From Acidocella aminolytica 101 = DSM 11237 (GTDB lineage Bacteria > Pseudomonadota > Alphaproteobacteria > Acetobacterales > Acetobacteraceae), in the NCBI RefSeq assembly GCF_900129125.1, contig NZ_FQVJ01000005.1, forward strand, positions 1 to 64,000: DNA of 64,000 bases, read 5' to 3'. Every line of letters begins with the position of its first letter. Within the stretch, counting starts at the first letter, position 1. A program made the position numbers and the translations under genes. Below the pieces are notes generated by a model. The model ran no database searches and had not been told where the DNA came from. It saw nothing but the letters and a program-made list of their open reading frames with translations. Of this stretch, positions 1 to 64,000 are shown one piece after another.

Positions 1-245
1 CGGGGCTCATCGTACAGCCCATCCAGACCATCGCGAGCAAACCGATTGCGCCACACGCCAGCGGTATGGGCGCAGACATTCAGCTTCGTCGCAATATCCT
101 TGTTGGTTAGACCGTCCGCCGCGGCAAGCACGATGCGGGCACGTAATGCCAGCGACTGTGGCGCTCCATGCTTGCGGATCAGAGCCGTCAGGGCAGCTTC
201 CTCAGCATCATCCAACATGACAGCAACCGCACGACCCTTCGACAT
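1..245 (-). pseudogene. IS630-type transposase, N-terminal part, cut by window edge
   Basis: Read on the minus strand from the ATG at 245, the frame is open to the left edge and begins MSKGRAVAVMLDDAEEAALT. It continues with a helix-turn-helix segment (LTNKDIATKLNVCAHTAGVWR, about residues 47-67) followed by RFARDGLDGLYDEP, the usual start of IS630-family transposases. The DDE catalytic half would lie outside the window, so it cannot be told whether the element is intact. The element seems to end at a CTAG at 304-307, inside another transposase. Family assignment is from the HTH and the RDGLDGLYDEPR-type motif. Confidence 0.7.
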
Positions 246-307
246 CCTAGCCTCCCCAAGTTTAAGGTTTAGCCAGAATGTAGACTACTTTCCGATCAGG
301 ACACTAG
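246..307. mobile_element. Probable outer end of the IS630-type element
   Basis: These 60 bases separate the transposase start from the point where the IS1182-type reading frame stops making sense. The junction coincides with CTAG at 304-307. IS630-family elements commonly insert at TA or CTAG, so this is the expected kind of junction. The other end of the element is outside the window, so the inverted repeat cannot be confirmed. Confidence 0.45.
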
Positions 308-625
308 GTCGACCTCGATCTCCCGCAACAGCTGACGTTCCGAACGACGGCCCAACAGATCGCCGATGAACAGCGCCTTGAACATCAAGGTCGGGTCCAG
401 CGGCAGCCGACCGTTATCCGGACAATAAAGCCCGGCATAGTGCGCGACAAACACGATGAGCGTGCGTGTCGCCCAGATTTTCGCGCTACACCCGGCAACA
501 CGATTATGGACGAAGGAAATGCCGATCACCCGTTCTATATTGCGCAGCAGATGATCCGCAGGGACCATCTGCTTCAAGGATACAAACTCAAGCGACGTGT
601 GCCAGAGCGTGCTGCGCTTCAACAT
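296..625 (-). pseudogene. IS1182-type transposase, 5' fragment
   Basis: From the ATG at 625 the minus strand encodes the IS1182-family N-terminal domain: FVSLKQMVPADHLLRNIE, then LYCPDNGRLPLDPTLMFK and RSERQLLREIEVD. The frame breaks just after EIEVD at the CTAG junction, so only about the first 100 residues remain and the catalytic domain is missing. Compared with the family as I know it, about 20 extra codons (roughly 434-496) lie between VHNRVAG and LYCPDNGR without breaking the frame. The fragment cannot encode an active transposase. An alternative TTG start exists at 640. Confidence 0.75.
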
Positions 626-721
626 ACACCGACGAATCAAAACCCCCCGGCAAATGCCAGGGGTTTGTCAGTAGTCTGAAGGCCAAGAAAGGGACATTTT
701 CCAAGTCTGATTCCAAGTTAC

Positions 722-1198
722 TTATGCTTCGGCAATTAGTCGTCCGGCCTCCTGCACACCCAATGCCTGTAAGCCACGCAGCGCAGCGCTTAGTCCCCGA
801 TTTAATTGCTGTGCCCGGCGCGTGGCGTTGACCGACCGCTTCGCAAAGCGCGACAACGCCCCCCGCAGCGCATCTGCCAACCCGGCCGCATCCGTCTGCT
901 CAATATGGCGCAACTGTGCTGCCGCCGCTGCAAGATTGGAGGCTCCCAAACGCCCCATCATTTCAGTGATTTCGGCAAAGGCGGGGGCTGCGTCCTGCAA
1001 AGCCACCTCCACGCTGGCTGCCGCCTCGGAAATCTCGTTCGGCTTGCCGGTCAGCATTAGCGCATCCAGTTGGTGCAGCTTCAGGCTCAGCGCCTCCACC
1101 AGCTCAAGCCCCTGGCGCAGTAGCATGCTGGCGTCGCCCGGCTCACGCGATAACGGGGCGGGGTGTTCCACTTGGCGGAATTGTCCTGAGAAGTTCAT
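722..1198 (-). CDS. FlgN-like flagellar export chaperone
   Basis: This 158-residue protein is mostly alanine- and leucine-rich helix, as expected for a small export chaperone of the FlgN type, which binds hook-associated proteins FlgK and FlgL. Sequence similarity is weak. The assignment rests mainly on position: it is the last gene of the fliC-fliD-fliS-flgM operon and its ATG overlaps the flgM stop (TGATG). A TTG one codon earlier is possible. The gene ends cleanly at 722, a few bases before the insertion-sequence debris, so the operon seems spared. It could instead be another flagellar accessory protein. Confidence 0.6.
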   Translation of the reverse strand: MNFSGQFRQVEHPAPLSREPGDASMLLRQGLELVEALSLKLHQLDALMLTGKPNEISEAAASVEVALQDAAPAFAEITEMMGRLGASNLAAAAAQLRHIEQTDAAGLADALRGALSRFAKRSVNATRRAQQLNRGLSAALRGLQALGVQEAGRLIAEA

Positions 1199-1503
1199 CA
1201 ACCTGCCTCGTTCAATACAGTGGCAATCGCTTTCGCCAGATTTTCGGGCGAAACATTATAGCTGCCATTGGCCAAAGCCTCTTTGATGGCACTCACTTTG
1301 GTCTGGCTGACACCGCTGGAGCCATGTGCTGCGCTCACCAAAGCAGCGTTAGTCTGAGCGGCAGTGCTCAAAGTCACCGTCTCCGTCTGCCCGGCTTGGA
1401 GGGATTGCGCGCTCGTGGGGGCCGGCGACGCGGCGACAGGTGTAGCCGTGCTGGAAGCTTGCAAGGGCGAGAAGGAACCATAGGGCTGGATCGTATTGGT
1501 CAT
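1198..1503 (-). CDS. flgM: Anti-sigma-28 factor FlgM
   Basis: FlgM holds sigma-28 (FliA) inactive until the hook is complete and it is exported. The 101-residue protein has a low-complexity, disordered N-terminal half and a C-terminal sigma-binding segment (VSAIKEALANGSYNVSPENLAKAI, residues about 70-93, split here only for orientation) typical of FlgM. Its start overlaps the fliS stop by ATGA, so translation is probably coupled. Being in the same operon as flagellin means the inhibitor is made with late genes, giving feedback. Confidence 0.85.
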   Translation of the reverse strand: MTNTIQPYGSFSPLQASSTATPVAASPAPTSAQSLQAGQTETVTLSTAAQTNAALVSAAHGSSGVSQTKVSAIKEALANGSYNVSPENLAKAIATVLNEAG

Positions 1504-1892
1504 GCGGCCACCACGCTTTCAGATGTTTTTATCATATCATGGTCCAGAACAGATAAGGCCGCGTCGAAATCTCGCAACGCGTCCAGACTGTTTTCCGTAT
1601 TGGCCCGCAACAGCGTAAAACGCAAGGCGGAATAAACAGTCATCAACGCTGGACCAAGCGTTGCGCCTGCAGATGTGTCCAGCACACAAGACAAAACGTT
1701 CAACAACTCATCCGCCCGAGCAATCAGCTGCGCTTTAGTCTCAAGATCGCCCTGCTCAATCGCCTGACGCGCCCGCCGGCCATAATAGCGTAACGCACGC
1801 CATCCGGGTTGCAGCCAGTGCAAACCAGGCGGACCATCGAACATCGCGGCGCGATAGGTGGAGCTGACGGCATCCATGCTGATCTCGTTCAT
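1500..1892 (-). CDS. fliS: Flagellin export chaperone FliS
   Basis: FliS binds newly made flagellin in the cytoplasm and prevents early polymerisation. The protein is 130 residues, the normal size, and predicted helical, with a family-like central segment around ARQAIEQGDLETKAQLIARA. It lies directly after fliD, the standard order fliD-fliS. The ATG at 1892 follows the fliD stop by three bases. No strong Shine-Dalgarno is visible, so expression may depend on coupling to fliD. Confidence 0.85.
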   Translation of the reverse strand: MNEISMDAVSSTYRAAMFDGPPGLHWLQPGWRALRYYGRRARQAIEQGDLETKAQLIARADELLNVLSCVLDTSAGATLGPALMTVYSALRFTLLRANTENSLDALRDFDAALSVLDHDMIKTSESVVAA

Positions 1893-1895
1893 CTT

Positions 1896-3287
1896 TTAAC
1901 CCGAGCTGGAGGAAGAGGAGCCGCTGAATACACTCAGATAGGCTTTCACTATGCTCGCGGAACTAGCTTTATTCTCAGCAGCCGTGTACTCGTTGGCAAG
2001 ATTTTTAAGCGTTGCAGAACTTTGCTTCGTCATTAAAGTAATCTGCTGCTCTATCGAATTGATTGAGTCATTCAGCGATTTAGTTTGTGCGCTAATAAAA
2101 CCAGTGATGCTAGTCCCGGTTACTGAACTGGAGGCAGATTTTCCAGTTGCACTAGCAGCGATGTTGCTGAGGCTTGTATAGAGCTTCGAAACGAGGCTCC
2201 CAACACTGGTGGGGCTTTTGGCGTATGCCGACGAAAAGGCGGTGCTATTGAAGCTTATGCCACCTGAGCTAGTGACAGAGAGGCCGATAGCATTGGCGCT
2301 AAGGCCACTTGATTCCAGCGTGCTAACCGCACTCATTAATTGATTTTTAAGGTTTGTCGCGGAGAAATTTCCAAGCAGGACACCAGCCTTTGCCGATGAT
2401 GAGGACGATCCCGAAGCTGAAGATTTGGCGCTGGTATATTTTGTCTGCGAAGCAATAGCCGTAATGGCGGCATTCAGGCTCTTTGCCACTCCGGACAAAT
2501 CACTGGACAACGCAACAGGGGACGAACTCACAGATACCGACGCATTACCAGAACTCGCCAGGGAAATCGTGACACCAGCAATGGCGCTGCCCAGCGTGTT
2601 GCTGGCGCTAGTGATAGGGATTCCGTTCAGGGTCAATGCAGCATTTGCTGCGGTTTGAACCAGAACCTCACTACCGGGGCTAGCACTGCTGTACGAAAAC
2701 TGCGCCAGGGCGCCTGTGCCGGAAACAGAGAAGGCAGCGCTACTGCCAGTACCACTGCTATTTAGTACAAGCCGTGCACCATTGGTGGAACTGACGATTG
2801 ACGCCTTAACGCCCCCAGCCTGTTTATTGATAGCTGCCGCGACGTTGCTTAACGTCATGCTGCCTGAGCCTAGTGAAATAGTTTCGCTCTTACCGCTTTT
2901 AAGGGTGATGGCGAGGCTGCCAGCCCCTCCAGAGAGCGTAGCAGCACCGGAGCTGACCAGACCGGAATAGATTTCTTGCCCTTTGGCCAGAGTAACTCCA
3001 GTGAGATTATAAGCACCAGTGGCAGCTGAACTATTTACGCTGGCTGTGGCCACCGCAGTGTCACTGCTGGTAACAGCACGGTTATTGATCGTAGAGAGCG
3101 ACTTAATATTGGAAAGACTGTCCGTGAGCGAGGAAACAGCGCCGCTGATGCTGCCCCAAGCTGAAATGATAGCTTTGTCGGACGTAATTTGGGTTTGCAG
3201 GTTGGTGATGGGTGCCTCAAGTTGCTTCGTAACCGTTGCAATCTCTGAATTGATCGCGGAGGAACTGAGCGAAGAAACGGAAGACAT
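1896..3287 (-). CDS. fliD: Flagellar filament cap protein FliD (hook-associated protein 2)
   Basis: FliD forms the cap at the filament tip and guides flagellin folding. The 463-residue protein has the FliD N-terminal domain (helical segment with ITKQLEAPITNLQTQI-like heptads, residues about 15-45), a serine- and alanine-rich middle, and a FliD C-terminal domain ending in a long coiled coil (about 400-445, IEQQITLMTKQ). Serine and alanine are unusually frequent, and few charged residues occur in the exposed middle. It lies between flagellin and fliS. The start at 3287 follows an AGGTG-like ribosome binding site. Confidence 0.9.
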   Translation of the reverse strand: MSSVSSLSSSAINSEIATVTKQLEAPITNLQTQITSDKAIISAWGSISGAVSSLTDSLSNIKSLSTINNRAVTSSDTAVATASVNSSAATGAYNLTGVTLAKGQEIYSGLVSSGAATLSGGAGSLAITLKSGKSETISLGSGSMTLSNVAAAINKQAGGVKASIVSSTNGARLVLNSSGTGSSAAFSVSGTGALAQFSYSSASPGSEVLVQTAANAALTLNGIPITSASNTLGSAIAGVTISLASSGNASVSVSSSPVALSSDLSGVAKSLNAAITAIASQTKYTSAKSSASGSSSSSAKAGVLLGNFSATNLKNQLMSAVSTLESSGLSANAIGLSVTSSGGISFNSTAFSSAYAKSPTSVGSLVSKLYTSLSNIAASATGKSASSSVTGTSITGFISAQTKSLNDSINSIEQQITLMTKQSSATLKNLANEYTAAENKASSASIVKAYLSVFSGSSSSSSG

Positions 3288-3318
3288 GGCACACCTGCTG
3301 ATTGATGAATCTCGATAA

Positions 3319-3339
3319 GCCGGGGCATAATGCCCCGGC
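3319..3339 (-). terminator. Hairpin between flagellin and fliD
   Basis: GCCGGGGC and GCCCCGGC form an eight-base GC stem round a short loop, 16 bases after the flagellin stop. No T-run follows on the minus strand, so it may act as a 3' stabiliser or partial terminator that raises flagellin mRNA over fliD. Confidence 0.55.
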
Positions 3340-3355
3340 CCGGTTAATCAATTCC

Positions 3356-4789
3356 TTACGGCAGCAGAGAGAGATAGCTTTGCTGCAGCTGCGTGGAGTT
3401 TTTCAGCGCCGCCACGCCCGACTGAGCCTGGATCGTTGCCTGCGTAAGCTTATTCGCCACCTGCGGAATGTTGGCATCCTGTACTACGCCAAGCGCTGTG
3501 GTGACGTTGGTGCTGGTAGTATTTAGATTATTGATGTTTGCAGTGAGGCGCTGCTGTACTGCGCCCAGTTGTCCGCCCTGATTGTTCAGGCCGGCCAATG
3601 CGTATTTGATGACGTTGATGGCGTTGTTGGCGCCCGCAGTCGTGCCGACATTGATGCTGGCCAACGAGGTCAGCGAGGTGGCACCGGCCAGCTTGGCCGA
3701 ACCGCTGACGGTAAAGGCGGCGCTGGACTGGAACTGCACCTGCCCCTGCTGGACATCGCCAGTGGCAGCCAGATGGCCAGCGGCGGAGGTAACCGTGCCG
3801 CCTGCACCAGCGGTGGTGGCGGTACCTGCAGAGGAGAACTTGATGTTCTGGCCGGCATCCTGCGTCAGGGTCAGCTTGCCGCTGGCGCTGGAAGCAATGA
3901 CGCCGCTGGTGCTGGTCTGCTGGTTGATCTGGGACACCACCTCGGAGAGGCTGGAGGCATTCACCGAAATCTTGCCGCCGTAATTGGAGCCCGAACCGGA
4001 AGCCTGCAACGCGAACTTGATACCGCCGTTAGCGCTGGCCGCGACATTGTAGGTCACCGAGTTGGTCGCCTGCGCCTGCACCCCGGTTTTACCGGAGATG
4101 TTGTTCGCCGCCTTGGCGATGGCTGCGGCGGATTCGGTCGCCGTGGTGGTGAAGCCGCCAGAGCCGCCGGTGGGGCCGGTAATCGTAACCGCAGCGCCGG
4201 TGAACGCACCAGCCGCCGAGACCAGACCAGAAGAGGCGTTCGTGAAGGCGCTCCCCTTGGCCGTCGAATACATGCCGATATTCGCGGCAGTGGTATTACC
4301 GATGGACAGATTCAGCGTTTGGCCTTCATTCGCGCCGACCTGGAACTGAACGCCAGAGAAGGTTCCATCCAGCAGATTGATGTTGTTGAACTGAGTCTGC
4401 GAGGCAATGGTGGTTACCTGACTTGTGAGCTGGCCGACCAGCGTCTGCAGGGATTGCGACTCAGCAGGCGTCTGCGTGCCGTTGGCGGCCTGCACAGCGA
4501 TGGAGTTAAGCTGTTGCACGACGCCGATCTGCTGACCAATAGCGCTCTGCGCGGTCTGAAGCAAAGACACGCCCTGGTTAGCGTTGGAGGTTGCCTGCGT
4601 CAGGCCGTTAAGCTGAGAGGTAAAGCCCTGCGCGGTAATGTAACCCGCCGGGTTATCAGCTGGGGAGTTGATCGACAGGCCGCTCGCGAGTTCGCTTTGC
4701 AGCGCGTTGTTGGTCTGCGAGGTGGTGGCAATGGAGTTGAGTGCCGAAAGCGCACCGGTGTTGGTAAGAATAGAACCTACGGCGGACAT
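3356..4789 (-). CDS. fliC: Flagellin
   Basis: Structural protein of the filament. The 477-residue product has conserved D0/D1 helices at both ends: ILTNTGALSALNSIATTSQ and LASGLSINSPADNPAGY near the start, and VANKLTQATIQAQSGVAALK near the end, with a variable, glycine- and threonine-rich centre. The ATG at 4789 is preferred to an upstream in-frame start at 4834 because AGGAG sits eight bases before it and the N-terminus then matches flagellins. It is the first gene of the filament operon. The upstream 4790-4990 region should hold its promoter, probably sigma-28 dependent, but I could not identify the boxes with confidence. Confidence 0.93.
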   Translation of the reverse strand: MSAVGSILTNTGALSALNSIATTSQTNNALQSELASGLSINSPADNPAGYITAQGFTSQLNGLTQATSNANQGVSLLQTAQSAIGQQIGVVQQLNSIAVQAANGTQTPAESQSLQTLVGQLTSQVTTIASQTQFNNINLLDGTFSGVQFQVGANEGQTLNLSIGNTTAANIGMYSTAKGSAFTNASSGLVSAAGAFTGAAVTITGPTGGSGGFTTTATESAAAIAKAANNISGKTGVQAQATNSVTYNVAASANGGIKFALQASGSGSNYGGKISVNASSLSEVVSQINQQTSTSGVIASSASGKLTLTQDAGQNIKFSSAGTATTAGAGGTVTSAAGHLAATGDVQQGQVQFQSSAAFTVSGSAKLAGATSLTSLASINVGTTAGANNAINVIKYALAGLNNQGGQLGAVQQRLTANINNLNTTSTNVTTALGVVQDANIPQVANKLTQATIQAQSGVAALKNSTQLQQSYLSLLP

Positions 4790-5039
4790 GAACGAGCTCC
4801 TAGTGTTGGGGTTGCCGTACCCATTCATTCGCACCGCCCTGAGGAAGTTTTCTTCCGTTCGCGCAAAATTCGTCTCGCAAGCAAAGAAAACAGCCCTAAT
4901 TTGGAAAGACCGCTTTTAAACTCTTAACATTGCGTAAGTGTTTCGGAGCTATGTGTCTGAAACTCTTTGTATCTGATCTGGCCCTTGTGGTTATCAGATA
5001 TTTTCAGGCGTCAGAGCGACCTTCAAACATTATGGCCAA

Positions 5040-5600
5040 TTGATTGCGGCCTGGACTCCATTCTCTCACCGGGCGCTCTCCTTTTTTCGAAATTTCGGAT
5101 CACCAGAAAGATCCGCTTGGTTGCCGCGTCCTCGGTTGGGAACACCCCCCTTGGCTTTGAGCGTTTTGCGCAGCTCCCAGTTCAGGGATTCCACCGCACC
5201 CGTCGTATAGATAATTTTGCGGATCGCCGCGCTGAAGGCAAAAAGCGGGATCGCCTCGGCCCATGCCCTGCGCCCGGCCGGAGCGATTGAAGGGTATTTC
5301 CTATCCCAGATTTCTAGATGGCATCCAGCTGATGGGCGGCCTCTTCTTCACAAGCTCAGGTTCAAAACTGCCATCACGGTCGCGGGGAACGGCCAACGAG
5401 ACATCGCCATTAGAGCCCTTCACCCACTTCGTCGTAACGCCTTAGCGGCGGTTGGGCTGATCAGCCAGCACTTCCACACCAGCCTCTTAGCCGACATGCC
5501 CTGTCAATTCCGCACCCAACAACCGTTTCAACCGCCAAACCTTCAGGTGCTTCATTTGCCCGGCGTCGTCCCGCCGATCCTCAAGCTACTTGCGCCACTT
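5040..5600 (-). pseudogene. IS256-type transposase remnant with internal deletion and frameshifts
   Basis: Two parts of one transposase are joined. The right part (about 5345-5560, minus strand) keeps the N-terminal signature, including LLGAELTGHVGYE, KGSNGDVSLAVPRDRDGSFE and a stop inside. The left part (about 5040-5335) keeps the C-terminal signature IWDRKYPSIAP, KIIYTTGAVESLNWELRKTL and FPTEDAATKRIFLVIRNFEK. The catalytic middle is deleted at about 5335-5345. Additional frameshifts occur near 5320 and at a run of six C at 5145-5150. It cannot be functional. It fills most of the stretch between flagellin and glpX. Confidence 0.8.
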
Positions 5601-5624
5601 CAATAGCTCGTCCGAAGACCGACC

Positions 5625-5658
5625 TTGGCCCACGCCTCTCTCGAAAAGCGTGGGCCAA
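5625..5658. repeat. Perfect 11-base inverted repeat after glpX
   Basis: TTGGCCCACGC at 5625-5635 and GCGTGGGCCAA at 5648-5658 pair perfectly round a 12-base loop. It lies 34 bases past the glpX stop and could serve as its terminator, although no T-run follows on the minus strand. It could also be linked to the edge of the adjacent IS256 remnant. Confidence 0.5.
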
Positions 5659-5691
5659 ATCAGTTATACGCAAAGAGGTCGATACTCAGTT

Positions 5692-6675
5692 TTAGACGTC
5701 GAAATTCTTTTTCGAGAAATTGTGGTGCCCTTCTACATACCGCACCGTGCCCGACTTGGAGCGCATGACGATCGAGTGGGTGATCGCACCCTGCCCCACG
5801 CGTCGTACCCCTTCCAGCATCGCGCCGGAGGTCACACCCGTGGCGGCGAACATCACATCGCCCTTGGCCATTTCCTCCAGCGTGTAGATATGGGTGGGGT
5901 CGGTAATCCCCATCGCCTTGGCGCGGGCCACCTGTGCGTCGTCCTCGAACATCAGCCGTCCCTGCATCTGCCCGCCGGTGCAGCGCAGCGCCGCCGCCGC
6001 CAGCACACCTTCCGGCGCCCCGCCCGAGCCCAGATACATATCCACCCCACCACCAGGCAGAGAGGCCGCGATCACGCCCGCCACATCGCCATCGCCCAGC
6101 AGTAGAATACGCGCGCCCGCCTCGCGAATCTTGGCAATCGCCTCTGCATGGCGCTCACGGTCCAACATGCACACCATCAGCTCAGAAACCTCAATCCCCT
6201 TCGCCCGAGCCAGATTTTTCAGGTTCTCCTGCACAGGCGCGTCGAGCGAGATCACCCCTTCCGGCAAGCCGCCACCCACGGCAATCTTGTCCATATATAC
6301 GTCCGGCGCATTCAAGAAATTACCCCGCTCGGCTAATGCCACGGTGGTAATGGCGTTGGGCCCGCCCTTCGCGGTAATGATGGTGCCTTCCAGAGGATCC
6401 ACGGCGATATCCATGGCAGGGCCGCCGCAACCCACCTTCTCACCGATATACAGCATCGGTGCCTCATCCATCTCGCCTTCGCCGATCACCACGGTCCCAT
6501 CAATCGCCACCGTGTCGAACGCCTTGCGCATGGCCTCCACGGCAGCACCATCGGCTTCGTTCTTCTGGCCCCGGCCAATCCAGCGTGAAGCGGCAATGGC
6601 CGCTGCCTCGGTCACACGCACCAGTTCCAGCGCAAGGTTACGGTCAGAGACATCTTCAAGGCGGCGTTCGGTCAT
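5692..6675 (-). CDS. glpX: Fructose-1,6-bisphosphatase class II (GlpX)
   Basis: Hydrolyses fructose-1,6-bisphosphate to fructose-6-phosphate in gluconeogenesis. The 327-residue protein has the normal class II length and the metal and substrate motifs GEGEMDEAP (residues about 65-73) and DPLEGT (93-98). AGGGAG precedes the ATG at 6675. It follows the homoserine dehydrogenase gene by 11 bases on the same strand, so the two are likely co-transcribed. A gluconeogenic role agrees with PEP carboxykinase elsewhere in the window. Confidence 0.93.
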   Translation of the reverse strand: MTERRLEDVSDRNLALELVRVTEAAAIAASRWIGRGQKNEADGAAVEAMRKAFDTVAIDGTVVIGEGEMDEAPMLYIGEKVGCGGPAMDIAVDPLEGTIITAKGGPNAITTVALAERGNFLNAPDVYMDKIAVGGGLPEGVISLDAPVQENLKNLARAKGIEVSELMVCMLDRERHAEAIAKIREAGARILLLGDGDVAGVIAASLPGGGVDMYLGSGGAPEGVLAAAALRCTGGQMQGRLMFEDDAQVARAKAMGITDPTHIYTLEEMAKGDVMFAATGVTSGAMLEGVRRVGQGAITHSIVMRSKSGTVRYVEGHHNFSKKNFDV

Positions 6676-6686
6676 CGGGGACTCCC

Positions 6687-7976
6687 TTATTTCGGTTCGA
6701 TGCGGATAAGAGCGGGCGGTTCCAGCACGGCAGGCAGCGTGCCCACGCGCGCCAGCGCGGCGCTCACGGCGGCTTCCGTTGTCTCGTGCGTCACTAGCAC
6801 AATCGGCACGGCCTCGCCCGGCGCACGCCCACGCTGCAACATCGACTCCAGCGAGATGCCGTGGTCACGCAGAATCGCGGTCACATCCGCCAGCACACCC
6901 GGCTGGTCTACCACCGAAAGCCGCAGGAAGTAGGCGCTGTTCAGCTCAGACATCGGCACCAGCCGCGCTTCCTCCAGTGCGCTCTCCGCCATGCCCCAAA
7001 CCGGCACATGGATCCCGCGCGCGAAATCAATCAGATCCGCCACCACGGCACTGGCCGTCGGCCCCTCACCCGCGCCGCGCCCGCGCAGCAGCACCGGCCC
7101 GGCGAAGTCACCATCCATCAGCACGGCATTGAACACACCATCAATGGTTGCAATCGGCTGCTCCATCGGCACCATGGCCGGATGCACCCGCAAAGAGATC
7201 CCCGCCTCGGTCTTTTCCGCAATGCCCAGCAGCTTTATCCGGTAGCCAAGCTCCTGCGCGAAGGCGATATCGATGCCGGAAATCCGTCGGATGCCCTCAA
7301 TATGCACGCTGCTGAAGTCAATCCGCGCGCCAAAGGCCAGCCCGGCCAGAATAGCGAGCTTATGCGCGGCATCCACGCCATCCAGGTCGAAGCTCGGGTC
7401 GGCCTCGGCATAACCCAGGCGCTGCGCATCGGCCAGCACGTCGGCAAAATCCCGGCCTTCCTCACGCATAACGGTCAGGATGTAGTTACAGGTGCCATTC
7501 AAAATGCCCGCCACACGGGAGACCTGATTAGCCGCCATGCCCTCGCGCAACGCCTTGATCACCGGAATCCCGCCCGCCACCGCCGCTTCATAAGCGATGG
7601 TCACGTTGTTTGCCTCCGCCGCCTTGGCCAGCGCCACCCCATGCACGGCAAGCAGCGCCTTGTTGGCTGTCACCAGAGTTTTGCCCGCCGCAATGGCAGC
7701 TTCGGCTAGCGCCTTGGCCTTACCCTCGGCGCCGCCTATCAGCTCCACCACCACATCAACGGCCGGGTCATGGGCCAGCCCCACCGCATCATCATACCAG
7801 TTCAGCCCATCCAGCTTCACGCCACGGTCGCGGTTGCGGTCCCGGGCAGAAACCGCCGTCACCACCACCGGCCGCCCCGCGCGCGCCGCAATCAGGTCAG
7901 CCTGCGCGGCCAGCAATTTCATTACCCCGGCCCCTACGGTCCCGAGGCCGGCAATTCCAACTTTAAGTGGTTTCAA
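6687..7976 (-). CDS. hom: Homoserine dehydrogenase
   Basis: Reduces aspartate semialdehyde to homoserine for threonine and methionine synthesis. The 429-residue monofunctional enzyme has an NAD(P)-binding GLGTVGAG motif at residues 10-17, the central catalytic domain (GGIPVIKALREG; LNGTCNYIL) and a C-terminal ACT domain (about 350-429, VVDQPGVLADVTAIL), which suggests feedback control by threonine. It seems to start with TTG at 7976 behind GAGGTGA. The first conserved strand begins at residue 4, so no later start is possible. It overlaps the stop of the upstream aminotransferase (TTGA). Confidence 0.93.
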   Translation of the reverse strand: MKPLKVGIAGLGTVGAGVMKLLAAQADLIAARAGRPVVVTAVSARDRNRDRGVKLDGLNWYDDAVGLAHDPAVDVVVELIGGAEGKAKALAEAAIAAGKTLVTANKALLAVHGVALAKAAEANNVTIAYEAAVAGGIPVIKALREGMAANQVSRVAGILNGTCNYILTVMREEGRDFADVLADAQRLGYAEADPSFDLDGVDAAHKLAILAGLAFGARIDFSSVHIEGIRRISGIDIAFAQELGYRIKLLGIAEKTEAGISLRVHPAMVPMEQPIATIDGVFNAVLMDGDFAGPVLLRGRGAGEGPTASAVVADLIDFARGIHVPVWGMAESALEEARLVPMSELNSAYFLRLSVVDQPGVLADVTAILRDHGISLESMLQRGRAPGEAVPIVLVTHETTEAAVSAALARVGTLPAVLEPPALIRIEPK

Positions 7977-9190
7977 GATTTCACCTCAGATAGCGTCTCA
8001 ACCGGCGCCCCGTTATCGGTCGCCAGGAAATGTTTGATATTGCGCAAGGCTTGGCGCAGCCGGTGCTGGTTTTCCACCAGGGCGATGCGCACATGGCCAT
8101 CTCCATATTCACCAAAGCCAATGCCCGGCGCCACGGCCACCTTGGCCTTGGCCATCAGCAGCTTGGAGAATTCCAGACTGCCCAGATGTGCATATTTCGG
8201 CGGAATTGGCGCCCAGGCGAACATGGAGCCATCCGGGCTTGGCACATCCCAGCCCGCCGCATGCAGGCCCTTGATGAGAATATCCCGCCGCTCGCGGTAA
8301 AGAATGCGCAAATCCTCCACGCAATCCTGCGGTCCGTTCAGCGCCGCCGTCGCCGCCACCTGAATCGGGGTAAAGGCGCCGTAATCGAGATAGGATTTCA
8401 TCCGCGTCAATGCCTTGATCAAACGCGGATTACCCACCCCAAACCCCATGCGCCAACCGGGCATGGAATAGGTTTTGGACATCGAGGTAAACTCAATGGT
8501 GACGTCCTTCGCGCCTTCCACCTGCAAAACGGAAGGCGGTGGGTTGCCGTCGAAATAAATCTCCGAATAAGCAAGGTCGGAGATGATGAAAATATCATGC
8601 TGCTTCGCCAGCGCCACCAGTTCCTTGTAGAAATCCAAGGTCGCCATGTAAGCGGTGGGGTTGGACGGGAAGTTCACGATCAGCGCCGTCGGCTTCGGTA
8701 CGGAATGACGCACCGCGCGGTCAATGGCGCGCAGCATGTCGTCATCCGGCGTGGCGGGGATAGAGCGCACAGACGCCCCGGCGATGATAAACCCGAACTG
8801 ATGAATGGGGTAAGACGGGTTAGGCACCAGAATGGTATCGCCCGGCGAGGTAATGGCAGCAGCTAGATTCGCCAGCCCTTCCTTGGAACCCAGCGTGGCA
8901 ATCACCTCCGTCTCCGGGTCGAGCTTCACGCCGAACCGGCGCTCATAATACGTCGCCTGGGCACGACGCAGGCCGGGAATCCCCTTGGAGGTGGAGTAAC
9001 GGTGGCTGCGTGGATCCTGCACGGTTTCCACCAGCTTCGCCACAATATGGGCGGGGGTAGGGGAATCCGGGTTGCCCATGCCAAGATCAATAATGTCCTC
9101 AGCTGCGGCTCGCGCCTTGGCCTTGGCGGTATTCACTTCCGCGAAGACATAAGGGGGCAAGCGGCGTATGCGATGAAACTCTTCAGACAT
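7973..9190 (-). CDS. PLP aminotransferase, AlaC/LL-DAP aminotransferase-like
   Basis: A fold type I, class I/II aminotransferase of 405 residues. The PLP lysine is K239 in TSMSKTYSMPGWR, and the phosphate-binding and substrate regions SNPTAYMA and SDLAYSEIYFDG are present. The N-terminus RIRRLPPYVFAEVN and the sequence overall resemble the AlaC-type glutamate-pyruvate transaminases. Such enzymes are also annotated as LL-diaminopimelate aminotransferase or as methionine/aspartate aminotransferase. It is translationally coupled to homoserine dehydrogenase and glpX, which fits a role in amino acid synthesis. The exact substrate cannot be read from the sequence. Confidence 0.85.
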   Translation of the reverse strand: MSEEFHRIRRLPPYVFAEVNTAKAKARAAAEDIIDLGMGNPDSPTPAHIVAKLVETVQDPRSHRYSTSKGIPGLRRAQATYYERRFGVKLDPETEVIATLGSKEGLANLAAAITSPGDTILVPNPSYPIHQFGFIIAGASVRSIPATPDDDMLRAIDRAVRHSVPKPTALIVNFPSNPTAYMATLDFYKELVALAKQHDIFIISDLAYSEIYFDGNPPPSVLQVEGAKDVTIEFTSMSKTYSMPGWRMGFGVGNPRLIKALTRMKSYLDYGAFTPIQVAATAALNGPQDCVEDLRILYRERRDILIKGLHAAGWDVPSPDGSMFAWAPIPPKYAHLGSLEFSKLLMAKAKVAVAPGIGFGEYGDGHVRIALVENQHRLRQALRNIKHFLATDNGAPVETLSEVKS

Positions 9191-9223
9191 TTTAATCTCG
9201 GTTGAGAGTGGTTGATGCGGTGC

Positions 9224-9880
9224 TCAATACACCAATTGCACGAAGCCGCCAGAACCGGCTGGGAAGGCATTGATTTTGATATCTTTCCCCGGCACCCCGG
9301 CAGCCGTCAACGCGTCTGCCATGCGCTGCGCACGAGCGAGCGCCAAGCTCAGTGAGCCCCCGCCAAAGCCGCAAACACGAATCAGCGCCCCCTTACGGTG
9401 CGCAGCCACCCCCTGAATCAGCGTCTGCTGGTCATAAGGCAGCAATGCCGAGCCTGGGCGGAACGCCACGGAAACCGGCGGGCCGGGCGGTTTGGGGGCG
9501 GCAGCGGGCTGGGCCGCCACGGGAAGCGCCTGAGCCGACGCGGCTTTGGGGTTGGCAACGGACACACCCGGCACCTTGGGCACCGGCGGCGGCGCGGTCG
9601 GTAGCGTCAAGCCCGCCAGCGCCCCAGCAGACGGTGCAGACACGCCACCACGCGCCTGCGCGGTTATGGCCGCCTGCGCGCCGGGTGCGGCGGGCGCCAA
9701 CGGGGGAGGCACATCCGCGAGATTTGGGTAAGGCAGATTAGCGCCCGGCGGGGGTTGCCGGTTTTGCGCAATCGCGCCACCCTCCGCCTCGTGGTACAAA
9801 TGAATCGATTGAGAACAACCACCTAGAAGAGAGGTCACTGCCAAGATGCCAAACAAAGCTGCGTATCGCCGCTCCAACAT
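9224..9880 (-). CDS. Lipoprotein with proline/alanine-rich linker and OmpA-like end
   Basis: The 218-residue protein starts with a lipoprotein signal peptide whose lipobox is LLGGC (cysteine at residue 22). Residues about 35-135 are a proline- and alanine-rich linker. The C-terminal 75 residues (VSVAFRPGSALLPYDQQTL, LARAQRMADALTAAGVP) resemble an OmpA-type peptidoglycan-binding fold, but the usual full motif is degenerate. It probably links the outer membrane to the cell wall. AGAGAGGA precedes the ATG at 9880. It lies 33 bases upstream of the aminotransferase on the same strand and divergent from phaC. No precise function recognised. Confidence 0.65.
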   Translation of the reverse strand: MLERRYAALFGILAVTSLLGGCSQSIHLYHEAEGGAIAQNRQPPPGANLPYPNLADVPPPLAPAAPGAQAAITAQARGGVSAPSAGALAGLTLPTAPPPVPKVPGVSVANPKAASAQALPVAAQPAAAPKPPGPPVSVAFRPGSALLPYDQQTLIQGVAAHRKGALIRVCGFGGGSLSLALARAQRMADALTAAGVPGKDIKINAFPAGSGGFVQLVY

Positions 9881-9983
9881 GAAAATCCTCTCTTACCCCT
9901 CATCATGCGCCCAGCCCCGCCTTGCGCCCTGGCCTTGCGCCCTGTTTGCCTGAGAATAGCCGTCACGGAAAGGATTGCCGACC

Positions 9984-11786
9984 ATGAATGCGCCGACGCC
10001 GCCCCAGGAACCCGATATCAAACTGCCCGATGCCGGGGCGCTCGGCCGATCCATGGCCGACATTGCCGCGCGCAGTCAGAAGCTGGTGACAGAATGGATG
10101 AAGCGCCAAACCGCCGAGGGGCTCACTTTTGACCCGCTGAATGTCAGCAACGCCTTTCTGGAGATGACCACCAAGCTGCTCTCCAACCCCTCCCAGCTCA
10201 TGGAAGCGCAGATGGGGCTCTGGCGGGACTATATGACGCTTTGGCAGAACACCGCCCGGCGCATCTGGTCCGGTGAGGAGCCTGAACCCGTCATCAGCCA
10301 TGATCCCCGGGATAAACGCTTCGCCGACCCCGCATGGCGGCAGAATGAGGTATTTGACTTCATCAAGCAGAGCTACCTACTTTCCGCGCGCTATATCACC
10401 GACGTCGTCACCCGCGTGGACGGGCTGGAGCCGAAAACCGCGCAAAAGGTGGATTTCTACGCCCGCCAATTCACCAACGCCCTCAGCCCCAGCAACTTTG
10501 CTCTTACCAATCCCGAGGTTCTACGGAAAACCCGTGAAACCGGCGGTGAAAATCTGGTACGTGGGCTGAACAATCTGCTGAACGACTTGGAGCACGGGCG
10601 CGGCAATCTGCGTATCCGCATGACCGATACCGAGGCATTCAATGTCGGCGAGAACATCGCCGTCTCCCCGGGCAAGGTCGTGTACCAGAACGAGCTAATG
10701 CAGCTCATCCAATACAGCCCCTCCACCGAGGACGCGCTGGCGCGGCCGCTTCTGATCCTGCCGCCCTGGATTAACAAATTTTACATTCTCGATCTGCGCC
10801 CCAAAAACTCCCTGGTGCGCTGGCTGGTCTCCCAAGGCCATACCGTGTTCATGGTCAGTTGGGTCAACCCTGACGAACAGCTCGCCGCCAAGAATTTTGA
10901 CGATTACATGACCGACGGCGTGCTGGCAGCGCTGGATGCCATAGAAAAAATCACTAAACAGAAGCAGGTCAACGCCATCGGTTACTGCCTGGGCGGCACG
11001 CTGCTGGCCTCCACTCTTGGCTACATGGCAGCGAAGGGCGATGACCGGATCGCTTCGGCCACCTTCTTCGTCACCCTGACAGATTTCTCCGATGTCGGCG
11101 AGTTAGGAGTGTTCATCGACGAGGAGCAACTCTCCAGCCTCGAAGATAAAATGAGCAAGCGCGGCTATCTCGAAGGCACCGAGATGGCCACCACCTTCAA
11201 CATGCTCCGCGCCAACGACCTCATCTGGAACTTCGTGGTGAATAACTACCTGCTCGGGCAGGAGCCGTTCCCGTTCGACCTACTATACTGGAACTCCGAT
11301 TCCACCCGCATGCCAGCGGCGATGCATTCTTTCTATCTGCGCAATATGTACCAGAAGAATCTTCTGGCCCAGCCTAGCGGTATTTCCATGAAGGGCGTGC
11401 CGGTGGATCTGCGGCAGGTGAAGGTGCCCTGCTATTTCCTTTCCTGCCGGGAAGACCATATCGCTCCCTGGACCAGCACCTACAAAGGTGCGCGGAATTT
11501 TGGGGGGCCTGTACGCTTCGTGCTGGCGGCCTCGGGCCATATCGCGGGCGTGGTGAACCCGCCCGAAGGCGGCAAATACAACCATTTCATCAACCAGGAG
11601 CAACCCGAAAACCCGGATGAATGGTTCCAAAACGCCACCGAGATCTCAGGCTCCTGGTGGCCAGACTGGCAGCGCTGGGTCACCGCGCAGAATAACGATA
11701 AAGTCCCCGCGCGCGAGCCCGGCAAGGTCCGGGGCTTCAAAGCCCTTGAGGACGCACCGGGCTCCTACGTTAAGGTCAAGAGCTGA
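9984..11786 (+). CDS. phaC: Class I poly(3-hydroxyalkanoate) synthase PhaC
   Basis: Polymerises (R)-3-hydroxyacyl-CoA into storage polyester granules. The 600-residue protein has the PhaC N-terminal domain (about 70-240) and an alpha/beta hydrolase core with the lipase-like box GYCLGG; C335 is the catalytic cysteine. The aspartate lies in SCREDHIAPW and the histidine in ASGHIAG. The length fits class I synthases. I chose the ATG at 9984, ten bases after AAAGGA, over an upstream TTG at 9975. No phaA, phaB or phasin gene is adjacent. A strong hairpin follows the stop. Confidence 0.95.
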   Translation: MNAPTPPQEPDIKLPDAGALGRSMADIAARSQKLVTEWMKRQTAEGLTFDPLNVSNAFLEMTTKLLSNPSQLMEAQMGLWRDYMTLWQNTARRIWSGEEPEPVISHDPRDKRFADPAWRQNEVFDFIKQSYLLSARYITDVVTRVDGLEPKTAQKVDFYARQFTNALSPSNFALTNPEVLRKTRETGGENLVRGLNNLLNDLEHGRGNLRIRMTDTEAFNVGENIAVSPGKVVYQNELMQLIQYSPSTEDALARPLLILPPWINKFYILDLRPKNSLVRWLVSQGHTVFMVSWVNPDEQLAAKNFDDYMTDGVLAALDAIEKITKQKQVNAIGYCLGGTLLASTLGYMAAKGDDRIASATFFVTLTDFSDVGELGVFIDEEQLSSLEDKMSKRGYLEGTEMATTFNMLRANDLIWNFVVNNYLLGQEPFPFDLLYWNSDSTRMPAAMHSFYLRNMYQKNLLAQPSGISMKGVPVDLRQVKVPCYFLSCREDHIAPWTSTYKGARNFGGPVRFVLAASGHIAGVVNPPEGGKYNHFINQEQPENPDEWFQNATEISGSWWPDWQRWVTAQNNDKVPAREPGKVRGFKALEDAPGSYVKVKS

Positions 11787-11797
11787 CCCAATATGCT

Positions 11798-11827
11798 GGT
11801 TGGTTCAGGAGACTTCCTGAACCAACC
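11798..11827. terminator. Hairpin between convergent phaC and chemoreceptor genes
   Basis: GGTTGGTTCAGGA and TCCTGAACCAACC form a perfect 13-base stem with a four-base loop. It starts 12 bases after the phaC stop and overlaps the last codons of the convergent chemoreceptor gene, so it may stop transcription of phaC and possibly serve both strands. Confidence 0.7.
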
Positions 11828-13472
11828 GCTTTACAATTCGGTCCTGGCGTGTCGCAGCGCTATCTTCAAGACTGAACTGTTCCATCATCCCCGTCAGATC
11901 ATTGGCCTGCTCTTCTAAGGCGTGGCTCACGGCGGTTGTTTCTTCCACCATCGCGGCATTCTGCTGAGTAACTTGATCCATCTGGTTCACCGCGCCGCTA
12001 ATCTCAGCCAATCCAGCCGATTGTTGCGCCGTTTTCCCGGAAATGCCCTGCACATCCTGGTCAATTTTCTGCACCTCAGCAACAATTTCCGCCATCAACG
12101 CGGCAACGCCATGTACCAGCTTCACGCCATCCTCTACCTGCGTGCCAGCATTTGTAATCAGATTTTTGATTTCCTTGGACGCATCAGCCGAACGCTGGGC
12201 AAGACCCCGGATTTCCGTGGCGACAACCGCAAAACCACGTCCAGCCTCACCGGCACGCGCGGCTTCCACCCCAGCATTCAGCGCAAGCAAACTGGTCTGA
12301 AAGGCAATTTCATCGATCACGACTATAATTTCACCAATTCTCCCGGATGCCTCCTCAATCCTCTGCATGGCCCTCGTCGCATCCACCAACACAGCACCTG
12401 ATTGATCGACCCTGTTGCGCGCCCCCGCCGCGAGCATTTGCGTGTGCTTCACATCCTCAAATGTTGTCCGTATTGACCCGCTGATCTCACTAAGCGCGGC
12501 GGCTGTTTGTTCCAGTGTCGCCGCCTGCTGCTCGGTGCGCCGGGAAAGATCATCCGATGCCTGCCGAATTTCCCGGGCGCTATTCGTGACCCCTCCGGCC
12601 GTTTGGCCAATCGCCTGCATTGCCGTGGAGAGTTTTTCAAAAGCCTGATTCAGATCAGTCCGCAATGTTTCATATGCAGCATCCAGACGCGTCGTGAGAC
12701 GATAGCCAAGATTACCACGCGCCAGTTCACCAAGTGCAGTCGAAATAACTTCCATGGCCACGCGTTGCGCCTCAGTCTTGGCCCGTCGCGCGTCTTCATC
12801 ATGGCGGCGGACATCTTCATAATTCTGCCGTTGGGTCAGCGCCTCCATCGTAGTTGCCTTAGCAACGGTATTCATCTGACTCAGCACTGAAAGCGCCGCA
12901 GGAAAATCCTGCGGGTCAACAATTTCAGATTTTACGTCGTTCTTCTTGACGCCCACGAACAAAACACCAATCACCGCGCCACCAGACAGCACCGGTTCAT
13001 AATAAGTGTAGTATCTTTCTCCCAAAATCTCCGCTTCGCCGCGAAAAGACGCTTTGGCCGTGAATACGGCATCATAAACTGCACCACGCGCGAGATTGGT
13101 GCCAATGGCACGCTGACCGTTTTCAGCCACCACATTAGTGGCAACGCGCTGGTCACGCATGAAAATGGTCGCCACCCCTCCATGAGCGGTACGAACCTCA
13201 TCAACAATTTTGACGTCACCATTCACGCAGGTTTGGCCAAAAAACAACCTATCCCCTTCAAGCCGGGGGGCACCAAGCTTGGACAATTTAGCGCGCAACA
13301 GATCAATGTTCCTGTCCAGCCCGAGTTGGGCCTGCAATGCAGCCTGGTCTTGCTCGGCCGCCCGGGCAAGACGCACCATGTTTGCCAGCAATGCGTTCTG
13401 TCGCCGCCGGAACCACAACCAAGCTGCCAACGCCAAAATACCCGCCTCCAGAAGCAGCATTATATAAGCCAT
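11805..13472 (-). CDS. Methyl-accepting chemotaxis protein with one N-terminal membrane helix and a Cache-like domain
   Basis: The 555-residue chemoreceptor has one membrane helix (about 4-21), then arginines (RRRQ), a Cache-like sensing domain (about 50-175: GDRLFFGQTCVNGD, AIGTNLARGAVYDAVF, RYYTYYEPVLSGGAVIGVLF), a linker and a signalling domain. The hairpin tip is IDEIAFQTSLLALNAGVEAA followed by GRGFAVVATEIRGLAQRS. No second membrane helix is visible after the Cache domain, so the sensor probably lies in the cytoplasm, unlike the usual periplasmic arrangement. No CheR-docking pentapeptide is evident at the C-terminus. It presumably feeds the flagellar motor. Confidence 0.88.
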   Translation of the reverse strand: MAYIMLLLEAGILALAAWLWFRRRQNALLANMVRLARAAEQDQAALQAQLGLDRNIDLLRAKLSKLGAPRLEGDRLFFGQTCVNGDVKIVDEVRTAHGGVATIFMRDQRVATNVVAENGQRAIGTNLARGAVYDAVFTAKASFRGEAEILGERYYTYYEPVLSGGAVIGVLFVGVKKNDVKSEIVDPQDFPAALSVLSQMNTVAKATTMEALTQRQNYEDVRRHDEDARRAKTEAQRVAMEVISTALGELARGNLGYRLTTRLDAAYETLRTDLNQAFEKLSTAMQAIGQTAGGVTNSAREIRQASDDLSRRTEQQAATLEQTAAALSEISGSIRTTFEDVKHTQMLAAGARNRVDQSGAVLVDATRAMQRIEEASGRIGEIIVVIDEIAFQTSLLALNAGVEAARAGEAGRGFAVVATEIRGLAQRSADASKEIKNLITNAGTQVEDGVKLVHGVAALMAEIVAEVQKIDQDVQGISGKTAQQSAGLAEISGAVNQMDQVTQQNAAMVEETTAVSHALEEQANDLTGMMEQFSLEDSAATRQDRIVKRLVQEVS

Positions 13473-13616
13473 GTCATTCCCGGGTTATGATCGAGGTATT
13501 CAAATCATTATTATCGCCAGCCTAACCATCTCTTAATTAAATAAGACCGGAAATTTGCCCCTCCGGCGCGGACGGGCTAACAGCCAGGCATCTGATCCTC
13601 CCGCCCGGAAGCCGCG

Positions 13617-14669
13617 ATGCGTGTGTTACAAATCATGGCCGGGAATAAGAACGGCGGTGCCGAGCTTTATTCCACGGACATCATGCTCAGTCTGCATGAG
13701 GCAGGGCTGGACCAGCGGATCGTGCTGCGCCCCACCGCCCCGCGTTTCATGGAGCTGGCCGAGTCCGGCCTCACCATGGCACCGGACGTGCTGCGCAACC
13801 CGTTGCGCCCGCTGCAAAAGCTGCGCCTGAAACAGCTTGTCCAGGACTACAAGCCGGACATCATCCATTGCTGGATGCGCCGCGCCGTCAGCCTCGTTGC
13901 CCCTGGTTCCGCGCCCGCCATCATCGGCTGGTATGGCGATTATGAGGAGCAGCAAAAACATTTCGGCGCCTGCACGCATTTCATCGGTGTCACACGCGAC
14001 CTTGTACGCCACGCTTACGACAGCGGCGCCAAACCCGGCACGGCCTTTTATGTACCAACTTTTCCCTCGGTCGAAGACTCAGCCCCGCTGGATAAATCCA
14101 GCCTCGGCACTCCGCCCGGCAAAAAGGTGCTGCTGATTCTCTCCCGTCTGCACAAGGTCAAAGGCATAGATACCGCCTTACACGCCCTAGCCCTGCTGCC
14201 GGACTGCCATCTGTGGATCGCTGGCACCGGCCCGGAGGAAGCCGCCTTAAAAGCCCTGGCCCGAGAGCTGGGCGTAGCGGACCGCGCTAAATTCCTCGGC
14301 TGGCGGACCGATCGCGGCGCCCTGCTGCGCGCGGCAAATGCCTGCCTGCTACCCTCGCGCTATGAGCCGTTCGGCACTGTGATTCTGGACGCCTGGTCAA
14401 CCGCCACGCCTTTCATCGCCTGCGAGTCAGACGGCCCCAAAGCCACCATTCGCAATGGCGAGAACGGCATGCTGGTACCCGCCGATAACCCGCCCGTGCT
14501 GGCAGGTGCTATCCGCGCGGTGCTGGACAATAAAAACCTGCGCGAGCGCATCGCCCGCACCGGGCATCAGGAGTATCTGGCCCACTTCACGCGCGAGGCC
14601 GTGACACGGACCATGCTCGAAACCTACGAGACCATCCTGGCGCAAACCCGCCAGACCCGCCGGGCCTAA
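13617..14669 (+). CDS. Glycosyltransferase, GT4-like
   Basis: The 350-residue protein has a GT-B fold: the N-terminal acceptor domain begins VLQIMAGNKNGGAELYSTD and the C-terminal donor domain holds ILSRLHKVKGIDTALHAL and the nucleotide-sugar motif YEPFGTVILDAWSTATP. This marks a retaining GT4-like transferase that uses a nucleotide sugar to extend lipopolysaccharide or another surface polymer. It stands alone, divergent from the chemoreceptor and convergent with the universal stress protein. The sugar and acceptor cannot be inferred. Confidence 0.85.
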   Translation: MRVLQIMAGNKNGGAELYSTDIMLSLHEAGLDQRIVLRPTAPRFMELAESGLTMAPDVLRNPLRPLQKLRLKQLVQDYKPDIIHCWMRRAVSLVAPGSAPAIIGWYGDYEEQQKHFGACTHFIGVTRDLVRHAYDSGAKPGTAFYVPTFPSVEDSAPLDKSSLGTPPGKKVLLILSRLHKVKGIDTALHALALLPDCHLWIAGTGPEEAALKALARELGVADRAKFLGWRTDRGALLRAANACLLPSRYEPFGTVILDAWSTATPFIACESDGPKATIRNGENGMLVPADNPPVLAGAIRAVLDNKNLRERIARTGHQEYLAHFTREAVTRTMLETYETILAQTRQTRRA

Positions 14670-14681
14670 CCCGGCGCGCCG

Positions 14682-15530
14682 TCAGCGCACCAGCAAAACC
14701 GGCGCATTCACTAGCCGGATCACCGCCGTGGTGGTGCTGCCCACAATCAGCGTGCGCAACGGCGAGTGGCCGTAAGCCCCCATCACCAGCACGGCATCCG
14801 GCGTCTGCGCCACCGCAGCGGCGATAATTTCTGCTGCCACGCCAGGCTTGTGGGTGATGGTTAGAGCCCGTCCATGTAGCTGCTCACGCACCTCATCCGC
14901 CAGCCGGGCATGGTTCTCGTCCGCCGCGCCTGCAATCACCAGATGCACTGGTAAATCCTTAATCAACGGGGAGTTGGCGCAGCGTTCCAGCGCGTGCCGA
15001 GCGGCGGAGCTGCCATCATAGGCCAGCACGGCGGCGCGCGGGGCCGTAGCTTCCAGCGGGGCGATTAGAATCGGTCGGTTGGAAGCTCGCACCACACGCT
15101 CGATCTTGGAGCCGATATGGTCCTTCGCGAATTCATGGCTGGCACCGCGCTTGCCAATCACCACAACACGGGCCTGCGCCTCGCGTTCCAGAATCGTTTC
15201 CACGATTCCGCCATGGCGGTGCAGTATCTTCACTTCCGCTGTTCCAGCCTTGCGCAACCGCTCCTCACCGGCGGCAAGCAGCACGCGCCCGCGCTCCACC
15301 TGCAAACGCGCCTCGGCCTCGTCGAGCTGGGTCAGCTCCTCCAGCAGCCGGGACTTCACTCCCAGCCCGATCGCACCGGAAAGATCATGCCGCTCCGCCA
15401 CGGCATCCTTGCGCTGCACCACATGCAGCAGCTCCACGGGCAATTCCCATTTGCGCGCCACCCAGGCGGCCAAGTCGCATACTGGGGCCGCGTAGCGGGA
15501 AGCATCAATACAAGCCAGGATATTTTGCAT
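14682..15530 (-). CDS. Universal stress protein with tandem UspA domains
   Basis: The 282-residue protein contains two UspA folds. The first runs about 1-150 and begins NILACIDASRYAAPVCDLA. The second runs about 155-282, begins AVLAYDGSSAARHALE and ends with the ATP-binding type motif VMGAYGHSPLRTLIVGSTT. The first copy lacks the full G-2x-G-9x-G motif, so ATP is likely bound mainly by the second. It follows the SulP transporter gene by 14 bases on the same strand, a pairing that is common and suggests one transcript. Confidence 0.88.
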   Translation of the reverse strand: MQNILACIDASRYAAPVCDLAAWVARKWELPVELLHVVQRKDAVAERHDLSGAIGLGVKSRLLEELTQLDEAEARLQVERGRVLLAAGEERLRKAGTAEVKILHRHGGIVETILEREAQARVVVIGKRGASHEFAKDHIGSKIERVVRASNRPILIAPLEATAPRAAVLAYDGSSAARHALERCANSPLIKDLPVHLVIAGAADENHARLADEVREQLHGRALTITHKPGVAAEIIAAAVAQTPDAVLVMGAYGHSPLRTLIVGSTTTAVIRLVNAPVLLVR

Positions 15531-15544
15531 CTGCCGTTTTCCCC

Positions 15545-17029
15545 TTAATGCGCCGCCAGTTGCTGTTCCGCGTCCGGCTTATCATGCACGGCGAATCGCT
15601 CAACCATCAGCGCACTCGGCTCGTTTAGCCCCACAACCTCAACCCGCACGCCCTCGCGCCGGAACCGGATCACCGCCTTATCCAGCGTGCCCACACTGGT
15701 GATATCCCAGAAATGAGCATTGCTCAGATCCAGCACCACATGGTCCAGCACTTCCTTGAAATCGAACGCCTCCGCGAACCGCTCCGCCGAAGCAAAGAAG
15801 ATCTGCCCCGAGATAAAATATGTGCGGGTCCGCCCATCCTCGGACAGTACCGAGGAGACCGTGAACATGCGCTTCACCTTAGCCGCGAAGAACAAGCCCG
15901 AGAGCACTACGCCGGCAACGACGCCCGCGGCAAGGTTGCGCGTCCACACCACAATCACCACCGTCACCACCATCACCACAGAAGACTGCCACGGATGATG
16001 CTTAATATCCCTCACGGATTTCCAGGAGAACGTGCCGATGGACACCATGATCATCACCGCTACCAAGCTCGGCATCGGAATCCGCGCCACCAGCGGGTTC
16101 AGCACCACCAGCAGAAACAGCAGAAACACACCCGCCACCAGGGTGGAAAGCCGGGTCGAGCCGCCGGACTTCACATTGATGACAGACTGGCCGATCATCG
16201 CGCAGCCACCCATGGCGCCCAGAAAGCCGGTGAAGAAATTGGCAACACCCTGGCCGCGCATCTCCCGCGCCTTATCAGATGACGTATCGGTGAAATCATC
16301 CACAATCTGCGCGGTGAGCATCGTCTCCAGCAGCCCCACCGCCGCCATCGTGATCGAATAAGGCAGGATAATCCGCAGCGTATGGAGGTTAAACGGCACA
16401 TCCGGCAGCGCGAAATGCGGCAGGTCGGTTGGCAGCTTGCCCATATCCCCGACCGTATTCACATGAATCCCGCCGTAAATTGTCACAGTCGTGAGAATAA
16501 CGATCGCCACCAGCGGTGAGGGAATGGCTCGGGTAATCCGGGGAAACAGGTAAATAATCACCAACCCCACCGCGATAATCGCGTAGGTCACGGGCGGCAC
16601 ATGCACCAGCTGCGGCATCTGCGCCAGGAAGATCATGATTCCCAGCGCGTTCACAAACCCGGTAATGACCGAGCGCGAGACATATTGCATCAACAGATTC
16701 AGCCGTAACAGACCGGCAATCACCTGAAACACGCCCATCAGAATGGTGGCGGCAAACAGATATTGCACACCATATTGATGCACCAGCGGCACCACTACCA
16801 CCGCGACCGAGGCCGTCGCCGCCGAAATCATGCCCGGGCGGCCGCCGAAAAACGCGATAATCACCGCAATGGAGAAAGAGGCATACAGCCCCACCCGCGG
16901 ATCCACCCCCGCGACAACGGAGAACCCAATCGCCTCGGGAATCAGCGCCAGCGCCACGACAATCCCAGCCAGAATATCCGCGCGGGGATTCGAGAACCAA
17001 TTACGTTTGATGGCTTCAATATTCAGCAT
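15545..17029 (-). CDS. SulP-family anion transporter with STAS domain
   Basis: The 494-residue inner membrane protein has the SulP transmembrane domain (about 10-390; early signature [20 protein letters not shown]) and a shorter C-terminal STAS domain (about 400-485, [24 protein letters not shown]). SulP proteins carry sulfate, bicarbonate or dicarboxylates, usually with sodium or protons. The sequence does not tell which. It is probably co-transcribed with the universal stress protein. The spacing to the next upstream gene (about 220 bases) should hold the promoter. Confidence 0.9.
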
Positions 17030-17252
17030 GTATCTACTTCAAACAACTCAGTCATCACCAAGCGGGCATGAGCGCGGAGCCATGTCTGCGGCAAAAGGCT
17101 TGATGTTTAAGGTTATCCCGGGGATAGGCGCCGGGCCGAGCCACCCGGAAACCGGGTCCAACGAATAGCGCTCCCGTTTACCCCGCACCCTTTTTTACTG
17201 CAAGTGCGAAGCAGCCCGCGCGCCTCTCACCGGCATCGCAGCAGCCTCTGGC

Positions 17253-17930
17253 CTAGGGTTGAACACTCTTGCCTTTGAACATGCACCATTGCGCCCCCGC
17301 GCACCGCCAGCATTCCGGCTTGCGCGCCTTGCACACATAGCGCCCGTGCAGAATCAGCCACAGATGTGCCGGCTTGAGCATCTCCTTGGGGATGCGTTTC
17401 ACCAGCGCATCCTCCACCGCGCGCGGGGTGGCGCCGGGGGCAATACCGGTGCGGTTACCCAGGCGGAAGATATGCGTATCCACCGCCATGGTCGGCTGGC
17501 CGAACACCTCGTTCAGCACCACATTTGCGGTCTTGCGGCCGACCCCCGCCAGGGCTTCCAGCGCTTCGCGCTCACTAGGCACCTCGCCGCCATGGCGCTC
17601 CAGCAACTGCCGCGCCAGCAGCTCAACATTTTTAGCCTTCGCCTGCCAGAGCCCGATGGTCCTGATCTTGTCGCCAATCCCCGCCGCCCCCAGCGCCGCC
17701 ATCCCCGCCGGATCAGGCGCGGCCTCGAACAAAGCGGGCGTCACCTTGTTCACCGCGACATCGGTCGTCTGGGCGGAAAGCACCACCGCCACCAGAAGCT
17801 GGAAGGGCGTGCCATACTCCAGTTCCGTGCGCGGGTCCGCATTACCATTGGCAATGGCGGTCAGAAAGGCCGGCACGTCCGCCTTTTTCATCGGCCTGGA
17901 TGACGGGATCTCGCCCGGCTTAGCGGTCAT
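17253..17930 (-). CDS. nth: Endonuclease III
   Basis: DNA glycosylase/AP lyase that removes oxidised pyrimidines in base excision repair. The 225-residue protein has the helix-hairpin-helix [13 protein letters not shown] with the catalytic lysine, the catalytic aspartate in [11 protein letters not shown], and a C-terminal 4Fe-4S motif C-x6-C-x2-C-x5-C ([17 protein letters not shown]). Its ATG overlaps the stop of the upstream upp gene (ATGA), so the pair is coupled. Confidence 0.94.
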
Positions 17931-18550
17931 TTGGTGCCGAACAGCCGGTCTCCGGCATCGCCCAGGCCGGGCAGAATATACGCGTTCTCGTCTAGTTGCC
18001 GGTCCAGTGAGGCAGTATAAATCGGCACATCCGGGTGCGCCGCCTCAAAAGCCTTCACCCCCTCGGGGGCCGCGAGGAGGCAGACAAATTTCAACTGCTG
18101 CGCCCCGGCCTGCTTCAAACGCGTCACTGCCGCGGCGGCGGAATGGCCGGTGGCCAGCATCGGGTCCACCACAACGCACAACCGCTCTTCCAGCGCCTCG
18201 GGCGCCTTGAAATAATATTCCACCGGCTCGTGCGTCTCATGGTCACGATACATGCCCACATGCGCCACGCGGGCCGCGGGCACCAAGTCCAGCATCCCTT
18301 CCAAAATCCCCGCCCCGGCGCGCAGAATAGAGACAAAGCAGAGCTTCTTGCCCTGCACCTGCATGGCCTGCATCTCCTCCATCGGGGTCTCGATGGTCAC
18401 CGGCTCCAGCGGCAGATCGCGAAGCACCTCATACCCCAGCAGCAGAGAGATTTCGCGCGCCAGGCGGCGGAAGCCCCCGGTCGTCGTCTCCTTCATGCGC
18501 AGCATCGTCAGCTTATGTTGCACAAGCGGATGATCGATGACGGTCAGCAT
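17927..18550 (-). CDS. upp: Uracil phosphoribosyltransferase
   Basis: Converts uracil and PRPP to UMP for pyrimidine salvage. The 207-residue protein has the PRPP-binding loop [15 protein letters not shown] and the uracil-binding C-terminus [14 protein letters not shown] placed the start at 18550 because AGGAGG lies about ten bases before it and [14 protein letters not shown] matches family N-termini; an earlier in-frame start at 18601 would add 17 unrelated residues. The gene starts inside the eight-base gap region behind chvG, so it probably belongs to the chvI-chvG-upp-nth transcript. Confidence 0.94.
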
Positions 18551-18557
18551 TCTTTTT

Positions 18558-20204
18558 TCAGCCTCCTGCTTTTGGTAGCCTGATGACAAAGCGGGCGCCA
18601 ATCACGTGCCCGGTGTCATCCCGACGGTTTTCGGCCGAGATTCGGCCATGATGCGCTTCCACAATCTGGCGCGAGATGGACAGCCCCAGCCCCGAATGGC
18701 TGCCAAACTGCTCACTCTCCGGCCGTTCGGAATAGAACCGGTCAAAGATGGAATCCAGCTTGCCATCGGGAATCCCCGGCCCTTCATCCTCCACAGCCAG
18801 CTCAATCAAACCGCCCGTCTCCCGCCCGCGTAGGAATATCTTGCCATTTTCCGGGCTAAACGAGATCGCATTGCCGATGAGATTGCGCAGCACCTGCACC
18901 AGCCGTGTCTCGGAGCCGCGCACCAGCAGCCCAGCGGCTGGGGCATCCACCTCCATGAACGGGAACCCCTCCTTGCGGGTGGCATCATGGATTTCCGCCA
19001 GCGTGGCAAGCATCCGCGCCATATCCACAATCTCATACCGGCTGCGGGAGAGTTCGGAATCCAGCCGCGAGCTGTCGGAAATATCCGTAATCAGCCGGTC
19101 CAGCCGCCCTACATCCTGCGTCACAATCGCCAGCAACCGCGAGGCCCGCGCCGGGTCCTCCACGCGCGCGAGCGTTTCCACCGCCGAGCGGATGGACGAG
19201 AGCGGGTTCTTGATCTCATGCGCCACATCGGCCGCGAATTTCTCAATCGCATCCATCCGTGACCAGAGAGCCTGGGAGGTGCCCTCCAGCGTGCGCGCCA
19301 GCGTGCCAATCTCGTCATTGCGGGTGGTGATGGGCTTGGGCAAAGTCTGCGCCCCGGCGCGCCCTTCGCGCATCCGTTCCGCCGCCGCCGCCAGGCGCGA
19401 GATCGGGCTGGCAATGGTACGGGAGAGATAGAAGGAGACAATCACCGTCAAGGCCAACGCCAGCGCGAACAGGATCAAAATCGAGATCCGCACCGCCAGC
19501 ACCGCGGCATCCACTTCCGAAGCTTCGCGCGTCAGCAGCACCGTGCCCACTGTCTGCTGCCCGTGCTGAATCGGCTCCGCCACAGTCACCAGCAGTACAC
19601 CCTGCTGGTCACGGCGCACAAAAGGCGGCGTCTCCTGAGCGGACCCGCTGCCTCCGGTATCGGTCATCTGCAACACCGTGCGCGCATCCGGCTGCCAGCC
19701 CAGCGTGTTCGGGTTTTTCCCCGCACTAGAACCAACCATGCCGGATTCATCACCACTCCCGGTCACCGAGCCGGAGAGGTGGTCATAAATAAAACTAATC
19801 ACCCGCGAGAACAGCCCGGGCGGCGGCGGCGCGGCCAGCGGCTCCGTCACAATCGCCCCGCCCGCACCCGGATGCACACGTGAATTGGCGATCAACTCGC
19901 CATCCGGCCCGTAAATCAGCGCCTGCGCGTTTGGCGTCGGTTCGGTCAGGGAATACAACAACGGCTGGGCGAGGTCTGGGCTCAGTGTCTGCTGGCCATT
20001 ATTGTTCTGCACCGCAGTCTCGGCAATGGCCCCGGCATAAATCCGCGCTTGCTCCCGCAGCGCCGACACTTCAGCCGCCAGCAGCCCCTGCTGGTACTGG
20101 TCCAGATACAGCAACGCGGCGAAAATCAGCACCAGTGGCAGAAAATTCACTAGGAGAATGTCGCGCAACAAACGCGACAGGCGGGATTTCTTGGCCAGGA
20201 TCAA
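18558..20204 (-). CDS. chvG: Sensor histidine kinase, ChvG/ExoS-like
   Basis: The 548-residue kinase has an N-terminal membrane helix (about 18-35), a long periplasmic domain, a second helix (about 240-262), HAMP, a HisKA domain with [18 protein letters not shown], and an HATPase domain with N-box [14 protein letters not shown] and G-boxes DEGPGIPDG and SGLGLSIS. ChvG proteins of alphaproteobacteria respond to acid and envelope stress. The gene probably starts with TTG at 20204, which overlaps the chvI stop. Its identity is supported by the neighbours chvI and pckA, a conserved arrangement. Confidence 0.88.
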
Positions 20205-20902
20205 ACGTCCTTATAACGGTAACCAATACCGTACAGCGTCTCGATCTGGTCGAACTCGCCATCGACATTGCGGAACTTCTTACGCAGCCGCTTCACATGG
20301 CTGTCGATGGTGCGGTCATCCACATACACATTCTCGCCGTAGGCGGCGTCGATCAACTGGTCGCGGGACTTCACCATGCCCGGCCGCTGCGCCAGCGACT
20401 TCACCAGCAGAAACTCCGTCACAGTAAGCTGGATGTCTTTACCCTTCCAGAGACATTGATGCTTAGTCTCATCCAGCGTCAGGTCGCCACGGGTCAACAC
20501 GCTGGCCGGGGCGGCACCGCTGGCCTCCGCGCGCGTTGATTCATGCCGGCGCAACAAGGCGCGGATCCGCTCCAGCAGCAAACGTTGGGAGAACGGCTTG
20601 GTGATATAATCATCCGCCCCCAGCCGCAGTCCCATCAACTCGTCTAGCTCATCATCCTTGGAGGTCAGGAAAATAACCGGCAAAGCCGAGCGGGCACGCA
20701 GCTTTTGCAACAGCTCCATGCCATCCATACGCGGCATCTTAATATCCAGCACTGCCAGATCCACCGGCTTGGCGAGCAACGCCTGCAAGGCGGACTCACC
20801 ATCCGTGTAGGTGCGGACCACGAACCCCTCCGCCTCCAGCGTCATCTGTACGGAGGTGAGAATATTGCGGTCGTCATCGACCAGAGCGATCGTTTGTTTC
20901 AT
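20201..20902 (-). CDS. chvI: Response regulator, ChvI-like
   Basis: The 233-residue OmpR-type regulator has a receiver domain starting [16 protein letters not shown], with the phosphorylated aspartate in [13 protein letters not shown] and the conserved lysine in DYITKPFS, and a winged-helix DNA-binding domain ([32 protein letters not shown]). The start at 20902 ([11 protein letters not shown]) is the natural one; upstream in-frame codons add an unrelated leader. It forms a two-component pair with ChvG and is divergent from the HugZ-like gene and pckA, whose promoters it might control. Confidence 0.9.
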
Positions 20903-20959
20903 AGTGCAGACCCAATCAATGAATTCGTGGCCTTTCTGCCGCCAGGGAGTGACCGGATT

Positions 20960-21442
20960 ATGGCAGCAAATCAAGAGCAGAGATTGGCGGACGCCGCCTC
21001 TTTAATCCTCAACGCTCGCAGCGCCACCCTGGCCACGGCCAAAGACGGCATCCCCCACGCCGCCCTGGTTACCCCGGCGCTGGACACCAACGGACAACCG
21101 CTGCTGCTGCTCTCCAACCTAGCCCTGCACACCAAGCATTTACACGCCAACCCTACTTGTGCGCTGTTTTTCACGGGCCAACCCCAGGATGAAAACCCGC
21201 AAACCACCCCCCGCCTGTGCCTAACCTGCGAGGCCAAGCAACTGGAAGGCCGCGCCCAGCGGGATATTTTCCTGAAAACCCACCCTTACGCGTCATTATA
21301 TGTAGATTTTATAGACTTTAACTTCTGGACTCTATTTATTTTAGGGGCAAATTATGTCGGCGGCTTTGCGAATGCTTCCTCTTTGAAAATTACCGCGCTG
21401 CAACACAATATTCTCAAAATGTTAAACCCTGAGACCAGTTGA
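20960..21442 (+). CDS. HugZ-like / pyridoxamine phosphate oxidase-fold protein
   Basis: The 160-residue protein has the FMN-binding split-barrel fold of the PNPOx-like family: [25 protein letters not shown] and [18 protein letters not shown] are typical of the HugZ heme-utilisation subgroup. HugZ proper carries a C-terminal DUF2470 domain that is missing here, so this is the short form. It might bind heme or flavin. The gene lies between chvI (divergent) and pckA, whose ATG comes 20 bases after its stop. Confidence 0.75.
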
Positions 21443-21462
21443 ACGAACGGGGTGAGACGATT

Positions 21463-23118
21463 ATGAACGATCCTGCATCTACGTCTCGCTTCAAAGGAAT
21501 ACCCAAGCTGATGACCGACAAATCATCCCTCCGCGACGCCGCGCCGCTGAACGGCACCGGCGTGCATCTCGCCGCTGCCCTGCATGCCAACCTCACCGCC
21601 CCGGCGCTGGTGGCGCATTCGCTGCGCAAAAACGAGGGCCGTCTTTCAGCCGATGGCGCGCTGATCGTGCGCACGGGTGTGCATACGGGCCGTTCGGTGG
21701 CGGATAAGTTCGTGGTTGAGGAGCCGGAAACCGCCGCCGAGATCTGGTGGGGCAAAATCAACCAGAAGCTCCCCCGCGCGAAATTCGATGTGCTGAAATC
21801 CCGCGTGCAGGCTTACCTGCAAGGGCGCGAGCTGTTCACCCAGGACCTGTATGCTGGTGCGGATCCCGCCAACCGCATCCGCGTGCGCCTGGTCACCACC
21901 GGCGCCTGGCACGCCTTGTTCGCCCGCAACATGTTCATCCGCCCCGCGGAAGAGGAGTTGACAGGGTTCGAACCGGATTACGTCATCCTCCACGCCCCGG
22001 ATTTCGAGGCCGACCCGGCGATCGACGGTGTCAAATCCTCCACCGCCATCGCGCTGTCCTTCGCTGAGAAGCTCATCGTCATCGCCGGCACCGAATATGC
22101 GGGCGAGATCAAGAAATCCATCTTCACGGTCATGAACTGGCTGCTGCCCGCCAAGGGCGTGCTGCCCATGCACTGCTCAGCCAATATCGGCCCGAATGAA
22201 GACAGCGCGCTGTTCTTCGGCCTCTCAGGCACCGGCAAAACCACCCTCTCCTCCGACCCCACACGCCGCCTGATTGGCGATGACGAGCATGGCTGGGGCC
22301 CGGATGGCGTGTTCAATTTCGAGGGCGGCTGCTACGCTAAAGTCATCGATCTCAGCCAGAATAACGAGCCGGAAATCTGGGCGGCCTCCCACCGCTTCGG
22401 CACCGTGCTGGAAAACGTGGTCGCCGGCCCGCGCGGCCATCTGGACCTCGCGGACCGCACCCTCACCGAGAATACCCGCGCCTGCTACCCGGTGGAATTC
22501 ATCCCCAACGTGGAGCTCTCCGGCCGCGGCGGCCAGCCCAAGAACGTGGTGATGCTCACGGCCGATGCATTCGGCGTGCTGCCGCCGCTCTCGCGCCTCA
22601 CCTCGGCGCAAGCCATGTACCACTTTCTATCCGGCTACACCGCGCGCGTGGCGGGCACTGAAAAAGGGCTCGGCAAGGAACCCCAGGCTACCTTCTCCAC
22701 CTGCTTCGGCGCCCCCTTCCTGCCGCGCCACCCGCAGGTTTACGGCAAGCTTCTGCAGGCCCTCATCAACCAGCATGGTGTAAATTGCTGGCTGGTGAAT
22801 ACCGGCTGGACCGGCGGCGCCTATGGCGTGGGCAAGCGCATGTCCATCACCCACACCCGCACCTTGCTGCGTGCGGCGCTGGCGGGCGAGTTGGACCATG
22901 TGGAATACCGTACCGACCCGTTCTTCGGCCTTGCCATCCCCACCCACGTCAACGGCGTGCCAGACGAGGTGCTGGACCCGCGCCAGTCCTGGGCCGACAA
23001 AGCCGGATACGACAAAGCCGCACAGGGTCTGGTGCAGCGCTTTATCGAAAATTTCGAGAGCTTCGCCGAGCATGTGGATGACGACGTAAAAGCCGCCGCT
23101 ATCAAAACCGCAGCCTGA
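21463..23118 (+). CDS. pckA: Phosphoenolpyruvate carboxykinase (ATP)
   Basis: Converts oxaloacetate and ATP to PEP, CO2 and ADP, the entry to gluconeogenesis. The 551-residue protein has the ATP-type signatures: R-box region RTGVHTGRSVADKF, P-loop GLSGTGKTTLS, the metal site LIGDDEHGWG and NTGWTGGAYGVGKR. The ATG at 21463 behind GGGGTGAG is preferred to TTG at 21439. It is divergent from chvI-chvG, a neighbourhood found in many alphaproteobacteria, where ChvI-type regulators and central carbon flux are linked. A strong terminator follows. Confidence 0.96.
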   Translation: MNDPASTSRFKGIPKLMTDKSSLRDAAPLNGTGVHLAAALHANLTAPALVAHSLRKNEGRLSADGALIVRTGVHTGRSVADKFVVEEPETAAEIWWGKINQKLPRAKFDVLKSRVQAYLQGRELFTQDLYAGADPANRIRVRLVTTGAWHALFARNMFIRPAEEELTGFEPDYVILHAPDFEADPAIDGVKSSTAIALSFAEKLIVIAGTEYAGEIKKSIFTVMNWLLPAKGVLPMHCSANIGPNEDSALFFGLSGTGKTTLSSDPTRRLIGDDEHGWGPDGVFNFEGGCYAKVIDLSQNNEPEIWAASHRFGTVLENVVAGPRGHLDLADRTLTENTRACYPVEFIPNVELSGRGGQPKNVVMLTADAFGVLPPLSRLTSAQAMYHFLSGYTARVAGTEKGLGKEPQATFSTCFGAPFLPRHPQVYGKLLQALINQHGVNCWLVNTGWTGGAYGVGKRMSITHTRTLLRAALAGELDHVEYRTDPFFGLAIPTHVNGVPDEVLDPRQSWADKAGYDKAAQGLVQRFIENFESFAEHVDDDVKAAAIKTAA

Positions 23119-23131
23119 CCCCGTGGTGATC

Positions 23132-23155
23132 GAAAGGGGCCATCCGGCCCCTTTC
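23132..23155 (+). terminator. Rho-independent-type hairpin after pckA
   Basis: GAAAGGGGCC and GGCCCCTTTC form a perfect ten-base stem with the loop ATCC, 14 bases after the pckA stop. The T residues of the stem's right arm and the following bases provide only a weak T-run. Confidence 0.75.
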
Positions 23156-23213
23156 TGATCTTCTGCCCGGCCTCGTCGTTGCCATCTCACATGGTTTACG
23201 CAACGATGGGCCC

Positions 23214-24317
23214 GTGGCCACATCTCCCAATTCCGCGTCCGTCCCCCGCAAAACCATAAACGCCCTCACCTCCATACGCGGCGTCGCGGCGCTCTGCGTG
23301 GTGCTTCACCACCTCGTCCTGTTTTTCCGCTTCAATAAATGGTCATCCCCCCACACGCTCACCAGTATGCTCTATATGGGCTTCACCGGGGTGGATCTAT
23401 TTTTCGTTCTCAGTGGCTTCATTCTCACCATCGTACATGTCCAAATGCGCCCGCGTGAGCTAGGCACCTTCGCCATGCGGCGCGTTCTGCGGCTGTACCC
23501 GCTGCATCTGAGCATTCTGGCCGTCATGGCCGGGCTGGGCTGGTTTTCCATTATATGGCCGCGCCACACGCTGAACTGGTCCCTGCTCCCGCTGGCCGGC
23601 ACCTTACTGGCGCCCTATTTCAGCCTGACCCATAACCCCTGGAACGATGTAAGCTGGTCCGCCGGGGTTGAACTTTCTTGCTATCTGGCCTTTCCGCTCG
23701 GGCTGTTCGCGCTGCGCCGCGCCCCCAGCTGGGTTCTGGCTGGTATCACCGCCGCCCTGGCCTATACGGCCTGGACTCTCCATATTCATGATGCCGAAGC
23801 CTGGACCGGCCTGCCCGCTTTGCGGCGCGGCTGGTCAGACTTCGCGCTGGGCGCTGCGGCGGGACTATTATCCACCCGCCTGTCCCTCAACCGTAGCAGC
23901 GCCTGCCTGCTGGAAACCGCTGGGCTCGGGCTGATCGGCTGGGCTGTTTACGCCATGCAGCCACCTCTTATCCCGTTGGGCGCGGTCATGCTGATCTTCG
24001 CGCTGAAAGCCCAAAAAGGCCCCATCAACCGCCTGCTCAACCTGCGCCCACTCGTCTATTTAGGAGAAATTTCCTATTCCATCTATCTGCTGCAAATGGT
24101 CGTCTTCATGGCCTTTTTCAGCCTGTGGCGCGTACCCAATTACCCCACCCCTGTGCTGTACCCTGCCATCACACCGCTATTTCTGGTCCAACAGGCGGTT
24201 TTCATCGCGGTCCTAATCGCCACAGCCAGCCTGACATACAAATATATTGAACTGCCGGGCCAGCGGCTTTGGCGCACCGCCGCGCGCCTGCCAGCCCGCG
24301 CCGTCACAGCAAGCTAA
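23214..24317 (+). CDS. Acyltransferase 3 family membrane protein (OafA/YrhL-like)
   Basis: The 367-residue integral membrane protein has about ten predicted helices and the acyltransferase-3 hallmarks LTSIRGVAALCVVLHHL near the start, GVDLFFVLSGFILT, and GEISYSIYLLQMVVF near the end. Members of this family O-acetylate surface polysaccharides or other membrane-linked acceptors; the histidine pair in LHHL is the usual catalytic site. It starts with GTG at 23214. No sugar-synthesis neighbours are adjacent, so the acceptor is unknown. Confidence 0.85.
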   Translation: MATSPNSASVPRKTINALTSIRGVAALCVVLHHLVLFFRFNKWSSPHTLTSMLYMGFTGVDLFFVLSGFILTIVHVQMRPRELGTFAMRRVLRLYPLHLSILAVMAGLGWFSIIWPRHTLNWSLLPLAGTLLAPYFSLTHNPWNDVSWSAGVELSCYLAFPLGLFALRRAPSWVLAGITAALAYTAWTLHIHDAEAWTGLPALRRGWSDFALGAAAGLLSTRLSLNRSSACLLETAGLGLIGWAVYAMQPPLIPLGAVMLIFALKAQKGPINRLLNLRPLVYLGEISYSIYLLQMVVFMAFFSLWRVPNYPTPVLYPAITPLFLVQQAVFIAVLIATASLTYKYIELPGQRLWRTAARLPARAVTAS

Positions 24318-24319
24318 GC

Positions 24320-25060
24320 TCAGCCTTCCCGCACCGCCCCAATCAAAAACTCCACATTCCCTTCCGGCCCCTTAATCGGGCTCGGCGTGATGCCCAGCAC
24401 CCGCCAGCCGGGCAGAGCGGCAAACCAGCCCTCAATCCGCGCGCAGACCTGCTCATGCACAGCGGGATCACGCACCACCCCGCCTTTGCCCACCTGCTCC
24501 GGCCCCGCCTCAAATTGCGGCTTGATCAGCGCCACCACGAACGCGCCCGGCACGCACAAGGCCAACCCGGCTGGCAGCACCGTCTGCAACCCGATGAAAC
24601 TCGCATCGCACACCAGCGCCCCCACCGGCTCGGGAATCACCGCATCCGTCAAATGCCGGGCATTGGTTTTTTCCAGCACCACCACCCGCGGGTCTGATCG
24701 CAGCTTCCACGCCAACTGCCCATGCCCCACATCCACGGCGTAAACCTTGTCAGCACCATGGGTGAGCAGCACATCGGTAAATCCGCCGGTTGAAGCCCCT
24801 ACATCCAGCCCAATCCGCCCCGCCGGGTCCAGCCCGAAATGCGCAAGCCCGTGCGCCAGCTTCATCCCGCCGCGCGAAACCCAAGGATGTTCCTGTCCCT
24901 TCACTGAAAGCTGCGCCTCGGCGGGCAGCGTATCCCCCGCCTTGGCCACCCGTGCCGTGCCCGCATAAACCAGCCCGGCCATAATCAAAGCCTGCGCCTT
25001 AGTGCGGGACTCCACCAGCCCGCGCTCCACCAGCATCACATCCACACGCTGCTTGGCCAT
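24320..25060 (-). CDS. tlyA: TlyA-family rRNA 2'-O-methyltransferase
   Basis: The 246-residue protein has an N-terminal S4 RNA-binding domain (about 4-60, RVDVMLVERGLVESRTKAQALI) and an FtsJ/RrmJ-type methyltransferase domain with the SAM-binding motif GLDVGASTGGFTDVLL and later DASFIGLQTVLPA and LIKPQFEAG. TlyA enzymes methylate ribose positions in 16S and 23S rRNA; some members are called hemolysins for historical reasons. Its ATG overlaps the stop of the upstream regulator gene (TAATG). Confidence 0.9.
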   Translation of the reverse strand: MAKQRVDVMLVERGLVESRTKAQALIMAGLVYAGTARVAKAGDTLPAEAQLSVKGQEHPWVSRGGMKLAHGLAHFGLDPAGRIGLDVGASTGGFTDVLLTHGADKVYAVDVGHGQLAWKLRSDPRVVVLEKTNARHLTDAVIPEPVGALVCDASFIGLQTVLPAGLALCVPGAFVVALIKPQFEAGPEQVGKGGVVRDPAVHEQVCARIEGWFAALPGWRVLGITPSPIKGPEGNVEFLIGAVREG

Positions 25061-26463
25061 TACTTCGTATCTCCGGGCAAGGCTTTAAACCGATAAGGGC
25101 TGGCGCTCGTCGTCTCCGGGCTCAGCGCCAAACGGTGCGCAATCGGCGGAAACGCGCGGGAACGGCAATCCTGCCTTTCGCACATCCGGCAGGAGAGCCC
25201 AATCCCTACCGCCGCCTTGGCCAAATCCAGCCCGTCTCCATATACAAGCTCCTTGGCATGGGAGACATCGCACCCCATGGTCACCGCCCTCACCGGCGGC
25301 GGGTCGCCCCAGCGCGCTGGGCGACCGGTAATGGCGCGCGCAAAGCACAGAAACGTCTCCGTGGCCGAAAGCTGGGCCACCTGCACGCGGATCGCCCCGG
25401 GCGTAGCAAAGGCTGAATGCGCCACCCAGCGCGGGCAGGTGCCGCCATAGCGCATGAAAGGAAACCCGGCGGCGGAAAAGCGCTTGCTCACATTCCCCGC
25501 TGGATCCACCCGCAGAAAGAAAAACGGCACCCCCCGCGCCCCGGCCCGCTGCATGGAGGACAAACGGTGGCACGCCTGCTCGTAAGACACTCCAAACCGT
25601 GCGGCCAGCCCGTCCACATCGTAACGCAGTTCCCGCGCCGCACTCAAAAACGGCTCGTAAGGCATCATCAGCGCGGCGGCGATATAATTCAGCAGTCCAA
25701 TCCGCAGCAATTCGGCTGCGTCACGCGTGGTCGGCTCCGCGCGTTTTACAATCGTTTCCACAGGGGCGCGCGCCTCCAGCAAAGCCAACTGAAACGCCAT
25801 CTGAAACCCCCGACTCTCACGCGGAAGGTCCTCGGAGAGCGTCAGCATCCGGTTCGCGGCGTCAAACACCCGCAAACTGCCAGGCAAGGTCCGAACCTGC
25901 ACCACCAGTCCATGCTGGCGCCGCAACCGCTCCGCCAGCGCGTGGCTGGAGCCCACCGCCGCCACATCCATCGCCTTGCCAATCGCCTCCGCCACCTCCT
26001 CCAGCGCCGGGAAGTGATTCTCATGGGCGTGGAAAAAATCCCGCACCTCCTCATTCGGCAGCAAAATCTTGCGGCCTGAGGGCAAGGTAATCCCCGCCCC
26101 CTCCTCCCGCGCGCCCGCCAGCGCCCGGTGCAGCGTCAGCACCGCCCGCGCCGCGTTAGGGGCAGCCGCCAGCGCCTGCACCTCGCTTTCCGGCACCGGG
26201 TCGATGGCCAGCTGCGGGTCAGAGAAGACTTCCCGCAAGGAAACCTCGAACTCCCGCTCCTGCACCCCCGAGAGCGCAGCCAGATCGACCTTCAAAATCT
26301 CCGTCAGCTTAAACAGCAGAGAGGCCGTAACATTGCGCTGGTCGTGCTCTACGAGATTCAAGTAGGACGTTGAAATCCCGAGCTTCTGCGCGAAACCTTG
26401 CTGGGTGAAGCCCTGTTCCATCCGCAACCGGCGAATGGTTTTGCCGATCATCAATTTTGACAT
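25060..26463 (-). CDS. ScfR/RamB-type XRE regulator
   Basis: The 467-residue regulator has an XRE helix-turn-helix (about 7-60, GFTQQGFAQKLGISTSYLNLVE), a middle domain related to ImmA/IrrE-type peptidases (about 150-290) and the C-terminal DUF2083 domain with cysteines in GLSCRMCERQDCRSRAFPP. The zinc-protease HExxH motif is not present (the corresponding stretch reads MAFQLALLEA), so the peptidase fold probably only binds ligand. Relatives (RamB, PrpR, ScfR) sense short-chain acyl-CoA and regulate the glyoxylate or propionate pathways. Targets here are unknown. Confidence 0.85.
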   Translation of the reverse strand: MSKLMIGKTIRRLRMEQGFTQQGFAQKLGISTSYLNLVEHDQRNVTASLLFKLTEILKVDLAALSGVQEREFEVSLREVFSDPQLAIDPVPESEVQALAAAPNAARAVLTLHRALAGAREEGAGITLPSGRKILLPNEEVRDFFHAHENHFPALEEVAEAIGKAMDVAAVGSSHALAERLRRQHGLVVQVRTLPGSLRVFDAANRMLTLSEDLPRESRGFQMAFQLALLEARAPVETIVKRAEPTTRDAAELLRIGLLNYIAAALMMPYEPFLSAARELRYDVDGLAARFGVSYEQACHRLSSMQRAGARGVPFFFLRVDPAGNVSKRFSAAGFPFMRYGGTCPRWVAHSAFATPGAIRVQVAQLSATETFLCFARAITGRPARWGDPPPVRAVTMGCDVSHAKELVYGDGLDLAKAAVGIGLSCRMCERQDCRSRAFPPIAHRLALSPETTSASPYRFKALPGDTK

Positions 26464-26649
26464 GTTTTACAATTCGCAAAAATTTACAGTAAAGTCACGC
26501 ACAGATTTCATCATATTCCCTGAAATTCCACTAGGCTTCGCATCGCGATGTAAATAGTTTCACTTATACCTTCACCGCGCGGCAATCCTCTCCATGCACC
26601 TTCCCCCCGCCGCGTTGGTGAAGGCATCGATCAACGAAGGAGTGTCACC

Positions 26650-26865
26650 ATGCGTAACCCAATCACCCAAACCTTTTCCCCCGACGGCCTTGGCGGGAAT
26701 GGCGTGGTTGTGGCGCGTGACGCCCGCAGCGGCGGCCGCCCCAACCAGCCCACCCAAACCCATCGCCGCGCGGAGTCTTCCAATGATCGCAATGATGATT
26801 TTAACAATTATGACGACGGCCTTGTTCATGGTCATTTCTGGGCCATGTCCTCAACCGTCCGTTAA
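26650..26865 (+). CDS. Small hypothetical protein (71 residues)
   Basis: A strong ribosome binding site, GAAGGAG, lies about nine bases before the ATG at 26650. Codon third positions are GC-rich as in neighbouring genes, and a hairpin follows the stop, so this looks like a real gene. The product is hydrophilic and rich in Asn, Asp, Gly and Arg (SSNDRNDDFNNYDDG), with no membrane helix or signal peptide. I do not recognise it. It is divergent from the ScfR-type regulator and might be its target. Overlapping frames on both strands encode hydrophobic stretches, but lack a comparable start signal. Confidence 0.55.
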   Translation: MRNPITQTFSPDGLGGNGVVVARDARSGGRPNQPTQTHRRAESSNDRNDDFNNYDDGLVHGHFWAMSSTVR

Positions 26866-26899
26866 CCTTAAAGCCCGTCAACAGCTTTAATGCAGGTTG

Positions 26900-26930
26900 G
26901 CAAACCCCAGGCTCACAGCCTGGGGTTTGC
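26900..26930 (+). terminator. Hairpin after the small ORF
   Basis: GCAAACCCCAGGCT and AGCCTGGGGTTTGC form a perfect 14-base stem with a three-base loop, 35 bases after the small ORF. The right arm and following bases are moderately T-rich. It is a convincing intrinsic terminator candidate. Confidence 0.7.
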
Positions 26931-26993
26931 ATTTGCCGCCGCCCGCCGCACAACATACTTGGCAAATTCCGTGCTTCGGTGTGAAATCCCAAC

Positions 26994-27659
26994 ATGTCCG
27001 CGCGGCCTTTTCTTCTAACACCGGATCTGCTTCTCCGGGCCTACCGTCTGGGACTCTTCCCCATGGCGGAATCGCGCGAAAGTCGCACCTTGCACTGGCT
27101 GGATCCTGATGCGAGGGGCGTTCTGCCCTTGCATGGTTTTCACATCTCCCACAGCCTGATGAAAGTTCTGCGCAGCCAGCGTTTCACCGTCACGGCGGAC
27201 GCGGATTTCCCCACCACCATTGCCGCCTGCGCCGCCGCCCGGGCCGACCGTCCGGAAACCTGGATCAATCACGAAATCGAGAGGCTCTTCATCGCCTTGT
27301 TCAAACTCGGCTTCGCCCATAGCGTCGAAACCTGGGAAAACGGCCAGCTTGTCGGGGGATTATACGGCGCGGCACTGGGCGGGGCGTTTTTTGGAGAGAG
27401 CATGTTCTCTTCCACGACAGACGCTTCTAAGGTAGCCCTGGCGCATCTCGTCGCGCGACTGCGCCTGGGCGGCTACACACTGCTGGACACGCAGTTCATC
27501 ACCAGCCACCTCGCCCGTTTTGGCGCCATTGAGGTCCCGCGCGAGCGCTATCACGCTCTGCTGGCCGAAGCGGTGGAGGTTTCCGCGCATTTTCCCCTCC
27601 GCCCAGATACCGCCACATTAATGCGTGAGTTTGAAACCATGCGAAAGGAGGCCCCATGA
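26994..27659 (+). CDS. aat: Leucyl/phenylalanyl-tRNA-protein transferase
   Basis: Adds leucine or phenylalanine from tRNA to N-terminal Arg or Lys of proteins, marking them for ClpAP degradation (N-degron pathway). The 221-residue protein carries the family motifs LLLRAYRLGLFPMAE, WLDPDARGVLPLHGFHIS, SVETWENGQLVGGLYG and FFGESMFS. Its stop overlaps the start of the next gene (ATGA). Confidence 0.95.
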   Translation: MSARPFLLTPDLLLRAYRLGLFPMAESRESRTLHWLDPDARGVLPLHGFHISHSLMKVLRSQRFTVTADADFPTTIAACAAARADRPETWINHEIERLFIALFKLGFAHSVETWENGQLVGGLYGAALGGAFFGESMFSSTTDASKVALAHLVARLRLGGYTLLDTQFITSHLARFGAIEVPRERYHALLAEAVEVSAHFPLRPDTATLMREFETMRKEAP

Positions 27660-28237
27660 ACCGCCTAACCCTCACCACCCTGGCGCTTCTGGCCCCAGCT
27701 TTGGCCAATGCCGCCCCGGTTTTTCTGCCCACGCGCGACGTGGCCGTGCAATACACCTTGGCCCGCCCCGGCCAGGTCGCGCGGAATTTTCAGCTTCTTT
27801 ACAATGCCGCCACCCAATCCGCGCGGGTCAACAGCGCCTATGGATACTATGTTCTCGCCAACCTGCACGAGGGCCAAGCGCAGCTTGTGCTGCCCGCCAT
27901 GCACGCCATCGTCCAGGCGCCGGATTTCTCAGCCCTCACGACGGAAATCAACCAGGCTGACAATGCCCGCTTCACCCCCCTGGGTACCGGCCATTATGCG
28001 GGCCTGACCTGCCAACGTTATAAAATCGTTGACACGCACGGCACCGGCCAAGCCTGCCTCACGCCGGACGGGGTGGTGCTGCATTTCACCGGGCAGGACG
28101 CGCATGGCTCAGCGGACCTGACCGCCACCAGCGTCACCTACACCCCGCAGTCGGTCAGCGAGTTTGCCCCGCCCGCCGGCTTTGCCCCTATCAATCTGCC
28201 CCCCGGCACGGTGGCCGCCCTGCTCCAGCCCCATTAG
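27656..28237 (+). CDS. Exported protein of unknown function
   Basis: The 193-residue product has a Sec signal peptide (about 1-19, cut after ANA) and a mature domain with DUF4412-like beta strands: two cysteines (TCQRYKIV, QACLTPDG) could form a disulfide. The sequence VLPAMHAIVQAPDFS hints at a periplasmic beta-rich fold. It is translationally coupled to aat, with AAAGGAGG directly before the ATG. I do not recognise a function. Confidence 0.65.
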   Translation: MNRLTLTTLALLAPALANAAPVFLPTRDVAVQYTLARPGQVARNFQLLYNAATQSARVNSAYGYYVLANLHEGQAQLVLPAMHAIVQAPDFSALTTEINQADNARFTPLGTGHYAGLTCQRYKIVDTHGTGQACLTPDGVVLHFTGQDAHGSADLTATSVTYTPQSVSEFAPPAGFAPINLPPGTVAALLQPH

Positions 28238-28253
28238 ACCAAACATACGCAGT

Positions 28254-28274
28254 TTACCGAACATCGCCCGGTAA
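28254..28274. promoter_or_regulatory. Candidate operator upstream of the NCS1 permease
   Basis: TTACCG and CGGTAA form a perfect inverted repeat with nine bases between, about 100 bases before the permease start. It is a plausible binding site for a dimeric regulator, such as the LuxR-type response regulator of the same cluster. I did not find the same motif upstream of fmdA or the sensor gene, so the link is only a guess. Confidence 0.3.
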
Positions 28275-28371
28275 GCGCCTCATTCATCTCCCGCGCCGGA
28301 TCGTCTGTGATGCAGAAAACCAGGGAAGCCAGCCCCCCGGCATCACAACGGTCCTGCCGCAGGAGAAGCTC

Positions 28372-30051
28372 ATGTCAGCAACATCTCACGACCCCGGCGC
28401 AAAACTTCCGCGACGGAAATTCAATAAACTCGTCTCAAACCCGGTATTCGAGGATTATTCCCTCCGATACGCGCCCAAGAGTTTCCGAACCTGGTCGCAA
28501 TATGCCGTGTTCTCGGCCGCATTGGGCGGTATCGCCTATCTAGCAGACCAAGCCATTGGCGGCTCGCTCGCCGTGCAGTTTGGGTTCACCAATGCCTTCT
28601 GGGGCATCATCGCGGCGGCGGTGATCATTTTCCTCACCGGCATTCCCATCGCTTATTACTGCGCCAAATATAATGTAGACGTGGATCTGCTGACCCGTGG
28701 CGCGGGCTTTGGCTATCTCGGCTCCACCATCACCTCGGTCATCTACGCGTCCTTCACCTTCATATTTTTCGCGCTTGAAGGCTCTATCATGGCGCAAGCC
28801 TTCAATCTCTATTTCGGGATTCCGCTGCCCATCGGCTACGCAATCGGATCTTTGATGATCATTCCGCTGGTGACATTCGGCATGACGCTGCTCTCCAAGC
28901 TTCAGGTCTGGACCCAGCCGCTCTGGCTGTTGCTGCTCTTTGCCCCGCCCGTGGCCGTGCTGATGGAAGACCCGAACGCGGTCTCAAACTGGGTGAATTT
29001 CGCCGGCGCTTCCCCCAGCGGCGACAGCTTCAATCCGCTGCTGTTCGGCTCCGCTGCCGGAATCGCGCTCTCGCTCATCGCGCAAATTGGTGAGCAAGCT
29101 GACTATCTGCGCTTCATGCCGGACAAGACCAAGAAAAGCTCCTTCGGCTGGTGGCTGGCCGTTCTCGGCGCAGGTCCCGGCTGGGTGATTCTGGGGGCGG
29201 CCAAGCAGCTCATGGGCTCGTTCTTCGCCTCCGTGGCGGTGACGCACGGCACCAAGCTGGCACAAGCCAACGAGCCCATTCAGATGTATCATGCTGGTTT
29301 CACCTATATCTTCGGCGCGGGCTTCGCGGCCATCACGGTGGCTACCTTTTTCGTCATTCTGTCGCAGATCAAGATCAACGTCACCAACGCCTATTCCGGC
29401 TCGCTATCCTGGTCCAATTTCTTCTCGCGTCTTTTGCATGTGCATCCTGGCCGCGTTATCTACATCTTCTTCAATGTTGGCATCTCGCTGACCATGATGG
29501 AGCTGAATATGTTCTCGGTTCTCGGGCATATTCTTGGCTTCTATTCCAACGTCGCCGTGGCCTGGATCGGCGCGGTCACCGCAGACCTTGTCATCAACAA
29601 GCCCATTTTGAAACTTAGCCCGTCTTATATCGAGTTCAAGCGCGCGCATCTCTACAACTTCAACCCGGTCGGCTTTGGCGCCATGGTGATCGCCTCGATC
29701 ATCTCCGTGCTCGCCTTCTTTCATCTGTTCGGGGATTATGCCGCCGCCTACTCGGCGTTCATCGCGCTGGGCGTGTCCTTCATTGCTTCCCCCATCATCG
29801 CCATTCTCACCAAGGGTAAATATTATGTTGCCCGTGAAACCTGCTACCATGCCGGTGTGAAGCACGACACGATGAGTTGCGCGTCCTGCGGCTTTGAATA
29901 TGAGGCCCAGGATATGACCGGCTGCCCCTTCCACAAGGGCAATATCTGCTCACTCTGCTGCTCGCTGGACTCCGATTGCCACGACCAGTGTAAAAAACCC
30001 CATGCGGACCCGGTGCTGTCTTTTGGCACGCCCGCTGACCTCTCCCGCTAA
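28372..30051 (+). CDS. NCS1-type permease with a C-terminal eight-cysteine tail
   Basis: The 559-residue inner membrane protein has about twelve predicted helices in residues 45-490 and NCS1 (cytosine/purine/allantoin permease) features. Signature stretches are VDLLTRGAGFGYLGSTITS, SLIAQIGEQADYLRF and KINVTNAYSGSLSWSNFFSR. After the last helix it adds a cysteine-rich tail with C503, C506, C518, C526, C529, C530, C536 and C540, likely a metal or iron-sulfur site. AGGAG precedes the ATG. Lying before amiE, it is probably an amide permease, but that is inferred from context. The same sequence recurs as the sensor domain of the hybrid kinase at 33839-37222. Confidence 0.85.
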   Translation: MSATSHDPGAKLPRRKFNKLVSNPVFEDYSLRYAPKSFRTWSQYAVFSAALGGIAYLADQAIGGSLAVQFGFTNAFWGIIAAAVIIFLTGIPIAYYCAKYNVDVDLLTRGAGFGYLGSTITSVIYASFTFIFFALEGSIMAQAFNLYFGIPLPIGYAIGSLMIIPLVTFGMTLLSKLQVWTQPLWLLLLFAPPVAVLMEDPNAVSNWVNFAGASPSGDSFNPLLFGSAAGIALSLIAQIGEQADYLRFMPDKTKKSSFGWWLAVLGAGPGWVILGAAKQLMGSFFASVAVTHGTKLAQANEPIQMYHAGFTYIFGAGFAAITVATFFVILSQIKINVTNAYSGSLSWSNFFSRLLHVHPGRVIYIFFNVGISLTMMELNMFSVLGHILGFYSNVAVAWIGAVTADLVINKPILKLSPSYIEFKRAHLYNFNPVGFGAMVIASIISVLAFFHLFGDYAAAYSAFIALGVSFIASPIIAILTKGKYYVARETCYHAGVKHDTMSCASCGFEYEAQDMTGCPFHKGNICSLCCSLDSDCHDQCKKPHADPVLSFGTPADLSR

Positions 30052-30063
30052 ATCTCTGCACCT

Positions 30064-30099
30064 GCCGGGCTCGCACTATGCGGGCCCGGCTTTTTCTTT
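30064..30099 (+). terminator. Intrinsic terminator between the permease and amiE
   Basis: GCCGGGC-T-CGCA pairs with TGCG-G-GCCCGGC and is followed by TTTTTCTTT, a textbook terminator. It begins 13 bases after the permease stop and ends about 19 bases before the amiE start. It either isolates the permease or acts as a regulated attenuator in front of amiE. Confidence 0.85.
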
Positions 30100-30117
30100 G
30101 TGAAAGGACCTTCAAAG

Positions 30118-31164
30118 ATGTTGCATGGAGATATTTCCAGCAGTGCCGATACAGTCGGCGTAGCCGTGGTGAATTACAAAATGCCCCGGCTGCACACCAA
30201 AGCGGAAGTTATCGAAAACGCCAAGAAAATCGTCGCGATGATCCCCGGAATGAAGCTGGGCCTACCGGGGCTGGACCTTGTGGTTTTCCCTGAATATTCC
30301 ACCCAGGGCATCATGTACGATCCTGGTGAAATGATGGAAACCGCCGCCACCGTGCCAGGCGAGGAAACCGAAATCTTCGCCGCCGCCTGCCGTGCCTCAA
30401 AAGTCTGGGGCGTGTTCTCCATCACTGGAGAACGTCACGAGGACCACCCGAACAAAGTGCCCTACAACACCCTTATCCTCATCAACGATCAAGGCGAAAT
30501 CGTCCAGAAATACCGCAAGATCATGCCCTGGGTGCCAGTTGAAGGCTGGTATCCCGGCGGCAAAACCTTTGTCTGCGACGGCCCGAAAGGGCTAAAAGTC
30601 AGTCTGATTATCTGCGACGATGGTAATTACCCGGAAATCTGGCGCGACTGCGCGATGAAAGGGGCCGAACTGATTATCCGCTGCCAAGGCTATATGTATC
30701 CTGCCAAGGAACAGCAGGTGCTGATGTCCAAAACCATGGCCTGGGCCAATAATGTTTATGTGGCCGTCGCCAACGCCACGGGGTTTGACGGCGTTTATTC
30801 CTATTTCGGCCATTCCGCGCTCATCGGGTTTGACGGCCGTACGCTGGGAGAATGCGGAGAAGAGGACTATGGCATACAATATGCGGCGCTCTCGAAATAT
30901 CTGATCCGAGATGCCCGCAAGAATTTGCAATCACAAAACCATCTCTTCAAACTTCTTCATCGCGGCTATACCGGCATGGTCAATTCCCGCGAGAACCAGC
31001 CTGGCATGGCGGTTTGCCCGTTCGATTTCTACCGGGAATGGGTGAACGACCCTGAAGCCACCCGCACCAAGGTGGAAGCCCTCACACGTCCAACATTAGG
31101 CACCGAGGAATGCCCCATTGAAGGTATTCCCAACGGTTCCAGCGTCGCGCCCGCTGCGGAGTAA
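30118..31164 (+). CDS. amiE: Aliphatic amidase
   Basis: Hydrolyses short aliphatic amides (acetamide, propionamide) to the acid and ammonia. The 348-residue protein matches Pseudomonas AmiE closely along its whole length, including the N-terminus [20 protein letters not shown]. The nitrilase-fold triad is at E59 (FPEYS), K134 (QKYRKIMPW) and C166 ([11 protein letters not shown]), the same numbers as in Pseudomonas. The start at 30118, 11 bases behind AAAGGA, is preferred to an in-frame codon at 30100. Formamidase AmiF is a close relative, but the N-terminus and overall identity favour AmiE. Confidence 0.93.
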
Positions 31165-31168
31165 ACAT

Positions 31169-31193
31169 AAAGGAGGCCAAAATACCTCCTTTT
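31169..31193 (+). terminator. Terminator after amiE
   Basis: AAAGGAGG and CCTCCTTT form an eight-base stem round CCAAAATA, directly after the amiE stop. A short TTTT follows from the right arm. Confidence 0.7.
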
Positions 31194-31223
31194 CCGTCGT
31201 TTGATATTCCACGTATGAAATTA

Positions 31224-32074
31224 GAGCCTTTGGTCATTTGACTGAGGAGATCCCGGCGCGGGATTTTTCGTGATTCATAGCCGATCGGCATTTTGAAGGG
31301 CTGATCGATGGCCCGTTATGGGCTAAATTCTGAACAATGGGAACGGCTCGCCCATCTCCTCCCAGACAAGGACGGCGACGGTGGTGTGACGGCCAAAGAC
31401 AACCGGCTTTTGTAAATGCGGTTTCATATCGTTACCGTGCGTGGATTCCCTGGCGCGATCTACCGGAGTGATTTGGCGATCCGTTGGACATTCACAAGCA
31501 GTTCAGCCGCTGGACGAAAAACGGTGTCTGGGAACGGGTCTTTTCCTTTTTGGCTACCGATGCTGACAATGAATACGCGATGATCGGCAACGCCATCGCA
31601 CACGCCATCAGCACAGTGCCGGCGCCAAAAAAAGCCGGCGGAGACCAAGGCATCGGACGAACCCGCTGCGGATTGAGCACCAAAATCCATGCTTTCATTG
31701 ATGCACTGGGCAACCTCGTTGCTTTTAGTCTGAGCAGCGGGCAAGCCCATGACTTGGCCGGGGCCGATAACCTTCTGCCCGACATGCAGGTTGATTTACT
31801 GACCGCCTATAAAGCATGCGATGCCGATGAATGGGTTATTTCCTGTCTGGCCGACAAGGGTAAAGCCGTCGTGATCCGGCCCAAGTCAACCCGAAAAATC
31901 AAGCGGGAATATGATCGCGATATCTACAAAACGCGCCATCTGATCGAAAGCTTCTTCGCCAGATTCAAGCAAATCCGCGCCAACGCAACGCGCTACAATA
32001 TACCGGCCAGGAACTACTTCCTGGCCGGTATACACCTCGCAGCCGTGGTAATTGTCTCAAATGACCACAAGCCC
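31224..32074 (+). mobile_element. IS5-type insertion sequence, degenerate
   Basis: The inverted repeats GAGCCTTTGGTCATTTGA (31224-31241) and TCAAATGACCACAAGCCC (32057-32074) match at 15 of 18 positions and bracket the transposase remnant. Exact ends and the target duplication are unclear. The element lies between amiE and fmdB, inside the amide cluster. Confidence 0.7.
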
Positions 32075-32125
32075 CAAGTTAAATTACGGCTGCATGTGTT
32101 GCGGCTGTTTTCTTTTAATGGCTGA
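31308..32125 (+). pseudogene. IS5-type transposase, frameshifted and with a stop
   Basis: The frame starts MARYGLNSEQWERLAHLLP at 31308, as in IS5-type transposases. It shifts near 31411 (after KDNRL) and then continues FVNAVSYRYRAWIPWRDLPE in another frame. A TGA at 31469-31471 falls where the next codon should be arginine. The rest (FGDPLDIHKQFSRW, GRTRCGLSTKIHAFIDALGN, HLIESFFARFKQIRANATRY) is open to 32125 and keeps much of the catalytic domain. The frameshift and stop make it inactive in cis. Confidence 0.85.
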
Positions 32126-32450
32126 TCATCCAAGGCCGGGAGCCTGGAAAACTCTTCATCGGCGGCGGTGAATCCGCCTTCAGCCTGGGCTGAGATGTAG
32201 CACAGCACCCGCAGCCCGGCGGGTGCTTGCCCGTGCGCCGGGTGCTATCCGGCGCATGAGCGCTTTTTTCATTCATCGCATGGGCTTTGCGTTTGCTATT
32301 GCTCATCAGCGCGAAATGCGGCGCGCTCAGCAACGCGCGCGGCGCTGCCTCCCCACATTCCGGGCAGCCATGATCCGCCTCGAAGGCGGACATGGGCATA
32401 AGCGCGGTGAACGGCCCGCAGGCAGGGCAAAGATAATCGTAAACCGGCAT
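32115..32450 (-). CDS. fmdB: FmdB-type zinc ribbon protein
   Basis: FmdB-family proteins accompany formamidase genes and are thought to regulate them. The 111-residue protein starts MPVYDYLCPACGPFTAL and has two CxxC pairs (CPAC, CPEC), forming a zinc ribbon at residues 8-34. A third cluster, CGCC, lies near residue 80. The gene sits right after fmdA on the same strand with one base between stop and start. Its stop lies about 40 bases from the edge of the IS5 remnant, so its C-terminus seems intact. Its mechanism is unknown. Confidence 0.85.
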   Translation of the reverse strand: MPVYDYLCPACGPFTALMPMSAFEADHGCPECGEAAPRALLSAPHFALMSNSKRKAHAMNEKSAHAPDSTRRTGKHPPGCGCCATSQPRLKADSPPPMKSFPGSRPWMISH

Positions 32451-32451
32451 T

Positions 32452-33684
32452 TTATTTATCCGGCGAAACGGGCATATCCACCCCGCCGGTGATCATCTTC
32501 ACCGGCCCGGCAGCACCGGGATTGATGTCAAACTCGAAAATTTCCGTCGGCAGATACAAGGTGGCGCAAGCGTTCGGCACATCCACAATCCCGGAAATAT
32601 GCCCCTGCACCGGCGCTGTGCCCAGCAACGAATACGCCTGCGCCCCGGAATAACCGAAAGTCTTGAGATAATTGATCGCGTTCAAACAAGCCTGCTGATA
32701 AGCCACAAACATATCGAGATAATGCTGCTCGCCAGAATCGTCGACGGAAATGCCCTCAAACACAAGATAATCCTGATAATTCGGCTTCATCGGGCTGGGT
32801 TTGAACAGCGGATTCTTGATCCCGTATTTTGCCATGCCGCCCTTGATGATCGAATGAATCCCAAGATGAATAAAGCCCGGCATTTCAATGGCGCCGCAGA
32901 AAGTGATTTCGCCATCGCCCTGGCTGAAATGCAGATCCCCGACGGACAAGCCCGCCCCCTTCACATAAACCGGGAAATAAACCCGCGCCCCGCGTGAGAG
33001 ATCCTTAATATCGCAATTCCCACCATGCTCACGCGGCGGCACGGTGCGCGCCCCTTCAGCGGCGGCTTTGTCCCGGGCGGCTCCTTGCATCCGGCCCATA
33101 TGGGCGGTGGGGGCAAAAGGCGGGTTGGCAAGCCCCGGCACGCGGGTGGGATTGGTGGAAATCAATGCTTTCTCGCGCTTGTTCCAGCTCTCCAGCATTT
33201 TTGCGTCAGGCAGGCAGCCGATCAGACCGGGGTGAATCAACCCCGCGAAATTCACTCCCGGAATATGCCGGGAGGACGTAAACATACCCTTGAAATCCCA
33301 AATGGATTTCTGTGCCTGCGGAAAATAATCGGTCAGAAACCCGCCGCCATTCTGCTTGGAGAAAAACCCGTTAAACCCCCAGAGATTTTCCTGCAGCGGC
33401 CCGATATCGAGAAAATCCACCACCAGCAGATCCCCCGGCTCAGCGCCTTCCACCTCAATCGGGCCGGAGAGGTAATGCACGGTGGTCAAATCCACATCGC
33501 GCACATCATCGGCGCTGTCATTATTCTTGATGAAGCCGCCGGTCCAGTCATAGCATTCGAGGATGAAATCATCCCCCGGCCTGACCTTGGCCACCATCGG
33601 AATATCCGGGTGCCAGCGGTTATGAACCATATCGTTGTCGAGGGGCGATCCATTGAGATCGACTTTGATCAGCGTCTCGGTCAC
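32452..33684 (-). CDS. fmdA: Formamidase/acetamidase FmdA
   Basis: Hydrolyses formamide to formate and ammonia, with weaker activity on acetamide; unrelated in fold to AmiE. The 410-residue protein fits the FmdA family length, with TLIKVDLNGSPLDNDMVHNRWHP at its start (shown in part), ILECYDWTGG and DLHFSQGDGEITFCGAIE. I placed the start at GTG 33684, behind GGAGTG; the longer in-frame version from 33723 adds an unrelated leader. It is transcribed with fmdB and divergently from the sensor kinase, sharing a 150-base promoter region. Confidence 0.93.
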   Translation of the reverse strand: MTETLIKVDLNGSPLDNDMVHNRWHPDIPMVAKVRPGDDFILECYDWTGGFIKNNDSADDVRDVDLTTVHYLSGPIEVEGAEPGDLLVVDFLDIGPLQENLWGFNGFFSKQNGGGFLTDYFPQAQKSIWDFKGMFTSSRHIPGVNFAGLIHPGLIGCLPDAKMLESWNKREKALISTNPTRVPGLANPPFAPTAHMGRMQGAARDKAAAEGARTVPPREHGGNCDIKDLSRGARVYFPVYVKGAGLSVGDLHFSQGDGEITFCGAIEMPGFIHLGIHSIIKGGMAKYGIKNPLFKPSPMKPNYQDYLVFEGISVDDSGEQHYLDMFVAYQQACLNAINYLKTFGYSGAQAYSLLGTAPVQGHISGIVDVPNACATLYLPTEIFEFDINPGAAGPVKMITGGVDMPVSPDK

Positions 33685-33772
33685 GGGGCGGACACTCCAT
33701 TTGGCTGAAATGAAAAGGAACAAGTACGTGCAACGTGTCCCCTCAGCCTCGAAAATCCGCGCCCTCGGCGGA

Positions 33773-33790
33773 ATACGGAAGAGTGCGTAT
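33773..33790. promoter_or_regulatory. Candidate palindrome between fmdA and the sensor kinase gene
   Basis: ATACG and CGTAT are arranged as an inverted repeat with eight bases between, in the 154-base gap between the divergent fmdA and sensor genes. It is a possible regulator site for both, with no independent support. Confidence 0.25.
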
Positions 33791-33838
33791 GGGCTTGCGT
33801 GCTTTCCCGGTTAATCTTCCATTTACATCACATGCGAG

Positions 33839-36800
33839 GTGCGATTGGCGTTTCCACAGCGGATTACCCCCATACGGCGCAGCTATAACCAATTCGTCGC
33901 GGATGAGACGATGGAGGATTACGCGCTACGCTTCACCGCCAGCGCCGCGCGCAAGTTCTCCGCGCGGGCGGTCGCCAATACCGCGTTCGGCGCCACCTCC
34001 TTCCTGGCACTGGAGGCGATTGGCGCCACGGTCACGCTGCAATATGGGCCGGTGAACGCGGTGGCGGCGATTTTGAGCGTCGCCTTGCTCATCTCCCTCA
34101 CTGCCGGGCCGATTGCTTATGTCGCCGCGAAATACGGCGTGGATATCGATTTACTGACCCGTGCCGCCGGGTTCGGCTATATCGGCTCCACCATCACATC
34201 GCTCATCTACGCCTCGTTCACCTTTATTTTTTTTGCGCTGGAAGCCTCTATCTTTGCCAACATGCTGAATCAGGTTTTCGGCATTCCGCTACATCTTGGC
34301 TATGTACTTACCACGCTCGGCATTATTCCCCTGGCGGCTTATGGCATCACATTCATCTCGCGCTTCCAGGCATGGAGCCAGCCGCTCTGGCTGGCGTTGA
34401 ATTTTCTACCTTTGCTATTTCTGGCTCTGGATCCAGCCTTGCTACATGATTGGGCGGGGTTTCATGGGCTGGGCTGGGCAGGCGGGTTTTCGCTGCTGCC
34501 CTTTGGCGCCTGTGCCTCCATCATTGTGTCATTGATCGCGCAGATTGGGGAGCAAGCGGATTATCTGCGGTTTTTACCCAGGCCCGATCCCAAGGCGCGC
34601 TGGCGCTGGTGGGGGGCCTTGCTTGCTGCGGGGCCAGGCTGGGTGCTGCCGGGGGTGGTGAAAATGCTCATGGGCTCAGTGCTGGGGGTGCTCTCGCTGG
34701 GGCTGGGTTATGGGGCGGAGCAAGCCGCACAGCCTATCATTCTCTACCACGCCGCCTACGGGCTGGCGCTGCCGCCGCACGCGGCTTTGCTGGCCGCCGC
34801 CCTGCTGGTGGCGGTGGCGCAGACCAAGATCAACGTCACCAACGCGTATGCGGGCTCCATCGCCTGGTCCAATTTCTTCTCCCGCCTGACGCACCGGCAT
34901 CCTGGACGGGTGATCTGGCTGGTGTTCAACGCCGCCATCGGGCTGCTGCTGATGGAGCTGGATATTTACCGCTCAATTGCGCCCATTCTGGCCTTTTATT
35001 CCGTGCTAGCCTGCGGCTGGATCGGCGCCATCTCTGCGGACCTGGTGCTGGTGAAAGGCATGCGCCTCGGCCCACGCATCATCGAATTCAAGCGCGCCCA
35101 TCTGTATGACATCAACCCCGTCGGCACCGGCGCCATGCTGCTGGCCACGCTGGCTGGGGCGCTATGCATCTCCGGGCTACTGGGAGCGTATGCCCATGCT
35201 TTCGCGCCGTTTATCGCATTGGCCAGCGCCTTTATCGCGGTACCCGCCATTGCCGCCGCCACGCGCGGGCGGTTTTACCTGGCCCGCAGGCCGCGCCGCG
35301 CTTGGGCAGGGGAGAGCCAGCTTGTCTGCTCGGTCTGCGATAACGCGTTCGAGCCGCAGGACATTGCCTATTGTCCGGCCTATGCGGCGCCCATCTGCTC
35401 CCTTTGCTGCACACTGGATTCCCGCTGCCGGGATGCCTGCAAGCCCCATGCCCGCTATGGCACGCAGATCATCGGGCTGATGCGCCATCTACTGCCAGCA
35501 CGGCTGCGCGGCCGGATGGACCCAGTGTTGCTGCGCTTTCTAGGCGTGTTCAGCCTCACTGCCGTGGTGCTGGGTGTGATTTTCTGTGCCTTTTACTGGC
35601 AGGCCGCCAGCCAGAACAGCGCCTTGGCCGCGCTGCTGGCCACCGCGTTCTGGCGGGTGTTTGTATGTATTCTGCTAGTAGCGGGGGTGTTTGCCTGGCT
35701 GCAGGTGCTAGCGCGTGAATCCTCCCTGGCGGCGGAGGAGGAAAGCCGCCGCCAGACCCAGCTGCTGCTGGCCGAGATTGACGCCCACCGCAAAACCGAC
35801 GCCAAGCTCGCCCGCGCGCGGGAGGTGGCGGAAGCCGCCAACATCGCCAAAACCCGCTTCATCGTAGGGGTGAGCCACGAGCTGCGCACGCCACTGAACG
35901 CCGTGCTGGGCTATGCGCAGCTCTTGGAAAACGACGAGACCATCCCGCCCCGGCGGCGGGAGACTATCGGCATCATCCGCCGCTCGGGCGAGCATCTGCA
36001 CGGACTCATTGAAGGGCTGATGGATATTTCCAAGATTGAGGCCGGGCGAATCGACATTGAACGGCGGGAGGTGAATTTCCCGGATTTTCTGGCTCAGATC
36101 ACCGGCATGTTTCGCCTACAGGCAGCAGCGAAGGGGCTGAGTTTCGAGTTCGAGACCCCATCCCGCCTGCCGACTTTGGTGTTTATTGATGAAATCCGCC
36201 TGCGGCAGATTCTGATCAACCTGCTCTCCAACGCGCTGAAATTCACCACGCGCGGGGGCATCCGCCTGGCTTTACGCATACCAGGAGAGGTAATGGAGTT
36301 CGAGGTTGCGGATACTGGCCCCGGCATCGCGCCGCAAGACTTGGCCCGGATTTTCGAACCGTTTGAGCGTGCCTTGCCCAAGAACAGTGCCGCACCGCCG
36401 GGGATCGGGCTGGGGCTAACCATCACCAAGCTGCTAGTGGAAATTCTGGGCGGGCGTATTTCCGTGGATAGCACGCCCGGCAAGGGTAGCCGCTTCAGAG
36501 TGCAACTGCTCATCTCCCGCGCGCCCCGCGCCAGTGCTAGCGCGCCGATGCAAGGGCGCATCGTAGGGTACCAGGGCGCGCGACGCACCATTATAGCGGC
36601 GGAGGACAACGCCGTGCACCGCGCTTTGCTGCAAGATGCGCTGACCCCGCTAGGCTTCACCCTGCTCACTGCACCGGACGGCCCCTCTTGCCTTCGGCTG
36701 GCGGCGGGCTGCAAGGCGGATCTGTTTCTGCTGGATTACTCCATGCCGCAGACCGAAATGCCGGCGCTGAACGGGCTGGGCTTGGCCCGTCAGCTGCGCC

Positions 36801-37222
36801 GGCAACCCAACCACGCCGCCACGCCTGTCATCATGCTTACCGCCCATGCGCCGGTACTGCACGGCGGCGGAGAGGCAGCGTATGACGCCGCCCTGCCCAA
36901 GCCCGTTAATTTCGCCAAGCTGCTGGAGACCATCGGCACGCTGCTGAAGCTCGCCTGGATCCAAGATACCCCCGCTCCGGCGGAACCCACCGCGCCGTCT
37001 GCCCCCGGCTTGGCTGAAGCCGCCTTGCGCCCGCATATCGCCCAGCTTCGCTATTTAGCGCAGATAGGCTTTATACGCGGGCTAGAAGAAAGCCTTGAGC
37101 GGCTGGCCCTGGAAGCGCCTGAGGCAAAAGACATTCTGGCACCGCTGAGCGCCCTGGCCGCCGGGCTGCGTCTGCCTGAATTTCTTGCCGCACTGGAGGA
37201 GCTGGAACAAGATGCCGCCTGA
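33839..37222 (+). CDS. NCS1 permease fused to a hybrid histidine kinase
   Basis: The 1127-residue protein begins with a full-length NCS1-type membrane domain (about 20-480) that aligns end to end with the permease at 28372-30051; SLIAQIGEQADYLRF and TKINVTNAY are identical. It then has the same cysteine tail (C497, C500, C512, C520, C523, C524, C530, C534), two extra membrane helices (about 560-630), a HisKA domain with H680 in VSHELRTPLNAVLGYAQ, an HATPase (N798 in NLLSNALKF; DTGPGI; GIGLGLTI), a receiver with D966 in LLDYSMP, and a helical end. It starts with GTG at 33839. It is presumably a membrane sensor for the substrate of the permease. All kinase residues are present. Its response regulator gene overlaps the 3' end. 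Confidence 0.9.
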   Translation: MRLAFPQRITPIRRSYNQFVADETMEDYALRFTASAARKFSARAVANTAFGATSFLALEAIGATVTLQYGPVNAVAAILSVALLISLTAGPIAYVAAKYGVDIDLLTRAAGFGYIGSTITSLIYASFTFIFFALEASIFANMLNQVFGIPLHLGYVLTTLGIIPLAAYGITFISRFQAWSQPLWLALNFLPLLFLALDPALLHDWAGFHGLGWAGGFSLLPFGACASIIVSLIAQIGEQADYLRFLPRPDPKARWRWWGALLAAGPGWVLPGVVKMLMGSVLGVLSLGLGYGAEQAAQPIILYHAAYGLALPPHAALLAAALLVAVAQTKINVTNAYAGSIAWSNFFSRLTHRHPGRVIWLVFNAAIGLLLMELDIYRSIAPILAFYSVLACGWIGAISADLVLVKGMRLGPRIIEFKRAHLYDINPVGTGAMLLATLAGALCISGLLGAYAHAFAPFIALASAFIAVPAIAAATRGRFYLARRPRRAWAGESQLVCSVCDNAFEPQDIAYCPAYAAPICSLCCTLDSRCRDACKPHARYGTQIIGLMRHLLPARLRGRMDPVLLRFLGVFSLTAVVLGVIFCAFYWQAASQNSALAALLATAFWRVFVCILLVAGVFAWLQVLARESSLAAEEESRRQTQLLLAEIDAHRKTDAKLARAREVAEAANIAKTRFIVGVSHELRTPLNAVLGYAQLLENDETIPPRRRETIGIIRRSGEHLHGLIEGLMDISKIEAGRIDIERREVNFPDFLAQITGMFRLQAAAKGLSFEFETPSRLPTLVFIDEIRLRQILINLLSNALKFTTRGGIRLALRIPGEVMEFEVADTGPGIAPQDLARIFEPFERALPKNSAAPPGIGLGLTITKLLVEILGGRISVDSTPGKGSRFRVQLLISRAPRASASAPMQGRIVGYQGARRTIIAAEDNAVHRALLQDALTPLGFTLLTAPDGPSCLRLAAGCKADLFLLDYSMPQTEMPALNGLGLARQLRRQPNHAATPVIMLTAHAPVLHGGGEAAYDAALPKPVNFAKLLETIGTLLKLAWIQDTPAPAEPTAPSAPGLAEAALRPHIAQLRYLAQIGFIRGLEESLERLALEAPEAKDILAPLSALAAGLRLPEFLAALEELEQDAA

Positions 37223-38135
37223 TCCTTCCGCCCGCCCGACTATTCTGATTGTGGATGACGACCCCGCCATGCTGCGGCTGCTGATCGACGCCTTGGAGCC
37301 CGCGGGCTTCAACGTGCTAGTGGCATTGCAAGGCGAGATGGCGTTGGTGCTGCTGGAACAGGTCACGCCGGATGTGATTTTGCTGGACGCGCTGATGCCG
37401 GGCATTGACGGGTTCGAGACATGCCGCCGCCTGAAACGCCGCCCCGGCCTGACGCTGGTGCCGGTGATTTTCATGACAGGGCTGACCGATACGGAAAACG
37501 TGGTTTCCGGCCTGCAGGCTGGAGGTGTGGATTATGTCACCAAGCCCGTGATACCGGGCGAGTTGATCGCGCGGATCCGCGTGCATCTGGCCAATGCCCA
37601 GCTCACCCGCAGCGCCCAGCGCGCCATGGATGCCGCAGGCCGGTTTCTGCTGGCTGCGGATGCAAAGGGCCGCATGCGCTGGAGCACATATCAGGCGGCC
37701 CTGCTACTGGGGGATATCGCTCCCGGGACGGAGCTGCCTGCCGAGGTGCAAGCGTGGCTAGCCACGCGCCTCACCCAGCCGCAGGAGGTACCGGGCAGCA
37801 TCACCATCGCCCTGCCCGCCCCCAACAGCCCGACGCGGCGGGTGGAGTTTGTGCTGATCGGCCAGATGGCGGAGGATGAGTTTCTGTTGCGAATCGTCGA
37901 ACAGGACACCGACCATGATTTCGACCGGTTGCAGGCGCGCGTGCCGCTTACGCGCCGGGAGACCGAGGTGCTGCTCTGGCTGGCGCGCGGTAAATCCAAC
38001 CGCGACATCGCGCAGATTTTAAACGTGAGCTACCGCACGGTGAACAAGCATCTAGAGCAGATGTACCCCAAGCTGGGGGTCGAAACCCGAACGTCCGCGG
38101 TGGCGATCGCGGTCAGGGCGCTGGAAGGGGCTTAA
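37212..38135 (+). CDS. Response regulator with LuxR-type DNA-binding domain
   Basis: The 307-residue regulator has a receiver (residues about 8-125; phosphorylated D59 in ILLDALMPG, lysine in DYVTKPVIPG), a middle PAS-like stretch (about 135-235) and a C-terminal LuxR/FixJ helix-turn-helix (LTRRETEVLLWLARGKSNRD, NVSYRTVNKHLEQMYPKLG). The ATG at 37212 behind GGAGGAG overlaps the end of the sensor kinase gene by 11 bases, so this is its partner. It probably controls the amide permease, amiE or fmdA. Note that the regulator is not of the AmiR/ANTAR antiterminator type. Confidence 0.9.
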   Translation: MPPDPSARPTILIVDDDPAMLRLLIDALEPAGFNVLVALQGEMALVLLEQVTPDVILLDALMPGIDGFETCRRLKRRPGLTLVPVIFMTGLTDTENVVSGLQAGGVDYVTKPVIPGELIARIRVHLANAQLTRSAQRAMDAAGRFLLAADAKGRMRWSTYQAALLLGDIAPGTELPAEVQAWLATRLTQPQEVPGSITIALPAPNSPTRRVEFVLIGQMAEDEFLLRIVEQDTDHDFDRLQARVPLTRRETEVLLWLARGKSNRDIAQILNVSYRTVNKHLEQMYPKLGVETRTSAVAIAVRALEGA

Positions 38136-38884
38136 TGGTCCGGCGCCCAGTGGAGGAGCTTTTTCAGCAGCATATCCACCGCCACCCAGAGCAGAACGGT
38201 CAGTACCGCCAGCAGCACCAGGGCAGCGAACATCACGTCCGTCTGCATACGAGCGTTGGCGTTAAGCATGATATAACCCAGCCCTTCGGACGCTCCTGCC
38301 CACTCCCCCAATATCGCACCGATGGGGGCTATAGACGCCGCGATGCGAAGCCCCGCCCCAAAAGCCGGCAGGGCGGCCATCAGCCGCACATGCAGCAGCA
38401 TTGAAAGCCTGGAGGCCCCCATGGTCTGGGCGAGGTCCAGCCAGCCGGGCTCGGTACGGCGCAGGCCGTCGTAAAAAGCGGCGGTAACAGGGAAGAAAAT
38501 CACCAGCACCGTCAACAACACCTTGGAGGCAAGGCCAAACCCCAGCCACAGCACCAGCAGCGGCGCCAGGGCGAAAACCGGCACAGCTTGGCTGAGCAAC
38601 AGCAAAGGTAGCAGCCAGCGCTGCAACCCGCGTGAAAACACCATAACCAGCGCCAGCAAGGCGCCGAACAATGTGCCGAATCCTAACCCCAGCCCAATTT
38701 CAACCAGCGTGACCAGCATGTTCTGGAACAAAAAGCCGCTCTGCGTCACCAGCACCCGCGCCACCGCGCCAGGGCCGGGCAGCAGAAAGGCCGGAATCCC
38801 GGAAAACCGCGCCAACCCCCACCAAAGCACCAGCAGGCCGAACACTGTTCCCGCCGGACGGAGCGCATTTTGCAGATGCTTCAT
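38132..38884 (-). CDS. ABC importer permease, NitT/TauT family (ThiX-like)
   Basis: The 250-residue inner membrane protein has about six helices and the BPD permease loop EAA-like motif (DLAQTMGASRLSMLLHVRLMAALP). The C-terminal part GAILGEWAGASEGLGYIM resembles ThiX-type permeases for hydroxymethylpyrimidine, a thiamine precursor, and relatives for taurine and nitrate. Its ATG overlaps the stop of the ATPase gene (ATGA). No periplasmic binding protein gene lies nearby, so the substrate is uncertain. Confidence 0.82.
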   Translation of the reverse strand: MKHLQNALRPAGTVFGLLVLWWGLARFSGIPAFLLPGPGAVARVLVTQSGFLFQNMLVTLVEIGLGLGFGTLFGALLALVMVFSRGLQRWLLPLLLLSQAVPVFALAPLLVLWLGFGLASKVLLTVLVIFFPVTAAFYDGLRRTEPGWLDLAQTMGASRLSMLLHVRLMAALPAFGAGLRIAASIAPIGAILGEWAGASEGLGYIMLNANARMQTDVMFAALVLLAVLTVLLWVAVDMLLKKLLHWAPDH

Positions 38885-39633
38885 GCTGTCTGCCCGTCTA
38901 GCAGGGCGCGCAGCAATTCGCCCTGGGTATGGAGCAGCGCGTCGTCATCCGGGGCGCGGGGCGGGGTTCCGGGTACTATGAGCGCCGGGCCCAGCCGCGC
39001 AGGTTTGCCCGCCAGAACATAAAGGCTGTGCCCCAGGCGGCAGGCTTCCAGCGGGTCGTGGGTGATGAGCAGCATGGTGCGCCCGGCCAGCAGCCTAGCC
39101 GCCAGTTCCTGCATTGCCGCACGGGTAATGGCATCCAGTGCTGAGAACGGTTCGTCCATCAGCACCACGGGGCGGTCTTCATATAGCGTGCGGGCCAGGG
39201 CGACGCGCTGGCGCATACCGCCGGAGAGTTCCTTCGGCAAAGCGCCCTCCCGGCCGTGCAGCCCCACCGCGTCCAACAGCTTAAGGGCACGTGGCTTGTC
39301 GGCCCGCTGACCGCGCAGGCGGCTGCCGATGGTGACGTTCTCCAGCACGCGCGCCCAGGGGTAGAGCAGGTCCTGCTGGCCCATCCAGGTCACGCGGCCG
39401 GTGAGCGGCAAACCATCCGAGGCGCGGACGTGGCCGGTCTCGGGTACGGCCAGCCCCGCCGCAATCCGCAGCAAGGTGGTCTTGCCAACACCGCTGGCCC
39501 CCAGCAGCGCCGTGCAGCGCCCAGCCTCAGCGGTCAGGTTCAGCCCCTCAAACAAGGTCTGGCCTTCATAACGCAACGCCAGACCTATCATTTCCAGACC
39601 CGGCGGCGCGGCTTGTTGGTGCGAGTCACTCAT
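38881..39633 (-). CDS. ABC importer ATPase (ThiZ-like)
   Basis: The 250-residue ATPase has Walker A GASGVGKTTLL, signature ELSGGMRQRVALART, Walker B VVLMDEPFSALD and the switch histidine in MLLITHDPLEA. It belongs to the nitrate/taurine/thiamine-precursor group and powers the adjacent permease. The complete system should contain a soluble binding protein that is not in this window. Confidence 0.88.
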   Translation of the reverse strand: MSDSHQQAAPPGLEMIGLALRYEGQTLFEGLNLTAEAGRCTALLGASGVGKTTLLRIAAGLAVPETGHVRASDGLPLTGRVTWMGQQDLLYPWARVLENVTIGSRLRGQRADKPRALKLLDAVGLHGREGALPKELSGGMRQRVALARTLYEDRPVVLMDEPFSALDAITRAAMQELAARLLAGRTMLLITHDPLEACRLGHSLYVLAGKPARLGPALIVPGTPPRAPDDDALLHTQGELLRALLDGQTA

Positions 39634-39678
39634 CCCGCCCCCGCTATAGAAGGCGGCGAAGGGATAAGCGAGGGTGGG

Positions 39679-41175
39679 TCAATCCGTCATCAGCTTGGCG
39701 GGTTGCCCGGGGGGCTGGGTTTGCGCCTTGGCCGGGGTAGTGGCTGGCGTTTGCGGAACCGGGGCGCTGCCATTGGCTTCCCAGCCTCCGCCCAGCGCCT
39801 TGTAGAGCGTGATCTCATTCTGCTGCTGCGCCAGTTGCAGGCTCACCAGCGTGAGGCGCGCGCTCAACAGCGAATCCTGCGCCACCAGCACGTTCAGGTA
39901 ATTATCAATCCCAGCTTTAAAGCGCATCAGCGCGAGCTGGTAATAGCGCGTATCGGCATTCACCAGCTTTTGCTGCGCGTCCACCTGATCCACATAGGTC
40001 TGGCGCGCCACCAGCGCGTCCGACACGTCATGGAACGCGGACTGGATCGTCTCCTGATAGGTGGCGATCTGCACCTTCTTCTCCAGATCCGCCAAATCCA
40101 GATTGGCCATATTCGCCCCCGCCGTGAAGATGGGGATGGTGATTTGCGGCTGGAACACCCAGGAGCTTTGCCCCGCCCCGAACAAATCGCTCAGGCTGTT
40201 GCTGGCAAACCCGCCGCTGGCCGTAAGGCTGATAGACGGAAAGAACGCCGCCCGCGCCGCACCGATATTTGCATTGGCTGCCAGCAGGGAGTGTTCCGCC
40301 GCGCGGATATCCGGCCTGCGGGTCAGCAGGTCCGAAGGCAGGCCCGCGGGCACTTGCGGCAAAGCTGGTTCGTCCGAAAGGCCGGTGATGGCGTCCATCT
40401 TTTTCTGCACGTCGGCGGGAATCGGCGCACCGACCAGCAGCACCAGCTGGTCCATATCCTGCCCGACCTGGCGCTGATATTGCGCCACGTCGGCCATCGC
40501 CTTTTGGTAGGTGATTTGCGCCTGCGCCACGTCCATCGCTGTGGCCGTACCGTGTGAGAGCTCAAGTTGAGTCAGCGTCAGGGTTTTCTGGTCCGCCATC
40601 GCCGTATTCTGCGCAATCCGCAAAGACTGCCGGTCCGCCAGCCATGTGTAATATTCCGAGCTTACCTCAGCCACGAGAGAGATCTTGGCGCTCAACGCGG
40701 TATCCGCCTCGCTGAGATACGTCTCGTGATTGGCCTTGGCCTCGGAGCGGATTTTGCCGAACAGATCCAGCTCCCAGGAGACCGCTTCCGCCCCCAGGCT
40801 GTAATCACGCACATCCCCCACCTGCCCGCCATTGAGATTGGCCGGAGTGTGGGTGCGGTCCAGCGAGGCCGCGCCATCTATGGTGGGGAACAGGCTGGCG
40901 CGGCTGACCCGGTAATTGGCCTGCGCCTCCTCCACATTCAGTACGGAGACGCGCAGATTGCGGTTATTTGCAAGGCTGAGGCTGATCAGGTCCTGCAAGG
41001 CTGGGTCCCTGAAAAACTGCTTCCAGCCGATATCCGCCGCGGCGGGGCCGGAGCCGCCGCCCGCGTCAGGATATCCAGCGGAAACCGCCATAGACGGGCG
41101 ATGATAAGTCGGAATGAGGCTGCAGCTTGAAAGCAGCCCCAGCATCAGGGCGGAGACGGACTTCAACTTACGCAT
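39679..41175 (-). CDS. RND efflux outer membrane lipoprotein, NodT/OprM family
   Basis: The 498-residue TolC-type channel has a lipoprotein signal (LLSSCSLIP, cysteine at 18) and two repeated outer membrane efflux domains, each with long coiled-coil helices: WKQFFRDPALQDLISLSLANN and VSWELDLFGKIRSEAKANHE in the first, LTRRPDIRAAEHSLLAANANIG and FKAGIDNYLNVLVAQDSLLSA in the second. The C-terminus is rich in proline and glutamine. It overlaps the pump gene by eight bases. Confidence 0.92.
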   Translation of the reverse strand: MRKLKSVSALMLGLLSSCSLIPTYHRPSMAVSAGYPDAGGGSGPAAADIGWKQFFRDPALQDLISLSLANNRNLRVSVLNVEEAQANYRVSRASLFPTIDGAASLDRTHTPANLNGGQVGDVRDYSLGAEAVSWELDLFGKIRSEAKANHETYLSEADTALSAKISLVAEVSSEYYTWLADRQSLRIAQNTAMADQKTLTLTQLELSHGTATAMDVAQAQITYQKAMADVAQYQRQVGQDMDQLVLLVGAPIPADVQKKMDAITGLSDEPALPQVPAGLPSDLLTRRPDIRAAEHSLLAANANIGAARAAFFPSISLTASGGFASNSLSDLFGAGQSSWVFQPQITIPIFTAGANMANLDLADLEKKVQIATYQETIQSAFHDVSDALVARQTYVDQVDAQQKLVNADTRYYQLALMRFKAGIDNYLNVLVAQDSLLSARLTLVSLQLAQQQNEITLYKALGGGWEANGSAPVPQTPATTPAKAQTQPPGQPAKLMTD

Positions 41176-44100
41176 GGGTCTGGTCTCCGCTGGCCGTATC
41201 GCCTTCTTCCTGGCGTTCGGACTTCCGCCTCACTTTCGTGGCTGTCAGAACGGTGACGAAGAACACAGGCACAAAGAAAATCGCCAGGACCGTGGCGGTG
41301 AACATGCCGCCCACCACCGCTGTGCCAATGGCCTGCCGCGCCCCCGCCCCGGCACCGCTTGCAATCGCCAGCGGGAAGGTGCCGAAGATAAAGGCGATGG
41401 AGGTCATTAAAATCGGGCGTAAGCGTTCGCGGGCCGCATGCAGCGCGGCATCCACCAGGCTTTCTCCCTGCTCATAGAAATTCCGGGCGAATTCCACGAT
41501 GAGAATGGCGTTCTTGACCGCCAGGCCCATCGTCGTCAGCAGGCCGATCTGGAAATACACGTCATTATCGATACCGCGCAGCAGATTGGCCAGCACCGCG
41601 CCGATAATGCCCAGCGGTACCACCAGCATCACCGCCATCGGGATCGACCAGCTCTCATACAAGGCCGCGAGGCAGAGCAGCACGAAGATGATCGAGATGG
41701 TATAAAGCGCGCCGGTCTGCGAGCCGGCCTTCACCTGCTCGTAAGAAAGGCCGGTCCATTGCATCGTCACACCTTCCGGCAGCTTGGCCGCCAGCTTCTC
41801 AACCTCCTGCATGGCCTTACCGCTGCTCACGCCGGGGGCTGGTTCACCTTGGATCTCATAAGCCTCGTCGCCGTTATAAATTTCGACATCCTGCGGCCCG
41901 AGCGTCCAGCTGCCGGAAACGAAAGAACTGAACGGCACCATGCTGCCAGCGCTGTTGCGGACATACCATTTATCCAGATCGCTCGGCTGCATGCGCGAAT
42001 TGGGTTGGCCCTGGATGTAAACATCCTTCACGCGCCCGCCGCGGCGGAACTGGTCCACGTATTCAGACGCGAATGCCGCCTGGATGGTGGTGTTCACATC
42101 GCTCATGCTCAAGCCGAGCGCCTCGGCCTTCTCGCGGTTGACGTGGAGGTTATATTGCGGTGCCAGGCTCAAACCGTTGGGGCGTACAGCCTCCAGCAGC
42201 TTGTCCTTAGCGGCCATGGCCAGAAACTGATTCCGCGCGGCGTAGAATTTCTGACTGCTCAGATTGCCGGAATTCATCAGCTCCATGTCAAAGCCGGTGG
42301 CATTGCCCAGCTCCAGCACCGGCGGCGGCTGCAACAGGAACACCTGCCCCGCAGGGTCGCCAAAGAAATGCCCCATCACGCGCTGGGCAATGGCCCCCAC
42401 GCTTTGCGAGGCTTTCGGCCGATCATCCCAGGGCTTGGTGAGCAGCACCAGAAAGCCCTGACTCTGCGCCTGCCCGGCAAAGCTGAAGCCGGTGACAGTG
42501 AAGATCGATTTCACGTTCTGGTGCTCTGTCTTCTCAACATATTTGCGCACCTGGTCATTCAGCGCCTCGGTCTGTTCGGCCGTGGATCCGGCGGGCAGCG
42601 CCGTCTGGCCCAGCAGCAGCCCCTGATCCTCATTCGGCAGGAAGCCAATGGGCAGGCGCGAGAACAGGAACACCGTCAGGATGGCGATGCACACAAACCC
42701 CACCATGGTCAGGCGCCGGCGCTTGGTCATTTTGCGCACGCCGCCCAGATAGCCATTACGGGTGCGGTTGAACGTGCGGTTGAACCAGCCATAAAAACCG
42801 TGCGTACCCGCGCCTTCCTTCGGCGGCCGCAAAAGTGAACCGCAGAGCGAGGGCGTGAAGATCAACGCCGTGAGGATGGATAGCACCATGGCCGAGACGA
42901 TGGTGACAGAGAATTGCCGGTAGATCACACCGGTGGATCCGCCGAAAAAGGCCATCGGCACGAACACGGCAGAAAGCACCAACGCAATGCCGATCAACGC
43001 GCCGGAGATTTCGTCCATGGATTGCCGCGCGGCCTCTTTGGCCGAGAGCTTTCGCTCATGCATCAGCCGGTCCACGTTCTCGACCACCACGATCGCATCA
43101 TCCACCAGCAGCCCCACCGCCAGCACCATAGCCAGCATGGTCAGCGTGTTGATGGAGTATCCCAGCGCCGAGAGCACCGCGAACGTCCCCAGCAGCACAA
43201 TCGGCACCGCGATGGTGGGCACCAGCGTGGCACGGAAGTTCTGCAGGAACACCAGCATCACCAAGAACACCAGCGCGATGGCTTCCAGCAGGGTCTGCAC
43301 CACCTCCCGCAAGGAGAGCACGATGTAGGGCTGGGTATCGTATGGATAAACCAGCTTCAGCCCCGGCGGCAGATGCTTGGTCAGCGTCGCCAACTCCTGC
43401 TTCACCGCTTTTTCTGTATTCAGCTGGTTGGCGCCGGGGGCGAGCTTGAGACCCATGGCGCTGGCGGGCATCCCGTTATACAGCGCACTAATGGAATAAT
43501 TCTGTGCGCCCAGACCAACCTTGGCGACATCCTTCAACCGCACCTGAGCGCCGCTGGGCTCCACTTTCAGGAGCACATTCTCAAACTGCTTAACCGTGGT
43601 GAACTGCGACGGGCCCTGAATCAACGCATCGAGGCGCTGCCCCTTCACGGCTGGCAGGCCACCCAACTCACCAGACGGTACCTGCACGTTCTGTGCCTGC
43701 AGCGCGTCCACCACATCCGTCACCGTCAGCCCGTATTGATAGAGCTTGTCCGGGTTGAGCCAGATGCGCATGGCATATTCAGAGCCGAACAGCGTGTAGT
43801 CACCCACACCGGGCACTCGGGTGATCGGATCTTCAATATGCGAGGCGATGTAATCCGCGATATCCGAACGGCTCATGCTGCCATCGGTCGAGACCAGCGC
43901 GAAGAAGAGCATATAGTTCTTCTCGGCCTTGCGGACATTAATACCCGTGGTGGTCACTTCAGAGGGCAGCGTGGCCTCGGCCAAAGAGAGCTTGTTCTGC
44001 ACCTGCACCTGGGCGATGTTCGGGTCCGTGCCCTGCTTGAAGGTCAGGGTAATGCTGACGGACCCGTTCGATTCAGCCGTTGAATCGATATATTCCAGCC

Positions 44101-44320
44101 CATCCAAACCTGACATTTGCTGCAGGATCGGTCGGATGACGGTATTGGCCACCGTTTCGGCCGAAGCGCCCGCATAATTGGCGGAAATGGAAATCGCCGG
44201 AGGTGCGATGGAAGGGTACTGCGCGATCGGCAGTTGGGTGATTTCGATGGCACCGGCCATCATCAACACCAGGGCCAGCACCCAGGCGAAAATCGGCCGG
44301 TTGATGAAAAAACGTGACAT
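41168..44320 (-). CDS. RND efflux pump, HAE1 (AcrB/MexB) family
   Basis: The 1050-residue inner membrane pump has twelve helices in two halves. Proton-relay region: helix 4 stretch VLAVGLLVDDAIVVVENV contains the paired aspartates, and a later conserved helix reads TTMGLAVKNAILIVEFA. N-terminus FFINRPIFAWVLALVLMMAG is typical. It exports hydrophobic compounds such as drugs, dyes or bile salts by proton exchange. It is made with its fusion protein (22 bases upstream) and outer membrane channel. Confidence 0.94.
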   Translation of the reverse strand: MSRFFINRPIFAWVLALVLMMAGAIEITQLPIAQYPSIAPPAISISANYAGASAETVANTVIRPILQQMSGLDGLEYIDSTAESNGSVSITLTFKQGTDPNIAQVQVQNKLSLAEATLPSEVTTTGINVRKAEKNYMLFFALVSTDGSMSRSDIADYIASHIEDPITRVPGVGDYTLFGSEYAMRIWLNPDKLYQYGLTVTDVVDALQAQNVQVPSGELGGLPAVKGQRLDALIQGPSQFTTVKQFENVLLKVEPSGAQVRLKDVAKVGLGAQNYSISALYNGMPASAMGLKLAPGANQLNTEKAVKQELATLTKHLPPGLKLVYPYDTQPYIVLSLREVVQTLLEAIALVFLVMLVFLQNFRATLVPTIAVPIVLLGTFAVLSALGYSINTLTMLAMVLAVGLLVDDAIVVVENVDRLMHERKLSAKEAARQSMDEISGALIGIALVLSAVFVPMAFFGGSTGVIYRQFSVTIVSAMVLSILTALIFTPSLCGSLLRPPKEGAGTHGFYGWFNRTFNRTRNGYLGGVRKMTKRRRLTMVGFVCIAILTVFLFSRLPIGFLPNEDQGLLLGQTALPAGSTAEQTEALNDQVRKYVEKTEHQNVKSIFTVTGFSFAGQAQSQGFLVLLTKPWDDRPKASQSVGAIAQRVMGHFFGDPAGQVFLLQPPPVLELGNATGFDMELMNSGNLSSQKFYAARNQFLAMAAKDKLLEAVRPNGLSLAPQYNLHVNREKAEALGLSMSDVNTTIQAAFASEYVDQFRRGGRVKDVYIQGQPNSRMQPSDLDKWYVRNSAGSMVPFSSFVSGSWTLGPQDVEIYNGDEAYEIQGEPAPGVSSGKAMQEVEKLAAKLPEGVTMQWTGLSYEQVKAGSQTGALYTISIIFVLLCLAALYESWSIPMAVMLVVPLGIIGAVLANLLRGIDNDVYFQIGLLTTMGLAVKNAILIVEFARNFYEQGESLVDAALHAARERLRPILMTSIAFIFGTFPLAIASGAGAGARQAIGTAVVGGMFTATVLAIFFVPVFFVTVLTATKVRRKSERQEEGDTASGDQTHA

Positions 44321-44341
44321 GAGAAAATCCCGGCCTGTGGC

Positions 44342-45517
44342 TTAAGCGGCGCCGTTCACGGCGTATTTGGCGGTCTCATCGGTGGGGGAAACAGGCTGGC
44401 CCGGTGTTGCGTTCATCAACCCGTCCACAATCACCTTTTCCCCGGCTTTCAGGCCGCCGGTCACCACCCAGTCACTGCCGATATTTCGGCCAATGGTGAT
44501 CACCTTCTGCGAGACGATGTTCTTACTATTCACCACCAGCACCACCGCATCGCCGCGTGTATTGCGCGAGACCGCCTGTTGCGGCACCAGAATACCGTCT
44601 TTGTTCATCCCTTCATCAATCTTCGCATGCACATACATGCCTGGGAGCAGCAGATGCTGCGGGTTGGGGAACAAAGCGCGCACCAGCACAGTGCCGGTGC
44701 TTTCATTCACATTCACCTCGGAGAATTGCAGCTTGCCGGTCTGGCTGTAGGTGCTGCCATCTTCCAGGGTGAGCGTGACCTTCACGGAACCGTCGGGCGT
44801 GGTTTCAAGCTGGCCGGAATCTTTCTCCTGCTTCAGCCGAAGCCAGGTGGTGGAAGATTCGTTCACGTCCACATAAATCGGGTTCAGCGTGGTGATGGTG
44901 GCGAGAGACGTGCTCTGGTCCGCCGTCACCAGTGCACCCGGCGTCACCGCGGACGCACCGATGGTGCCGGAAATGGGCGCCAGGACTTTGGTGTATTGCA
45001 AATTGATCCGCGCGGTTTCAATCGCCGCCTTGGCGGAGGCAATGTTCGCCTCATCCTCTTTTACTGCCGCCACCGCGTTATCGTAAGATTGCTGGCTCAC
45101 CGCCTGGGCGGCAGCCAGCGGCTTGTAGCGCGCGGCCTGAGCCCGGTCAGCCACCAGGGCGGCCTCGTCATGCTTAAGCGTGGCGATAGCGCTGTCATAG
45201 GTGGCTTGATAAGGCGCGGGGTCGATCTGGTAGAGCTGCTGCCCCGCCTTCACGTCGCTACCTTCCACAAACAGCCGCTTCAGGATCACGCCGCTCACCT
45301 GCGGGATAATCGGCGCCGTCATCACCGAGGCGGTGCGCCCAGGCAGGCTGGTAGTGCGCAGCACCGGTTGGGTGTGAATGGTAATAACCCCCACTTTTGG
45401 CGGCGGCGGCGCAGCGGCGGCTTGTTTCTTTTCGCAACCTGCCAAGAGGCTCAGCCCGGCAAGGCACGTGACCGCCAAAAAGCGGCCGCGCGCGGAATAA
45501 CGATCAGTGGCGGGCAT
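44342..45517 (-). CDS. RND efflux membrane fusion protein, AcrA/MexA family
   Basis: The 391-residue periplasmic adaptor has a lipoprotein signal (LSLLAGCEKKQ, cysteine about residue 28), a lipoyl-like domain (GSDVKAGQQLYQIDPAPYQATYDSA) split by a helical hairpin, and beta-barrel and membrane-proximal domains (LGASAV-like and NESTGTVLVRALFPNP). It links the pump to the outer membrane channel. It is first in the operon, divergent from the TetR regulator. Confidence 0.93.
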   Translation of the reverse strand: MPATDRYSARGRFLAVTCLAGLSLLAGCEKKQAAAAPPPPKVGVITIHTQPVLRTTSLPGRTASVMTAPIIPQVSGVILKRLFVEGSDVKAGQQLYQIDPAPYQATYDSAIATLKHDEAALVADRAQAARYKPLAAAQAVSQQSYDNAVAAVKEDEANIASAKAAIETARINLQYTKVLAPISGTIGASAVTPGALVTADQSTSLATITTLNPIYVDVNESSTTWLRLKQEKDSGQLETTPDGSVKVTLTLEDGSTYSQTGKLQFSEVNVNESTGTVLVRALFPNPQHLLLPGMYVHAKIDEGMNKDGILVPQQAVSRNTRGDAVVLVVNSKNIVSQKVITIGRNIGSDWVVTGGLKAGEKVIVDGLMNATPGQPVSPTDETAKYAVNGAA

Positions 45518-45593
45518 CAGACCTCACAGGCAGGAAGATAGTTGAAATGAAAAGCAAGCCCCGGAAACACGGAAATACGTAACGAAACATTTA

Positions 45594-45611
45594 CAGTACT
45601 TATGGGTACTG
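45594..45611. promoter_or_regulatory. Candidate TetR operator
   Basis: CAGTAC and GTACTG form a perfect inverted repeat with six bases between, in the 178-base gap between the divergent efflux operon and the TetR regulator gene. Position and symmetry suit a TetR-family operator that represses the pump and perhaps the regulator itself. Confidence 0.5.
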
Positions 45612-45695
45612 ATATTGTGCGATGCGAAACCCTGTCAAGATGCAAATTAATTGCGATTAATGGCGAACGTGATAACAAATATGGTTGGAAACTAA

Positions 45696-46340
45696 TTGTC
45701 CAAGAGTTGTTGTAAAAATAATCGAGGGCGCCCCAAGACCCTGCCAGATGAAAACCAGCGTCAGGTCATTATTAAAGGGGCCCGGCAATTATTCCTGGAA
45801 CATGGCTACGGCGCCACCAAGACAGAAGAGATCGCCGCGCGGTGCAAAATTTCCAAACAGACATTATACCGGCTATTCCCCGGCAAGGCGTCTCTGTTTG
45901 CCGCCGTGGTAGAGGCCAACCGCCCTCAATGGCTGGAACTGCCCGTACCCGAGGGCCTGCCTTTGCAAACCGCGCTGGAACGGATTTTCCGCATCGATAT
46001 CAGCGAGGCGGAGGACCAGGAGCGTCTGCAATTTATCGGCATGACCCTGGCGGAAGGCCGCCATCACCCAGAACTGCATGAAATTACCAAAACCTGCGGC
46101 ACAGGCCGCGCCCACGCCACCCTCGCGGAATGGATGCAGCGTCAGGCGGATCTCGGGCGCATCAATCTTGCGGAAGATGCGCTTAAAACTGCGCGGATGA
46201 TCTGCGACATGGTGTTCGGCGCCCTGCTGATGAAAACCCTTGGGGAGGTAGGCTGGCCAAGCTGTGAGGCGCGACGCACCCATATCCGCGCGGCCATCCG
46301 GGTGTTTTTGCACGGCGTCTGCCGCGCCACGGCCGATTAA
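45696..46340 (+). CDS. TetR-family regulator of the efflux operon
   Basis: The 214-residue protein has an N-terminal TetR helix-turn-helix (about 20-65: GARQLFLEHGYGATKTEEIA, CKISKQTLYRLFPGKASLFA) and a helical ligand-binding C-terminus similar to the AcrR/AefR group (TetR_C type). It most likely represses the divergent RND pump. The only start that gives the full N-terminus is TTG at 45696; no strong Shine-Dalgarno precedes it. Confidence 0.83.
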   Translation: MSKSCCKNNRGRPKTLPDENQRQVIIKGARQLFLEHGYGATKTEEIAARCKISKQTLYRLFPGKASLFAAVVEANRPQWLELPVPEGLPLQTALERIFRIDISEAEDQERLQFIGMTLAEGRHHPELHEITKTCGTGRAHATLAEWMQRQADLGRINLAEDALKTARMICDMVFGALLMKTLGEVGWPSCEARRTHIRAAIRVFLHGVCRATAD

Positions 46341-46463
46341 ATCAGGAAGCCGTTGTAATTAACTGGATTTTTGCCGGGTTTTTTGCTAGCGTTCCGTCAT
46401 ACCCGCTGGCTTTACAAAGTGGGGACGCTTCTTTCGGGGCGTGAGGAAACAAGGCAAAAGACA

Positions 46464-46601
46464 ATGAATGATATCGTAATCTGGGCGGAATTGCTGGCTG
46501 TGCCGGCGCTCCTTGGCTTTATTGCCGCGATGGTCTGCTTATTCAAGGATGAATGGGCGTTCAGACACCCCCATTCCCGGCCGCGACATCATCACGGTTA
46601 A
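46464..46601 (+). CDS. Small single-helix membrane protein (45 residues)
   Basis: From the ATG at 46464 the product is MNDIVIWAELLAVPALLGFI followed by a short helix end and a histidine-rich tail (HPHSRPRHHHG). One membrane helix is predicted at about 8-28. AAGG lies 12 bases before the ATG. It overlaps the end of the convergent GntR regulator gene by four bases. Not recognised; the histidines could bind metal, which is a guess. Confidence 0.4.
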   Translation: MNDIVIWAELLAVPALLGFIAAMVCLFKDEWAFRHPHSRPRHHHG

Positions 46602-47377
46602 GCTTCATCCTCCGCGCCGGCAACCAGATATTTGCGGTCGATCCGGCGCATAGCGGTCGCGAGGCGCGCTTCCTCGCGTTTGATATCCTCAATGCTGCTG
46701 CCGGTGAATTCCATATGCGCGCGCATGGCGGCGGCGGCTTCCTCGGCATTGCCGCTCAGCACGGCCTCGCCAATCCTGAGATGCTGTTGCAGCAGCAAAT
46801 CCCGAACCCCAGCCCTTAAATAGAGCGTTTCGCGGTTATAAAACACGTTACGGCGCAGCAGGTCGCCCAGCACGCGCATGATGTGCAGCACCATGAGGTT
46901 ATGCGACGCCTCATAGATCAGCCCATGCAGTTCTGCATCGTAATCCGCCTCCAGGCTGGCGTCTCCGGCATCGTGCGCGGCGCGGATGCGGGCCAGGCAA
47001 TCCGCAATTGCCTCTCGCTCGGGCTGGGTGGCGCGGGTGGCAGCATAGCCTGCGGCAGCCACCTCCACCGTCTGGCGGAATTCAATGTAATCCGATGTGG
47101 CGCGCGGCTCGGTCACAAACAGCTCGGCCAGCGGGTCAGCCAACCGGTCAAGAAACTTTGCCACGACCGTGCCAGACTTGGTGGTGATCAACAATCCTTT
47201 CTCCTCCAGCTGGGCCAAAGCTTGATGCAAGGATGGGCGTGAAACCCCCAGCCGCTCCGCCAACTCCCGCTCGCCTAAAAGCTTTTCCCCAGGCCGGATC
47301 GCGCCCTCCAGGATCATGGTCTGGATGCGGTCGGCAATAATCTCGGCAAGCGGCACGGGCCTGACTTTGGTGGACAT
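46598..47377 (-). CDS. GntR-family (FadR/LldR-type) regulator
   Basis: The 259-residue regulator has a winged helix-turn-helix (about 10-75: GEKLLGERELAERLGVSRPSLHQAL) and an all-helical FCD ligand domain (about 95-240) with the usual metal-binding Asp/His residues. LldR and PdhR, its relatives, respond to lactate or pyruvate. It is divergent from the MFS permease and D-lactate dehydrogenase genes, which it probably controls. AGGGAG precedes the ATG at 47377. Confidence 0.85.
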   Translation of the reverse strand: MSTKVRPVPLAEIIADRIQTMILEGAIRPGEKLLGERELAERLGVSRPSLHQALAQLEEKGLLITTKSGTVVAKFLDRLADPLAELFVTEPRATSDYIEFRQTVEVAAAGYAATRATQPEREAIADCLARIRAAHDAGDASLEADYDAELHGLIYEASHNLMVLHIMRVLGDLLRRNVFYNRETLYLRAGVRDLLLQQHLRIGEAVLSGNAEEAAAAMRAHMEFTGSSIEDIKREEARLATAMRRIDRKYLVAGAEDEA

Positions 47378-47473
47378 GGAACTCCCTAATTTCTGCCCTT
47401 AGCGGGAGATAATACAGAAACCGGCCCGGCGGGTAAGCTGGACGCCTCCAAAACATCTGGTAAATAAATATTG

Positions 47474-47487
47474 CCAATTAAAGTTGG
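47474..47487. promoter_or_regulatory. Candidate GntR operator
   Basis: CCAA and TTGG are arranged as an inverted repeat with six bases between, in the 284-base divergent promoter region. PdhR/LldR-type sites are short palindromes of similar bases, but the half-sites here are in the opposite orientation to the usual TTGGT...ACCAA, so this is weak. I saw no other element in the gap. Confidence 0.22.
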
Positions 47488-47661
47488 TGGCTGATATATG
47501 CACCACGCGTTCAAGCTGCACAAACCGGCAAACCACTGGGAGCACACATCGCCATAGATGGAGGAACGGCAACACGCCGCGCCTAAGCGGGCTTTGCCAC
47601 CGGCAACCGCCTGAACAGGCACGGATAAGCTCAAACGATTCAAGGAAAGACGTGGAAACCA

Positions 47662-48927
47662 ATGTCCCCTAATTATAATTCGCCCTATCGCTGGGTCATG
47701 GCGCTGATCACCGCCATTGTCATGTCCACAAGCTTTATCTCATTGACCGCCTTTGGCCTCGGCGCGCCCGCAATCGCCCAAACAATCGGGATTCCGGTGG
47801 GCACGCTGACCACCTATGGGGTCGATGCGTTCTCAATCGGCCTGTTTGTCGCGTTTTTTCTGGGCCATGGGGGTGTGTTTGATACCCGCATCCGCCTTGG
47901 CGTGTTCGTGGCACAGGCACTGCTGATCGTGCCGCAAATGCTGATGCCGGTGCTGATGCCGCTCACCCACTCGCTATGGCTGTTCACGCTCATGCGGTTC
48001 TCCCAGGGCCTCGTCATCATGATTATCGCCCTGTTCTCCATTCAGCTATCGGGCTGGTTCCGGCCCAGCCAACGCGGCATCTCGCTGGGCGCTATGCTGG
48101 GTGCCATTACCCTCGGCGGCGCGCTGGGCGGTCTGATCACCAGCAGCCTGGCCCGGTTCGGCTGGCAGGCGCTGTATGAAATCACCGGCCTGATCATGCT
48201 GGGCGGCGCCGCGATCTATTTCATCTTCGCGCGGGATGCGAAACATCTGGTGCAGCAGCTTCATGCCGCCAAGGGCGCTGGGCATGGCAGCGCCTGGTCC
48301 TTGCCGATGACCTGGATCATGGGGATCGTGCAGATTCCGCTGACCTGGACCTTGTTCAGCGTAGGCGGCTTCATGCCCGCTTATGGCTTCCATCTTGGCT
48401 ATAAGGTGAGCCAAGTCAGCCACATCATGTTCATCTGGGGTATTGTCGGGTTTTTCTCCGCCGTCATCGGCGCGCTGCTAGGCGACCGGATGGCCAAAAA
48501 CCAGACCACCAATCGCGGCGTTGTGAATGCGCGGCTGAAGCTGATCAGCATCGCCAACATCATCATGGCGGTCGGGGCTCTAATGGTGTTGTATCTGGCG
48601 CCGGTGTCCTATTCGCTGTTTCTATTTTCCGCGATCGTCATTTCCTTCATGATGGCCATTCCGCCGAATTTCTGGGCAACGCCGGCCAGCGTGTTCCCCA
48701 TGGCCACTGTCGGCGCCGGGGCGTTTGGCATGGGAGTGATCTCCAACTCCACCAGCGCCATCGGGCCGATTGTCTCCTCGGTCATGGTGCCCTCGCTCGG
48801 CTGGTCAGGAGTGTTCTGGCTGATGGTGGCGCTCTCGATCGTAGGAGTTATTGTGAACCTGATCGCGATGCGCACCCCGCTGCCGTCTGAGGAAACAGTC
48901 GCCGCCAAATACGGCATCGCTGAGTAA
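47662..48927 (+). CDS. MFS transporter, probably for lactate or a related acid
   Basis: The 421-residue protein has twelve predicted helices typical of the major facilitator superfamily. The N-terminal half includes LTTYGVDAFSIGLFVAFFLG and the loop with GDRMAKNQTT lies between helices 8 and 9. It does not look like the LldP lactate permease family. Its stop is 11 bases before the D-lactate dehydrogenase gene, so the two are co-transcribed and the substrate is likely lactate or a similar hydroxy acid. That substrate is inferred from context. Confidence 0.8.
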   Translation: MSPNYNSPYRWVMALITAIVMSTSFISLTAFGLGAPAIAQTIGIPVGTLTTYGVDAFSIGLFVAFFLGHGGVFDTRIRLGVFVAQALLIVPQMLMPVLMPLTHSLWLFTLMRFSQGLVIMIIALFSIQLSGWFRPSQRGISLGAMLGAITLGGALGGLITSSLARFGWQALYEITGLIMLGGAAIYFIFARDAKHLVQQLHAAKGAGHGSAWSLPMTWIMGIVQIPLTWTLFSVGGFMPAYGFHLGYKVSQVSHIMFIWGIVGFFSAVIGALLGDRMAKNQTTNRGVVNARLKLISIANIIMAVGALMVLYLAPVSYSLFLFSAIVISFMMAIPPNFWATPASVFPMATVGAGAFGMGVISNSTSAIGPIVSSVMVPSLGWSGVFWLMVALSIVGVIVNLIAMRTPLPSEETVAAKYGIAE

Positions 48928-48938
48928 CCCATACCGGG

Positions 48939-50645
48939 ATGAGAACCATGACCAACCTCACCGAAACATTGCGCGGGATCGTGGGCCAGCCCCATGTGCT
49001 GACCGGAGAGCGGGAGACCGCACGCTTTCGCAAAGGGTTCCGGTTTGGGGATGGTCCGGTTCTGGCGGTGGTGCAGCCGGGCAGCCTGGTGGACCAGTGG
49101 CGGGTGTTGAAAGCCTGCCACGCGGCCGGGGTGATTATCATCCTGCAAGCGGCCAATACCGGGCTGACCGGAGGCTCCACGCCGGATGGCGCGGATTATG
49201 ACCGGCCCATCGTCATCATCAGCACACTACGGCTGGCGAAGATTCATCTGATTGAAGACGGACGGCAGGTGATCTGCCTGCCCGGCGCCACCTTGTTCCA
49301 GCTTGAGCAAGCCTTGCGACCGCTAGGGCGCGAGCCGCATTCTGTCATCGGGTCCTCCTGCCTGGGAGCATCGGTATTTGGTGGCATTGCCAATAACTCC
49401 GGCGGCTCACTCATCCGCCGGGGCCCGGCCTTCACGCAGCTTACCCTGTATGCCCGGGTGACTGAGGCCGGGGAAATCGAGCTGGTCAACCATCTCGGCG
49501 TGCAGCTGGGCAATGAGCCTGAGGCCATGCTGGCAAAGTTGGAGGCCGGCACCTTCACTCCCGCCGAGATTGAGCATCCGGCCGGGCGCGCCGCCTCAGA
49601 TCCGGATTACGCCCAGCATGTCCGCGAGATTGACGCCCCCACCCCTGCCCGCTTCAACGCCGACCCACGGCGCCTGCACGAGGCTGCGGGCAGTGCTGGC
49701 AAGGTGATGATGTTCGCCGTGCGGCTGGACAGTTTCCCAAAGGATGAGCGGACCGCCGTGTTCTATATCGGCACCAACGCGCCGGATGAGCTGACGCAAA
49801 TCCGCCGTCATATTCTCGGGCGGTTCCAGTCCCTGCCGGTGGCGGCAGAATATATCCACCGCGACGCGTTCAACATCGCAGAGATTTATGGCAAGGACAC
49901 GTTCCTCGCCATTGAACGGCTGGGCACGGACAGACTGCCCCAGCTCTTTGCGCTGAAAGCGAAATTCGATGCAGCCGCCAGCCGGTTCGGCCTGCCTGGA
50001 CAGCTCAGCGACCGGCTGATGCAATGGGCCAGCCGTTTCTTCCCGCAGCATCTGCCCCGGCGGATGCTAGATTACCGGGACCGTTACGAGCATCATCTGC
50101 TGCTAAAAATGTCCGGCGACGGGATTGAAGAAGCAAGGGCCTATCTCGCCAGCCTGTTTCCCTCCGCCGCGGGGGATGTGTTTGAATGCACGGCGCAAGA
50201 AGGCACCAAGGCATTTCTGCACCGCTTTGCCGTGGCTGGCGCGGCGGTGCGTTACCGCACCATGCACGCCCGTGAGGTTTCAGACATCGTGGCGCTGGAC
50301 ATCGCCCTGCGCCGCGACGAGCAGGACTGGGTGGAGCACCTGCCGCAGGACGTTGAGGCGCCGCTGCTGCATAAGCTCTATTACGGGCATTTCTTCTGCC
50401 ACGTGTTCCACCAGGATTATGTGGTGGCCAAGGGCCATGACCCCCTCGCGATCGAGCATAAAATGTGGGCGCTATTGGATGGGCGCGGGGCGGAATATCC
50501 GGCGGAGCACAATGTCGGGCATCTCTACCACGCAAAGCCCGCACTAGCGGCGCATTACCGGGCGTTGGACCCGTGCAACTGCTTCAATCCCGGTATCGGC
50601 AAAACCTCGAAACTGGCCTGCTGGGGAGAGGACGCTGCGGCGTAG
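48939..50645 (+). CDS. dld: Quinone-dependent D-lactate dehydrogenase
   Basis: Oxidises D-lactate to pyruvate and passes electrons to quinone; peripheral on the inner membrane. The 568-residue FAD protein has the FAD-binding domain (QAANTGLTGGSTPDG, IGSSCLGASVFGGIANNSGG) and the Dld-type membrane-binding and C-terminal domains; length and sequence match E. coli Dld (about 570). An ATG at 48948, preceded by GGATGAG, is an alternative start that removes three residues. Downstream of the MFS gene, it completes a lactate module. Confidence 0.93.
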   Translation: MRTMTNLTETLRGIVGQPHVLTGERETARFRKGFRFGDGPVLAVVQPGSLVDQWRVLKACHAAGVIIILQAANTGLTGGSTPDGADYDRPIVIISTLRLAKIHLIEDGRQVICLPGATLFQLEQALRPLGREPHSVIGSSCLGASVFGGIANNSGGSLIRRGPAFTQLTLYARVTEAGEIELVNHLGVQLGNEPEAMLAKLEAGTFTPAEIEHPAGRAASDPDYAQHVREIDAPTPARFNADPRRLHEAAGSAGKVMMFAVRLDSFPKDERTAVFYIGTNAPDELTQIRRHILGRFQSLPVAAEYIHRDAFNIAEIYGKDTFLAIERLGTDRLPQLFALKAKFDAAASRFGLPGQLSDRLMQWASRFFPQHLPRRMLDYRDRYEHHLLLKMSGDGIEEARAYLASLFPSAAGDVFECTAQEGTKAFLHRFAVAGAAVRYRTMHAREVSDIVALDIALRRDEQDWVEHLPQDVEAPLLHKLYYGHFFCHVFHQDYVVAKGHDPLAIEHKMWALLDGRGAEYPAEHNVGHLYHAKPALAAHYRALDPCNCFNPGIGKTSKLACWGEDAAA

Positions 50646-50649
50646 CCGC

Positions 50650-51858
50650 TCAGCGCGGCGGGGCGGCGCGTAAGCTCATCACAAGCAGCATCGGCACCCA
50701 GATAATATACCAGCCCGGCGCCGGGCCTTTAATGACCTGGGTGAGATCAGACAGCCCCGAAACCAGTGGCACCACCATCACCGCCAGCCAGAGCCGCGTG
50801 GTAAACCCGGCACTCACTTGGCGCAGATGCCGCCAGAGAAGCCATTGGCACAGCCAGAACAGCAGAAACCCGACCAGCCCGCTATAGAGCAGCAGCGACA
50901 AATAAAGGTTATGCGGGCTGGGATAAGCCGGGCAGAAGCCGTGCGGGGCAATTGGCAACCGGGCTGAGGGGCCATATCCCACCACCGGATTTTGCAGGAT
51001 CAGCCCCCAGGCGGTGCGCCAAATGGTCACATGGCAATCCGTGCCCCGGGCAAGGAAATTACGCGCCAGCAGCCCAACAATGCCCGGCTGCAGCCACCAG
51101 ACCAGCAGCGCCGCCAGGACCACGCACAGCCCGGCCAGCGCCAAGCGGCCGCACAGCTTCCAGCTGCCCAGGCAGACAATGCCCAGCGCGCAGACCAGCG
51201 CCACCAGTGGGGTGCGGCTGTAGCTGACCATCAGATACAGCGCCATCGACACCAAGGCGGCGATATAAATGCCTTGCCACTTGCCTTCGGCCATGCGCCC
51301 AAGCACGAGCAGGATACAGATATCCAGCATCGCGGTGCCCAGCACAGGGTTCAGCGTCGCCCCCCAGCCTTGCATCCGCGTACCCAGCTTGCCCTCGGCC
51401 AGCAAAATCGCCACCGAGAGCAACGCATTCACCGCCCCCGCGCCAATCAACACGCTAACCGCCCGGCGTCTGAAGCCGGGGTCATCACCATCCGCCATTT
51501 TAAAGCCGAGCAGAAAAGCAAAGGTGCAAATGCCATTGACCAGCCAGTAAGTATGGCTGTTGCCCATGCCGGAGATGTTGTGATCCCAAAAAATCGCCAG
51601 AAAGGACCAGCCGCACAGCGCCAGCATGGCGGTGAACGGCCGGTCGTGCCAATCCGGCCGCCAGCCCTGCCAGAGCCGCGCGGCCACGGTGGGCAGCAGA
51701 ATGATATAGCACAAGGTTGACCAGGCCGCGTTGCTGGGCATCAGCAGCCCGCCCGCGAGGCAGACGGGCATAATCACCCGGGCGGTGGCCATATGCGGCC
51801 GTTTTATGCGCCGCCATACGGGCATATTGGAGGAGGGCTGAGCGGCTGGCATATCCAT
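50650..51858 (-). CDS. O-antigen ligase/polymerase-like membrane protein
   Basis: The 402-residue protein has about ten predicted helices and a periplasmic loop with RGTDCHVTIWRTAWGLILQ and NPVVGYGP, the pattern of the Wzy_C/WaaL O-antigen ligase family. It ligates or polymerises surface glycans. I placed the start at ATG 51858; an in-frame GTG at 51906 would add 16 residues. It is divergent from two glycosyltransferase genes, which fits lipopolysaccharide assembly. Confidence 0.75.
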   Translation of the reverse strand: MDMPAAQPSSNMPVWRRIKRPHMATARVIMPVCLAGGLLMPSNAAWSTLCYIILLPTVAARLWQGWRPDWHDRPFTAMLALCGWSFLAIFWDHNISGMGNSHTYWLVNGICTFAFLLGFKMADGDDPGFRRRAVSVLIGAGAVNALLSVAILLAEGKLGTRMQGWGATLNPVLGTAMLDICILLVLGRMAEGKWQGIYIAALVSMALYLMVSYSRTPLVALVCALGIVCLGSWKLCGRLALAGLCVVLAALLVWWLQPGIVGLLARNFLARGTDCHVTIWRTAWGLILQNPVVGYGPSARLPIAPHGFCPAYPSPHNLYLSLLLYSGLVGFLLFWLCQWLLWRHLRQVSAGFTTRLWLAVMVVPLVSGLSDLTQVIKGPAPGWYIIWVPMLLVMSLRAAPPR

Positions 51859-51989
51859 TATGCCCCCGCGTTGCCCCCCCCTCCCGGTACTGTCAAGCGC
51901 CCGCACCGCAACATGGCCGCGCGTTGACTTTTACCCTGGCCCTTTTAGTAAAATGCCGCATCACACGGCGGCAGGGAATTCAGCTACTC

Positions 51990-53036
51990 ATGGTCCGGAT
52001 CGTGCATATCGGCTACGCGCCGGTATCGCTGAAAAGCCTCAACCAGCACGCCACCGGCATCAAGCTTTGCAACGGCTTCATTCGCAACGGGCATCAGCTT
52101 TTCACGCTGTCGGACCGCGACATCGCGCGATCCTTCGGGTTTGGCCACCGGCGGCTGGGCGGGCGGGCGTTCAATAAGATGATCCGTGAATTCTGCCGCG
52201 CGCAGAAGCCGGAGCTGATGGTGCTGGGCCATGCGGACATGCTGGAAGCCTCCACCATCGCCACCATCCGCGAGGATCTGCCGGGGATGAGGGTGGTGCA
52301 ATGGAATGTCGACCCACTGTTCGAGCCTGACAATATCAGCCGGATCGAAAGCAAGCTTGGGGTGGTGGATCTCACCCTGCTCACCACCGCCGGACCGTCT
52401 TTGGCAAAACTCCGCCGCCCAGGCCACCGGATGGGGTTCATGCCCAACCCGGTTGATCTATCCATCGAGCGCGGCCGTATGGATGACATGGAACATCCGC
52501 CGTTCGATCTGTTCTATGCCTGCGGCAACCCGGATCGTCCAAAACGCGTGATCTGCGGTAAGGCTTGGAACATGGAGGAGTTCATGCGCGGCGTAATGAC
52601 CCGCCAGCCCGGCCTGCGTGCGCACACACCTGGTATGTTCGGGCAGCCGCGCCTTACCGCCGCCGCCTATCAGGAGGGGCTTGAAAGCGCCGCGCTGGGG
52701 CTGAATATCAGCCGCCGGGCCGATGATTACCTCTACAGCTCTGACCGTCTGGCCCAGTTGGCTGGCAACGGGCTACTCGCCATAATTGAGCGTACCACCG
52801 GCTATGACCGGTTCTTCGGCGAGGATGAGATGGGGTTTTTCTCCAACCTTGAGGAACTGGACGAACTGCTCGCCCGCTACCGCGCGGATGCCAAGGCCCG
52901 GATGCGCGTGGCCGCTGCCGGGCGGCAGCGCTATGTGGAGCTATTCAATGAGCGCCGGGTGGCGGCCTATATCGTCGATGCTGTGTTCAACGGCACGGAC
53001 GAAACAGCCTATCCCTGGCCCGACCACCCGACCTGA
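51990..53036 (+). CDS. Glycosyltransferase (CgeB-like)
   Basis: The 348-residue protein starts MVRIVHIGYAPVSLKSLNQH. Its C-terminal half, with ISRRADDYLYSSDRLAQLAGNG and IERTTGYDRFFGEDEMGFF, resembles the CgeB/Glyco_trans_1_2 group of GT-B glycosyltransferases. GCAGGGAA lies before the ATG; an earlier in-frame codon at 51924 adds an unrelated leader. It probably adds a core sugar to lipopolysaccharide with the next gene (six bases on). Confidence 0.7.
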   Translation: MVRIVHIGYAPVSLKSLNQHATGIKLCNGFIRNGHQLFTLSDRDIARSFGFGHRRLGGRAFNKMIREFCRAQKPELMVLGHADMLEASTIATIREDLPGMRVVQWNVDPLFEPDNISRIESKLGVVDLTLLTTAGPSLAKLRRPGHRMGFMPNPVDLSIERGRMDDMEHPPFDLFYACGNPDRPKRVICGKAWNMEEFMRGVMTRQPGLRAHTPGMFGQPRLTAAAYQEGLESAALGLNISRRADDYLYSSDRLAQLAGNGLLAIIERTTGYDRFFGEDEMGFFSNLEELDELLARYRADAKARMRVAAAGRQRYVELFNERRVAAYIVDAVFNGTDETAYPWPDHPT

Positions 53037-53042
53037 GCGCCC

Positions 53043-54071
53043 ATGGCTCGCATCGCCATCGTGCTGCCGCTGCGTGAATCCTTCACCCCGGAGGCGGCGG
53101 GGGCGATTGCTTTGGTGGTGCGGCGGTTTGCCGCGGCGCTGCCCGGCAGCGTGGTGCTGGGCCCTGATCCTGGCGGCACCTTTCCCGGCATTGTTTTTAA
53201 GCAGGTGCTGACCTTCCGGCAGGCTTGCGCGCAGCTGCGGCGCCTGCGGCCGGAGGTGATCGAAGTGCATCAGAAACCCTATTGGGCGGTGGCGTTCGCC
53301 TTGCTATTCCGCCGCGCGCGGGTGGTGCTGTTTCTGCATAACGACCCGCAAAGCATACGCGGCCTACGCAGCCGGCTGGGGCGCAGGCTGACGCTGGCGC
53401 TGCTTCACCGAGTGGTCTGCGTTTCAGATTATCTGGCAGCGCGCTATGCCCAGGGGCTCCGGCACGGGCCGGACGTACTGCACAACCCGCTGGACCCCGG
53501 AGAGATTCCTGCCCCCACGCCCAAACAGAAGCTCATTCTGTTCGCCGGACGGGTGGTGCCGGACAAGGCGCCGGACGTGTTTATCGCCGCCTGCGTGGCC
53601 GCGCTGCCCGACCTGCCCGGATGGCGGGCGGAGATGATCGGTGGCGACAGTTTCGGCCCCAACAGCCCGCAAACCGGGTTTTTCCTGACCCAGCAGGCGG
53701 CCGCGGCCGCGGCCGGCATCGGGTTCCGGGGACCACGCCCGCATGATGAAGTGCTGGCGGCGATGAACGAGGCCGCGATTGTGGTGGTGCCCAGCCGCTG
53801 GGCGGAGCCGTTCGGGCTGACGGCGCTGGAGGCACTGGCCTGCGGCGCGGCGCTGATCACCACCGGCCAGGGCGGTTTGAGCGAGGTAGCCGGCCCTGCC
53901 GCGCTTTACATCGCCCCGGACGATGTGGACGCGCTCGCCACCGCTTTGCGGACCCTGGTCGCGGACGCCCCCCGGCGCGCGGCCCTGGCCGCGGCCGGGC
54001 GTCAGCGTGCCCGCGAATTCTTCACGCCAGCCATCACGCCCCGCCTGCAAGCCTTGCGGGATGCGGTTTAA
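53043..54071 (+). CDS. Glycosyltransferase, GT4-like
   Basis: The 342-residue GT-B protein has an acceptor domain (ARIAIVLPLRESFTPEAAGAI) and a donor domain with LFAGRVVPDKAPDVFIAACV and the motif SRWAEPFGLTALEALACGAA, typical of retaining GT4 enzymes. Conserved genes on both sides suggest lipopolysaccharide core synthesis. Sugar specificity is unknown. Confidence 0.87.
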   Translation: MARIAIVLPLRESFTPEAAGAIALVVRRFAAALPGSVVLGPDPGGTFPGIVFKQVLTFRQACAQLRRLRPEVIEVHQKPYWAVAFALLFRRARVVLFLHNDPQSIRGLRSRLGRRLTLALLHRVVCVSDYLAARYAQGLRHGPDVLHNPLDPGEIPAPTPKQKLILFAGRVVPDKAPDVFIAACVAALPDLPGWRAEMIGGDSFGPNSPQTGFFLTQQAAAAAAGIGFRGPRPHDEVLAAMNEAAIVVVPSRWAEPFGLTALEALACGAALITTGQGGLSEVAGPAALYIAPDDVDALATALRTLVADAPRRAALAAAGRQRAREFFTPAITPRLQALRDAV

Positions 54072-54115
54072 GCGTTACATCCTGTCTCCGAATTCAGAAA
54101 TTTGGGTTTTTGCAT

Positions 54116-55075
54116 ATGTCCGATCTCGTTCCCGTCACTGTCCTCACCGGCTATCTGGGGGCTGGTAAAACCACGCTGCTCAACCATCTGCTCACCGGCA
54201 CGCATGGCAAGAAATACGCCGTGGTGATTAATGAATTCGGTGAACTCGGCGTGGATAACGACCTCGTGGTGGATTCCGACGAGGAAGTGTTCGAGATGAA
54301 TAACGGCTGCATCTGCTGCACCGTGCGCGGTGACCTGATCCGCATCATCTCAGGGCTGATGAAGCGCACGGGCAAGCTGGATGGCATTATCGTCGAGACA
54401 ACCGGCCTCGCCAACCCAGCCCCGGTGGCGCAAACTTTCTTCGTGGATGAGGACGTGAAGGCCAAAACAAGGCTGGATGCGATTGTCACCGTGGTGGATG
54501 CTAAGAACTTCCTGGCCCGGCTGGAGGACAGCCCGGAAGCCGCCGACCAGGTGGCCTTCGCGGATGTGATCGTGCTGAACAAGCTCGACCTCGTGAGCCC
54601 GGAGGAACTGGCGGCGGTGCAGGCCAAAATTAAATCCGTTAACCCCTATGCCGAGATTAAAACCGCCACGCGCGGCGATGTTCCGGCGGACCAGTTGCTC
54701 GGCCTCGGCGCATTCGACCTGAAGCGCGTGCTCGCCAATGTGCCGGACTTCCTGGAGGAAGACAGCCACACCCATAACGAGCATCTGACCAGCATCAGCC
54801 TCTCGACCGACAAACCCGTCTCGGCCGATAAATTCAATATCTGGATCGGCCAGATCCTGCAGACCCAAGGCCAGAATATTCTGCGCACCAAGGGAATTTT
54901 GTCTTATGCCGGGGAGGACCGGCGCTTTGCTTTCCAGGCCGTGCACATGATGGCGGATGGCGATTTCCTGGCCCCTTGGAAGCCGGATGAAAAGCGCGTC
55001 AGCCGCCTTGTGTTCATCGGCCGTGACCTCAACCGTCCGGCCTTGCGGCGCGGGTTTGAGAGCTGCGCCGCCTGA
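54116..55075 (+). CDS. COG0523/CobW-type GTPase (metal chaperone)
   Basis: The 319-residue GTPase has Walker A GYLGAGKTTLLNHL, the metal-binding motif CxCC in NNGCICCTVRGDL, and switch/G motifs LNKLDLVS; the C-terminal CobW domain runs from about 215. Family members deliver zinc or other metals to enzymes. The ATG at 54116 is preferred to a TTG at 54110. No cobalamin genes are near, so a ZigA-like zinc role is more likely, but the metal cannot be read off. Confidence 0.87.
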   Translation: MSDLVPVTVLTGYLGAGKTTLLNHLLTGTHGKKYAVVINEFGELGVDNDLVVDSDEEVFEMNNGCICCTVRGDLIRIISGLMKRTGKLDGIIVETTGLANPAPVAQTFFVDEDVKAKTRLDAIVTVVDAKNFLARLEDSPEAADQVAFADVIVLNKLDLVSPEELAAVQAKIKSVNPYAEIKTATRGDVPADQLLGLGAFDLKRVLANVPDFLEEDSHTHNEHLTSISLSTDKPVSADKFNIWIGQILQTQGQNILRTKGILSYAGEDRRFAFQAVHMMADGDFLAPWKPDEKRVSRLVFIGRDLNRPALRRGFESCAA

Positions 55076-55085
55076 TAGCGGCTGA

Positions 55086-56405
55086 ATGCAATGCCTTGAA
55101 CTGGCCTGGATAACGCCCTCCACGGCATTTCAGGCGTTGGCAGCCAAGGCCCCGCTGGTGTTTCTGGACAGTGCGGCAACGGGCGATCCCCGTGCCGTGA
55201 CCAGTTATATCGGGCTGGACCCGCTGGCCACGCTGCATCTGGATGATGCCAACGCCCTGCCCGCCTGGCTGGCCCACACCCGCCCGCAAGACGCAGCCTG
55301 CCCGCCCGCTTGGCCATTTGCCTTTAAAGGCGGGGCCATGGGGTTTCTGAGCTATGAGGCCGGGATGACCCGGATGGGCCTTGCCAGCCTGCACGCCGCT
55401 CCGCCCGACCTGCCCGCGGGCTGGTTCGGGATGTTCGATCTTGTACTGGGCTTCGACCATGCCGCCCGCCGCTGCTTTGCCCTGGCGGCGGACCGGCCCG
55501 GAGCCAGCGCCGCCGCGCGCCTCGCCGCCCCGGCTGCCCACCTGAGCGCTCCCCCGCCCGATTTTCCGCCCGTACCGCAGCTGGATTGGGCGGCAACGCT
55601 GGAACGGCCCGACTATGAGGCCAGGGTGGACAGGCTGCGCGCTTATATCCAGGCTGGCGACGTATTTCAGGCGAATTTCACCACCCGCTTCACCGCCTCG
55701 CGCCCCCCCGACTTCAACCCCGCCGCCTGTTACGCGGCTTTGCGTGCGCGCAGCCCCGCCCCGTTCGCCGCGTTTCTCGACACAGGCACGGGCGTAACGT
55801 TGTGCAGCGCCTCGCCGGAGCGGTTTCTCAGCCTGGATGCGGCGGGGCGGGTAGAAACAAGGCCGATTAAAGGTACCGCCCCGCGCGCCGCCACCCCCGC
55901 CGAGGACCAGGACAACGCCGCCGCCTTGCGCGCCAACCCCAAGGAGCGCGCGGAAAATCTGATGATCACCGATCTGCTGCGCAATGATCTCGGGCAGGTT
56001 TGCGCAATCGGCTCGGTAAGGGTGCCGGAATTATTCGCGGTCGAAAGCTACGCCCAGGCGCATCATCTGGTCTCCGCCGTCACCGGGCAACTGCGTGAAG
56101 GAGTGAGCGCAGCGGATTTGCTGCTGGCCTGCTTTCCAGGCGGGTCGATCACCGGGGCGCCGAAACACCGGGCGATGCAGATTATAAGTGAGCTGGAGAC
56201 CGGCCCGCGCGGCGCCTATTGCGGCAGTATCGTCTGGATAGGGGTGGATGGCGCGATGGACAGCTCCATCATTATCCGTACGCTGGTCGCCACGCCGAAA
56301 ACACTTTACGCCCAGGCGGGCGGCGGCATTACCTGGGACAGTGTACCCAGCGCGGAATATGAGGAGATGATGCTGAAACTCTCGCCTTTGATTGCCCATG
56401 GATGA
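55086..56405 (+). CDS. pabB: Aminodeoxychorismate synthase component I
   Basis: Makes 4-amino-4-deoxychorismate from chorismate and ammonia for folate synthesis. The 439-residue protein has the chorismate-binding domain with RPIKGTAPRA, LLRNDLGQVC, FPGGSITGAPKHRAM and a full C-terminus (GGGITWDSVPSAEYEE). The PIKGT lysine identifies PabB rather than TrpE. It is coupled to pabC (ATGGATGA). The glutaminase partner PabA is not in the window. Confidence 0.9.
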   Translation: MQCLELAWITPSTAFQALAAKAPLVFLDSAATGDPRAVTSYIGLDPLATLHLDDANALPAWLAHTRPQDAACPPAWPFAFKGGAMGFLSYEAGMTRMGLASLHAAPPDLPAGWFGMFDLVLGFDHAARRCFALAADRPGASAAARLAAPAAHLSAPPPDFPPVPQLDWAATLERPDYEARVDRLRAYIQAGDVFQANFTTRFTASRPPDFNPAACYAALRARSPAPFAAFLDTGTGVTLCSASPERFLSLDAAGRVETRPIKGTAPRAATPAEDQDNAAALRANPKERAENLMITDLLRNDLGQVCAIGSVRVPELFAVESYAQAHHLVSAVTGQLREGVSAADLLLACFPGGSITGAPKHRAMQIISELETGPRGAYCGSIVWIGVDGAMDSSIIIRTLVATPKTLYAQAGGGITWDSVPSAEYEEMMLKLSPLIAHG

Positions 56406-57189
56406 GTTGGTCTGGCTGAACGGCCAGCTCATCCCCGCCGTCGAGGCGCTGATTCCCGCCTCGGATCGCGGGTTTACGCTCGGCGACGGGCTATTTGAGA
56501 CGCTGTGCCTGCAAGGCGGCGTGGTACGGGATGTTCCCGCCCATTTCGCCCGGCTGGCCGCCGGGGCAAAGCTATTGCGGCTACCCTTGCCGTTCCATGC
56601 CGCCGCCATGGACGCGATTCTGACCGAAACCGCCGCCGCCAACCATCTGACCGAAGGCGGGTTGCGCCTGACCGTGACACGCGGCACCGGCCCGCGCGGC
56701 CTGCTGCCGCCGACATCCCCCCACCCCACAGTGCTGGTCAGCGCCTTTGCACCACCTTCCCGCGCGGCGACGGTGGGCGCCATTATCGCCACCTGCGTCG
56801 CGCGGGATGAAGCGTCGCCGCTTTCCCAGGTGAAAGTGCTGAATTATCTTCCGAACATTTTGGCGCGGCTGGAAGCGCAGGAGCGCGGCGCGGAGGAAGC
56901 TCTGCTACTCAACCGCGCCGGACGGGTGGCGGGGGCGACCATCGGCAATCTCTTACTCAAATCCGGCAGCATCTGGCTGACCCCGCCGGTGACGGAGGGC
57001 GCGCTGCCCGGCATCCGTCGCGCCCGGCTGCTGGCCAGCGGCAAGGTGAAGGAAGCGCCCATAGACCAGGACGCGCTGCGCAACGCCACGGCCTTGTGCG
57101 TCAGCAATGTGCTGACACTGCGACCGATTATTGCGCTGGACGGCGCGGCCCTGCCCGCCGAGCCCGCCGGGGAGTTGGCCGGGCTTTAG
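56398..57189 (+). CDS. pabC: Aminodeoxychorismate lyase
   Basis: Class IV PLP enzyme that splits aminodeoxychorismate into p-aminobenzoate and pyruvate. The 263-residue protein has the fold type IV core with SDRGFTLGDGLFETLC and the PLP lysine in SQVKVLNYLPN. The branched-chain aminotransferase relatives share this fold, but the pabB neighbour makes PabC most likely. Its ATG at 56398 overlaps the pabB stop. Confidence 0.88.
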   Translation: MDELVWLNGQLIPAVEALIPASDRGFTLGDGLFETLCLQGGVVRDVPAHFARLAAGAKLLRLPLPFHAAAMDAILTETAAANHLTEGGLRLTVTRGTGPRGLLPPTSPHPTVLVSAFAPPSRAATVGAIIATCVARDEASPLSQVKVLNYLPNILARLEAQERGAEEALLLNRAGRVAGATIGNLLLKSGSIWLTPPVTEGALPGIRRARLLASGKVKEAPIDQDALRNATALCVSNVLTLRPIIALDGAALPAEPAGELAGL

Positions 57190-58904
57190 GCGACCAACTC
57201 GAACTTATCAACGTCCACCACGCCCATATCGGTGATCTTGAGATGCGGGATCACCGGCAATGGCATGAAGGCCAGATGTAGGAACGGCTCGGCCAGCGGG
57301 CAACCCATCTGGCTCGTGGCTTGGCGGAGCGCTTGAAGTTCGTCCCGCACAGTCTCGGCGGATTTAACGGACATCAGCCCCGCCATGCGCAGCGGCAACT
57401 CGCCCACCACCTGCCCGTTCGACACCGCGACAAACCCGCCCCCGAGTTCAATCAACCGGTTCACCGCCAGCGCCATCTGTGCCTCATCTGTGCCGGTGAC
57501 GCAGACATTATGGCTGTCATGCCCGACCGAGGAGGCCAGCGCGCCATTTTTGAAGCCAAATCCCTTCACGAACCCGCGCCCAATATTGCGGTTTTTGCCA
57601 TGCCGGGCCAGCACCGCAATTTTCAGCACATCATTCTCAAGATCCACCTGACGGCGGCCATTCTGGTAAGGCAGCGTCATAGTGAGGTGACGGGTGACGA
57701 TCTGGTCCCGCTCGATCCCGATGACGGCGGTGGTGGGGCCTGAGGCGGGGACAATGAAATCTTCCGCGCTCACCGGGTCAAGCTTCATGCTGTTCAGCCC
57801 CACAAAAGCGGGGATGTTGCGGGCGGCGAAGTCGATCTCGTCCACAAGCCGCCCGCCTGCGATCACACGCTTGACCGCGCAGCTTTCCAGATCTTCCAGC
57901 AGAACAATGTCCGCACGCTGGCCTGGGGCGATCAGCCCACGGTCCCGCAGGCCAAACCCGCGCGCGGCAGCATAAGACACCGCGCGGTAGGCATGGAGCA
58001 TTGGCACGCCGGAGGCGATGGCCTTGCGGACGAGATAGTCCAGATGCCCCTCGGCAAAAATATCCAGCGGATTGCGGTCATCCGTGCAGAAGGAGCATTG
58101 CAGCGAGGTTTCTGGCGTGAGGACGGGGCTGAGCGTGCGGACATCGCGCGTGACCGTGCCTTCGCGGATTAACAGATGCATGCCCTTACGCAGCTTTTCC
58201 CATGCTTCCGGCAGAGAGGTTGTTTCATGACAATTGCGAATGCCGCAGGAGAGATAGGCATTGAGATCGCGCCCTGAAAGTTTGGGTGCGTGACCATCTA
58301 TATGCTCACCGGAGAAAGCGTAGAGTTTTTCCATCACCACGGGGTCTTTATGCAAAACGCCAGGGAAATTCATGAACTCCGCGAGGCCCAGCACTTTCGG
58401 GTGACTAAGATAAGGCAGCAGGTCCCCAGCGCGCAGCTCAGCGCCTGAGGTTTCCATGCCCGTGGCGGGCACGCAGGAGGAAAGCTGCACCCGCAGATCC
58501 ATGGCTAAGACCGAGGCGGAATTTGCGAAATAGGAAAGCCCTTCAGTACCCAGCACGTTGCAGATTTCATGCGGATCACAGATGGCGGTAGTGGTGCCGC
58601 GTGGCAGCACGATGCGGTCAAACTCTGAAGGGGCGACCAGCGTGGATTCGCAATGGACATGCGTGTCGATAAAGCCCGGCACGGCGATGAGCCCGCGCCC
58701 ATCTATCTCGCGCACGCCGTCATAGTTCTCATATGTGCCGATGATGCGGTTGCCGGATATGGCGATGTCACTCTGGGCGATTTCACCAGTGACAAGATTC
58801 AAGAATTTTGCGCCCTTAATGACAAGATCAGCCTTTGTGCGGCCAATAGCTTGGTCAATACAGCGCTCAAGGAAGCCCGGAGGCAGTTTGCTGTTCTTCT
58901 CCAT
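57186..58904 (-). CDS. ade: Adenine deaminase
   Basis: Converts adenine to hypoxanthine and ammonia in purine salvage. The 572-residue amidohydrolase has the metal site motif DTHVHCEST, CDPHEICNV, the HIDGHAPKLSGRDLNAYLSCG segment and a C-terminal domain with ASSVGHDSHNVCVTG, all typical of the AdeC family. It is convergent with pabC (four-base overlap). Confidence 0.93.
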   Translation of the reverse strand: MEKNSKLPPGFLERCIDQAIGRTKADLVIKGAKFLNLVTGEIAQSDIAISGNRIIGTYENYDGVREIDGRGLIAVPGFIDTHVHCESTLVAPSEFDRIVLPRGTTTAICDPHEICNVLGTEGLSYFANSASVLAMDLRVQLSSCVPATGMETSGAELRAGDLLPYLSHPKVLGLAEFMNFPGVLHKDPVVMEKLYAFSGEHIDGHAPKLSGRDLNAYLSCGIRNCHETTSLPEAWEKLRKGMHLLIREGTVTRDVRTLSPVLTPETSLQCSFCTDDRNPLDIFAEGHLDYLVRKAIASGVPMLHAYRAVSYAAARGFGLRDRGLIAPGQRADIVLLEDLESCAVKRVIAGGRLVDEIDFAARNIPAFVGLNSMKLDPVSAEDFIVPASGPTTAVIGIERDQIVTRHLTMTLPYQNGRRQVDLENDVLKIAVLARHGKNRNIGRGFVKGFGFKNGALASSVGHDSHNVCVTGTDEAQMALAVNRLIELGGGFVAVSNGQVVGELPLRMAGLMSVKSAETVRDELQALRQATSQMGCPLAEPFLHLAFMPLPVIPHLKITDMGVVDVDKFELVA

Positions 58905-59470
58905 GACCCATGATACAGATTCGGCGATGAGGGGCCAGAGAAAATTTCACGGTTTGGTGATCGGACGTGGGTTCCGGCAATGTTCCACGTGGAGCAGGGT
59001 TGAAGAATTTAGAGAGGAATGACGCATTATACGCTGATGACGAAAGAGTTTGATTTTTCAAGAAACTTTTCGACATGATTGTGGTTTGAGTTGGCAATAA
59101 TATGTTCATGGAGAAAGGGGGATTGGCTGTGCTTTGAATGGCGATTTTTTGGGGGGAAAGCAGTCTGTCTTGTCCTGGGCGAGAAAGACGTGAAACCCGA
59201 CAATCTTGCGGCGCAAGCTTTCATCCTGCTCATGTTGACGTTGCACAGCAGAGTCGTCCCTTCTGAGTGGCAAGGCTTCTGCGCGGAATAGGGGGCCTCC
59301 TGGTCTAATTACTCGTCTGCCTGAACTGTCCGTGATGCACCCTGCAAGTGCTAGGTTGCTAGGATGGCTCCCCCGACGATGAGGAACGCGGTCATACCCA
59401 AAGTTACCGTGGCGACGGCCTTTCCTGCTAGAACCAACAGTAAGGTCGAGATGAGGGGGGCCAGATAAGA
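58905..59470. other. Region without a supported gene
   Basis: About 565 bases after adenine deaminase hold no ORF with both a start signal and recognisable sequence. The part from 58905 to 59120 is lower in GC than its surroundings and contains the palindrome CCACGTGG near 58985, which may belong to the ade promoter. From 59120 on, the sequence looks like decayed insertion debris. Confidence 0.5.
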
Positions 59471-59752
59471 AGGTCTGGCCTGCGGGCTGCATGGGGTTGA
59501 GCGCCTGATGCGTGAGAATGGCTATCGGGCACGGCCGAAGCGCCGGGCCAAGCCGAAGGACGAGGGCGAGCGTGCAGTGATCGCCGATAATATCCTCGAC
59601 CGGGATTTTGCGGCCACCCGGCCAAACCAGAAATGGCTGGCCGACTTCACCTATATTTGGACCGCCGAAGGATGGCTGTATGTGACTGCGGTTCTGGACC
59701 TTTTCTCCCGGCGCATCGTTGGCTGGTCGATGAAGGCAACCCGTCATTCATA
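59471..59752 (+). pseudogene. IS3-type transposase (orfB) fragment
   Basis: The plus strand encodes LHGVERLMRENGYRARPKRR, then ATRPNQKWLADFTYIWTAEG and LYVTAVLDLFSRRIVGWSMK, the HTH_21 end and first DDE aspartate region of an IS3-family orfB. The frame ends at 59752 right after the motif, so the remaining catalytic part is missing. It is a remnant. An antisense ORF at 59106-59747 overlaps it and is a shadow. Confidence 0.8.
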
Positions 59753-60008
59753 GGGATGCCGTACGACAATGCGCTGCCATTTCTGGTCGCTCTCAGTCTG
59801 AGCAGGGGTATCGGGATAACAGACATCAGTATGCAATTATCTGAGCTCTTTTTTGAAGATAGTATTGAAAAATAATGATTTCTTCTGTCGACCAGAAGTA
59901 CCCCCATGGCTATGAGAAGCATGCACGCCCAAACATTGCCACGTGTTATAGTTTGTGCCAAAGACCTATCGATAATCTCTAAGCCGTCATCACGTGTGAG
60001 GTTCTACT

Positions 60009-60284
60009 TTGCCTACTCGTCGCTTCTTAATTCGCCGTGGTGCCTTAGCCCTTACTTCAGTTGCCGCGTTGAGCCTGGCAAGCAGCCGGTCTGCGGAGGC
60101 AGACACCATGATGTCCAAACAAGCGGCTGCCTACCAAGACCAACCGAATGATGGAAAGCGGTGTTCCGCCTGCTGCATGTTTGTGCCTGGCGATCCCTCT
60201 CACTGCACCATGATTAGCGGCGTCATCAGTTCGCATGGTTGGTGCAAGTTCTGGGAGGCTGGCCCCAACGACACCTGTAGCTGA
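60009..60284 (+). CDS. High-potential iron-sulfur protein (HiPIP)
   Basis: A small periplasmic electron carrier with one 4Fe-4S cluster. The 91-residue product has a twin-arginine signal (TRRFLIRRGALALTSVAALS) and the HiPIP core AAYQDQPNDGKRCSACCMF, HCTMISGVISSHGWCKFW. Four cluster cysteines fit CSAC, HC and GWC; an additional cysteine follows the first pair. It starts with TTG at 60009, behind GTGAGGT. Such proteins feed electrons to photosynthetic or iron-oxidation chains in other bacteria; the partner here is unknown. It lies among mobile-element remnants. Confidence 0.85.
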   Translation: MPTRRFLIRRGALALTSVAALSLASSRSAEADTMMSKQAAAYQDQPNDGKRCSACCMFVPGDPSHCTMISGVISSHGWCKFWEAGPNDTCS

Positions 60285-60343
60285 TACCACGTGCGGCCTG
60301 CCACTATTCCTGCTTGGCGTGATTAACTTTCTCCAAGCGCCGT

Positions 60344-60544
60344 TCAGCGATTGAGCAACCAAACCACAAATGAAAGCACCAGACTAACGACGACGCAGCT
60401 CGTGATGGGGAAGTAAAACGAGAAACGTTCGCTGCGAATAGAGATATCCCCAGGGGGATGCGCAAGGCCAAGCCTGCCAGGCCACGGCCATAGCAGACCG
60501 GCAGCAAGCAAGAGGGCGCCTAGGACAATTACGAAAAGCCCCAT
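60344..60544 (-). CDS. DUF2905 small membrane protein
   Basis: The 66-residue protein has two membrane helices and the family pattern: VIVLGALLLAAGLLWPW, RLGLAHPPGDISIRSERFSF and YFPITSCVVVSLVLSF. DUF2905 is conserved but uncharacterised; genes of this family are often near Holliday-junction or cell-wall genes, not here. It is convergent with the HiPIP gene. Confidence 0.85.
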   Translation of the reverse strand: MGLFVIVLGALLLAAGLLWPWPGRLGLAHPPGDISIRSERFSFYFPITSCVVVSLVLSFVVWLLNR

Positions 60545-60978
60545 GGTGCTTTCTCATCACGACTTGAACTGCGCATTGCCAGCGCCCAGTCGGGCGCCGC
60601 TGCGATCACCGGTTGAGGGCAAGCTGGATGGCGGGCGTCCACGGTATGTCCGTATCCAGAAACGAGGGGCTCAAGCTTCTACGACCGCTTTTGGGCGCAA
60701 GCGGAGGCGTTCGATCAACGCCAACGAATGACCGGTCTTGGTATTCGCGGCGTTGCCTTCCTATGTCTGGGTGGGGTCGATCACCGGACCAAAATTCCGA
60801 GCAGGTTCTGCGACTGAGTTTGATATGATTAGAGTTTGAAGAATCGACTGCATCGAACCAACGGAAAAATACGAAGCCTCACCGATACCGGGTGGTTGCC
60901 TGACTGATGCGTAACAGCATTAGCCAACCAGGGATTATTCTGCCGCTGGATTGACGCCTGCAAAGAGACCAGTACTCC
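60545..60978. other. Region without a supported gene
   Basis: About 430 bases between DUF2905 and ftsY contain only short overlapping frames on both strands without ribosome binding sites or family motifs. Nothing recognisable was seen; it may be decayed insertion debris. Confidence 0.5.
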
Positions 60979-61899
60979 TTACCCTCCCACTAGCGCCTTA
61001 GCGAATTCCGTCGCGTCAAACGGGCGCAGATCCGCAATCTGTTCGCCCGTGCCAACGGCGTGAATGGGAAGGCCGTATTTTTCCGCCAGGGCCACCACGA
61101 TGCCGCCGCGGGCGGAACCGTCAAGCTTGGTGACAATCAGGCCGTTCAGGTCCACCATCTCCTTGAAAATACCCACCTGCGTCACCGCATTCTGGCCGGT
61201 GGTGGCGTCCAGGGTCAGCAGCGTGGCGTGCGGGGCGGTGGGGTCCAGCTTGCGGATCACGCGGATGATCTTCCGCAGCTCCTCCATCAAGGCAGTTTTG
61301 TTGTGCAGTCGCCCGGCGGTGTCGATCAGCAGCACATCCGCCCCGGTTTTCTGGGCGCGGCTCAGCGCGTCATGCGCCAGGGAGGCCGGGTCTGTGTTGG
61401 CGGGGGCGGTGACAACCTCGCACCCCGCGCGCTGCCCCCAGACCTGCAGCTGCTCCACCGCTGCGGCGCGGAAGGTGTCGCCCGCCGCCAGCATCGGCGT
61501 CAGGCCCTGCTCACGGTATACCGAGGCCAGCTTGCCAACGGTGGTGGTTTTACCCGCGCCATTCACGCCCACCATCAGGATCACGTAAGGCTTGTGGGCG
61601 CGGTCCAGCTCAAGCGGCGTGGCCACAGGGGTGAGCACCTCGGCGATTTCCGCCGCCAGTGTCTCGCGCACTTCCTCGTCCGTGACCTCCTTGCCAAAGC
61701 GCGTGGAGCGGAAGCCTTTGATGATCCGCGCCGCCACGGCGGGGCCAAGGTCAGCGGCGATCAGCTGGTCCTCCAGCTCCTCCAGCGCCTCATCATCCAG
61801 CTTGCGCTTGGTGAACACGCCCGTGATGCCGCCAGTTATCTTGGCAGCCGAACGGGAAAGCCCGGTTTTCAGCCGGGAGAAAAACGAGGATACAGCCAT
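60979..61899 (-). CDS. ftsY: Signal recognition particle receptor FtsY
   Basis: Docks SRP-ribosome complexes at the membrane. The 306-residue protein has the N domain and the GTPase G domain with GVNGAGKTTTVGKLA, DTFRAAAVEQLQVW, LIDTAGRLHNK and TKLDGSARGG. It lacks the long acidic A domain found in E. coli, as is common in alphaproteobacteria. It begins three bases after the dapF stop. Confidence 0.95.
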   Translation of the reverse strand: MAVSSFFSRLKTGLSRSAAKITGGITGVFTKRKLDDEALEELEDQLIAADLGPAVAARIIKGFRSTRFGKEVTDEEVRETLAAEIAEVLTPVATPLELDRAHKPYVILMVGVNGAGKTTTVGKLASVYREQGLTPMLAAGDTFRAAAVEQLQVWGQRAGCEVVTAPANTDPASLAHDALSRAQKTGADVLLIDTAGRLHNKTALMEELRKIIRVIRKLDPTAPHATLLTLDATTGQNAVTQVGIFKEMVDLNGLIVTKLDGSARGGIVVALAEKYGLPIHAVGTGEQIADLRPFDATEFAKALVGG

Positions 61900-61902
61900 G
61901 TT

Positions 61903-62721
61903 TTAAAAAATTCCGGGCAATTCGCCAGCGAAGGCGGTCTCGGCGGGGCCACGCATTAGCACATGGCCGTTTTCCGCCCAGGTGATCAACAATTCACCGC
62001 CATCCATCTCCACCACCGCCATGCGGCCGGTCAGCCCCCTGCGGTGCGCGTTCACCAGCGTGGCGCAAGCGCCGGAGCCGCAGGCCAGCGTGAGCCCGGC
62101 GCCGCGCTCCCACACGCGTAAGCGGACGCGGGAGGTGCTGTCGATCCGCGCGAAGCCGATATTGGCTCGCTCAGGGAAGATGCGGTTTTTCTCCAGCATA
62201 GGGCCGATGGTCTCGATCGGCAGATGGGTGAAATCGTCGATGAAGAAGGTTGCGTGCGGGTTGCCCATGGAGCACGCCGCCGGGTCGGAGACCGGCCCCA
62301 GGCTCAAAGGCAGATGCAGCGTGTCATACGGACCGGAGAGCGGCACATCGCCCCATTCCAGATGCGGCGGGCCCATATCCACCTCAACCAGGCCCGGCCC
62401 CAGAATTTCAGCCACCAGCAGCCCGGCGACGGTACGGATTTTAACCCATTGCGCGCCGGATTCCTCAGCCAGCAGAGCGGCCACGCAGCGTGTAGCATTG
62501 CCGCAGGCGCCGCTCTCGGAGCCGTCTGAATTCAGAATCCGCATGAACGCATCAGCACCGGCGTCATCGGACTCGATGATGACAAGCTGGTCACACCCAA
62601 CGCCCCGCCGCCGGTCGGCAATGTGGCGCACGGCCTCCGGCGCCAGGGCCAGCTTGGCGACGCGAGCATCCAGCACCACAAAGTCGTTACCGGCGCCATG
62701 CATTTTCAGAAAAGGCAGCAT
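61903..62721 (-). CDS. dapF: Diaminopimelate epimerase
   Basis: Converts LL- to meso-diaminopimelate for lysine and peptidoglycan synthesis. The 272-residue protein has both catalytic cysteine motifs, [10 protein letters not shown] and [11 protein letters not shown], and the substrate loop [11 protein letters not shown]. It lies between mreB and ftsY on the same strand, so all three may be co-transcribed. Confidence 0.95.
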
Positions 62722-62773
62722 GGCCCTTCCTTACCCTGCCCAGCAAGGCGGCGCAAAGGCCGCCACGCGGGAT

Positions 62774-63838
<1,065 letters not shown>

Positions 63839-63990
63839 TTATTCTCCACGCCCCCGCGCGTGGAGTCTGGCCGCTGGCCTTACAGCCCGTTCAGCCTTGG
63901 GGCAAGGGTCTCAATCAAGCCCTTCATTCGCCATATTTGCCGGTCCATAACGAGGAAATCAGGGAATACTGAATCATCAAGGAGATACAC

Positions 63991-64000
63991 GTGAAAAGAA
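63991..64000 (+). CDS. Possible gene start at the right edge
   Basis: AAGGAGA lies six bases before GTG at 63991, which is followed by lysine and arginine codons before the window ends. It looks like the beginning of a coding region divergent from mreB. Nothing else can be said. Confidence 0.35.

Follow-up and report, generated by a model that had tools for sequence, protein, structure and literature searches.

The closest described relatives of the system analysed here are the SLC5/STAC kinases CbrA, CrbS and RpuS, which join a LeuT-fold transporter and a histidine kinase in one chain and have nutrient use as their output, as the present system appears to do. CbrA is associated with histidine, and a recent preprint calls it a rare transceptor (PMC13022988). 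CrbS is described in connection with acetate utilisation, and RpuS in connection with the pyruvate symporter MctP. For a histidine kinase with a sensor domain of the NCS1 type, the preliminary description of the locus knew of no characterised counterpart, and none was found in the literature that we searched, the scope of which leaves most subscription journals outside. Here, we analysed such a kinase in a 64,000-nucleotide stretch of DNA from Acidocella aminolytica 101 = DSM 11237 (the window) together with its relatives. The sensor family probably detects small amides or urea and turns on the genes for their uptake and breakdown.

The kinase and its sensor domain

The NCS1-like permease / hybrid histidine kinase is encoded by an open frame with a GTG start (33839..37222; this and all of its parts are on the plus strand). 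It had been described as a single uninterrupted frame of 1127 residues, and the ORF, the Pfam matches, the alignment and the model bore this out, apart from the NCS1 label, which Pfam did not give. HisKA (residues 670-736, 35846..36046; PF00512, E 5.4e-17) with the phospho-acceptor H680, HATPase_c (residues 784-890, 36188..36508; PF02518, E 3.7e-26) and the receiver domain (REC, residues 918-1032, 36590..36934; PF00072, E 9.9e-13) with D966 all exceeded the Pfam cut-offs. In the alignment of the full-length proteins, which comprised the window and 77 loci (L006, L014 and L042 were excluded), H680, D966 and K1021 of the receiver were each invariant (78/78). With HisKA, HATPase, a receiver and the conserved His and Asp, the protein is a hybrid histidine kinase. 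Upstream of HisKA lie an 8-Cys tail (residues 497-534, 35327..35440) and a helical hairpin with a signalling helix (residues 562-670, 35522..35848, from the secondary structure of the model). All eight cysteines were kept in 78/78 full-length proteins, and the two additional helices that had been proposed are present in the AlphaFold2 model (562-592, and 594 onward, running unbroken into the signalling helix). The tail, which was modelled in isolation (pLDDT 82.2), is possibly a zinc-binding domain: its fold matches were all weak (best Z 3.2) and many of them were RING, FYVE, PHD or LIM zinc domains, while Foldseek gave no match with E below 0.45. A family name for the tail was tried and dropped, as it would have had weak fold matches alone behind it. 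The linker had no significant Pfam match, a search that covers STAC only if Pfam holds a STAC model.

It is vanishingly improbable that a permease gene and a kinase gene were joined by an assembly error or a frameshift. Nothing was found in favour of such an artefact. The HisKA motif was in frame in 77 of the 80 best relatives, at least 77 of which thus carry the fusion, and the phylum sample gave 60 matches, 58 of them within frames of at least 894 aa, which makes the fused, long form the commoner one in that sample. In L006, one of the three relatives without a motif match, the frame leaves the contig end; in L037 (1129 aa) the motif search missed a conserved His that is present in the alignment. 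The protein of L014 stops at 688 aa. Because the fusion is conserved across relatives, an artefact was rejected.

The assignment of the membrane domain (residues about 28-477, 33920..35269) as NCS1-type held in the comparison of folds and profiles and failed in Pfam. PF02133 matched neither the sensor domain nor the free permease of the same cluster up to E 10, although the HMMER filters, which remove most matches above about E 0.1, limit this negative. The sensor domain alone had a weak match to an NCBIfam cytosine permease (E 2.3e-7; 29.9 bits, cut-off 326), and neither the permease nor the family profile retrieved an NCS1 protein when searched against PDB sequences. The structure prediction that the preliminary description had proposed as a check was run with AlphaFold2 and revealed an NCS1 fold. 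In the fold search, the sensor model ranked CodB first (Z 34.9, 392 residues, rmsd 3.3) and also matched Mhp1 (Z 29.9, 426 residues, rmsd 3.9), whereas the next family after NCS1 reached Z 25.0 and the SLC5-type sodium/solute symporters ranked lower (Z about 21-23). The family profile aligned with NCS1 by hhalign at 99.8% (E 2e-26, 371 columns) in global mode and at 99.1% (E 8e-19, 348 columns) in local mode. Because of the predicted fold and the profile-profile comparison, the sensor domain is taken to be an NCS1 homologue with the NCS1 fold.

Free permeases and the residues of the pocket

A free permease of the sensor-domain family with a full Cys tail lies at 28372..30051 (plus strand), identified by its alignment to the sensor; its nearest relatives are 83-90% identical. 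It is accompanied by an aliphatic amidase of the AmiE type (ORF limits 30100..31164, plus strand; NF009802, 695 bits, cut-off 427). The end-to-end alignment of the membrane domain with this permease (532 columns, 50% identity, E 2e-175), as well as the distance of 3.8 kb from the permease end to the kinase start, agreed with what had been reported. The fused and free domains were separated by one split (support 100/96), which was seen in all 200 bootstrap trees counted, in a tree of 50 hand-chosen rows. These comprised 15 free forms and 35 fused ones, of which 22 were drawn at random; the long branches of L160, L166 and the L171 kinase were excluded. Earlier hand-picked trees omitted many loci, and the outgroup tree also lacked L157. 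Because the fused and free forms are the two sides of one branch, the tree gives no direction. An attempt to decide whether the permease or the kinase form came first gave no decision: the branch is undirected, the outgroup is too long for rooting (10 changes per column), and the residue polarity was split 6 to 4 with 2 neutral. Hence, of the proposal that a transporter paralogue is used as the sensor, the permease-fold sensor stands, and the direction that it implied is not given by the tree.

Free permeases without such a kinase adjoining were found in L149-L156 and L170. UreC is close to the permease in seven of the eight loci L149-L156, and L150 has what we take, by eye, to be ureE/F/G. 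In Moraxella, a free relative adjoins FmdA. In L157, a protein of 481 aa lies beside ABC genes and is preceded by the exact core described below; we regard it as probably a broken kinase and kept it out of the free-permease count.

Eight polar residues were identical in 70/70 sensors and 18/18 free permeases. According to a thin family profile (Neff 2.7, with a one-residue gap before N335), five of them (T128, E135, K330, N332 and N335) align with pocket or Na2 positions of NCS1; Q235, E238 and Q239 lie in TM6, which is poorly aligned to NCS1. K330 and I331 align with Mhp1 S312 and T313, and the Na2-site Ser/Thr of the Na+-coupled Mhp1 and CodB is therefore missing; Lys at this position was found in 70/70 sensors, 18/18 free forms and 0/30 NCS1 sequences. 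The conserved NCS1 Trp (Mhp1 Trp117) is replaced by Phe or Leu in the profile alignment, and hhalign put F131 there. A first hand alignment, which had placed Mhp1 Trp117 on Y124 and Trp220 on L232, was discarded, and since the alignment of TM6 is unsettled, we make no claim on Trp220. The invariant N335 aligns with Mhp1 Asn318, described as a main hydrogen-bonding residue (PMC4195764). Sensors and free permeases were compared at the TM1 break, where Asp58 is present in 18/18 free permeases and never in the 70 sensors (Leu in 63, Cys in 4, Met in 3), while E59 is present in 70/70 sensors and 0/18 free forms. The sensor family has the fold and profile of the NCS1 transporters CodB and Mhp1 and retains positions Asn314 and Asn318 as well as the Asp and the Arg that follow TM6; it differs from them in the lack of a PF02133 match, the added kinase, Lys/Ile instead of the Na2 Ser/Thr and the replaced Trp117.

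Gene context and a candidate operator

The kinase is followed by a LuxR-type response regulator (REC + GerE; 37212..38135, plus strand, within ORF 37185-38135), the inferred start of which overlaps the kinase end. Divergent from the kinase are the FmdA formamidase (ORF limits 32452..33723, minus strand; PF03069, E 1.1e-180; NF045496, 745 bits, cut-off 500) and an FmdB-type zinc ribbon protein (32115..32450, minus strand; PF09723, TIGR02605). The regulator was matched in 78/80 kinase loci. Amide/urea-type neighbours, namely a UrtABCDE-like ABC transporter, FmdA and amidase, were frequent: a marker was present in the fetched flanks of 77/80 loci (SBP 73, UrtC 70, FmdA 50, AmiE 10, UreC 3). The markers were assigned by tblastn with thresholds of 30% identity and 40% length, and could include other HAAT-type ABC systems. 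In L078, upstream DNA is present and the fetched flanks hold no such marker. The ABC genes of L089 were recognised by eye and also by similarity, and L158 has what we take to be an OmpR-type regulator and a different kinase core. The source genome carries a second kinase, which adjoins an ABC operon resembling the annotated urt genes of L085; the sensor therefore pairs with two unrelated uptake systems. The family was found in 52 of 398 sampled genomes of Pseudomonadota and, counting matches that cover at least 80% of the protein, in 476 of 72,556 plasmid records; it is common on Klebsiella plasmids. The relatives are not independent, as many belong to Bradyrhizobium.

Between fmdA and the kinase lies the candidate operator ATACG-N8-CGTAT (33773..33790, plus strand), an 18-mer with no other exact occurrence in the window. 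In 53/79 loci (L032 and L042 excluded), the 400 bp upstream of the kinase contain the exact core TACG-N8-CGTA, compared with 0-1 of 79 for eight spacing and sequence controls. The inverted repeat occurred in 39 of 70 dissimilar upstream regions against a shuffle mean of 0.05. Moreover, the regions upstream of kinases, 31.6 kb in total, contained 54 exact cores, compared with 7 in 1,051 kb elsewhere, five of which were at other positions of the cluster. The exact core was absent from L158 and L159, which belong to the shorter-kinase clade, and the second kinase of the source genome is without a core upstream. When up to one mismatch was allowed, 11/79 loci had no core within 400 bp, although in three of them (L047, L067 and L076) an exact core lies not far away; the nine free permeases (L149-L156 and L170) had none in the 300 bp upstream. 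A further candidate with one core mismatch lies upstream of the permease in the window (28245..28262, plus strand), and cores at a similar distance were found in L163, L164, L165 and L168. By sequence the permease site is not significant, since the whole window contains 5 cores with up to one mismatch and shuffled versions contain 8.35; the argument for this site is therefore one of position. The exact core, with 25 occurrences in the source genome compared with 85 of the reversed control pattern, is rarer than that control and is thus no genome-wide marker. Judged from sequence, the inverted repeat is a candidate for the regulator's operator.

Proposed function and comparison with known systems

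We consider it fairly likely that the kinase is a transporter-derived receptor ('transceptor') for short amides or urea that acts via the LuxR-type regulator on the repeat. The NCS1-like domain would bind formamide, acetamide, urea or a similar short-chain amide in the old transport pocket and, by analogy with CbrA, closure of the pocket would move the helices, with the Cys tail, the hairpin and the long signalling helix relaying the motion to HisKA. Phosphate from H680 could then reach the adjacent regulator, either directly or with modulation by the attached receiver, a route proposed because Pfam matched no HPt domain. The regulator would bind the repeat and activate the divergent operon, which encodes FmdA or an ABC transporter; in the window it would also activate the permease-amidase operon. 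The preliminary description had suggested an amide or a nucleobase-like signal. The amide is favoured by the context and the common inverted repeat, whereas the nucleobase-like ligand is weakened by the amide/urea-type neighbours and by the Phe or Leu in place of the NCS1 Trp.

It seems rather unlikely to us that the membrane domain still imports amides or urea, as CbrA does histidine, and signals as well, with the kinase reading transport turnover. The eight polar residues shared by sensors and free permeases would suit this reading, as would K330 at the Na2 site, since the histidine importer CbrA carries Lys196 in its own Na2 site (PMC13022988); it is opposed by the dedicated uptake systems that adjoin the kinase in most loci and by the exchange of Asp58 and E59 between the two forms, a difference which may have severed ion coupling. 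Transporter-paired kinases such as BceS and DcuS exist (PMC11109136), and an ABC transporter is frequent at the locus, yet it is quite unlikely that the domain senses the uptake system it is paired with, or nitrogen status in general, with amides unbound, as the partner is of two unrelated kinds (ABC and permease) with the sensor unchanged and the membrane domain keeps eight invariant polar residues. Rather than an amide, the kinase might read an ion gradient or the nitrogen status. A sensor of nucleobases or other ring compounds in the classical NCS1 style would agree with the fold and with the invariant N335 but is very improbable, given the amide/urea-type context, the lack of the Trp that stacks on rings in Mhp1 and CodB (PMC4195764, PMC9379551) and the acceptance of an open-chain substrate, metformin, by the NCS1 protein MetT (PMC13390362), to which the sensor family is likened by description and not by sequence comparison.

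Extending the receptor reading, we tentatively suggest that an NCS1-like scaffold was made once into an amide/urea receptor and spread in Pseudomonadota and clinical plasmids. The pocket would have been kept and, with the coupling acid (D58 to Leu, E59 gained), transport would have been lost; the free sisters, with Lys filling the Na2 site, would be a new class of permeases for amides or urea. The close sensors and free permeases of one gene cluster allow a residue-level test of transporter versus receptor.

Among the known systems, CbrA also has a Lys at the Na2 site (PMC13022988), and CrbR is likewise a LuxR-family regulator with an imperfect inverted repeat at its targets (PMC5715377), whereas CbrA, CrbS and RpuS have an SLC5 domain and a STAC linker in place of the NCS1 fold, 8-Cys tail and hairpin. 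In Ks-Amt5 of Kuenenia, an uptake transporter was similarly recruited as the histidine-kinase sensor of a nitrogen nutrient, but the fold is that of Amt and the nutrient is ammonium (PMC5764959). AmiC/AmiR also places amidase genes under a ligand sensor, as proposed here, but through a periplasmic-binding-type sensor and an RNA-binding antiterminator rather than a membrane kinase and a LuxR-type regulator (PMC13209695). On one Klebsiella plasmid, urtABCDE-amiF is divergent from a kinase and regulator of the sensor family, and we equate it by gene content with the UTS urea/formamidase cluster of Klebsiella CG307; a text search of the CG307 preprint (PMC13060141) for 'histidine kinase' and 'two-component' gave no match. 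For amide/urea clusters, including those of Klebsiella plasmids, the present work offers a candidate regulator and a candidate operator. The transporter-kinases that we met in the literature belong to two kinds, SLC5 and Amt; the sensor family described here is common yet unnamed by Pfam; if our reading is true, the NCS1-like fold would be the third transporter scaffold turned receptor kinase.

Architecture and NCS1 relationship of the sensor domain

The uninterrupted frame of 1127 residues that the preliminary description reported at 33839-37222 (forward strand) was confirmed as 1127 open codons with a GTG start. HisKA, HATPase_c and Response_reg were the sole Pfam domains of this kinase at an E threshold of 0.001, and H680, D966, K1021 and all eight cysteines were invariant in the 78 full-length proteins that were aligned, i.e., the window's protein and those from 77 of the 80 loci that were kept as the best relatives from a species-wide scan (L006, L014 and L042 were excluded as short). 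As had been proposed, the membrane part could be aligned to the free permease (28372-30051, forward strand), over kinase residues 13-538 with 50% identity and with the Cys tail included. The earlier designation of this part as "NCS1-type" stood by predicted fold and by profile comparison, but not by Pfam, in which there was no PF02133 match. Residues 1-670 were modelled with AlphaFold2 (pLDDT 81.9, pTM 0.81, 34 sequences), and the top Foldseek matches of this model were CodB and Mhp1 (E 1.9e-10 and 6.8e-10). In VIA-align, the model matched CodB with Z 34.9 (392 residues, 3.3 Å) and Mhp1 with Z 29.9 (426 residues, 3.9 Å), the best match beyond NCS1 being SLC7A10 (Z 25.0). A profile of 88 family sequences matched one of 30 NCS1 sequences (Mhp1 and 29 PF02133 proteins) at 99.8% and E 2e-26. 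Judged by profiles and predicted fold, the sensor domain is NCS1-like, a distant relative outside PF02133.

In the profile alignment, Mhp1 Asn314 and Asn318 corresponded to N332 and N335 of the kinase, with a one-residue gap between the two, and Gln121 to E135, all of them invariant; Trp117 corresponded to F131, which was F in 61 and L in 9 sensors. Ser312 and Thr313 of Mhp1, which are taken as Na2 residues because of the passages on CodB Thr278 and Thr279 in PMC9379551 together with the alignment made here, corresponded to the invariant K330 and I331; none of the 30 NCS1 sequences had Lys at the position equivalent to K330. Common to all 70 sensors and all 18 free permeases were T128, E135, Q235, E238, Q239, K330, N332 and N335, and it is at the TM1 break that the two differ. 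The free permeases, whose rows were few and related to each other, had A54, Y55 and D58 in 18 of 18 and F (10) or Q (8) at position 59, whereas the 70 sensors had S54 in 63, F55 in 70, L58 in 63 and E59 in 70.

Distribution and phylogeny

At least 577 relatives were confirmed in the scan, which covered 84,980 species with one genome each, and the HisKA motif was in frame in 77 of the best 80. In a sample of the Pseudomonadota, the phylum judged from the window's named relatives, 52 of 398 genomes had matches; 58 of the 60 matches lay within frames of at least 894 aa, one of the remaining two being the window's own permease, and the 29 whose loci were fetched (L090-L118) passed a loose kinase-motif test. 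The class sample had matches in 26 of 385 genomes; of the 28 matches, 26 lay within frames of at least 1124 aa, one was the window's permease and one a fragment. Matches were present in 92 of 395 genomes of the order; 16 lay within frames of 534-672 aa, most of which are free permeases, while one (L157) is probably a broken kinase. Among 72,556 plasmid records, 502 had a match at E 1e-100; the match covered 80% of the protein or more in 476, and Klebsiella accounted for 338 of the 502.

In a tree built from 70 fused and 18 free membrane domains plus one outgroup (89 rows), the fused rows formed one side of a branch with an SH-aLRT of 97; in a careful 50-row tree, the fused/free branch had a support of 100/96 and was present in all 200 bootstrap trees counted. 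Therefore, the joining (or parting) of permease and kinase was most simply a single event. L127, L158 and L159 (874-885 aa) grouped together as a clade among the fused rows. L158 (5499-8156) shared its sensor, Cys tail and hairpin with the longer kinases; judged by eye, its kinase core was of another type and had no receiver, and an OmpR-type regulator lay nearby. FmdA/FmdB-type genes were close by in L158 and L159, and neither of these two had an exact core of the candidate operator described below.

Gene context and a candidate operator

Markers assigned by tblastn in the 80 loci comprised the regulator (78), the substrate-binding protein (73), UrtB (70), UrtC (70), UrtD (69), UrtE (68), FmdA (50), AmiE (10), UreC (3) and FmdB (3), and 77 loci had at least one amide/urea marker. 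L032 and L042, both marker-free, had only 71 and 16 bases ahead of the kinase match; L078 was a true exception, with no such marker found although upstream DNA was present. Annotated plasmids carried amiF-urtEDCBA divergent from the kinase and regulator (Klebsiella), a nitrilase-type gene, FmdB, formamidase, "amino acid/amide" ABC genes, kinase and LuxR regulator (Burkholderia vietnamiensis), and FmdB-FmdA, kinase-regulator-permease and an amidase (Methylovirgula). A Moraxella free permease with no such kinase alongside adjoined FmdA. Eight free permeases from genomes of the window's family (L149-L156), also without such a kinase alongside, are candidate NCS1-like urea permeases; UreC was near seven of them and not near L154. 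They had a shortened Cys tail and lay near urease genes, the gene after the L150 permease (4696-6309) resembling ureG by eye. This context points to short amides and urea as the ligand class. A ligand of this kind would be sensed by the permease fold, the signal may be coupled via the Cys tail and hairpin, a putative phosphotransfer route would follow, and the regulator would bind to DNA and activate its target operons.

Several further arrangements were observed. A short IS5-family transposase frame (31484-32125) lies between the window's amidase and FmdB, the matches of which are only about 275 bases apart in the related locus L163. ABC permease and ATPase genes (38132-39633) convergent on the regulator gene had sulfonate/taurine models as the nearest, with scores far below the cut-offs, and are probably unrelated. 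A second permease-kinase of the window's genome (L089, 10203-13784, contig C70) had a regulator and an ABC operon in the same direction. In the Klebsiella pneumoniae plasmid CP024483.1 (L085, 5909-16264), urtABCDE-amiF and the same kinase-regulator pair pointed away from each other, and the core of the candidate operator was present without mismatch at 11879. In an Acinetobacter baumannii record (L171, 4341-9617), kinase and free permease were divergent with an exact core between them, and no amide marker was found nearby except a weak UrtE-like match.

When the 200 bp preceding each of 70 dissimilar kinases were scanned blindly for inverted 4-mers, TACG-N8-CGTA was present in 39 regions versus a mean of 0.05 over 20 single-base shuffles. 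Over 79 loci (the window and 78 of the 80), this core was present within 400 bp upstream of the kinase exactly in 53 and with at most one mismatch in 68, while each of eight controls with altered spacing or order was present in 0 or 1. Exact cores numbered 54 in 31.6 kb upstream of kinases versus 7 in 1,051 kb elsewhere. Five of these seven were at other positions within the cluster: directly after the regulator gene in L007 (where the near-identical L164 carries a permease), between FmdA and UrtE in L028, upstream of the binding protein in L076 and, probably, within over-extended kinase starts in L047 and L067; those of L013 and L016 had no marker close by. The full 18-mer, ATACG-N8-CGTAT, occurred once in the window (33773-33790). 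Upstream of permeases, cores were exact at 123 bp in L164 and L168, had one mismatch at 126 bp in the window and at 123 and 133 bp in L165 and L163, and two mismatches at 126 bp in L162; by chance, 0.4% (exact) and 9% (one mismatch) would be expected per 300 bp. However, several results count against an operator: 11 of the 79 loci had no site with up to one mismatch in the 400 bp upstream, L089 had no core upstream (best three mismatches), one-mismatch cores were not enriched in the window (5 versus a shuffle mean of 8.35), and the exact core, with 25 occurrences genome-wide, was not more frequent than the reversed pattern (85).

Comparison with known systems

A 2026 genome paper (PMC13296017) notes a urtABCDE operon accompanied by a hybrid kinase and a LuxR-family regulator; our guess is that this kinase is the permease-kinase. 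CbrA is termed a "rare" transceptor in a passage of a 2026 preprint (PMC13022988), and a 2024 paper (PMC11109136), in which a text search found no mention of NCS1, states that transceptors seem to be oddities. In their way of working, CbrA and Ks-Amt5 are the closest parallels proposed for the permease-kinase. By its make-up, it joins a kinase to a sensor distantly related to NCS1, and it is not grouped here with the SLC5/STAC or Amt kinases.
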